34,777 nt of DNA from Bacteroidota bacterium (GCA_013285855.1 JABDGW010000029.1:343-35119), one strand, 5' to 3'. Shown: positions 1 to 34,777, counted from the first letter of the stretch. Made by a program: numbers and translations. Notes: generated by a model not told the origin, from the sequence alone.

Positions 1-2
1 CG

Positions 3-419
3 CAGGCAAAAGTGTTGCGGGCTTTGCAGGAAGGAAGAATTACAAGAGTTGGCGGAGATAAAGAAATTAATGTGGATGTGCGGGTAATTGCGGCAACCAA
101 TAAGAATCTTTTAAAAGAAGTTGAAGAGAAAAATTTTCGTATTGATCTGTATCATCGCCTGAATGTTATTCTTATTCATGTACCATCGCTTAATGAACGT
201 AAAGAAGATGTGCCGTTATTAATAGATAAGTTTCTTGAAGACATTGCAGAAGATTACGGGCAGGCAAAAAAAGAAATTGATAAAAAAGCGGTTGATGCAT
301 TACAAAGGCATAACTGGTCTGGCAATATACGCGAACTGCGGAACGTGGTAGAAAGGCTTGTAATTTTATCAGGCAAAATAATTACGGAAAGCGATGTTAC
401 AAGTCATGTATTAATTTAG
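3..419 (+). CDS. Sigma-54-dependent AAA+ activator, C-terminal part (5' truncated by window edge)
   Basis: The frame is open from the window edge and reads QAKVLRALQEG followed by RVGG and VRVIAATN, the standard second half of a sigma-54 activator AAA+ domain. Further on come FRIDLYHRLNV, IPSL-like VPSLNERKEDVPLL, and WSGNIRELRNVVERLVIL, which is the sensor II (GNxREL) region. This ATPase class remodels sigma-54 RNA polymerase to open promoters. The protein stops about 25 residues after the GNIREL motif, so the usual C-terminal Fis-type helix-turn-helix is absent. The N-terminal receiver or sensor domain, if any, lies outside the window. The stop is 6 bases before miaA, so the two may be co-transcribed. 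The family call is firm; the target genes are unknown. Confidence 0.9.
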   Translation, partial: QAKVLRALQEGRITRVGGDKEINVDVRVIAATNKNLLKEVEEKNFRIDLYHRLNVILIHVPSLNERKEDVPLLIDKFLEDIAEDYGQAKKEIDKKAVDALQRHNWSGNIRELRNVVERLVILSGKIITESDVTSHVLI

Positions 420-425
420 GCTTGA

Positions 426-1337
426 ATGAAATTGCAGAAAACAGTTATTATAATTGTTGGCCCAACAGCATCGGGGAAAACAGATATTTCTTTACAGCTT
501 GCAGAGCATTTTAAAACATCCATTATTTCTGCAGATTCAAGACAGTGTTATAAAGAATTAAATATTGGTGTGGCAAAACCATCAAAAAAAGCACTGCATT
601 CTATCAACCATTATTTTATTAATTCCCATTCTATACATGATACGGTAAATGCACAGGTTTTTGAAGAATATGCCTTAAAAGCTGCCGATGAAATTTTTAA
701 AGAAAATGATACTGCAATAATGGTTGGCGGAACAGGCATGTATATAAAAGCATTTTGCGAAGGGCTTGATGAAATACCGGAAATTGACCTGTCAGTGCGC
801 AATGAGATAATAAAAAATTATAAAGAAGAGGGTTTGCAATGGTTGCAGCAAGAGCTTAAAAATAAAGACCCGTTTTTCTGGCAACAGGCAGAACAAAAAA
901 ATCCGCAGCGCTTAATGCGTGCTTTAGAAGTAATAACATCAACACGAAGATCAATAACTGATTTTAGGAAAAATAAAAAAGTTCAGCGGCCATTCTATAT
1001 TAGCAAGATTGGAATTGATTTATCAAAACAACAACTGCATGAAAATATTGAACACCGTGTTGATGAAATGATACAACAGGGTTTAGTTGAAGAAGTAAAA
1101 TCTTTGTATTCATATAAAAATATGAATGCTTTGCAAACCGTAGGCTATAAAGAAATTTTTGATTTTTTAGATGAAAAAATAATATTGCCGCAAGCCATTG
1201 CCCAAATCAAAACAAATACAAAACAATACGCAAAAAGACAGTTAACCTGGTTTAAAAAAGATAAGGATATACAATGGATATCCTCTGGTAATATGCACGA
1301 TTATATACAGCAGATTTTAAAATCCTCTTTTAATTAA
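426..1337 (+). CDS. miaA: tRNA dimethylallyltransferase
   Basis: MiaA transfers a dimethylallyl group to N6 of adenosine 37 in tRNAs that read codons beginning with U. The 303-residue length is normal for the family. Visible signatures are the P-loop GPTASGKT near residues 12-19, the substrate-binding stretch ISADSRQCYKELNIGVAKP, GGTGMYIKAFCEGL around residue 100, and the C-terminal QTVGYKEIFDFLD and TKQYAKRQLTWFK motifs. It is a cytoplasmic housekeeping enzyme. It starts six bases after the upstream stop and has no clear Shine-Dalgarno sequence, as is usual in Bacteroidota. It appears unrelated to the carbohydrate genes that follow and marks the edge of that accessory cluster. Confidence 0.97.
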   Translation: MKLQKTVIIIVGPTASGKTDISLQLAEHFKTSIISADSRQCYKELNIGVAKPSKKALHSINHYFINSHSIHDTVNAQVFEEYALKAADEIFKENDTAIMVGGTGMYIKAFCEGLDEIPEIDLSVRNEIIKNYKEEGLQWLQQELKNKDPFFWQQAEQKNPQRLMRALEVITSTRRSITDFRKNKKVQRPFYISKIGIDLSKQQLHENIEHRVDEMIQQGLVEEVKSLYSYKNMNALQTVGYKEIFDFLDEKIILPQAIAQIKTNTKQYAKRQLTWFKKDKDIQWISSGNMHDYIQQILKSSFN

Positions 1338-1513
1338 TTTATTATACTGTAGTAATAGTACAATATTGAATTACTGCTTGCACGCAGTTGCATTTATTTA
1401 AATACTATAGTAATATTGTATTGCCCATTGCGCCAAACTGATGAACATCGTAATAAGTGTATGCTACAATAGATTGCTGGCGCTTTTAAGAATATAATCT
1501 TAATAAAAATAAT
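1338..1513 (+). promoter_or_regulatory. Intergenic region with direct repeats and a weak hairpin, likely holding the promoter of the glycosidase operon
   Basis: This gap separates miaA from the eleven-gene cluster. It holds an imperfect direct repeat, TACTGTAGTAATA (1345-1357) and TACTATAGTAATA (1403-1415); the second copy contains the 10-bp palindrome TACTATAGTA. Between them is a short hairpin, ACTGC (1373-1377) with GCAGT (1384-1388), lacking a following T-run and so a poor terminator. A TTAAGA/TCTTAA dyad (1486-1491 and 1498-1503) sits ten bases before the next start codon. I see no convincing TAnnTTTG box, so the promoter position is inferred from location only. Confidence 0.4.
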
Positions 1514-2905
1514 ATGCCTTATAAACTGATATACTTAACAAGGCCATTATTGGCAATTTTATTTTTTGGATCATGTATTTCTATAAATGCACAAACTGTA
1601 TTTCCCTTAAAACTTAGTGAAAGCAAAACATATCTTGCTGATGGAAACAACAAGCCGTTTTTGATTAAAGAATTTTCTGCCTGGGCTTTAATTCAGGCAC
1701 TTTCTGAAAAAGATGAAGCGGCTTTTCTTGACAGCATAAAACAAAAAGGTTTTAATACAGTTATCACAGGAATTATTTGTAATGCACCTTCTCAAATGAC
1801 GGGCAATCCACCTTTTTGGCAAGGCGTTTCTCCGTTTAATGTACAATGGGATTTTTCAACACCAAATGAAAAATATTTTGAACATGCAGACCGATTTTTT
1901 AAAATGGCTGAACAAAAAGATTTTTTTGTGATGGTGCTGCCATGTTATATGGGTTATACCGAAGATGCTTCACAAGGTTGGTGGAATGAATTATTAAATG
2001 GAAAAAATGATACGCTTAAAATGAAAAAATATGGTGAGTTTCTTGGCAAGCGTTATCAAAACACAAACAATATTATGTGGGTTTTAGGTGGCGATAATAA
2101 TTGCAGTGGCGAATTGTTTGCTTATGTAAATAATTTAATAGAAGGCATGAAGGAGTTTGATAAAGATCATTTGTGGACGGGACATTTTGATATGAACAGA
2201 GGTTCTGTTTGGTCAACAGACAATAAACCTTTTAGTAAATATATTGATGTGGATGGCGAATATGTGTGGACGGAATCTGTGTTGTTTGAAAGAGGCCCGC
2301 AATATAAATCAGAATTGTCTCATCATAACAAAGGCAGAATGATAATGCAGCTTGATCAAAGCTATGAACAGGATGTTCCTCATTTTGCTGATAATGAAAA
2401 TTATCAATGGATAAGACGTAAAATGTATGATGGTTTGTTAAGTGGTTGCGCGGGAACTTCATTTAGTTCGGGAGATATGTATAACCAATGTTACTCATTT
2501 AAAAATTGGAAGCCTTTAATGAACACGCAAGGAATGCAACAGGTTTCTTATTGCTTTAAATTGTTTGAAAAATTACCATGGCAAAAATTTATTCCGGATG
2601 AAACAAATAATACTATAACAAAAGGAAGAGAAAATTTTGGTTCAAAAGATTATATCTGTGCGGCGCGTGCAAGCGACAGCAGTTGTTATGTTGTTTATAT
2701 ACCAGAAGGCCAGAGTTTTGAAATGAACGCAAAAGCAATCTCAGGCAAGCCGATGCGCATGAACTGGTATAATCCGCGAACAGGAGAAGTTATAAAAATT
2801 GGTACTTGTGAAACAAGAGATCGTTATGGCATTGATCCGCCAACAGGAGATGATTGGGTATTGGTTTTTTATGATGTGAATCTGAATTTATTTGGAACAA
2901 ATTAA
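1514..2905 (+). CDS. Secreted DUF4038 / GH140-like glycoside hydrolase
   Basis: The 463-residue protein opens with a signal peptide ending near SINAQ. It then shows the DUF4038 (apiosidase-like TIM barrel) pattern: YLADGNNKPFLIKEFSAWAL, a KGFNTVITG strand, and NIMWVLGGDNN with Asp194, the position of the catalytic acid in this fold. The C-terminal ~90 residues (VVYIPEG...MNWYNPRTGEVIKIG...DDWVLVFYD) match the small beta domain often called the collagenase collagen-binding-like domain that accompanies DUF4038. GH140 enzymes remove apiose from rhamnogalacturonan-II, but most family members are uncharacterised, so the substrate is open. Where many relatives have E-P-x-Y-E, this protein has D-Q-S-Y-E (Asp281 to Glu285). 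It is the first gene of the operon-like run and lies 4 bases before the next start. Confidence 0.75.
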   Translation: MPYKLIYLTRPLLAILFFGSCISINAQTVFPLKLSESKTYLADGNNKPFLIKEFSAWALIQALSEKDEAAFLDSIKQKGFNTVITGIICNAPSQMTGNPPFWQGVSPFNVQWDFSTPNEKYFEHADRFFKMAEQKDFFVMVLPCYMGYTEDASQGWWNELLNGKNDTLKMKKYGEFLGKRYQNTNNIMWVLGGDNNCSGELFAYVNNLIEGMKEFDKDHLWTGHFDMNRGSVWSTDNKPFSKYIDVDGEYVWTESVLFERGPQYKSELSHHNKGRMIMQLDQSYEQDVPHFADNENYQWIRRKMYDGLLSGCAGTSFSSGDMYNQCYSFKNWKPLMNTQGMQQVSYCFKLFEKLPWQKFIPDETNNTITKGRENFGSKDYICAARASDSSCYVVYIPEGQSFEMNAKAISGKPMRMNWYNPRTGEVIKIGTCETRDRYGIDPPTGDDWVLVFYDVNLNLFGTN

Positions 2906-2909
2906 TGTA

Positions 2910-3833
2910 ATGAAGCGAACAGGATTTATATTGGTTGTATTGCTGTTTTGTATAAAAAATTCAGCGCAAAAAAAAGTTGCCATAACGATTGATGATGTTC
3001 CTAATTCAGCATTATACAACAGTGAAAATTTTCAACATCGTTTGTTGGATAAGATTGATTCGATGCATTTGCCGGTAACAGCTTTTATAAATGAAGCAAG
3101 AATATTTTCAACTGATGCAATATCGAAAAATCTAAGCCTGTTTAACGATTGGATAAAGGATGAAAATGTAACTGTTGGCAATCATGGATTCAATCATGCA
3201 ATGTATTCTTCAATCGGAGTTGATTCTTTTAAAACGGAAGTATTAAAAGGCGAGACTATATCAAAAACGCTGTCAAAAAAATATAATAAAGAAGAAAAAT
3301 ATTTCCGCTTTCCGTATAATGATCTGGGTAAAGATTCAACACAACATATCCAGGCTGAAGCATTTTTAAATAAGCATCATTATATCATTACGCCATTTAC
3401 TGTACATAGTGAAGATTGGATGATTACTGAATTATATGCGTATTATAAGTTGCATAATATGAATGCGGATGCGAAGAGGATCGGTGATGCATTCATTAAA
3501 AAAACACTTGAATATTTTGATTACATCGAAAGCATAACCAGCAATAAACAGGGCCGGGATATACAACAAATTTATTTGATGCATGATGTTTTGTTGAATG
3601 CGGATTATATAGATATATTGATTGCAGCATTAAAACAAAAAGGATATACATTCATTACACTTGATGAAGCGATGAACGATCCGATCTATCAGAGTCATGA
3701 TTATTTTATGCAACAGCCGGGTATTTCATGGGTGTATCGCTGGATTAAAGATGATACTGAAAGGCAGGCGTTGATTAATAGAGGTCCACACGTTACTGAG
3801 TTTGAAAAGGAACTTGACAGTGTAAAAAAATGA
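2910..3833 (+). CDS. Secreted polysaccharide deacetylase (NodB / CE4 family)
   Basis: CE4 enzymes remove N- or O-acetyl groups from chitin, peptidoglycan or xylan using a metal bound by Asp-His-His. After a signal peptide (MKRTGFILVVLLFC, ending at NSAQ), the sequence has VAITIDDVP with Asp28-Asp29, GNHGFNH with His92 and His96, the FRFPYND substrate motif, and a late IYLMHD motif. These are the expected CE4 landmarks in order, in 307 residues. I use the ATG at 2910; an upstream in-frame TTG at 2892 overlaps the previous gene and would put extra residues before the signal peptide. The residue after the first His of motif 2 is Gly rather than Ser/Thr. The acetylated substrate cannot be told from sequence. 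Confidence 0.87.
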   Translation: MKRTGFILVVLLFCIKNSAQKKVAITIDDVPNSALYNSENFQHRLLDKIDSMHLPVTAFINEARIFSTDAISKNLSLFNDWIKDENVTVGNHGFNHAMYSSIGVDSFKTEVLKGETISKTLSKKYNKEEKYFRFPYNDLGKDSTQHIQAEAFLNKHHYIITPFTVHSEDWMITELYAYYKLHNMNADAKRIGDAFIKKTLEYFDYIESITSNKQGRDIQQIYLMHDVLLNADYIDILIAALKQKGYTFITLDEAMNDPIYQSHDYFMQQPGISWVYRWIKDDTERQALINRGPHVTEFEKELDSVKK

Positions 3834-3843
3834 TAGTCATTTT

Positions 3844-6800
3844 ATGAAGAACATAATAACGATCATTGCCTCTGTATTTGTTATTGCAATTATTCATGCT
3901 TCATTATTTGCACAACAAAATGGTGTAACCTTCACAAGAAAATTTGCTCCGCAGGAAGGCTTGATAAAACCTGTTGAAAAACCTAATCGAGATGAAATAT
4001 GTTTGAATGGTTCATGGCAGTTTCAGCCTGTTTCTCTACCTGGAAACTATGATCTAAAAAACGGTGTCCCTTTATTGCCGGCAGCAAAAGCTAATGGCTG
4101 GTCATCAACACCAATAAAAATTCCTTCACCATGGAATATAAATGCATTCACATATAGCGGCGGCAAAACATATCCATCCTATCCTGAAGAATGGGATAAA
4201 GCAAGAATGGGATGGTTAAGAAGAACATTTACAGTTCCGTCAAACTGGAAAAACAAAAGATTGATTTTGCATTTTGAAGCGATAGCCGGCAACGCACAAG
4301 TGTACGTGAATGGCAAACAGGTTGCTGAACATTTTGACAACGCATTGCCTTTTGAAGCAGACATTACGGATTTTGTAAATGATGATGATAAACCCGATAC
4401 ATTATTGATTGGTGTACGACAGGAAAATTTATTTAATGTACCGGGCATGTTTGGCGCATTTACATATCCAAGCGGTTCTCCGTGGACAGAACAAATGGTT
4501 GGCATTTGGCAGGATGTTTTTTTGCAGGCTTTGCCTGATATAAGAGTGCAAAGTATTTATGTAAAACCATTGGTTGATAAAGGCATCTTGGAGATGGAAC
4601 TAACCATTACCAACAGCACAGGAGTAATACAGAATTTTACAATCGGTGGCAACATACTTCCATGGATAAACAAAGCAGATACATCTGTTTTATCAGCGCC
4701 GGAACCTAAGTGGGAGCTATGTTCTCCTGTTGCATTAATCATATCAGTAAGTGGTACTATTGGTGCAAGAATGACAACTACTATCACGCTTACAAAACCT
4801 ATCAGCAATGAATTAAAATACTGGACACCTGAAACACCAAACCTGTATGCATTGGTGCTTGATATCAAGCAAAACAATATAACAGAAGACAGGTTTTATG
4901 AGCGTTTTGGCTGGCGGCAATGGGGTATACAAGGCACGCAGGTTACGCTGAATGGAAAACCATATCAATTGCGCGGTGAATCTGGTCATTTGTTAGGCGT
5001 GCCTTATTTAACTCGTCGTTATGCATGGTCGTGGTATAAAGCAATAAAAGATGTAAATGGAAATGCAATACGTTTACATGCAAACATTCGCCCGAAATTT
5101 TATCTTGATTTAGCTGATGAAATGGGCATCGCAATTTTAGAAGAAAGCGAGATTTATGCAAGCACGATGCAAATAAATTATTATGCGCCGGAAACATGGC
5201 AGCGTTTTAATGATCACATTGATAACATGGTGTTGCGCGACAGAGACCATGCAAGCATATTTGGGTGGAGTATTGCCAATGAAGTATTATCTGCATTGTG
5301 GTGGAATGGAAATCCCCGGCAATATTGGGATCCTGTTATTGATAATGTTGTAAAGCTTTCAGACAGGATTAAAGTATTAGATCCAACACGCCCATGGATA
5401 TCAAGTGATGGCGATGGTGATTTTCATGGAAGATTGCCTACATACATTTACCATTATGGCAAACCACAGGATTGGAATAGGCAGGCGCCAAAAGATAAGC
5501 CTTTTGGTATTGGTGAGGGTGGTAGTATGATATGGGGTTCACCTGCAGTATTCTCTGCTTACAATGGCGAACGCTCTTATGAAAACCGAACGGGCATGCA
5601 GGAAGGAATTGCAATAGAAACGTATTGGTATCTTACAGAACAAAGAAAAATATCAGCGTTCACGAGTGTGTTTACAATTTCAAATATATGTTTCGAAACA
5701 ATTCCGTTAGGTGTTGCTGATTCAAAAAAAGCTTCGTTAACAGATGGCATTTATTTTGGGAAATATGAAGAAGGTGTGCCGGGCATGCAACCGGAACATT
5801 TGCCGCCTTATGTTACTAACTTCAACTCGGGTTATGATTCAACACAGCCATTTTATAAAACAACGGCTGTATTTGAAGCGGTGAAAGCAGCATATAATCC
5901 ATCCGGCGCTTTGCCTTGCAAATATGATCATCGTGATACAACATTAAAACTTCCATCACCACCAAAAGCAACTATTAAGCAAATAAATTTTTTAGGTGAT
6001 GAACAAAGTAATTTACATAAAGCACTTGAATCAGCAGGCATCACATCAACAGAAAAAAGTAATAACACCTTACTTGTTGTTGATGGTGCCTCATTAAGTA
6101 ATGATAGAATTGCCGAAGCTAAAAATCAAATGCTTTCAACCTTAAAAAATAAAGGCACTGTTTTTATCTGGGTTGATTCAAATAACGTTAGGAACATCAA
6201 CGCAATTTTACCTCAAAGTATAAACTTAAATAATCAAACTGCAGGTGCTTTATATGCAGATAGAAAAGCGATTGAAACAGCTTCTATTGCGTTGGCAGAT
6301 TTATATTTTCAGGATCAATCTGATAAGAATATTGTTTATCAAACATTAAGCGGACCAATGGTTGATGAAAGCAATAAGCTGATTGTTACGAATGTATTTT
6401 CACGCCGCTGGTTTATGGATAATGGTGATGATGCAAGGCAACCTGTGATGATTGCAAGAGATACGTTAGGCGGGAAAATTATTATAACAACGCTGTTGCC
6501 TGATGTGCGTTCAGACAAAAGATTAAAATTGTTCAGGAGCTTGTTTGCAAATCTTGGTGTTGAAGAAACCGCGCCAATTGATAGATATAATAATGGTTTT
6601 GATGGTGCTGGATTTTTAAACCAGGCTTTATTGCTTGGTTCTTTTCAAGGTGAAAAATATCCGAAGATTTTAGATAAAGATTTTATTGGTGATGAAGTGA
6701 AAGCAAACCCAAATACTGATGATAAAATTGGTAACCGGGTATGGACAAAAGCAACTTCATCAGGCGATGGTTTGTTCGATTTCTTTCGCATTGGTGTTCC

Positions 6801-7230
6801 CGGTACAGAAGGTAGCCGTGCACGTTCACAAGGTTCTGTTTTAAAGAATGAAGCATTGGATGCGAACAATTATTTAGAAACGGTAGAACGTGTTTCTGGC
6901 ACTAATCCCGGAACTAATTCTGTTGAGTACGCAAGCTTCTGGATTCATGCATCAAAAACAATGGATACTTCACAACTTACAATGAGTTTGCGTTCAGACG
7001 ATGGCGTAAAAGTATATGTAAACTCTGATGAAATTTTTGAAGACAGGAAGATATATGGATCAGGTATGACTGACCCAAAAAAAATCCCGCTTGCACTGAA
7101 TGAAGGCTGGAATCATATATTGATCAAGATTGGCCAGTTGGATGGGCCATGGTTGTTTTCTGTTCAGTTTAATAGTGATGATAAAGATGCATTGAGTAAG
7201 TTGTATGCATCAGCAACAAAACCTAAATAA
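3844..7230 (+). CDS. Secreted multidomain glycoside hydrolase family 2 protein (beta-galactosidase/glucuronidase-like)
   Basis: This is a 1128-residue protein with a signal peptide ending near SLFAQ. An N-terminal GH2 sugar-binding jelly roll occupies about residues 50-230 (CLNGSWQFQP, GWLRRTFTVPSNW), followed by an Ig-like domain to about 345 and a TIM barrel to about 680. The barrel entry reads FGWRQWGIQGTQVTLNGKPY. The acid/base is predicted as Glu480 in GWSIANE and the nucleophile as Glu558 in GIGEGG, both intact. Residues about 705-905 do not look like a standard GH2 extension; the alternating strand and helix pattern (NTLLVVDGASL, GTVFIWVD, KIIITTLLPD) resembles a glutamine-amidotransferase-like fold. 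The last ~100 residues (LRSDDGVKVYVN, WNHILIKIG) resemble a carbohydrate-binding beta-sandwich. The family is firm; whether the substrate is a galactoside, glucuronide or other beta-glycoside is not. Confidence 0.88.
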   Translation: MKNIITIIASVFVIAIIHASLFAQQNGVTFTRKFAPQEGLIKPVEKPNRDEICLNGSWQFQPVSLPGNYDLKNGVPLLPAAKANGWSSTPIKIPSPWNINAFTYSGGKTYPSYPEEWDKARMGWLRRTFTVPSNWKNKRLILHFEAIAGNAQVYVNGKQVAEHFDNALPFEADITDFVNDDDKPDTLLIGVRQENLFNVPGMFGAFTYPSGSPWTEQMVGIWQDVFLQALPDIRVQSIYVKPLVDKGILEMELTITNSTGVIQNFTIGGNILPWINKADTSVLSAPEPKWELCSPVALIISVSGTIGARMTTTITLTKPISNELKYWTPETPNLYALVLDIKQNNITEDRFYERFGWRQWGIQGTQVTLNGKPYQLRGESGHLLGVPYLTRRYAWSWYKAIKDVNGNAIRLHANIRPKFYLDLADEMGIAILEESEIYASTMQINYYAPETWQRFNDHIDNMVLRDRDHASIFGWSIANEVLSALWWNGNPRQYWDPVIDNVVKLSDRIKVLDPTRPWISSDGDGDFHGRLPTYIYHYGKPQDWNRQAPKDKPFGIGEGGSMIWGSPAVFSAYNGERSYENRTGMQEGIAIETYWYLTEQRKISAFTSVFTISNICFETIPLGVADSKKASLTDGIYFGKYEEGVPGMQPEHLPPYVTNFNSGYDSTQPFYKTTAVFEAVKAAYNPSGALPCKYDHRDTTLKLPSPPKATIKQINFLGDEQSNLHKALESAGITSTEKSNNTLLVVDGASLSNDRIAEAKNQMLSTLKNKGTVFIWVDSNNVRNINAILPQSINLNNQTAGALYADRKAIETASIALADLYFQDQSDKNIVYQTLSGPMVDESNKLIVTNVFSRRWFMDNGDDARQPVMIARDTLGGKIIITTLLPDVRSDKRLKLFRSLFANLGVEETAPIDRYNNGFDGAGFLNQALLLGSFQGEKYPKILDKDFIGDEVKANPNTDDKIGNRVWTKATSSGDGLFDFFRIGVPGTEGSRARSQGSVLKNEALDANNYLETVERVSGTNPGTNSVEYASFWIHASKTMDTSQLTMSLRSDDGVKVYVNSDEIFEDRKIYGSGMTDPKKIPLALNEGWNHILIKIGQLDGPWLFSVQFNSDDKDALSKLYASATKPK

Positions 7231-7236
7231 ATAATT

Positions 7237-7596
7237 ATGAATAAGGTAAACATCAATGAAAAACTTTCGCTCATTCATGATCATTGGAACCCGAGAATTG
7301 CAGGTGAATTAAATGGCCAACAGGTAAAGCTTGTAAAGTTTAAAGGTGAGTTCGTTTTTCATAAACATGATAACGAAGATGAATTGTTTTATGTGTTGAA
7401 AGGAAGTTTTAAAATGGAGTTTCGGGATAGAACAATTACTGTAAATGAAAATGAATTTTTAATTGTACCACGTGGTGTTGAACATAAGCCTGTTGCTGAT
7501 GAAGAAGTATCTGTAATGTTATTTGAACCTGCATCAACACTAAACACTGGGAATGTTGAGAATGAATTGACCAAACATCAGTTGGGTAATATCTGA
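7237..7596 (+). CDS. Small single-domain cupin protein
   Basis: This 119-residue protein has no signal peptide and is probably cytoplasmic. The two cupin motifs are clear: HKHDNEDELFYVLKG (residues about 46-60), with the His-x-His and Glu metal ligands, and PRGVEHKP, with the second-motif His. Cupins of this size bind sugars, sugar acids or small metabolites as isomerases, epimerases or sensors, and stand-alone members are often uncharacterised. It starts six bases after the GH2 stop and lies 49 bases before the GH3 start, so it is probably part of the same transcript. A role in handling the sugar released by these hydrolases is inference from position. Confidence 0.8.
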   Translation: MNKVNINEKLSLIHDHWNPRIAGELNGQQVKLVKFKGEFVFHKHDNEDELFYVLKGSFKMEFRDRTITVNENEFLIVPRGVEHKPVADEEVSVMLFEPASTLNTGNVENELTKHQLGNI

Positions 7597-7645
7597 TAAA
7601 ATAAAAAATGAGCTTTGGGTTTATTGTCATCCATTAAAGCATGTC

Positions 7646-9787
7646 ATGAAAAAAATATTTGTCTTTACTTCTTTGGCTTTAATTTCTGTAAATCTTTTTG
7701 CACAACAGAAGCAGGTATTTCGTGATGCTTCGCAGCCGATGGAAACAAGAGTAAATGATTTGTTGCATCAGCTTACACTTGAAGAAAAAATTTCTTTGCT
7801 TAGTTATGAAAGTAAGGCTGTTGATCGTTTGGGAATTCCGGCATACAACTGGTGGAATGAAGCCTTGCATGGAGTTGCAAGGGCAGGCAACGCAACAGTG
7901 TTTCCACAGGCAATTGGAATGGCTGCCAGTTTTAATAATGATTTATTGAAAGAATGCGCAAACGCAATTTCAACAGAAGCAAGAGCGAAGTATAATCTTG
8001 CATCGCAAAGCGGTAATCATTTTCAATATATGGGCTTAACATTCTGGAGTCCCAATATCAATATTTTTCGTGATCCGCGTTGGGGGCGTGGACAAGAAAC
8101 GTATGGTGAAGATCCATTTTTAACAGCCACAATGGGAACTGCTTTTGTGCAGGGAATCCAGGGTAGCGATCCTTTGCATTTAAAGGCATCTGCCTGCGCA
8201 AAACATTTTGCCGTACATAGCGGGCCGGAAAGTGAACGTCATGGTTTTAATGCAATTGTTAATGAAAAAGATTTGCGCGAAACATATTTATATGCTTTTA
8301 AAAAATTAGTTGATGCAAATGTTGAATCAGTGATGTGTGCCTATAACCGCGTTAATGGCGAGCCTTGTTGTTCAGGCGAAACTTTATTGCATGATATCCT
8401 GCATAAAGAATGGAATTTCCAGGGACATGTTGTAACTGATTGCGGGGCTTTAGATGATATTTATAAAAGTCATAAAACATATCCTACAACTGTTGAAGTT
8501 GCTGCGGCTGCAATTAAATCTGGTGTTGATCTTGAATGCGGCGGCGTCCTGCAAAATGATGTATTGAAAGCCATTGATCAAAAATTGCTAACAAAAGAAG
8601 ATGTTGATAGTGCATTGGCACATATTCTTCGCACAGAAATAAAACTTGGCTTCTTTAATGATGCAGCAACATCACCTTATAAAACTTATGAAGCAGATAG
8701 TATTGCTAATATTTATCATCGTTTGCTTGCAAGAACAATGGCGCAACAAAGCATGGTGTTATTGAAAAATAATAACAATATCCTTCCGCTCGATCTAAAA
8801 AAATATCCTCAGTTAATGATTGTTGGTCCAAATGCTTCATCGCTTGATGCATTGCTGGGAAGTTATCACGGAGTAAGTGATCATACCGTGAATTTTGTTG
8901 AAGGAATTGTAAATGCCGTTGGTGTTGGAACACGTGTTGAATACGATATGGGTTGCGATTATAAAGACACCACAAAGTTTGGCGGAATATGGGCTGCAGG
9001 CAATGCAAATCTTACAATTGCATGTTTAGGTTTAACGCCTGTTTATGAAGGCGAGGAAGGTGATGCGTTTCTTTCGGAATATGGCGCAGATAGAAAAACA
9101 TTAAGCTTGCCGCCTGCACATATTGCTTATTTAAAAGCGTTGAGAAAAGGAACAAAGAATCCAATCATACTTGTTATAAATGCAGGCAGCGCTGTTGACG
9201 TAAAAGAGGTTGAACAATATGCAGATGCTATTGTTCTTGCATGGTACCCGGGTGAAGAAGGCGGCAATGCTTTGGCAGATATTTTATTGGGGAAAGTTTC
9301 ACCATCTGGTCATTTGCCGGTTACATTTTATACTTCGATTGATGAATTGCCGGCATATAATAATTATGCAATGAAGGGCAGAACCTATCGCTATTTTAAT
9401 GGTGCTGTTGAATATCCTTTTGGTTTTGGAATGAGTTATACAAAGTTTGATTATACATGGATAACTAAACCTGTTGTAACAAAAGACAGCATTTCATTCA
9501 GCCTAAAAATAAAGAACACCGGTAATTATGATGGTGACGAAGTTGCACAGGTTTACATACATTACCCGCAACAAAATGATATGCCACTTGAAGAGTTGAA
9601 AGCGTTTAAAAAACTTTCTTTAAAGATAAATGAAGAAGGTATCGCATCATTTTCAATTGCATTATCAGAATTGAAAAAATGGAATGATGCAACGAATACA
9701 TGGAAATTATACAGTGGCAATTATTCTGTTGTTGTTGGAGGTAATAGTACTGATGAAAAACTTAGCGCATCAATCATAATAAAATAA
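7646..9787 (+). CDS. Secreted glycoside hydrolase family 3 beta-glycosidase (beta-glucosidase/xylosidase type)
   Basis: This 713-residue protein carries a signal peptide (ending NLFAQ). The N-terminal (alpha/beta)8 domain includes YNWWNEALHGVARAG, the RDPRWGRGQETYGEDP loop, CAKHFAVHSGPESERHGF, and the nucleophile motif VVTDCGALDD, where Asp265 is the predicted nucleophile. The second alpha/beta sandwich domain follows from about residue 360 (LLKNNNNILPLDL), and a fibronectin-III-like C-terminal domain contains NYDGDEVAQVYIHYP. This three-domain order is typical of GH3 exo-enzymes such as plant-type xylosidases and Bacteroidota beta-glucosidases. The WWNEALHG variant is common in the xylosidase-like subgroup, but substrate cannot be decided from sequence. 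It would remove terminal sugars in the periplasm or at the surface. Confidence 0.93.
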   Translation: MKKIFVFTSLALISVNLFAQQKQVFRDASQPMETRVNDLLHQLTLEEKISLLSYESKAVDRLGIPAYNWWNEALHGVARAGNATVFPQAIGMAASFNNDLLKECANAISTEARAKYNLASQSGNHFQYMGLTFWSPNINIFRDPRWGRGQETYGEDPFLTATMGTAFVQGIQGSDPLHLKASACAKHFAVHSGPESERHGFNAIVNEKDLRETYLYAFKKLVDANVESVMCAYNRVNGEPCCSGETLLHDILHKEWNFQGHVVTDCGALDDIYKSHKTYPTTVEVAAAAIKSGVDLECGGVLQNDVLKAIDQKLLTKEDVDSALAHILRTEIKLGFFNDAATSPYKTYEADSIANIYHRLLARTMAQQSMVLLKNNNNILPLDLKKYPQLMIVGPNASSLDALLGSYHGVSDHTVNFVEGIVNAVGVGTRVEYDMGCDYKDTTKFGGIWAAGNANLTIACLGLTPVYEGEEGDAFLSEYGADRKTLSLPPAHIAYLKALRKGTKNPIILVINAGSAVDVKEVEQYADAIVLAWYPGEEGGNALADILLGKVSPSGHLPVTFYTSIDELPAYNNYAMKGRTYRYFNGAVEYPFGFGMSYTKFDYTWITKPVVTKDSISFSLKIKNTGNYDGDEVAQVYIHYPQQNDMPLEELKAFKKLSLKINEEGIASFSIALSELKKWNDATNTWKLYSGNYSVVVGGNSTDEKLSASIIIK

Positions 9788-9806
9788 AAATTACATTGGC
9801 CAAATA

Positions 9807-11762
9807 ATGACAAGAAGAAGAAATTCATTGCTGGTTTTTTTTATTGCGTTGTCATCATTATCATTCTCACAAAGCAATAAGAATGCTTTAAATGTTGCAT
9901 ATTTCCTGAAACAATTCTATGATTTTTCTTCTTTGCCAAAATATGAAGAGAACACATTTTGCGCTGAAGTTTCAACATACGACAGAACCGGTGGAAATGA
10001 TGATGGCTTTAACGGTACTTATTCTTTTATAAGAAGAAATGTTGATAGCTCCTTAGTGATTTTTGAGCAAAAAGGCCCGGGTGTTATTAACAGAATCTGG
10101 ACGCCAACTCCGTCTGCTGATACACTCGATTTTTATATTGATGATACTTTGCAAAAATCTTTTTCTATTTGTTATATGGATTTGTTTTCAGGTAAAGTAT
10201 ATCCATTTGTTGCGCCGCTTTGCAGTAACCAACTTGGTGGCTACTATTGTTATTTGCCGATTCCATTTAGCAAATTTTGCAGGATTGTTTTTAAAGGAAA
10301 GAACACTCAGTTTCATCAAATTGGGTATAGATTGTATGATGCTTCAACAACAATAAAAAATTTTGCATTACCATTTAATGATGATGAAAAAGAGGCATTA
10401 AAAAAAATTGAAGCAGCGTGGAAAGAACCATTATCTGTTTTAAAAAATACTGATGTTGTTTTTACTGAATCAAAAAAACAGTTTATCATAAAACCCAGTG
10501 AAACCATAACAGCGTTCAATTCTACAACGGCAGGGCGTATTACAGGCTTTGAAATTATCTCGCAGTCAACATTAGATACAATTGCAAAGAATATTGATTT
10601 AAAAATAACATGGGATGATGATAAACAAACTGCTATCTATTGTCCGCTTGCAGATTATTTTGGTTATGCTTTTGGCAAAGCTTCTATGCAGGGCTTGATG
10701 GTTGGCAGCGACGGAAAAATACATTATTCATGGTTTCCGATGCCGTATGATAAATCGGCAAAAATTGAATTGATTTACAGAAAGGCAACAACGAATGTTG
10801 AATTAAATAATGTTGCACTTACAACCAAAGTGTTTGTTCAAAATAAAAAAAGAGATGCTGCAACAGAAGGCAAATTTTATGCAACATGGAATCGTGAAAA
10901 TCCTGTGCAAACCGGCAAACCCTATACCATGCTTGATGTAAAAGGCAAAGGCCATTTTGCAGGTGTTGTTTTACAGGCACAAGGTTTAAAACCTGGAATG
11001 ACTTTATTTTCTGAGGGTGATGATTCAACAGTTGTTGATGGCGAAACACGATTTCATGGAACAGGTTCCGAAGACTTTTTTAATGGCGGCTGGTATGCCT
11101 TGCTTGATCGTTGGAACGATGCGATGAGTTTACCGCTTTCCGGTTGTTTAGGTTATTCAACTGCGTTGTCAGGAACAGGCGGTTACCGGTATTTTATAAA
11201 TGATAAAATTTCATTCAACACATCTTTATTGCAAACAATTGAACACGGGCCTGAGCATAATTTATTTCCATCTGATTATACTTCAGTAAGCTATTATTAT
11301 TGCGACAGGAATAATGCGCAAACTGTTATTCCATCAAATGATAACACAAAAATTTTTATACCAGATACGTTAGAATTTTATCCGCAGATAACACCTTCTG
11401 CAATGGATGAAAATATGAGTGTATATGCTAAATGGGATGGGCCTGCGAAGAAAATGTTTTACACTATCAGCGATGAATCTTTATTGAAATTTTATTTTAA
11501 AGATATACCTGCTGGCAACTACTCTGTTTATATAAATTTTGATAAAGGGACTGATGCGGCACAGTTTTCAGTTTGGCAAACACAAACGCAGATATCTGGT
11601 TGGATAGATGCATATTCTTCATCAACAGAAAAATTTCAAACACAAAAAGCCGGTGAGGTTAATATTAATGAATTGAATGAAACAATTTCTTTCAGATTTA
11701 AAACAACAGATAAACGCAATAAATTCACACTCGCAAAAATTGTGTTTGTAAAAAATAAATGA
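9807..11762 (+). CDS. Secreted DUF2961 protein (GH172-type)
   Basis: This 651-residue protein has a signal peptide ending near LSFSQ. DUF2961 signatures are present: the early KGPGVINRIW strand, EGDD, DGETRFHGTGSEDFFNGGWY with Glu422, and EHGPEHNLFPSDYTSVSYYY. DUF2961 now corresponds to GH172, whose characterised members act on difructose dianhydride I and on alpha-D-arabinofuranosides; the catalytic pair is made of glutamates in this region. A C-terminal ~120-residue extension (YAKWDGPAKKMFYTISDESLLKFYF onward, by position) looks like an additional beta domain. It sits between the GH3 gene and the aldolase, whose start is one base past this stop, so translation is probably coupled. Family confidence is high; the true substrate here is unknown. 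Confidence 0.87.
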   Translation: MTRRRNSLLVFFIALSSLSFSQSNKNALNVAYFLKQFYDFSSLPKYEENTFCAEVSTYDRTGGNDDGFNGTYSFIRRNVDSSLVIFEQKGPGVINRIWTPTPSADTLDFYIDDTLQKSFSICYMDLFSGKVYPFVAPLCSNQLGGYYCYLPIPFSKFCRIVFKGKNTQFHQIGYRLYDASTTIKNFALPFNDDEKEALKKIEAAWKEPLSVLKNTDVVFTESKKQFIIKPSETITAFNSTTAGRITGFEIISQSTLDTIAKNIDLKITWDDDKQTAIYCPLADYFGYAFGKASMQGLMVGSDGKIHYSWFPMPYDKSAKIELIYRKATTNVELNNVALTTKVFVQNKKRDAATEGKFYATWNRENPVQTGKPYTMLDVKGKGHFAGVVLQAQGLKPGMTLFSEGDDSTVVDGETRFHGTGSEDFFNGGWYALLDRWNDAMSLPLSGCLGYSTALSGTGGYRYFINDKISFNTSLLQTIEHGPEHNLFPSDYTSVSYYYCDRNNAQTVIPSNDNTKIFIPDTLEFYPQITPSAMDENMSVYAKWDGPAKKMFYTISDESLLKFYFKDIPAGNYSVYINFDKGTDAAQFSVWQTQTQISGWIDAYSSSTEKFQTQKAGEVNINELNETISFRFKTTDKRNKFTLAKIVFVKNK

Positions 11763-11763
11763 C

Positions 11764-12405
11764 ATGAATGTATTAACGGAAGCTTTAAAACAAAAAATAT
11801 TGCCTGCTGTAACTATTGATGATGCCGATAATGCAGTACATATTGCAGAAGCATTTTTAAATGCAGGTTTGAATACAATGGAAATAACTTTTCGCACAGA
11901 TGCAGCTGCAAAATGTGTTGAACTCATTGGTAAAAAATTTCCTGAAATGCAATTGGGTGCAGGCACTTTATTAACTATTGAATATTTGAAAAAAGCAATA
12001 AATGCAGGTGCCAAGTTTGGCTTGAGTTCAGGTTTAAATATTGATGTTTGCCAGGAAGCAAAAGCGCAAAATTTTCCGTTCATTCCTGCGGTGATGACGC
12101 CTTCTGAAATAGAAACCGCATACAATCTTGGTTATTCAATATTAAAATTATTTCCTGCTGCGCAACTTGGAGGAACAGGATTTTTAAAAGCTATGTTAGG
12201 GCCGTATGAACAACTGAATTTGCATTTTATACCAATGGGAGGCACGAACATTACTAACATGAATGATTATTTAAAAATGAAAAATGTAATTGCTGTGGGC
12301 GGAACATGGCTGGCTACAAAAGAAATGATTGCATCCAAAAATTATACAGCTATTGAAGCCGCTGTAAAAGAAGCTTTGCAGCAAATCAATCAATATAAAT
12401 TATGA
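11764..12405 (+). CDS. eda: 2-dehydro-3-deoxy-6-phosphogluconate/galactonate aldolase (Eda type)
   Basis: This class I aldolase cleaves 2-dehydro-3-deoxy-6-phospho-sugar acids into pyruvate and glyceraldehyde 3-phosphate in the cytoplasm. At 213 residues it matches Eda/DgoA. The expected motifs are present: MEITFRT with Glu40, [23 protein letters not shown] and [12 protein letters not shown] with the Schiff-base Lys128, then [15 protein letters not shown] is closer to the Eda motif than to E. coli DgoA, but the neighbouring dgoD and dgoK suggest the physiological substrate is the phospho-galactonate form (the DgoA role). Its stop overlaps the dgoD start in an ATGA, and its start nearly abuts the preceding GH172 gene, so it is translationally coupled on both sides. 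Confidence 0.93.
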
Positions 12406-13550
12406 AGATCATATCATATCAATTATACATAGTTCCTCCGCGCTGGTTGTTTTTAAAAATTGAAACAGATGAAGGAATTACTGGTTGGGGTGAACCAATT
12501 ATTGAAGGAAAAGCTGCAACTGTAAAAGCTGCTGTTGATGAACTGATGCAAAATTTAATTGGTAAAGATTCGATGGATATTGAAGGGCATTGGAATACGA
12601 TGTATCGTGGTGGTTTTTATCGTGGCGGCCCAATATTAATGAGCGCTATTTCAGGCATTGACCAGGCATTGTGGGACATAAAAGGAAAATATTTTAATGC
12701 GCCCATTTATCAATTGATTGGCGGAAAAACGAGAGATAAAATGCGTGTGTATTCATGGATTGGTGGTGACAGGCCAAATGATATTGGCAATGCTGCAAGG
12801 CTTGCAAAAGAACAAGGCTTTACTGCTGTGAAAATGAATGCAACAAATGAAATGCAATACATAGATTCTTATGAAAAGATTGATCGTGTATTGCAACGTG
12901 TTGCGGCTTTACGGGAAGCTGTTGGAATGAGTGTTGAAGTTGGAATTGATTTTCATGGAAGATTGCATAAGCCAATGGCAAAAGTATTAGCGAAAGAGTT
13001 GGAACAATATCATCCAATGTTTATAGAAGAGCCTGTGTTGCCGGAAAATAATGAAGCGTTGAAAGAGATTGCGCAATTAACTTCTATACCAATTGCGACA
13101 GGTGAACGCATGTTTAGTCGCTGGCATTTTAAACAATTGTTACAAGATGGTTGTGTTGATATAATTCAACCTGATTTGTCACATGCAGGCGGAATAACTG
13201 AGTGCAAAAAAATTATTTCAATGGCTGAAGCATACGATGTTGCAGCAGCGCCGCATTGCCCGCTTGGCCCGATTGCTTTAGCTGCTTGTTTGCAGGTTGA
13301 TGCAACTTGCCATAATGCATTTATACAGGAACAGAGTTTGGGCATTCATTATAACACCGGAAATGATTTGCTGGATTATTTAGAAGATGCATCGGTGTTT
13401 AAGTATGAAAATGGTTTTGTAAATATTCCATCGCAGCCTGGTTTGGGAATAAATATTAATGAAGAGAAAGTAATTGAAATGGCGAAGGTCGGTCATAACT
13501 GGAAAAACCCGTGGTGGTTTCATGAAGATGGAAGTGTTGCAGAATGGTGA
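12402..13550 (+). CDS. dgoD: D-galactonate dehydratase
   Basis: DgoD dehydrates D-galactonate to 2-dehydro-3-deoxy-D-galactonate in the De Ley-Doudoroff pathway. The 382-residue protein aligns nearly end to end, without gaps that shift numbering, with the E. coli enzyme as I remember it: [37 protein letters not shown] and [15 protein letters not shown] are close matches, and it ends in SVAEW. Catalytic residues of the enolase superfamily fall at the same numbers as in E. coli DgoD: metal ligands Asp183, Glu209 and Glu235, and bases His185 and His285. This makes it one of the most secure functional calls here. It is cytoplasmic and overlaps the aldolase gene by four bases. Confidence 0.96.
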
Positions 13551-13751
13551 TTTGAAATTAAAACATACGTCGCCATGAAAATATGCAGTACAAGGGAGTG
13601 ACACAGGGGACGATGCCATGACACGCTGCAGCTGATAACATAAAAATATTGCGGTATTTATAGAGACCTTTAAAAACATAATGCACGAGATAAAAACTAT
13701 TGCCGGTAACATAAAAAACAAATCGTATCAATACGATGATTGCAGTTGCTT
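13551..13751 (+). promoter_or_regulatory. Intergenic region with a 16-bp palindrome just before the transporter gene
   Basis: This 201-base gap is by far the largest inside the otherwise tight sugar-acid run. A perfect dyad, ATCGTAT-CA-ATACGAT (13722-13737), ends 14 bases before the transporter ATG, a suitable place for an operator or a small leader hairpin. Two copies of TAACATAAAAA lie at 13636-13646 and 13707-13717, and two copies of TGACAC at 13599-13604 and 13619-13624, exactly 20 bp apart. No strong promoter box is evident. I see no gene here; a reverse-strand open frame crossing it has no recognisable protein features. Confidence 0.45.
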
Positions 13752-15032
13752 ATGAAGAATCAATCGAAGGTCAGGTATGGAATTCTTGCCATGATTTTTG
13801 TGAACGTAGTAATTAATTACATGGACAGAAGTAATATTTCTGTTGCGGGTTTGATGGTGCAAAAAGAACTGCAATTTGATAACATAAAAATGGGTTATGT
13901 TTTTTCTGCATTTGCATGGACGTATGCATCCCTGCAGATACCGGGCAGTATTTTAGTTGACAGAATTGGAACGAGAATTTTGTATTGTATTACGTTGATT
14001 GGTTGGAGTGTTGCGACGTTTTGTTTAGGGCTAACGTATAGCTTTTTTACATTGATTTTATTGCGTGTTTTAATTGGCGCATTTGAAGCACCCTCTTACC
14101 CGATGAACAATCAAATTGTAACAAGCTGGTTTCCCGAAAAAGAAAGAGCATCGGCGATCGCAACCTATACATCAGGTCAATTTTTAGGGCTTGCTTTTTT
14201 AGCACCGGTTTTATTTTTTGTTGAAGCAAAAACAGGTTGGCGGGGTTTATTTTTTATAACAGGTATAGTTGGAATTATATGGGGGTTTATTTGGTATTTT
14301 TTGTATCGTTCACCATCGCAACACAAGCGCGTAAGTAATGATGAGTTGAAATACATAGAAGAAGGTGGCGGCGTTTTTAATCGTGATGTAAATAATGTTG
14401 AACGTACAAAATTTAAATGGAGCAATTTGATTATTGTATTATCACAAAGAAAATTATGGGGCATCTATATCGGACAGTTTTGCCTGGGCGGTGCTGCAAG
14501 TTTTTTCTTAACATGGTTCCCAAAATATTTGGTTGATTATAGAAAGATGGACTTTATTCAATCGGGATTTTATACGGCGATTCCTTTTATTGCTGCATTT
14601 ACAGGTATATTATTGTCAGGGTTTTTATCAGATTATTTAGTTAGAAAAAATGTGTCTGCTGCGGTAGCAAGAAAGGCGCCGATAATAACAGGTTTGCTTT
14701 TATCAATGAGCATTGTATTTGCCAATTATGTTACGCAACCGGGTATCGTTATTTTCTTTATGGCACTAGCATTTTTTGGTAATGGGTTCGCTTCAATAAC
14801 ATGGGTTTTTGTATCGTTGCTGGCACCAAAAAATTTATTAGGTTTAACAGGCGGAACATTTAATTTATTCGGCGGGCTTGCAAGTATAACAATTCCGATT
14901 GTAATTGGTCATTTAGCAGAGAATGGAAACTTTGCACCTGCTTTAATTTTTATTAGCTGTCTGGCATTGGTTGGCGCAATGAGTTATATTTTTTTAGTTG
15001 GAAAAGTAGAACGTGTTGGTATTAATGAATAA
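13752..15032 (+). CDS. MFS sugar-acid transporter (ACS family, DgoT/ExuT-like)
   Basis: This 426-residue inner-membrane protein has about twelve hydrophobic segments. The N-terminal NYMDRSNIS motif (residues 22-30) and the DRIGTR loop between helices 2 and 3 are typical of the anion:cation symporter branch that carries galactonate, hexuronates and glucarate. PMNNQIVTSWFPEKERASA and a central KLWGIYIGQF re-entry into the second half also fit. I start at the ATG at 13752 rather than the in-frame TTG at 13740, which would only add four residues and would overlap the palindrome region. With dgoD upstream and dgoK overlapping downstream by eight bases, import of galactonate by proton symport is the most likely role, but substrate is inferred from context. 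Confidence 0.88.
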   Translation: MKNQSKVRYGILAMIFVNVVINYMDRSNISVAGLMVQKELQFDNIKMGYVFSAFAWTYASLQIPGSILVDRIGTRILYCITLIGWSVATFCLGLTYSFFTLILLRVLIGAFEAPSYPMNNQIVTSWFPEKERASAIATYTSGQFLGLAFLAPVLFFVEAKTGWRGLFFITGIVGIIWGFIWYFLYRSPSQHKRVSNDELKYIEEGGGVFNRDVNNVERTKFKWSNLIIVLSQRKLWGIYIGQFCLGGAASFFLTWFPKYLVDYRKMDFIQSGFYTAIPFIAAFTGILLSGFLSDYLVRKNVSAAVARKAPIITGLLLSMSIVFANYVTQPGIVIFFMALAFFGNGFASITWVFVSLLAPKNLLGLTGGTFNLFGGLASITIPIVIGHLAENGNFAPALIFISCLALVGAMSYIFLVGKVERVGINE

Positions 15033-15954
15033 ATCAAAATACATATTAAGTTGTGACTGGGGAACGAGTTCTTTTCGCCTGCGGTTAGTTGATATTGAAA
15101 AGATGAAAGTGTTGCATGAAATCTCAACTAATGAGGGAGTTAATGCAATACATAATGAATGGATTGCCATACGCAAACCTGAAAATGTACGAGCGAATTT
15201 TTACCGAAGTTTTATTCAATCGAATGTTGAAAAAATGCCTGTCGCTATTGTGAAAGATGTGCGGGTAATTATTTCAGGAATGGCTTCATCAACCATTGGA
15301 ATGAAAGAATTGAGCTATGCGAATGCTCCTTTTAATTTATCAGGTGAAAATTTAATAACAGATCATTTTGTTGCAGATGAATTTTGTAAACATCCTATCT
15401 TACTTGTATCAGGTTTGCAAACTAAAAATGATGTGATGCGTGGAGAAGAAACTATTTTAATTGGGTGTGATTTGAGTGATGAAGAAACGTTGGTTATTTT
15501 TCCAGGGACACATTCAAAACATGTTGTTGTGAAAAATAAAATTGCTGTTGATTTTAAAACATACATAACCGGCGAATTCTTTGATCTTTTGTCAACAAAA
15601 AGCTTGCTCGCAAAATCTGTTGTTAAGAATGTTATGAGTGATAATAAGAGTTTTATAGAAGGTGTAAAAGATGGAGCAAAGAATAACGTTTTGAATGCGT
15701 CATTTCATGTTAGAACCAACCAACTATTTAAAAAATATTCTGCTGAAGAAAATTATCATCATTTAAGTGGATTGTTAATAGGAAATGAGGTAAGTGCTAT
15801 TTGTTGTCAATCAGTGATAATAGTTGCTGATGATGTTCTGATGGACTTGTATACATCTGCTTTAAGTACAATTAACCCAAACATAAAAATTCATCAACAA
15901 AATGCCAATGAGGCTTTAATAAAAGCGCATGTGTGTATTTATAATAACAAGTAA
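15025..15954 (+). CDS. dgoK: 2-dehydro-3-deoxygalactonokinase
   Basis: DgoK phosphorylates 2-dehydro-3-deoxy-D-galactonate at C6 using ATP, making the substrate of the aldolase encoded upstream. The 309-residue protein begins with the DgoK-type ATPase motif LSCDWGTSSFRLRLVD (Asp11). It continues with VIISGMASSTIGMKEL, VSGLQTKNDVMRGEE, VIFPGTHSKHVVV and YITGEFFDLLSTKSLLA, all expected DgoK blocks; LSGLLIGNEV falls near the C-terminus. The ATG at 15025 overlaps the transporter stop by eight bases, indicating coupled translation; an in-frame GTG at 15013 is further inside that gene and is less likely. It is cytoplasmic. Slightly longer than E. coli DgoK but otherwise ordinary. Confidence 0.93.
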   Translation: MNKSKYILSCDWGTSSFRLRLVDIEKMKVLHEISTNEGVNAIHNEWIAIRKPENVRANFYRSFIQSNVEKMPVAIVKDVRVIISGMASSTIGMKELSYANAPFNLSGENLITDHFVADEFCKHPILLVSGLQTKNDVMRGEETILIGCDLSDEETLVIFPGTHSKHVVVKNKIAVDFKTYITGEFFDLLSTKSLLAKSVVKNVMSDNKSFIEGVKDGAKNNVLNASFHVRTNQLFKKYSAEENYHHLSGLLIGNEVSAICCQSVIIVADDVLMDLYTSALSTINPNIKIHQQNANEALIKAHVCIYNNK

Positions 15955-15964
15955 AATTTCTTCA

Positions 15965-17005
15965 ATGAAAAATATAAAACGATTGCTCTGCCTGTATTTT
16001 GCTATTATTATTATTTTAAGTTGTAACAACAACAATAGCACAGCAACGGCTGTAACAACAAAAGACAGTGCCGTGGCAACGATTGAAATATACGATAGTA
16101 GTGCAAAAGATGTTATTAGTAAAGACGCAACGATACAAATTATTGGTACAGGTTTTAAATGGGTAGAAGGACCAGTTTGGGTTCCCGATAAACAAATGTT
16201 GTTGTTTTCTGATGTTCCAAACAATAAAATATATAAATGGACGCAAGCCGATTCAACTCAACTGTTTTTATCACCTTCAGGTTATACAGGAACACAACCA
16301 AGAGAAGGCGAGGTTGGTTCAAACGGATTGACTTTGGATAACAAAGGAAGGTTATTGATTTGCCAGGATGGTAACAGGCAGATTGGAAGATTGAATAGTT
16401 CGCTGGATTCTCCGAAAGCTTCTTACACCGCAATTACATCAAACTATAATAGTAAAAAATATAATAGCCCGAATGATATAACGATTAGCCATGACGGAAC
16501 AATTTATTTTACTGATCCAATTTATGGATTGGCAAAAGGTGCTGATGATCCTTTGCGTGAATTAAAATTTGAAGGTGTTTTTAAAGTTGATTCATCAGGT
16601 AAAACATCTTTGCTGATTGATTCTATTTCGCGACCAAATGGTATTGCTTTATCAAATGATGAAAAGATCTTGTATGTAGCAAGCAGCGATGATGTTCATA
16701 GCAAATGGTATGCATATCGTTTAAATAATAAAGGAAACATAAAAAGTGGCAGTGTTTTACTCGATGCAACAGAACTGAAGGCCAGAGCAACTGTAAAACA
16801 AGGTGCTGATGGATTTAAGATTGATAAGTACGGAAACATTTTTAGTGCAGGGCCGGATGGTATAAATATTATTTCGCCGCAAGGAAAATTAATTGGGTTG
16901 ATAAGAGTCTATAATCGGCGTGCTTCTAACTGCGCTTTTAATGAAACGAAAGATGTTTTGTACGTAACGGCTACTGATGTTGTTTTGAAAATTGTGTTAC
17001 ACTAG
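15965..17005 (+). CDS. SMP-30/gluconolactonase-family lipoprotein (probable sugar lactonase)
   Basis: This is a six-bladed beta-propeller enzyme of 346 residues, of the family that hydrolyses aldonolactones to aldonic acids with a divalent metal. Metal-site regions are recognisable: FKWVEGPVWVP, YNSPNDITI, SRPNGIALSNDEK and GADGFKIDKYGN. The N-terminus has a lipoprotein signal with lipobox ILSC (Cys20) followed by an Asn/Thr/Ala-rich linker, so the enzyme should be anchored outside the cytoplasm. I use the ATG at 15965; an upstream ATG at 15929 inside dgoK would bury the signal peptide. It starts 10 bases after dgoK and closes the galactonate gene set. Hydrolysis of galactonolactone before uptake fits this context but is inferred. 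Confidence 0.87.
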   Translation: MKNIKRLLCLYFAIIIILSCNNNNSTATAVTTKDSAVATIEIYDSSAKDVISKDATIQIIGTGFKWVEGPVWVPDKQMLLFSDVPNNKIYKWTQADSTQLFLSPSGYTGTQPREGEVGSNGLTLDNKGRLLICQDGNRQIGRLNSSLDSPKASYTAITSNYNSKKYNSPNDITISHDGTIYFTDPIYGLAKGADDPLRELKFEGVFKVDSSGKTSLLIDSISRPNGIALSNDEKILYVASSDDVHSKWYAYRLNNKGNIKSGSVLLDATELKARATVKQGADGFKIDKYGNIFSAGPDGINIISPQGKLIGLIRVYNRRASNCAFNETKDVLYVTATDVVLKIVLH

Positions 17006-17103
17006 CTTTTTATAGATAAACCTAAGTGTTAAATTTTTAATGGTATTTCGACTGTGAAAAATGGTTAACAATAAGATTTTTAAAACTTTCTAAGTGAGTG
17101 AAT

Positions 17104-17141
17104 GTGTTTAAATTACACAATGAACAGTGTAACAATTACAC
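17104..17141 (+). promoter_or_regulatory. Tandem 15-bp palindromes, candidate operator pair upstream of the first susC
   Basis: Two 15-bp sites with the same design lie 23 bp apart centre to centre: GTGTTTAAATTACAC (17104-17118, imperfect) and GTGTAACAATTACAC (17127-17141, perfect arms GTGTAA and TTACAC around CAA). The half-site TTACAC therefore occurs at 17113-17118 and 17136-17141, with its complement at 17127-17132. They sit about 60-100 bp upstream of the predicted -7 box, suitable for a dimeric transcription factor. No such pair occurs before the second susC. The bound regulator is unknown and no candidate gene is in the window. Confidence 0.55.
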
Positions 17142-17160
17142 ATTAAAAAAATTTCTACTT

Positions 17161-17209
17161 TTTTTGGACTGCATGCAATGAATTGTTAATTTTAACTGTC
17201 CTATATTAT
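17161..17209 (+). promoter_or_regulatory. Promoter/leader block of the first susC, shared with the second susC
   Basis: The block contains TTTTTGGA, then GCATGCAATGAATT (17171-17184), TTAAT, TGTC and TATATT (17202-17207). The same words occur in the same order and nearly the same spacing before the second susC (28276-28322). TATATT with the following bases partly fits the Bacteroidota -7 consensus TAnnTTTG. The start codon lies about 30 bases downstream. Conservation of non-coding sequence between diverged paralogues supports a functional role; the exact transcription start is inferred. Confidence 0.6.
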
Positions 17210-17236
17210 TATTTTATCACCTTTTTATTATTACTT

Positions 17237-20200
17237 ATGAGACAAAAAATCGATTGCTTTTTTGTGCGGTTATGCGCACCTATGTTTTTGTTTTTGATTC
17301 TGGGCTTTTCTGCTATTGCTCAGCAACCCGTGACGGGCAAAATAACAAATAGCAAGGATGGCACGCCCATTGGCTTCGCAACTGTAACAGTTAAAGGAAC
17401 CACCGTGGCAACAGTATCTAATGCAGACGGTTCTTTCATAATTAATTTACCCGCAGGTAAAACAACACTTATCGTTTCTTCAGTTGGCTTTACTACTATC
17501 GAATCCCAGGTTACAGGAGGAGTAGCAGACATCAAGCTGGCAGAAACTACTTCTTCATTAGATGAAATTGTTGTTACAGGGTATACTGCACAAAAAAAGA
17601 AGGATATTACGGGTGCAGTAGCTGTTGTTGACGTAAAAAATTTAAAGGCCATCCCGAGCGGTAACCCCGATCAAATGTTGCAGGGGCAGGCTGCTGGCGT
17701 ACAGGTTATAACTTCCGGGCAACCCGGCGCAAACTCCCAGATAAATATACGAGGCATTACTTCCTTTGGAAATAATGATCCTTTGTACATAATTGATGGC
17801 GTGCAGGCAAGCCTTCATGACATAAACCCTGCAGACATAGAATCGATACAGGTTTTGAAAGATGCAGGATCTGCTGCTATTTATGGTGTGCAGGGTTCTA
17901 ACGGAGTTATTGTTGTAACAACAAAGAAAGGAAAGGGAGCAAAAACTTCACTTAATTATGACGGTTATGTTGGAGTACAGAAACCTATAAGTGGTAATCC
18001 TTTGCACTTGCTTGATGCTCCGGAAATGATGCAATTGGCTCAAAAAGTAGGTGATGGAACTGACCTATATGGAGATAATTATACTATACCAGACTATATA
18101 TACAGTGACCAGGTTACAGGCGTTAGGGGTACCGGAAACGCAGGAGATCCTGCTGTTGACCCTTCAAAATATTTTTTCGATCCTTCACATGCAGCAGATT
18201 ATTTTATTGCGAAAACAAATAAAACCGGTACAGACTGGTTTCACGAAGTATTCAAACCGGCTTTACAACAAAGCCATACAATTAGTGCAAGTGGGGCAAC
18301 TGATAAAAGCGCATACATGTTTTCATTAAATTACCTCGATCAACAAGGGACTGTAACGAATACCTATTTAAAAAGATACTCTGTTAGGATAAACACCATG
18401 ACGACCATAAAAAATATAATAAGGATTGGGGAAAACGCTTATGTTTTTTATAAAGATAATCCCCAGGTGCCTAACCTTTGGGAAAATAGTATAATTGCAG
18501 GAGTTTATGGTGCTTTACCAATTTTGCCGGTGCATGATATTGCCGGTAATTATGCAGGAGCTTACGATGGTCCGGGTCTTGGAAATGCGGGTAATCCCGT
18601 AGCAGGACAAGACAGGTCAGGAACAGACAAAAGAAACACATGGGATATAATTGGTAACGTATTTGCAGAGGTTGACCTGTTCAGGCATTTTACAGCACGT
18701 ACTAGTTTCGGTGGTACTGTTGATAACCAATACTATTACAATTTTGGTTTTACTCCTTACGAGTCATTTGAAAACCATAACCTGGCAAACAGCTTTACAG
18801 AAGGATCTCTGTACAGCAGTACGTGGCTTTGGACCAATACCCTGTCATACAGTAATGTCTTTGCACAAAAACATTCTTTAAAAGTTCTTGTTGGATCGGA
18901 GGCCAAGAATACTTATGCAAGAGGCGTAGAAGGTGCCAGAAATAATTATAGTCCTACCCTGGCTACTGATCCTTATTTCTGGACACTTAATAATGGTACT
19001 GCACAGATTGTTAACCAAACTTATGGTTATTATGCAGGCGGCCCGGTTGTCTCCACTTCGCTGTATTCAATTTTTGCCAGACTGGATTATTCTTTTAATA
19101 ATACATATTTACTCGGTGCTACGTTTAGAAGAGATGGCGCATCTGTACTTGCTCCGGATGTGCGTTATGGTAATTTCCCTTCTGTATCTATAGGATGGAG
19201 AATTTCTCAGTATGATTTCATGAAGAATATTGACTTTATCAGCGACCTGAAATTAAGAGGTAGTTGGGGTAAATTAGGTTCAGTTTTGAACGTTAATCCC
19301 GCCAATCCTTTTAATGCGTATGGTCAAAGCACACAAAGTTCCTTCTACGACATTAATGGTACCAGTAACTCTTCAGTGCCGGGCTATTTGCAAACCCAGG
19401 TAGGAAATTCCAAGACGAGCTGGGAAGAAGATAAAATTGTCAACATTGGTCTGGATGCGACCTTATTTAAAAATAAGTTAGATTTTACCGCTGAATATTT
19501 TGATAAGACTGTTGACGGATTACTTTTCCAATACAGCTTTCCCGCTGCCGGAATTGGATTTGCCACTTATCCGGTTGTAAATGGTGCTGATATTGAAAAT
19601 AAAGGATTTGAAATTAATGCTACTTATCATGGAACAGCTACTAAAGATTTGAAATTTGATATTGGTGTTAATTTCACTCATTATGATAATAAAGTATTGG
19701 CAGTTCCAAATCCTGGCTATTTTGACGTAGGAGCATCCCGCCAGGGCCAATTGGTTAGAAATATGCCTGGAGAACCTTTAGGATCCTTTTATGGTTATAA
19801 AGTGATAGGTATATTCCAGGATAGCAACCAGGTTAAAGGATCTGCTTTTCAGCCTGATGCTGCTCCCGGACGATTCGAATTTGCAGATATAGATGGAAAT
19901 GATACTATAAATGCAAATGACCGTACCGCTATTGGTAATCCAAATCCTGATTTTACGTATGGCTTAAATTTAGGTGTAACGTATAAAAACTGGACGTTAA
20001 GCGCCTTCTTTTATGGTTCTCAGGGTAACGATGATTATAATGAAGTTAGGTACTGGACAGATTTTTATGGAACATTTCCTGTAACAAAAAGTAAGGACGC
20101 ATTGTATAATTCCTGGACGCCAAGTAATCCAAATGCTAAAGTTCCTATACTTGAAACAAATGAAAACCAAAGTACGGCTAATGCATCAAGTTCCTACTTT

Positions 20201-20485
20201 ATAGAAAATGGATCTTTCTTTAAATGCCGGTATGTAAAATTGGCGTATGATTTTAAACCCAATTTACTAAAACATATTGGTGTGAATAGCATGACGATGT
20301 ATATACAGGCTTTGAATTTGTTTACCATTACTAACTATAGTGGCTTGGATCCGGAATTGCAATCTGCTGGTTCCTCTAATGGCGCTAACCCGGGTTTTGC
20401 AGCCAATGCTTCTTTCGGAATTGATTATGGTAACTATCCCAACAATCAAAAATCATATTTAGTAGGGGTAAGTTTAAACTTTTAA
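17237..20485 (+). CDS. SusC/RagA-family TonB-linked outer membrane transporter (first pair)
   Basis: This 1082-residue protein forms the outer membrane barrel that imports oligosaccharides captured by its SusD partner, powered by TonB. After a signal peptide ending SAIAQ comes a carboxypeptidase-regulatory-like domain (VTGKITNSKDGTPIGFATVTVKG is its start, by position 32 onward). Then follow the SSLDEIVVTGY segment and the plug domain, with QGQAAGVQV, INIRGITSFGNNDPLYIIDGV and SIQVLKDAGSAAIYG, then the long barrel ending in a C-terminal Phe (VGVSLNF). There is no N-terminal STN domain, so it is not the type that signals to an ECF sigma/anti-sigma pair. I use the ATG at 17237; an in-frame upstream start at 17183 would fall inside the promoter block. 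The susD gene follows within about 20 bases. Confidence 0.95.
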   Translation: MRQKIDCFFVRLCAPMFLFLILGFSAIAQQPVTGKITNSKDGTPIGFATVTVKGTTVATVSNADGSFIINLPAGKTTLIVSSVGFTTIESQVTGGVADIKLAETTSSLDEIVVTGYTAQKKKDITGAVAVVDVKNLKAIPSGNPDQMLQGQAAGVQVITSGQPGANSQINIRGITSFGNNDPLYIIDGVQASLHDINPADIESIQVLKDAGSAAIYGVQGSNGVIVVTTKKGKGAKTSLNYDGYVGVQKPISGNPLHLLDAPEMMQLAQKVGDGTDLYGDNYTIPDYIYSDQVTGVRGTGNAGDPAVDPSKYFFDPSHAADYFIAKTNKTGTDWFHEVFKPALQQSHTISASGATDKSAYMFSLNYLDQQGTVTNTYLKRYSVRINTMTTIKNIIRIGENAYVFYKDNPQVPNLWENSIIAGVYGALPILPVHDIAGNYAGAYDGPGLGNAGNPVAGQDRSGTDKRNTWDIIGNVFAEVDLFRHFTARTSFGGTVDNQYYYNFGFTPYESFENHNLANSFTEGSLYSSTWLWTNTLSYSNVFAQKHSLKVLVGSEAKNTYARGVEGARNNYSPTLATDPYFWTLNNGTAQIVNQTYGYYAGGPVVSTSLYSIFARLDYSFNNTYLLGATFRRDGASVLAPDVRYGNFPSVSIGWRISQYDFMKNIDFISDLKLRGSWGKLGSVLNVNPANPFNAYGQSTQSSFYDINGTSNSSVPGYLQTQVGNSKTSWEEDKIVNIGLDATLFKNKLDFTAEYFDKTVDGLLFQYSFPAAGIGFATYPVVNGADIENKGFEINATYHGTATKDLKFDIGVNFTHYDNKVLAVPNPGYFDVGASRQGQLVRNMPGEPLGSFYGYKVIGIFQDSNQVKGSAFQPDAAPGRFEFADIDGNDTINANDRTAIGNPNPDFTYGLNLGVTYKNWTLSAFFYGSQGNDDYNEVRYWTDFYGTFPVTKSKDALYNSWTPSNPNAKVPILETNENQSTANASSSYFIENGSFFKCRYVKLAYDFKPNLLKHIGVNSMTMYIQALNLFTITNYSGLDPELQSAGSSNGANPGFAANASFGIDYGNYPNNQKSYLVGVSLNF

Positions 20486-20505
20486 TAATGCTAAAAGAAA
20501 ATAAA

Positions 20506-22464
20506 ATGAAGACTATAAATTATAAAGTAATAATTGCATTTTTCTCAGCGATGGCAATAGTTACGATTATTGCCTGTAATAAAAGCTTTTTAAATAAGCC
20601 TTTGACCGGACCAGTTACCCAACAAAATTTAGCAAATAAGGCCGGCGTCGAAGGTTTATTAATTGGAGCTTATTCTTTACTTGATGGCGTAGGAGCTGCA
20701 GGCACAACCGGCGTTCCTGCCTTAATTTCCCCTGATGGTTCCGGTGGTATATGGGAAGGTTCAGCAGATGACTGGATATTTAGCAGCGTACCTGGCGGTG
20801 ATGATCACAAAGGCTCATTCCAACAAGACCAGGGAGCTTACTTTCTTCCGGTTCAGGCTTATGACGCAGATCCCTCCAGTTTATATTTAGATGATAAATG
20901 GATAATAGTATATGCTTCTGTTGCAAGATGTAATGATGTTTTGAAAACAATGGCACTGGTTACAGATGGTTCTTTATCGCCGGCAGATACTATAGAAATA
21001 AGAGCTGAAACACAATTTTTAAGAGGAGTATATCACCTCGAAGCAAAGAAAATGTGGAATAACATTCCTTATATTGACGAGTCAATAGACTTGGTTAAGA
21101 ACAACTATTTAGTGTCAAACACTACAGATACCTGGCCGATGATCGAAGCAGATTTTCAATATGCTGCAGCCCATTTACCAGAAAAGCAATCTGAAGTTGG
21201 TAGAGCAAATAGCTGGGCTGCCAAGGCGTTTCTTGCCAAGTGCTATATGTATGAAAAGAAATTTCCAGAAGCATATACTTTAATTAAGGATATAATTGCT
21301 AATGGAAAAACTTCCAAGGGAGAAAAATATGCTCTTTTACCTCACTACGGTGACAACTTTAATGCTGCATTTAAAAACAATGCAGAAGCTGTATTTTCTG
21401 CGCAGGAATCTGTATTGGATAATGCCGGCGGTCAAAACGGAAATGGAGGAGACGTACTGAATTTTCCCTATGGTGGCCCAACAACATGTTGCGGGTTTAA
21501 CCAGCCTTCTTATAGTCTTGCAAATTCATTCAAAACAGATCCTGCTACAGGATTGCCATTGTTAGATAATTTTAATGATTTCGACATTAAAAGTGACGAA
21601 GGCTTATCTACGTGGTCTTATAATCTGGATGATGATAAACATCCACAAAATAAGGATACTTTTCAGACCTACCAGGGAACTTTAGATCCTCGTATTGACT
21701 GGTCAATAGGCAGAAGAGGTATTCCTTACTTAGATTGGGGGTTACCTCCGGGACAATCATGGATCAGGGACCAGGAAAATGCAGGCCCGTATATACCTAT
21801 TAAACAGGTAGTTTCCAAAGCGCAACAGGCGTCACTTGCTGAAGCGTATGGCGGATGGGCTCCTAACCAGGCAACTGCTAATAACTATGCCTATATCCGC
21901 TTTGCCCAGGTTTTGTTGTGGGCAGCAGAATGCGCTGCACAGTCTGGCGATTTAAGTGCAGCTACTAATTATGTAAATCAAGTAAGACAAAGAAATGTTG
22001 ATCCATCAGGATGGGTTCATCAATATAATAAAAATCAATATGGGGTTCAGGATGCTTTATTGGGTTCTTCAAGCACTCCAGCGGCTAATTATAAGGTTGG
22101 TTTATACCCTGTATTTACAAGTAAGGATAATGCTTTAAAAGCTATTTATTTTGAAAATAAATTAGAAACATCTTCAGAAGGCCATCGTTTCTTTGACGTG
22201 GTAAGATGGGGCATTGCAGATGAAGAGCTAAACGCATATGTAGCACATGAAACGGGCTATAATCATAGCTTTGATCCTGCACATCCGATATTTTATGATC
22301 CATTGGGAACGCCTAAGGGAAATCTTACCAATCCGCCAAGGTCGGTTACACCTGCTGCACATTTTACAAAAGGGAAGAGCGAATATTATGCTATTCCCCA
22401 GGCGCAAATTGATGCGAGCAGGGTGAACGGAGTATCATCTTTAACGCAAAATCCAGGTTATTAA
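20506..22464 (+). CDS. SusD/RagB-family glycan-binding outer membrane lipoprotein (first pair)
   Basis: SusD proteins form the lid on the SusC barrel and bind glycan at the cell surface. The protein has a lipoprotein signal with lipobox IIAC (Cys24), the N-terminal NKSFLNKPLTGP segment, TPR-like helices (AETQFLRGVYHLEAKKMWNNIP, residues about 165-185; NSWAAKAFLAKCYMYEKKFPEAY further on) and the family hallmark EGHRFFDVVRWG near residue 565, ending in LTQNPGY. At 652 residues it is longer than many SusDs. I chose the ATG at 20506 because it is preceded by an A-rich stretch and gives a compact signal peptide; an ATG at 20488, two bases after the susC stop, would add six residues and is possible. 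A strong terminator follows 25 bases after the stop. Confidence 0.93.
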   Translation: MKTINYKVIIAFFSAMAIVTIIACNKSFLNKPLTGPVTQQNLANKAGVEGLLIGAYSLLDGVGAAGTTGVPALISPDGSGGIWEGSADDWIFSSVPGGDDHKGSFQQDQGAYFLPVQAYDADPSSLYLDDKWIIVYASVARCNDVLKTMALVTDGSLSPADTIEIRAETQFLRGVYHLEAKKMWNNIPYIDESIDLVKNNYLVSNTTDTWPMIEADFQYAAAHLPEKQSEVGRANSWAAKAFLAKCYMYEKKFPEAYTLIKDIIANGKTSKGEKYALLPHYGDNFNAAFKNNAEAVFSAQESVLDNAGGQNGNGGDVLNFPYGGPTTCCGFNQPSYSLANSFKTDPATGLPLLDNFNDFDIKSDEGLSTWSYNLDDDKHPQNKDTFQTYQGTLDPRIDWSIGRRGIPYLDWGLPPGQSWIRDQENAGPYIPIKQVVSKAQQASLAEAYGGWAPNQATANNYAYIRFAQVLLWAAECAAQSGDLSAATNYVNQVRQRNVDPSGWVHQYNKNQYGVQDALLGSSSTPAANYKVGLYPVFTSKDNALKAIYFENKLETSSEGHRFFDVVRWGIADEELNAYVAHETGYNHSFDPAHPIFYDPLGTPKGNLTNPPRSVTPAAHFTKGKSEYYAIPQAQIDASRVNGVSSLTQNPGY

Positions 22465-22489
22465 TAAATAAAATTTATTTTCATACAAT

Positions 22490-22522
22490 AAAAGGTAGAG
22501 TATCTTAGCTCTACCTTTTTTT
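22490..22522 (+). terminator. Rho-independent terminator after the first SusCD pair
   Basis: A perfect stem, AAAGGTAGAG (22491-22500) with CTCTACCTTT (22509-22518), closes an 8-base loop, and can be extended by one A-T pair. It runs directly into seven Ts (22516-22522). The next gene begins only 23 bases later on the same strand, so this looks like a partial terminator limiting expression of the downstream FG-GAP genes relative to susCD. Confidence 0.88.
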
Positions 22523-22545
22523 ATTAACTTATCTTAAATTTTACA

Positions 22546-25500
22546 GTGAATTTAAAGTTTCAGTTAGCTTGCTTACTAAGTGCATGCTTTTCAGGTTTTT
22601 TTTTGTTATCCTGTAATCAAAACGATGCTTTATTTATTAAGGTTTCCTCATCGTCTTCCAATATAAAATTTACTAATCAAATTATCGAGAATGATTCAAT
22701 TAATCCTCTCGACGTAGAGAATATGTATAATGGTGGTGGCGTCGGAATAGGAGATTTCAACAACGACGGATTGCTGGATATTTATTTTACCGGCAACATG
22801 GTATCTAATAAATTATATCTTAATAAAGGCAATTTTAAATTTGAAGATGTTACTAATGAAGCCGGTGTTGATGGTGAAGGCAAATGGTCAAGAGGAGTTG
22901 CAGTTATTGATATTAATAATGATGGATTGCCGGATATATATGTATCTGAAACCTTAAAAAAAGATCCGCAGCAACGCGCCAATCTTTTATACATCAACCA
23001 GGGAAACGATAAAGATGGTATTCCTCATTTTAAAGAAATGGCAAAAGAATATGATTTGGCAGATACAGGACATTCAACACAAACTGCATTTTTTGATTAC
23101 GATAATGATGGTGATTTAGATGCATACATTGCAACCAATGTAATTACAAAACAGATTTTTACTGATCAGTTCAGGCCAATACTTAGAAACGGCGAAAACC
23201 CAAGTACAGGTCGTCTGCTTCGAAATGATTTTGACAATGCACGGAATCATCCTGTTTTCACTGATGTTTCAAAACAAGCGGGAATACAAACAGAAGGTTA
23301 TGCTCATGCTGTCACAATATGTGATATCAATAATGATGGATGGAAAGATATATATGTTACAAACGATTTTGTTACAAACGACCTCTTATGGATAAATAAC
23401 CATGATGGAACATTTACAGATGAGCTTTCAGATTATTTCAAGCATACTTCTGCAAATTCAATGGGGAACGATATCACTGATATCAATAACGATGGCTTAC
23501 CGGATGTGATTTGCTTAGACATGAGCCCGCAGGATAATTTCCGAAAAAAAATGATGCTGAATCCCAACAGTTATCAGCACTATCTGAACAGCAATATTTA
23601 TGGATACAATTATCAATATGTAAGAAATACTTTGCAATTAAACTGCGGCAATTCAATTACAGAAAATGATTCCATATCACATCCTGTTTTCAGCGATATA
23701 GGTTTCTATGCAGGAATTTCACAAACTGATTGGAGCTGGACGCCTGTTGTAGCAGATTTTGATAATGATGGAAATCGTGATATAATTATAACCAATGGTT
23801 ATCCTAAAGATGTTACCGATCATGATTTTATTGCATTTAGAGATAAGGCAGAATTTATTGCAAGCAAACAGCAACTGATGCAGGCAATCCCTCAGGTTAA
23901 ACTGCATAATTATGCATATCGAAATAATGGCGATTTAAGTTTTAAAGATGTTACCCAAAACTGGGGTTTGCAAATGCCTTCATTTTCAAATGGGGCAGTA
24001 TATGTTGATTTGGATAATGACGGGGACCTTGATCTTGTTATAAACAATATTAATGATGAAGCATCAGTATATAAAAATACTTCACGCGAAAAAAATAAAA
24101 ACAATACACACTTTTTAAATGTAAAGTTTACAGGCAATGAAAAAAATATAAATGGCATTGGTGCATTGTCGGATATTTATTACAACAATGGCAATCATCA
24201 ATTTTGGGAAAATACGCCTTATCGCGGTTATCTTTCAACTATACAGGATGTTGCACATTTTGGATTAGATACAATTACAACAATTGATTCTGTAATCATC
24301 CGTTGGGCTGATTTTAAAAAGCAGGTTATTCGAAATGTAAAGGCAGATCAAACATTAATTGTAAATATTAAAAATGCTAATCTGCCTTATAATTTTAATA
24401 CAAATAAAATTGATTCAGCGGCTTTGTTTAACAACATTACAGATTCTGTAAATATTCATTACACACAGCAAGACAAAGATTTTATTGACTTCAATATTCA
24501 AAAATTATTGCCGCATAAGTTTTCAGAATTTGGTCCCGGCATGGCAACTGGTGATATTAATGGCGATGGATTGGATGATATAATTACAGGTGGTTCTTTT
24601 TACTATGCCGATAAAAAATTCATGCAACAAAAGAACGGCACATTCACACAAAGCAATTTACAAGTGCTGAAAGATTCACTCAGTAAAAATGCGGAAGATG
24701 AAGGCATTTTATTGTTTGATGCTGATGGTGATGGTGATCTTGATTTATATGTTTCAAGTGGCGGTTATGAAATTGATCATGATTCACCAACATACCAGGA
24801 TCGTTTTTATATAAATGATGGAAAAGGAAATTTTACTTTGGATTCAACTGCTTTGCCTCAAAACTTTACCAGTAAATTTTGCGTACGTGCGGCAGATTAT
24901 GATAAAGATGGCGATCTTGATTTGTTTGTTGCAGGAAGAGTTGATCCATGGAATTATCCCAAACCTGTTTCAAGTTTTATTTTAAGAAATGATACTAAAA
25001 ACGGCGTAATAAAATTTACTGATGTTACTAAAACCGTTGCGCCATCACTTGTAAATGTCGGCTTAACATGCGATGCTGTTTTTTCAGATTTTAATAATGA
25101 CGGTTGGCCTGATCTTATTCTTGCCGGTGAATGGATGCCGGTAACTTTCCTACAAAATAATAAAGGCATTTTTAAAGATGTAACATTAACATCAGGCATC
25201 GCTGATCAAATAGGCTGGTGGAATACAATTGCTGCAGGAGATTTTGATAATGACGGAGACATAGATTATATAATTGGCAATGCCGGTTTAAATACATTTT
25301 ATAAAGCAAGTGATAAATATCCTGTTTCAGTATATGCAAAAGATTTTAATAATGACGGTAGTTACGATGCTATAACTTCTGTTTATTTACCAGATAATAA
25401 TAAAGATTATGATATAAAAGAATTTCCTGCATCATCAAGAGATGAAATGATAAAACAAATGATACCCATGCGCAGGAAATATGAAAACTATAAGTCTTAT

Positions 25501-26139
25501 GCAACAGCTACAATGGATTCTTTGCTATCTGCAGACGATAAAAAAGATGCTGTTATTTATCATGCAAATAATCTTGCATCCTGTTATTTACAAAATGATG
25601 GAAACGGGAAATTTACTTTAAAAAGATTACCTGTGCAGGCGCAACTTTCTATGTTATGTGGAATGTCTGTTTCAGATTTTAATGGAGATGGAAATCTTGA
25701 TGTGGTTATTAATGGCAATGATTACGGAACTGAAGTTGGTACAGGAAGATATGATGCTTTAAATGGTTTAATGATGCAAGGTGATGGAAAGGGAAATTTT
25801 ATTTCATTATCAATTATGCAAAGCGGTATTTATATTCCGGGTAATGGGAAATCTTTAGTGCAATTACGCAATTATAAAAATGAATGCTTACTCGCAGCAA
25901 GTGAAAATCGTGGGCCGCTGCGTATTTTCAAGCTTAAAGAAAATGTTACCTGTATGCCTGTAAATTCAAATGATGAATACGCAATTATCAAATTAAAAAA
26001 TGGCAAAGTACGAAGAGAACAATTTTACTATGGCATGTCGTATCTTTCGCAATCAGCAAGATATCTTAATATTAATTCTTCAATAAAATCAGTGCAGATA
26101 TTCAATACAAAAGGTGAAAGCCGAACAATTAATTTTTGA
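22546..26139 (+). CDS. FG-GAP/VCBS-repeat lipoprotein with UnbV (ASPIC) domain, CRTAC1-like
   Basis: A 1197-residue lipoprotein starting at a GTG, with lipobox LLSC (Cys23); no in-frame ATG precedes its first repeat. It carries fourteen calcium-binding D-x-(D/N)-x-D-G-x-x-D loops, from DFNNDGLLD near residue 69 to DFNGDGNLD near residue 1048, predicting one or two beta-propellers. Between the seventh and eighth loops lies a UnbV/ASPIC-type domain (GYLSTIQDVAHFGLDT, then IIRWADFKKQVI). Such proteins are common beside SusCD genes in Chitinophagaceae, but their function is not established; adhesion, glycan binding and an enzymatic role have all to be considered. It follows a terminator by 23 bases and overlaps the DUF1573 gene start by one base (TGATG). 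Confidence 0.9.
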   Translation: MNLKFQLACLLSACFSGFFLLSCNQNDALFIKVSSSSSNIKFTNQIIENDSINPLDVENMYNGGGVGIGDFNNDGLLDIYFTGNMVSNKLYLNKGNFKFEDVTNEAGVDGEGKWSRGVAVIDINNDGLPDIYVSETLKKDPQQRANLLYINQGNDKDGIPHFKEMAKEYDLADTGHSTQTAFFDYDNDGDLDAYIATNVITKQIFTDQFRPILRNGENPSTGRLLRNDFDNARNHPVFTDVSKQAGIQTEGYAHAVTICDINNDGWKDIYVTNDFVTNDLLWINNHDGTFTDELSDYFKHTSANSMGNDITDINNDGLPDVICLDMSPQDNFRKKMMLNPNSYQHYLNSNIYGYNYQYVRNTLQLNCGNSITENDSISHPVFSDIGFYAGISQTDWSWTPVVADFDNDGNRDIIITNGYPKDVTDHDFIAFRDKAEFIASKQQLMQAIPQVKLHNYAYRNNGDLSFKDVTQNWGLQMPSFSNGAVYVDLDNDGDLDLVINNINDEASVYKNTSREKNKNNTHFLNVKFTGNEKNINGIGALSDIYYNNGNHQFWENTPYRGYLSTIQDVAHFGLDTITTIDSVIIRWADFKKQVIRNVKADQTLIVNIKNANLPYNFNTNKIDSAALFNNITDSVNIHYTQQDKDFIDFNIQKLLPHKFSEFGPGMATGDINGDGLDDIITGGSFYYADKKFMQQKNGTFTQSNLQVLKDSLSKNAEDEGILLFDADGDGDLDLYVSSGGYEIDHDSPTYQDRFYINDGKGNFTLDSTALPQNFTSKFCVRAADYDKDGDLDLFVAGRVDPWNYPKPVSSFILRNDTKNGVIKFTDVTKTVAPSLVNVGLTCDAVFSDFNNDGWPDLILAGEWMPVTFLQNNKGIFKDVTLTSGIADQIGWWNTIAAGDFDNDGDIDYIIGNAGLNTFYKASDKYPVSVYAKDFNNDGSYDAITSVYLPDNNKDYDIKEFPASSRDEMIKQMIPMRRKYENYKSYATATMDSLLSADDKKDAVIYHANNLASCYLQNDGNGKFTLKRLPVQAQLSMLCGMSVSDFNGDGNLDVVINGNDYGTEVGTGRYDALNGLMMQGDGKGNFISLSIMQSGIYIPGNGKSLVQLRNYKNECLLAASENRGPLRIFKLKENVTCMPVNSNDEYAIIKLKNGKVRREQFYYGMSYLSQSARYLNINSSIKSVQIFNTKGESRTINF

Positions 26140-26600
26140 TGATGAATTATAAAAACCTGATAACTTTTGTTGTGTGTTTAGTTGTGATCGCTTGTAATAG
26201 TAATAAAAATCCATACGCAAATAATTTAGGAATAAACCCCGCATTAGCAGCACAAATTGATACTGCTCATTATACATTAATTAAATGGCAGGATACAATT
26301 ATAAATTTTGGAACAATAAAAGAAGGCGATTCTGTTCTTTTAAAATATAAATTTTATAATGCTGGAAAAACCCCTTTGTTTGTATTGCAAACAAGACCTG
26401 CCTGCGGATGCACAGTAACTGATTTTCCTAAGGACCCGATCATGCCTGGAAAATCTGGTGTTATTACTGGAATTTTCAGAAGCATTTATCATCCGGGAAA
26501 CACTTATAAAACTATACAGGTTGTAACAAATACCCGCAACAAATCGAGCCGCTTGCTGGTATTTAAAGGAATGGTTGAGCCTTCTAAGAAAAGTAATTAA
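26139..26600 (+). CDS. DUF1573 lipoprotein
   Basis: This 153-residue protein has a lipobox VIAC (Cys19) and then one DUF1573 domain: INFGTIKEGDSVLLKYKF, the NAGKTPLFVLQTRPACGCT segment with the conserved CGC motif, and a final strand VFKGMVEP. DUF1573 is an Ig-like (ASH/PapD-like) domain frequent in Bacteroidota surface and periplasmic proteins, with no agreed biochemical role. I use the ATG at 26139, which shares one base with the previous stop; an ATG at 26142 and an in-frame TTG at 26136 are alternatives. It is squeezed between two FG-GAP genes with almost no spacing, so the three are probably one functional set. Confidence 0.88.
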   Translation: MMNYKNLITFVVCLVVIACNSNKNPYANNLGINPALAAQIDTAHYTLIKWQDTIINFGTIKEGDSVLLKYKFYNAGKTPLFVLQTRPACGCTVTDFPKDPIMPGKSGVITGIFRSIYHPGNTYKTIQVVTNTRNKSSRLLVFKGMVEPSKKSN

Positions 26601-26601
26601 A

Positions 26602-28131
26602 ATGAAATTTTTTTATTCATTATTTTTTGCCACAATATTTATTTTATTTTTTTCCTGTAAAGATTATACAAAAAATAAAACGCACCAGGCCGTATCTGAT
26701 GCAAGCATTAAGGCTGGGAAAAAATTAGCGGCTATATATTGCGCATCCTGCCATCAATTACCTGATCCTTCATTGCTTGATTCAAAAACATGGGAAACTG
26801 GCGTTTTGCCGGCAATGGGCCCTAATCTTGGAATTTTTGCTTATGGTTTTAGCCAATATCCTGCATCTGCTAAAGACCCACATATCGGCAGAGCATTTTA
26901 TCCTTCGCAACCTGTTGTATCGTTTGTTCAGTGGCAAAATATTATAGATTATTATTCGACTACATCTCCCGATTCATTATATCAGCATAAAAAATATTTA
27001 CAAATTAAAACGGATGATAAATTATTTCAGCCGGTGCAATCTTCATTTCAATATGAAAATCCTGCAACTACATTTGTAAAATTTCAACCCGGTAATCAAA
27101 TAATAATCTGCGATGCCTTTACAAAAAAATTATATGCTATCAATAATAATTTGCATGTAATAGACTCAATTAATACAAATGGTTCGGTAACTGATATAAT
27201 TACAGATTCAGGCAGATTGATTCTTTGCAACACAGGTATTCTTAATCCTAACAACGGAAAATTTGGTTCTGTTGAAACAGTTTCTTTTAATGACAAATCA
27301 AAGATTGATACTTTATTTAAAGATCTGATGCGGCCTGTTCAAATAAACCATGTTGATTTAAATAATGATGGCAAAAAAGATTTTATTATATGTGAGTTTG
27401 GCAATTTAAAAGGCGCTTTATCGTGGCTTGAAAATAAAGGCAATAATCAATATCAATATCATATTATCCGCCCCGTGCCCGGTGCAATAAGAACTTATAT
27501 TGATGATTATAATCATGATGGCTTGCCGGATATTTGGGCACTTTTTGCACAGGGTAATGAAGGAATTTTTCTTTTCACCAATAAAGGTAATGGAGTATTT
27601 GATACAAAAGAAGTTTTGCAATTTCCGCCATCTTACGGCTCATCATCTTTTGAGCTCGATGATTTTAATGAAGACGGATTTCCTGATATAGTTTATACAT
27701 GCGGCGATAATGCTGACTTCTCACAAATATTAAAACCGTATCACGGCGTGTATATTTTTTTAAATAATGGTAAGAATAATTTCACTCAAAAATATTTTTA
27801 TCCAATCCATGGTTGCTATAAAGCTATTGCAAAAGATTTTGATGGCGATGGTGATTTGGATATTGCAACCATTTCCTTTTTTGCTGACTATGCGCATAAG
27901 CCCGAAGAAGGTTTTGTGTATTTAAAGAATGAAGGTGATTTTAAATTTCAACCTTACAGTTTTGATGCAGCCAAATCAGGAAGGTGGCTTACAATGGATG
28001 CTGCGGATTTTGATGGCGATGGAAAAATTGATTTGGTTCTGGGCAATTTTTCTGTAGTACCGATGACATTTAAAACAGCAGTTGACTGGACAAAGCAACC
28101 GCCATTTTTAATTTTGAAAAATATTCAATAA
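26602..28131 (+). CDS. Lipoprotein with N-terminal cytochrome c motif and FG-GAP repeats
   Basis: This 509-residue lipoprotein (lipobox FFSC, Cys19) has a single c-type heme motif, CASCH (Cys47 to His51), in a class-I-like context (AGKKLAAIYCASCHQLPDP). A WETGVLPAMGPNLG stretch follows in which Met could be the distal heme ligand. The rest is a beta-propeller-like domain with five D-x-(D/N)-x-D-G-x-x-D loops, from DLNNDGKKD to DFDGDGKID. Heme would be attached outside the cytoplasm. The ATG at 26602 is preferred, one base after the DUF1573 stop; an upstream TTG at 26575 would put charged residues ahead of the signal. A cytochrome/FG-GAP fusion suggests electron transfer coupled to binding at the envelope, but function is unknown. 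Confidence 0.85.
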   Translation: MKFFYSLFFATIFILFFSCKDYTKNKTHQAVSDASIKAGKKLAAIYCASCHQLPDPSLLDSKTWETGVLPAMGPNLGIFAYGFSQYPASAKDPHIGRAFYPSQPVVSFVQWQNIIDYYSTTSPDSLYQHKKYLQIKTDDKLFQPVQSSFQYENPATTFVKFQPGNQIIICDAFTKKLYAINNNLHVIDSINTNGSVTDIITDSGRLILCNTGILNPNNGKFGSVETVSFNDKSKIDTLFKDLMRPVQINHVDLNNDGKKDFIICEFGNLKGALSWLENKGNNQYQYHIIRPVPGAIRTYIDDYNHDGLPDIWALFAQGNEGIFLFTNKGNGVFDTKEVLQFPPSYGSSSFELDDFNEDGFPDIVYTCGDNADFSQILKPYHGVYIFLNNGKNNFTQKYFYPIHGCYKAIAKDFDGDGDLDIATISFFADYAHKPEEGFVYLKNEGDFKFQPYSFDAAKSGRWLTMDAADFDGDGKIDLVLGNFSVVPMTFKTAVDWTKQPPFLILKNIQ

Positions 28132-28137
28132 TCATTA

Positions 28138-28163
28138 CCTGCATACAATAAAAATATTGCAGG
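28138..28163 (+). terminator. Possible hairpin at the end of the FG-GAP gene set
   Basis: CCTGC (28138-28142) pairs with GCAGG (28159-28163) and, after a four-base bulge, AATA (28147-28150) pairs with TATT (28155-28158) around an AAAA loop. It begins six bases after the stop codon, which is a suitable location. No T-run follows directly; T-rich sequence begins only about 35-45 bases later. It may be a weak terminator or a 3'-end stabilising structure. Confidence 0.35.
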
Positions 28164-28275
28164 CCGCTTATGTAAATAGATTTGTTCTTTCTTCCAGCTT
28201 TTTATTTTTTTTTATTGATTCTGATGGATTTGCAAGCACATTTCTAAAGTGACTAAAAGTTTATTACAGTAAAAA

Positions 28276-28322
28276 TTTTTGGAAGCATGCAATGAATTAT
28301 TAATCCTGGTTGTCTATATTTA
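28276..28322 (+). promoter_or_regulatory. Promoter/leader block of the second susC, shared with the first susC
   Basis: TTTTTGGA (28276-28283), GCATGCAATGAATT (28285-28298), TTAAT, TGTC and TATATTTA (28315-28322) repeat the block found before the first susC. TATATTTA matches seven of eight positions of the Bacteroidota -7 box TAnnTTTG. The susC ATG lies 29 bases downstream. Further upstream a shorter match, TTTCTAAAGTGACT (28243-28256), resembles TTTCTAAGTGAGTG at 17087-17100. The tandem palindromes of the first leader are missing here. The remainder of the gap from 28164 to 28242 is T-rich with nothing I can identify. Confidence 0.62.
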
Positions 28323-28351
28323 ACCTAATTTTTCAATAATTAACATTTCTT

Positions 28352-31300
28352 ATGAGTAAAAACGATTGCAAACTATGTGGGTTAATTCTATTATTATTAC
28401 TTACAAGTTTAGGAAGTTTCGCACAACAAATTGTAACCGGAATGGTTAGAGGTGCAAATGACAGTTTGCCCGTAGTTGCGGCAACTGTAACTGTAAAAGG
28501 TACCAATATAGCTACTGTTAGCGATATTAAAGGTAATTTTACTATTACCGTTCCTTCTGGCAAACATCTTTTGGTTGTATCCTCAGTAGGATTTACCGAT
28601 GTTGAAGTTGATCCTTCTTCCGGAAATTTAAATGTTTTGCTTTCCGAAAGTACTACTTCACTAAATGATGTTGTAGTAGTTGGTTATGGTACGCAAAAGA
28701 AAAGCGTAGTTACCGGCGCTATTTCAAGCGTAAAGGCCAAAGATCTCGAAAATGTTCCTTCCAGTGGCAGAATTGAACAAGCACTTCAAGGCAGAGTATC
28801 TGGTGTTACTATCGCACAAAATGCAGGGCAGCCAGGTTCAAATGCTACTATAAGAGTAAGAGGTATTACAACATTTGATGATGCCGGTAATAACCCACTT
28901 TGGGTTATAGATGGTATTGTAGTGGATGCAGGAGGTATCGGTTATATTAATCAATCAGATATTGAATCCATTGAAGTTTTAAAAGATGCAACCTCTGCAG
29001 CTATTTACGGAACAAGAGCAGCATCGGGTGTAATTTTAGTAACCACCAAAAAAGGCCGCGCCGGAAAAATATCTTTTAGTTATAATGGTTTATATGGTAC
29101 ATCAGCCCCGGCAAAAAAATTAGATTTATTGAATGCTACCGAGTATGCTACTTTAATGAACGAACGTTCCGTTGCAGGTGGAGGAGATATTGTTTACTCT
29201 GATCCTGCAAGCTTAGGTAACGGAACTGACTGGCAGGCACAGATTTTTAATGACGATGCCCGCCGCTCAGACAATGAATTTAGTATTAGCGGTGGAGGTG
29301 ATAAATCAACATTTTATCTATCTTTTGGTTTGCTGAATCAGCAAGGTATAGTGTCAACTGATATCTCCCAGTATGACAGAAAAAACATAAGGCTCAATTC
29401 CACACATAAAATAAACAAGTTTTTTACTTTTGGTGAAACTGTTGGATATGCTCATGCCAAAAGCATAGGCTTAGGTAATACGAACAGCGAGTATGGTGGC
29501 CCTTTAAGTTCAGCTATTAATCTTGACCCAATAACTCCTCTTATTGAAACAGATTCTGCTGTTTTAAAGCAAGCGCCTTATCTTAACAATGCGGTGATTT
29601 TAGCCCCCAACGGTTACCCTTACGGTATTTCAACAATTGTAGGTCAGGAAATGAGCAACCCTAAAGCTTATGAACAGACGAGATTAGGCAATTATAACTG
29701 GTCTGATGATTTTGTAGGAAATGCTTATTTGGAAATAAAACCAACGCAAAACATTACAATCAGATCATCAATTGGTGGTAAACTGGCATATTGGGGCAGC
29801 CAGGGCTTTACGCCCGTTTATTATTTGAGCCCGACAATTAATGTAACACAAAATAACCTTTCAAGAAATTCAAATAAAGTGTTTTACTGGAATATTGAAA
29901 ACACAATACAATATAGTAAAATCATAGATGATCATAACTTTAGCATATTGTTAGGCCAGGGAGCTTATGTTGACAATATTGGGGGTAGCTCTACTGTTAC
30001 TGTTTTTAATTTGCCGGTAAATAATTACCAGGATGCTTCTTTTAATTTTCCATCAACTCAAGCTAACAGAACCGACGGAGTATCTGATTTTACAGAACAT
30101 AAAATATCTTCTTTATTTGGCCGCGTTAATTACAATTATAAAGAGAAATATTTATTTACAGGTATTATACGCCGTGATGGTTCAACCAGGTTTGGCTCAA
30201 ATAATAAATTCGGAAATTTTCCATCTGCTTCTGTTGGCTGGGTAGCCTCCAGAGAAGATTTCTGGCCGACGAACAAAGTTGTTAATACATTTAAGTTAAG
30301 AGGAGGGTATGGTAAGGTTGGAAATGACGGTGGTATACCAGATTTTAGTTACACACCGCTTGTAGTGGGTGGATATAATTATACCATAGGAAATGGTGGT
30401 ACTATTCTAACAGGATATGCTCCTAAAACGCTGGCTAATCCTGATTTGCATTGGGAGGAAACTACGCAGGCAGATGTAGGATTTGATGCGCAGGTACTTA
30501 CCAATTTTACCCTTACAGTTGATGTGTATAATAAGAAAACAAGCGGTATTCTTAGACCTGTTCCAATCCCTTTATATGTTGGCGTTAGCGATCAGCCTGC
30601 TGCAAATATTGCCGACATGGAAAATCGTGGTCTTGAAATAGAATTAGGATATCACAAGAGAATTGGCCAGGTTGATTTGGGTATAAACGGAAATGTATCC
30701 TTCCTGAAAAATGAAGTAACCTACGTAAACTCTGACGCCGATTTTATAGATGGAGGTGCAGGTTTTCAATCTATGGGTACCGTAACCCGCATACAGGTTG
30801 GACAATCATTTAATTCGTTCTACGGTTATAAAACTATGGGTATATTTCAAACCCAGGCCGATGTGAATGCATATGTAAATAAAGACGGCGGATTAATTCA
30901 GCCGAATGCAAAGCCGGGAGATTTCCGGTGGGCAGACCTTAACGGCGATGGCACAATTTCAGAAGATGACAAAACGTTTTTGGGAAGTAATATACCTAAA
31001 GAAACTTTTGGTCTAACTGTTACCGCCGCTTATAAAGGTTTTGATGTGATGATTTTTGGCCAGGGTGCTGCGGGCAATAAAATTTTCCAGGGTTTACGAA
31101 GATTAGATATTGCGAATGCGAATTATCAGACAAAAGCTTTAGATCGCTGGGCCGGCCCAGGAACTTCTAATGATTTTCCGAGATTAACAAGTAGCGATGA
31201 TAATGGTAATTTTCAAAAAATGTCTGATTTCTATCTTGAATCAGGAGATTATTTGCGCCTTAAACTACTTCAATTGGGATATACATTTAACAACAACTTT

Positions 31301-31474
31301 TTATCGAGAATAGGTTGTACAAAGCTGCGTTTATACGTTACAGGTGAAAATCTGGTTACTCTTACAAATTATACAGGATATGACCCAGAAATTGGTGGCG
31401 GTGTGTTTGGTATAGATAAAGGGTATTATCCGCAGGCACGTTCTTTTCTTGTAGGAGCACAAATCCAGTTCTAA
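28352..31474 (+). CDS. SusC/RagA-family TonB-linked outer membrane transporter (second pair)
   Basis: The 1040-residue protein has a signal peptide ending GSFAQ, a carboxypeptidase-regulatory-like domain (VKGTNIATVSDIKGNFTITV, residues about 50-70), the SLNDVVVVGYGTQKK segment and a plug with QALQGRVSGV, IRVRGITTF, PLWVIDGIVV and SIEVLKDATSAAIYGTRAASG. The barrel ends VGAQIQF with terminal Phe. There is no STN signalling domain. It is clearly homologous to the first SusC but diverged through most of its length, so the two probably handle different glycans. Its partner susD starts 28 bases downstream. The GH16 gene nearby suggests a beta-glucan oligosaccharide as cargo, by inference. Confidence 0.95.
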   Translation: MSKNDCKLCGLILLLLLTSLGSFAQQIVTGMVRGANDSLPVVAATVTVKGTNIATVSDIKGNFTITVPSGKHLLVVSSVGFTDVEVDPSSGNLNVLLSESTTSLNDVVVVGYGTQKKSVVTGAISSVKAKDLENVPSSGRIEQALQGRVSGVTIAQNAGQPGSNATIRVRGITTFDDAGNNPLWVIDGIVVDAGGIGYINQSDIESIEVLKDATSAAIYGTRAASGVILVTTKKGRAGKISFSYNGLYGTSAPAKKLDLLNATEYATLMNERSVAGGGDIVYSDPASLGNGTDWQAQIFNDDARRSDNEFSISGGGDKSTFYLSFGLLNQQGIVSTDISQYDRKNIRLNSTHKINKFFTFGETVGYAHAKSIGLGNTNSEYGGPLSSAINLDPITPLIETDSAVLKQAPYLNNAVILAPNGYPYGISTIVGQEMSNPKAYEQTRLGNYNWSDDFVGNAYLEIKPTQNITIRSSIGGKLAYWGSQGFTPVYYLSPTINVTQNNLSRNSNKVFYWNIENTIQYSKIIDDHNFSILLGQGAYVDNIGGSSTVTVFNLPVNNYQDASFNFPSTQANRTDGVSDFTEHKISSLFGRVNYNYKEKYLFTGIIRRDGSTRFGSNNKFGNFPSASVGWVASREDFWPTNKVVNTFKLRGGYGKVGNDGGIPDFSYTPLVVGGYNYTIGNGGTILTGYAPKTLANPDLHWEETTQADVGFDAQVLTNFTLTVDVYNKKTSGILRPVPIPLYVGVSDQPAANIADMENRGLEIELGYHKRIGQVDLGINGNVSFLKNEVTYVNSDADFIDGGAGFQSMGTVTRIQVGQSFNSFYGYKTMGIFQTQADVNAYVNKDGGLIQPNAKPGDFRWADLNGDGTISEDDKTFLGSNIPKETFGLTVTAAYKGFDVMIFGQGAAGNKIFQGLRRLDIANANYQTKALDRWAGPGTSNDFPRLTSSDDNGNFQKMSDFYLESGDYLRLKLLQLGYTFNNNFLSRIGCTKLRLYVTGENLVTLTNYTGYDPEIGGGVFGIDKGYYPQARSFLVGAQIQF

Positions 31475-31502
31475 AATTTATTAAATAAAATAATTATCAG
31501 AA

Positions 31503-33020
31503 ATGAAAAAAGCACATTCCATTAAATTAATTTCTCTGGCGGCAATAGTTTTATTGTTTGCCGCCTGTAGTAAAAGCTTTGTGGATATTGACCCTCAAGG
31601 TGTATTTGCTGCGGATACTTATTACAAAGATCAACAGCAGGCGTTTACAGGCCTGGTTGCTACATACGATATTATGCGTAAGAATTCAGGTGGTTTCGAA
31701 AATATGATCACATTTATGAATGCCGGGTCTGATGATAATTACGCTGGTGGTGGTGGTGAATCAGATGGTGTTGGTATACAAAGTTTCTCTAATCATACTG
31801 TAAATGCCGAAACTATGCCTGGCAGTTATTGGGGAGATCATTACCAGGGTATTTTTCGTGCAAATACTTTATTGCAAAAGCTTCCCAATACTCAAATGGA
31901 TGAGAATCTAAAAGCAAGATTTGTTGGTGAAGCGAAAGCATTACGTGCTATATACTATTTTAATCTTGTAAGAATGTTCAAAAACATTCCACTGATTTTA
32001 GAACCTGTGGAAACAAGCGATATTTATAATATAAAACAAACTAGTTCTGATTCCATCTATAATCAGATTGAAAAGGATCTAACTGAAGCAATTCCTGCAT
32101 TACCGGCAACCGTTCCTCTTCCAACTGAAGGTGGCCGTATTACAAAAGTAGCAGCAGAAGCAATGCTTGGTAAAGTTTATATTTATGATAATAAGCCTCA
32201 GCTTGCCGTACCATTACTTGCAGACGTAAATGGTTCTACACCTGGCCAGCCAAATGCTTATGGCAATTCATTGCTTACAAATTTTAAGGACCTATGGGTT
32301 TTCACTAATAAATTTAATAGCGAATCTATTCTTGAAGTAACACACTCTAACCAGGTTTTCTTAGGCGATTGGAGTCTGTGGGGAAGCAGCAGTGATGAAA
32401 GCAATACAGTTGACCAAATGGTGGGTCCGCGTAGCTATACAAGGTTGAGCCCTGATGCACCGGATATTTATCCTGCAGGCTGGAGCTTTAATGTATTTAC
32501 ACAGGATTTTTATGATGCTATCAAAAACGACCCAAGGTTTAGTGCCACGGTTTTTGATGCGAAAGCATTGGAAGATGCAGGACTGATAACTTATGTATAT
32601 GGGTACCAGAATACTGGTTATTTTCTGAATAAATTTATCCCGATGCCTTCTGATAAAGCAACTGTAGGCAGTGCTGAATTAAACTTCCAGGGCGATAGTT
32701 ATGTTATTCGTTTAGCGGATACTTACTTGCTGGAAGCTGAAGCCTTAGGCGCATCAGGCCCAAGAGCGCAAGCACTGTTAGATGCAGTTAGAGCAAGAGT
32801 TGGTTTACCTTCTGTTCCTGTATCAATGAATGCAATTAAGAATGAACGCAGGTTTGAATTAGCTGGTGAGGGTCATCGCTTTTTTGATCTTGTAAGATGG
32901 GGTGATGCTGCTACTAAATTAGCTAACAGAGGATTTACCGCAGGCAAAAGCGAAATTCTTCCAATACCGGCTTCTGAATTAAAGGGTACTTTATTAGTTC
33001 AAAATCCTGGTTACGAATAG
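31503..33020 (+). CDS. SusD/RagB-family glycan-binding outer membrane lipoprotein (second pair)
   Basis: A 505-residue SusD of ordinary length. The lipobox is FAAC (Cys22), followed by SKSFVDIDPQG. Family features are the FVGEAKALRAIYYFNLVRMF helix pair (residues about 140-160), TKVAAEAMLGKVYIY, IRLADTYLLEAEAL, and the hallmark NERRFELAGEGHRFFDLVRWG near residue 460, ending LLVQNPGYE. It would form the lid of the SusC barrel encoded just upstream and bind the glycan at the cell surface. The next gene, a putative surface glycan-binding lipoprotein, starts 28 bases later. Confidence 0.95.
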   Translation: MKKAHSIKLISLAAIVLLFAACSKSFVDIDPQGVFAADTYYKDQQQAFTGLVATYDIMRKNSGGFENMITFMNAGSDDNYAGGGGESDGVGIQSFSNHTVNAETMPGSYWGDHYQGIFRANTLLQKLPNTQMDENLKARFVGEAKALRAIYYFNLVRMFKNIPLILEPVETSDIYNIKQTSSDSIYNQIEKDLTEAIPALPATVPLPTEGGRITKVAAEAMLGKVYIYDNKPQLAVPLLADVNGSTPGQPNAYGNSLLTNFKDLWVFTNKFNSESILEVTHSNQVFLGDWSLWGSSSDESNTVDQMVGPRSYTRLSPDAPDIYPAGWSFNVFTQDFYDAIKNDPRFSATVFDAKALEDAGLITYVYGYQNTGYFLNKFIPMPSDKATVGSAELNFQGDSYVIRLADTYLLEAEALGASGPRAQALLDAVRARVGLPSVPVSMNAIKNERRFELAGEGHRFFDLVRWGDAATKLANRGFTAGKSEILPIPASELKGTLLVQNPGYE

Positions 33021-33047
33021 TAGATATTTAAACTTAAAAATTAGAAT

Positions 33048-33974
33048 ATGAAAAATATAATTTATAATGTAATTCTTGTTTTCAGCTTATTGTTCTTCTT
33101 CAACAGCTGCGATAAATCAAATTATACTTTGGGCGATTTAACACCACCTGCTAACGTTGTGGTTACGGCTGAAGTAGTAGGTAAGGATGCTGATCATCCA
33201 AATGGTGATGGCTCTGGTAACGTTATGATAAGTGTAACATCAGATTATGCACTCTCTTACAAAATACAATATGATAGTAGTTCAGATTTAGCTTACGTGC
33301 CTTCAGGTACTGTTACGCATAAATACACTGATCCCGGGTTACACACCTATACTATTACAGCATATGCTTATGGTAAAGGTGCCTCTTCTACTTCTGCTAC
33401 TACACAAGTAACCGTACAAAGTGATTTTGCACCAGACCCTGCTATTGTAACTGCTTTAACTAATGACGATTCTAAAACCTGGGTTGTTAATAAAGATATT
33501 CCCGGTCATTTTGGTGTTGGTCCATGGGATGCCACATCTTTTACACCTGCCTGGTGGGCTGCAGGAATAAATGAAAAAGTAGCATGTTGCAATTGTTTCT
33601 ATACAGCAACATTTACTTTTTCAAAAGCAGCCGATGGCAGTTATTCTTTAGCAGTAGCAACTCCAGATGGTGCATTTACCAAAACTGGTGCCTTAACAAC
33701 ATTGCCGGGCATACCAGCAACGGGTGATGAAGCCTGTTATAATTATGCAGGAGGTACTTCATCTTTTAAATTTGCACCTGCAAGTTCAGGAGTTGATGCT
33801 TCAGCATCTACACAAGTAAGTGTTTTATTATCCGGTGTTAATACATATATAGGATATGGCGCAACGCTTAAAGAATATGAAATATTAAGTATTGACGATA
33901 ACAATTTGTATTTGCGTGTACAAGGAACGGAAACTGGAAATGCCTGGTATATTAAATTAACACCCAAGCAATAA
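33048..33974 (+). CDS. Putative surface glycan-binding lipoprotein (PKD-like domain, SusE/F position)
   Basis: This 308-residue lipoprotein (lipobox NSC, Cys21) has an N-terminal Ig/PKD-like domain (about residues 35-125, ending HTYTITAYAYGKG and TTQVTVQSD). A second domain from about residue 135 begins with DDSKTWVVNKDIPGHFGVGP and is rich in aromatic residues (WWAAG), with a CCNC cluster. It lies directly after susC-susD and before a GH16 gene, the usual place of surface glycan-binding proteins in beta-glucan utilisation loci. It has no catalytic motif I recognise. The exposed tryptophans in the second domain fit glycan binding, but the specificity is inferred. A strong terminator follows 28 bases after the stop. 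Confidence 0.78.
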   Translation: MKNIIYNVILVFSLLFFFNSCDKSNYTLGDLTPPANVVVTAEVVGKDADHPNGDGSGNVMISVTSDYALSYKIQYDSSSDLAYVPSGTVTHKYTDPGLHTYTITAYAYGKGASSTSATTQVTVQSDFAPDPAIVTALTNDDSKTWVVNKDIPGHFGVGPWDATSFTPAWWAAGINEKVACCNCFYTATFTFSKAADGSYSLAVATPDGAFTKTGALTTLPGIPATGDEACYNYAGGTSSFKFAPASSGVDASASTQVSVLLSGVNTYIGYGATLKEYEILSIDDNNLYLRVQGTETGNAWYIKLTPKQ

Positions 33975-34002
33975 GCAATTAATAAAATTGAATTGGTATT
34001 AT

Positions 34003-34040
34003 TAAGCAGCACTTCTCACAACATGTGCTGCTTATTTTTT
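34003..34040 (+). terminator. Rho-independent terminator after the second SusCD unit
   Basis: A perfect 10-bp stem, TAAGCAGCAC (34003-34012) with GTGCTGCTTA (34025-34034), encloses a 12-base loop and is followed by six Ts (34035-34040). The GH16 gene starts 27 bases later on the same strand. The arrangement mirrors the terminator after the first SusCD pair. Confidence 0.88.
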
Positions 34041-34067
34041 ATATACTGAATTATATATTAAAGATTA

Positions 34068-34777
34068 ATGAATACTCCTATGATTAAAAATTTCGTATTG
34101 CTGATAATAGGTTTTGTATGTTGCCTGAGTTGTAAGAAATCCGGCGGCGGAAATGATAATAACAATAACGAGCCCACACCTTCTTTAAAAATAAATGATG
34201 TTACATTAAACAGGCAAAACTCTGATTTTGCATTTAGATTTTTTGTTGATTTAAGTGCCAAGAGCAGTAAAACGGTTACGGTGCAATATTCAACAATTAA
34301 TGGTACTGCAAAAGCAGGTGAAGATTATGAAAATACATCGGGAACTCTTACATTTCAACCGGGCGAAACAGAATTGTATGTAGATGTAACTGTAAAGGGC
34401 GATAGCTTGCGCCAGGCACAACAAAATTTTTATATGCAATTGAGCAATGCACAAAACAGTAAGCTCAGCATTCCAAAAGCTACCGCCACCATTATAAATG
34501 ATGGAACATATTTACCAACTAATAATACAGGTTATTCTACACCAGATAATTATTCGGGATATAAATTAACATGGAGTGATGAATTCGACGGAAATGCTTT
34601 GAATACAAATAATTGGAATTATGAAAGCGGTGGTGGTGGTTGGGGCAATAATGAATTGGAATATTATACATCAAGACCGCAAAATGTTTTTGTTTCATCA
34701 GGCAATCTGATTATTGAGGCAAGAAAGGAAAATTATGGCAGTAATAATTATACTTCTGCGAGGCTAAATACAGCAGG
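34068..34777 (+). CDS. Calx-beta / GH16 beta-glucanase lipoprotein, 5' part (truncated by window end)
   Basis: The frame stays open to the window end (236 codons). It encodes a lipoprotein signal (FVLLIIGFVCCLSCKK), an Asn-rich linker, and a Calx-beta domain (about residues 40-145: VTVQYSTINGTAKAGEDYE, GTLTFQPGETELYV, ending ATATIINDGTY). The start of a GH16 laminarinase-type domain follows: YKLTWSDEFDG, LNTNNWNYE, GGGGWGNNELEYYTSRPQN and NLIIEARKE. These match the N-terminal half of bacterial beta-1,3- and mixed-linkage glucanases. The catalytic E-x-D-x-x-E motif would lie beyond the window, so activity cannot be checked. An ATG at 34080 is an alternative start with a shorter signal peptide. 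It begins 27 bases after a terminator. Confidence 0.88.
   Translation, partial: MNTPMIKNFVLLIIGFVCCLSCKKSGGGNDNNNNEPTPSLKINDVTLNRQNSDFAFRFFVDLSAKSSKTVTVQYSTINGTAKAGEDYENTSGTLTFQPGETELYVDVTVKGDSLRQAQQNFYMQLSNAQNSKLSIPKATATIINDGTYLPTNNTGYSTPDNYSGYKLTWSDEFDGNALNTNNWNYESGGGGWGNNELEYYTSRPQNVFVSSGNLIIEARKENYGSNNYTSARLNTA

Follow-up and report, generated by a model that had tools for sequence, protein, structure and literature searches.

In Bacteroidota, SusCD systems number from tens to hundreds, and how these are kept off when they are not needed is an open question. A first RNA answer to SusCD silencing has come from Bacteroides thetaiotaomicron, where the multicopy FopS sRNAs bind near the start codon of susC and block its translation (PMC11697453). 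At the level of transcription, primary-sigma promoters of Bacteroidota consist of TTTG at -33, a spacing of about 19 nt and TAnnTTTG at -7 (PMC7366714, PMC9723704). The Crp-family regulator Cur/BT4338 of Bacteroides controls its regulon through an operator with the consensus TATGTTnTAnAACATA (PMC3878776, PMC6989115).

Here, we compare these systems with a 34,777-nucleotide stretch of DNA (the window) from a soil bacterium, in which two diverged susC genes begin with a nearly identical block. On balance we favour the view that both blocks derive from a single ancestral gene front end, native to SusC1, which was captured by the SusC2 locus and exposes both genes to control by an sRNA. This view draws on features present in the sequences themselves, namely shared ancestry and a private distribution of the blocks, synteny, conserved palindromes, and an RNA-like family with biased complementarity to susC starts.

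The shared block and its predicted core promoter

The susC1 gene (17237–20485, + strand) encodes a protein in which a domain search found Plug and CarbopepD_reg_2 domains; susC2 lies at 28352–31474 (+). A preliminary description of this DNA had named five elements upstream of the two genes, TTTTTGGA, GCATGCAATGAATT, TTAAT, TGTC and TATATT, and all of them are found in both copies in the same order, with TGTC at 17197–17200 in copy 1 and at 28311–28314 in copy 2. The block was thought to end about 30 bases before the ATG. Instead, the homology extends past the leader through CTTATGAG and AAAAxCGATTGC into the first codons, so that the aligned extent is 17161–17257 in copy 1 and 28276–28369 in copy 2. 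The proteins that follow were described as diverged through most of their length, and they are indeed only 32% identical over 1104 aligned columns.

The shared block is real and non-random. When the two 180-bp start regions are aligned locally, the score is 59, compared with a mean of 21.5 (sd 3.3, maximum 46) in 2000 shuffles. The best other match to the block scores 34, and the two copies are each other's sole match among 1119 gene starts located in ~1.45 Mb of this genome. As the 3.15-Mb MAG is only 67% complete, a lost regulator or a further copy of the block could have escaped notice.

In its anatomy, the block resembles a Bacteroidota primary-sigma (sigma-A-type) core promoter plus leader. 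Copy 1 opens with a T-tract and a -33-like TTTGG (17160–17168, +; containing TTTTTGGA at 17161–17168), followed by the putative spacer GCATGCAATGAATT (17171–17184, +), a -7-like box TAATTTTA (17187–17194, +) and a leader ending in CTTATG (17200–17239, +). The alignment places the corresponding elements of copy 2 at 28276–28283 (TTTTTGGA), 28285–28298 (an exact match to GCATGCAATGAATT) and 28301–28308 (the -7-like box TAATCCTG, aligned with SusC1 promoters), all on the + strand. Transcription would start near 17199 and 28313, respectively. As in the primary-sigma promoter, TTTGG is separated from the -7-like box by 20 nt in copy 1, 19 nt in copy 2 and 19–22 nt in most SusC1 orthologues, which keep the T-tract plus G, and the promoter lies ~50 nt before the ATG. 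The fit to TAnnTTTG is less close, with one mismatch in TAATTTTA, where the last base is A rather than G, and two in TAATCCTG, a weak match. Across the genome, TAnnTTTG occurs in 201 of 1119 upstream regions against 128–154 in controls and clusters 10–29 nt before the ATG; for the -33 element, no genome-wide signal was detectable in these upstream regions. A scan with the sigma-70 consensus did not rise above shuffles and was set aside. The leader fold has no special structure (z about 0.2–0.3) and an Rfam scan of the block region gave no match, on which grounds a structured leader or known riboswitch was rejected.

Aligned upstream regions of SusC1 orthologues share one order of elements: a tandem TGTGTA-N5-TACACA, a T-tract ending in TTTG(G), TGCAATGAATTGT, TAATTTTAGC, [CT]GTC, an AT-rich leader and CTTATGAG..AAAAATCGATTGC. 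TATATT, common to both copies, is not retained in the orthologues. The 17-nt TGCAATGAATTGTTAAT hardly varies within the genus, although most of the SusC1 proteins share only about half of their residues. Outside the genus, the spacer changes and the T-tract/TTTG and TAATTTTA persist. The GCATGC palindrome within GCATGCAATGAATT, previously suggested as the binding site of a regulator, is not conserved, its counterparts in orthologues being GCATGC, GGATGC, GTATGC, AGATGC and GCTGC.

These patterns bear on the question whether the block mainly serves to bind a dedicated transcription factor or ECF sigma factor (for instance with TGCAATG-N16-TGTC as -35/-10) that co-regulates both SusCs. The conservation of TGCAATGAATTGTTAAT within the genus goes far beyond what a promoter spacer would need, a point that also counts against our favoured explanation. 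Furthermore, [CT]GTC is held at near-constant spacing in SusC1 promoters, and F. psychrophilum possesses an ECF promoter motif of the CGT type (PMC9723704). Yet outside the genus the T-tract and TAATTTTA stay, and it is TGCAATG that disappears or shifts position. The homology also reaches into the codons, which argues for descent rather than for convergent operators. ECF and FecR genes are absent from this locus, and a domain search of both SusC proteins confirmed that neither has an STN domain, in agreement with the earlier remark that classic transducer/ECF control is not the obvious explanation. ECF control was rejected on this basis, and a dedicated factor of either kind appears improbable to us.

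Distribution of the block and the upstream palindrome

The preliminary description further proposed that GCATGCAATGAATT marks a wider regulon of SusCD loci. Allowing up to three mismatches, GCATGCAATGAATTnTTAAT occurs at nine places in the 67%-complete genome, with exact matches confined to the window's pair. The seven inexact ones, with two or three mismatches, lie within coding sequence or at its edge and not ahead of any susC start, and the motif is missing from all other full susC genes of the genome that were examined. Two genomes among 150 relatives, G002 and G007, have it with one mismatch before their SusC1 orthologues; two further sites are unrelated. Throughout the genus, the core motif stands only before SusC1 and in copy 2, apart from chance-level matches with three mismatches. 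The same front end precedes SusC1 orthologues in seven of eight genus genomes and no other gene except SusC2. Likewise, the leader signature CTTATGAGN4-12CGATTGC is almost private to this group: of its 13 matches in 150 genomes, ten are at SusC1 orthologues, one is at copy 2 and the other two are unrelated. A genome-wide regulon defined by GCATGCAATGAATT was rejected, as there are only two exact sites and the remainder is chance.

The block is not the operator of a broad SusCD regulon but most likely an inherited promoter-leader module. Of the common control that had been suggested for the two susC genes, the shared transcription-start signals are supported and the GCATGC operator is not; a common regulator of both genes more likely acts on the mRNA leader.

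Upstream of the block, susC1 is preceded by two palindromes of the TGTGTA-N5-TACACA type. The distal one, TGTGTTTAAATTACACA (17103–17119), is a predicted susC1 operator, and the proximal one, AGTGTAACAATTACACA (17126–17142), is centred near -65 of the predicted start. The tandem pair is conserved upstream of SusC1 orthologues in several genera. In 12 SusC1 promoters, the proximal palindrome keeps a distance of 60–65 bp (once 50) to the -7 box, and a more distant clade of lake MAGs has retained perfect palindromes where the core promoter has diverged. This tandem is likely the conserved operator of SusC1. Other intergenic sites of the same type in the genus lie before the genes of a T9SS-tailed alpha-amylase, a 4-alpha-glucanotransferase carrying starch-binding domains, a protein whose MGS-domain match is weak (sub-threshold) and a 143-aa secreted protein, which together with SusC1 look like a small carbon regulon. 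Like the Cur/BT4338 operator, the palindrome is found upstream of the promoters of carbohydrate genes; unlike TATGTTnTAnAACATA, it has one base more between its half-sites, and a Cur-type operator was rejected because of this spacing. The tandem palindrome is absent upstream of copy 2, and susC1 and susC2 therefore probably differ in their activation.

Gene neighbourhood and origin of the second copy

susC1 is followed by susD1 (20488–22464, +) and by genes for an FG-GAP/UnbV protein, a DUF1573 protein and an FG-GAP protein (22546–28131, +). The genus retains this cluster, in most cases next to miaA and with gene gains and losses, and SusC1 orthologues of ~50% identity are present in many Chitinophagaceae. 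In relatives, the last FG-GAP gene is followed by a convergent methyltransferase-like gene. In the window, the conserved cluster instead meets, at a junction spanning 28132–28351, what appears to be an acquired SusCD locus. It comprises susC2, whose nearest homologues (47–59% identical) are all in other genera, and susD2, a 308-aa protein without a Pfam match and a Calx-beta protein whose GH16-like C-terminal end is cut by the window (31503–34775, +); the nearest relatives of susD2 and the downstream genes are likewise in other genera. The GH16-like call was read from the sequence and is not a Pfam match; the locus would be of a beta-glucan type.

In other genera, loci of SusC2 homologues adjoin a Reg_prop/Y_Y_Y/GerE regulator (G023, G036) or an ECF sigma factor plus FecR (G014), and the block is absent before these homologues. 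The genus genomes examined contain no close homologue of the Reg_prop/Y_Y_Y/GerE regulator, the best being partial matches of 22–41%.

The two copies lie on one contig, 11 kb apart and in the same direction, as would be expected if the second were a recent local duplication or a gene-conversion copy of the susC1 start, devoid of regulatory meaning. Against this, the score of copy 2 against copy 1 (59) falls within the range of its scores against the SusC1 promoters of other species (52–72; nearest G004 and G006), and the identity is concentrated at functional positions. We regard such a local copy as very improbable, in keeping with the earlier view that the shared DNA is not a fresh duplication. 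Since copy 2 is no nearer to its resident counterpart than to the promoters of other species, the capture would be either old or from another species.

In the promoter-capture scenario that we favour, the ancestral front end would run from the T-tract/TTTGG over a spacer of 19–20 nt and TAATTTTA or TAATCCTG into a leader of ~38 nt and would include the first six to seven codons; it would belong to the genus-conserved SusC1. A SusCD locus of the beta-glucan type, served by its own regulators in other genera, would have landed downstream and taken over this front end, while the upstream regulator site, the tandem TGTGTA-N5-TACACA, remained with SusC1 alone. Because both genes carry the same front end, both mRNAs would start from similar promoters and carry CGATTGC within their first seven codons. 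The window would thus be a concrete case of a glycan locus that has swapped its own regulators for a resident susC front end.

A leader element at susC starts and an sRNA-like family

The part of the front end that reaches into the coding region contains CGATTGC in susC1 (17251–17257, +) and AACGATTGC in susC2 (28361–28369, +). CGATTGC is found near only four of the 1119 starts of the genome, two of which are the susC genes of the window and a third an open frame containing the SusC of contig 40. Sequences like AACGATTGC recur at susC starts across the family. In an independent set of 37 susC start regions, separate from those in which the element was discovered, ACGATT occurs within 30 nt before the ATG in 14%, compared with 0.4% of 242 other genes.

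A search for the complement of the leader element in intergenic DNA led to a sequence on contig 30, TTTTTTTTCATATGGCAAGCAATCGTTAGAGGCCGTTCCGTTTCCACGGAAGGGCTTTTTTC, in which an unpaired segment is followed by an intrinsic terminator. Copies of this RNA-like family number two to five per genus genome. When any 10–20 nt are allowed in the middle of the pattern, 144 of 246 family genomes match, and ~140 of the 157 places listed are the same 30-nt word. The 13-mer GCAAGCAATCGTT is almost confined to the family, with about 140 occurrences in 91 genomes compared with four matches of the reversed control. Among 25 aligned copies, the 22-nt segment TTTCATATGGCAAGCAATCGTT never changes, whereas the terminator stem differs between copies and shows compensatory changes. 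Many copies (35 of 59) sit behind a same-strand open frame, often that of a lipoprotein of 52–71 aa (MKKLL..AACN..DTTKK), and therefore look 3'-UTR derived; the remainder are free-standing or in arrays. No Rfam family reached threshold for this RNA, and we found no description of it in the literature. The Chitinophagaceae appear to carry a previously undescribed multicopy family of sRNA-like elements, presumably expressed as RNA. The intergenic DNA also holds repeat families of REP-like look.

Pairing energies were computed with the core seed GGCAAGCAAUCGUUAGA or the full seed, with a cut-off of -12 kcal/mol. With the core seed, the independent susC starts have a mean of -9.6 kcal/mol, compared with -7.1 (own genes) and -6.7 (family genes), and 30% of the 37 reach the cut-off as opposed to 4% of other genes. 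For the site in susC2 the predicted duplex has -20.5 kcal/mol, and among the 1119 genes susC2 takes 5th place when the full seed is used and 21st place when the core is used. Pairing of susC1 is only moderate (core duplex -12.0 kcal/mol; 43rd with the core, 118th with the full seed). Taken over all 16 susC genes of this genome, of which four reach the cut-off, the mean shift against background is not significant (p = 0.14). Co-variation of the seed in G014, a genome without the RNA, is suggestive but not significant (p = 0.08), and a comparison of SusC1-homologue starts by named groups gave no clean separation by family.

The enrichment of AACGATTGC near susC starts could also reflect a preference in translation initiation or in signal-peptide codons, in which case the match to the RNA would be coincidental. 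The element is translated in several susC genes, and Bacteroidota use special start contexts that lack Shine-Dalgarno sequences (PMC6847099). Against this, the element stays fixed while the start codon moves around it. Moreover, 500 shuffled seeds all fell short of the observed bias, which is seen only in windows at the start codon and is absent at susD (3% of susD-position genes reach the cut-off). A codon or initiation preference is thus a doubtful explanation, and we prefer to see the leader element as a place where the sRNA seed is predicted to dock. The element would pair with the multicopy RNA found across Chitinophagaceae (seed GCAAGCAATCGTT, then terminator), and this pairing would restrain translation of the susC mRNA as FopS does in Bacteroides. 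The broader proposal combines an undescribed multicopy sRNA family, unrelated to FopS in sequence, whose seed is antisense to the susC-start element, with moved glycan loci, such as that of SusC2, that captured a resident susC promoter-leader to join its control; we hold the arguments for and against it to be evenly balanced.

The likeness to the FopS family with RbpB (PMC11697453) is one of architecture. Both families are multicopy, begin with a single-stranded 5' segment that is followed by an intrinsic terminator, include copies derived from 3' UTRs and have a seed complementary to the susC translation start, which here is a computational enrichment that does not extend significantly to all susC genes of this genome. 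With no sequence or covariance match that reaches an Rfam threshold, the kinship is by analogy. Unlike FopS, the family described here is spread across Chitinophagaceae and has about half of its collected copies behind small ORFs, often of one lipoprotein family. The predicted docking site in the front end may serve as a common switch for transporter production. If so, RNA control of susC translation would either have arisen more than once, in Bacteroides and in the large environmental family Chitinophagaceae, or be ancient with its seed swapped.

Gene neighbourhood of susC1

Relative to the arrangement in the genus, the window carries an insertion of ∼16 kb (1514-17005) between miaA and susC1. 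The inserted genes encode apiosidase-like, polysaccharide deacetylase, GH2, GH3 and DUF2961 proteins, as well as KDPG aldolase, mandelate-racemase-like, MFS and SMP-30 proteins. Two FG-GAP/UnbV-type proteins and one DUF1573 protein are encoded at 22546-28131, and these are kept alongside SusC1-SusD1 in most of the genus.

A genus-wide palindrome

The palindrome TGTGTA-N5-TACACA, a predicted operator, is located at 17103-17142 of the window and is found genus-wide (records L112-L141, L310-L339). In the genus, it precedes the genes for SusC1, an alpha-amylase and a 4-alpha-glucanotransferase. It also precedes genes for a protein that matches the MGS domain weakly and for a 143-aa secreted protein (located after obgE), and a small gene located after the ATP synthase genes. 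In the related genome G002, a site of this type (L318:1478) lies between a susC gene and a divergent LacI-family-like regulator gene.

sRNA-like copies and susC-start motifs

A multicopy sRNA-like family, consisting of TTTCATATGGCAAGCAATCGTT followed by an intrinsic terminator, occurs throughout the Chitinophagaceae. One copy lies on contig 30 of the MAG (L387:12490-12550), with further copies in L430, L421 and L403-L471. Copies are frequently placed in the 3' UTR of a gene for a small lipoprotein, and some genomes contain arrays of several copies spaced ∼360-560 bp apart.

On contig 8, an intergenic perfect inverted repeat, ACATAAGCAATCG...CGATTGCTTATGT (L361:11300-11340; z-score −4.0 as RNA), contains the susC-start element CGATTGCTTATG.

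Where the RNA seed, the family's invariant segment, was not found, TTACACGTT/TTCACGTT apparently forms another motif at susC starts, before the ATG, both in the relative G014 (L174, L188, L206) and in Chitinophaga SusC1 homologues (L294, L298, L306). This motif is possibly a seed-swapped counterpart.
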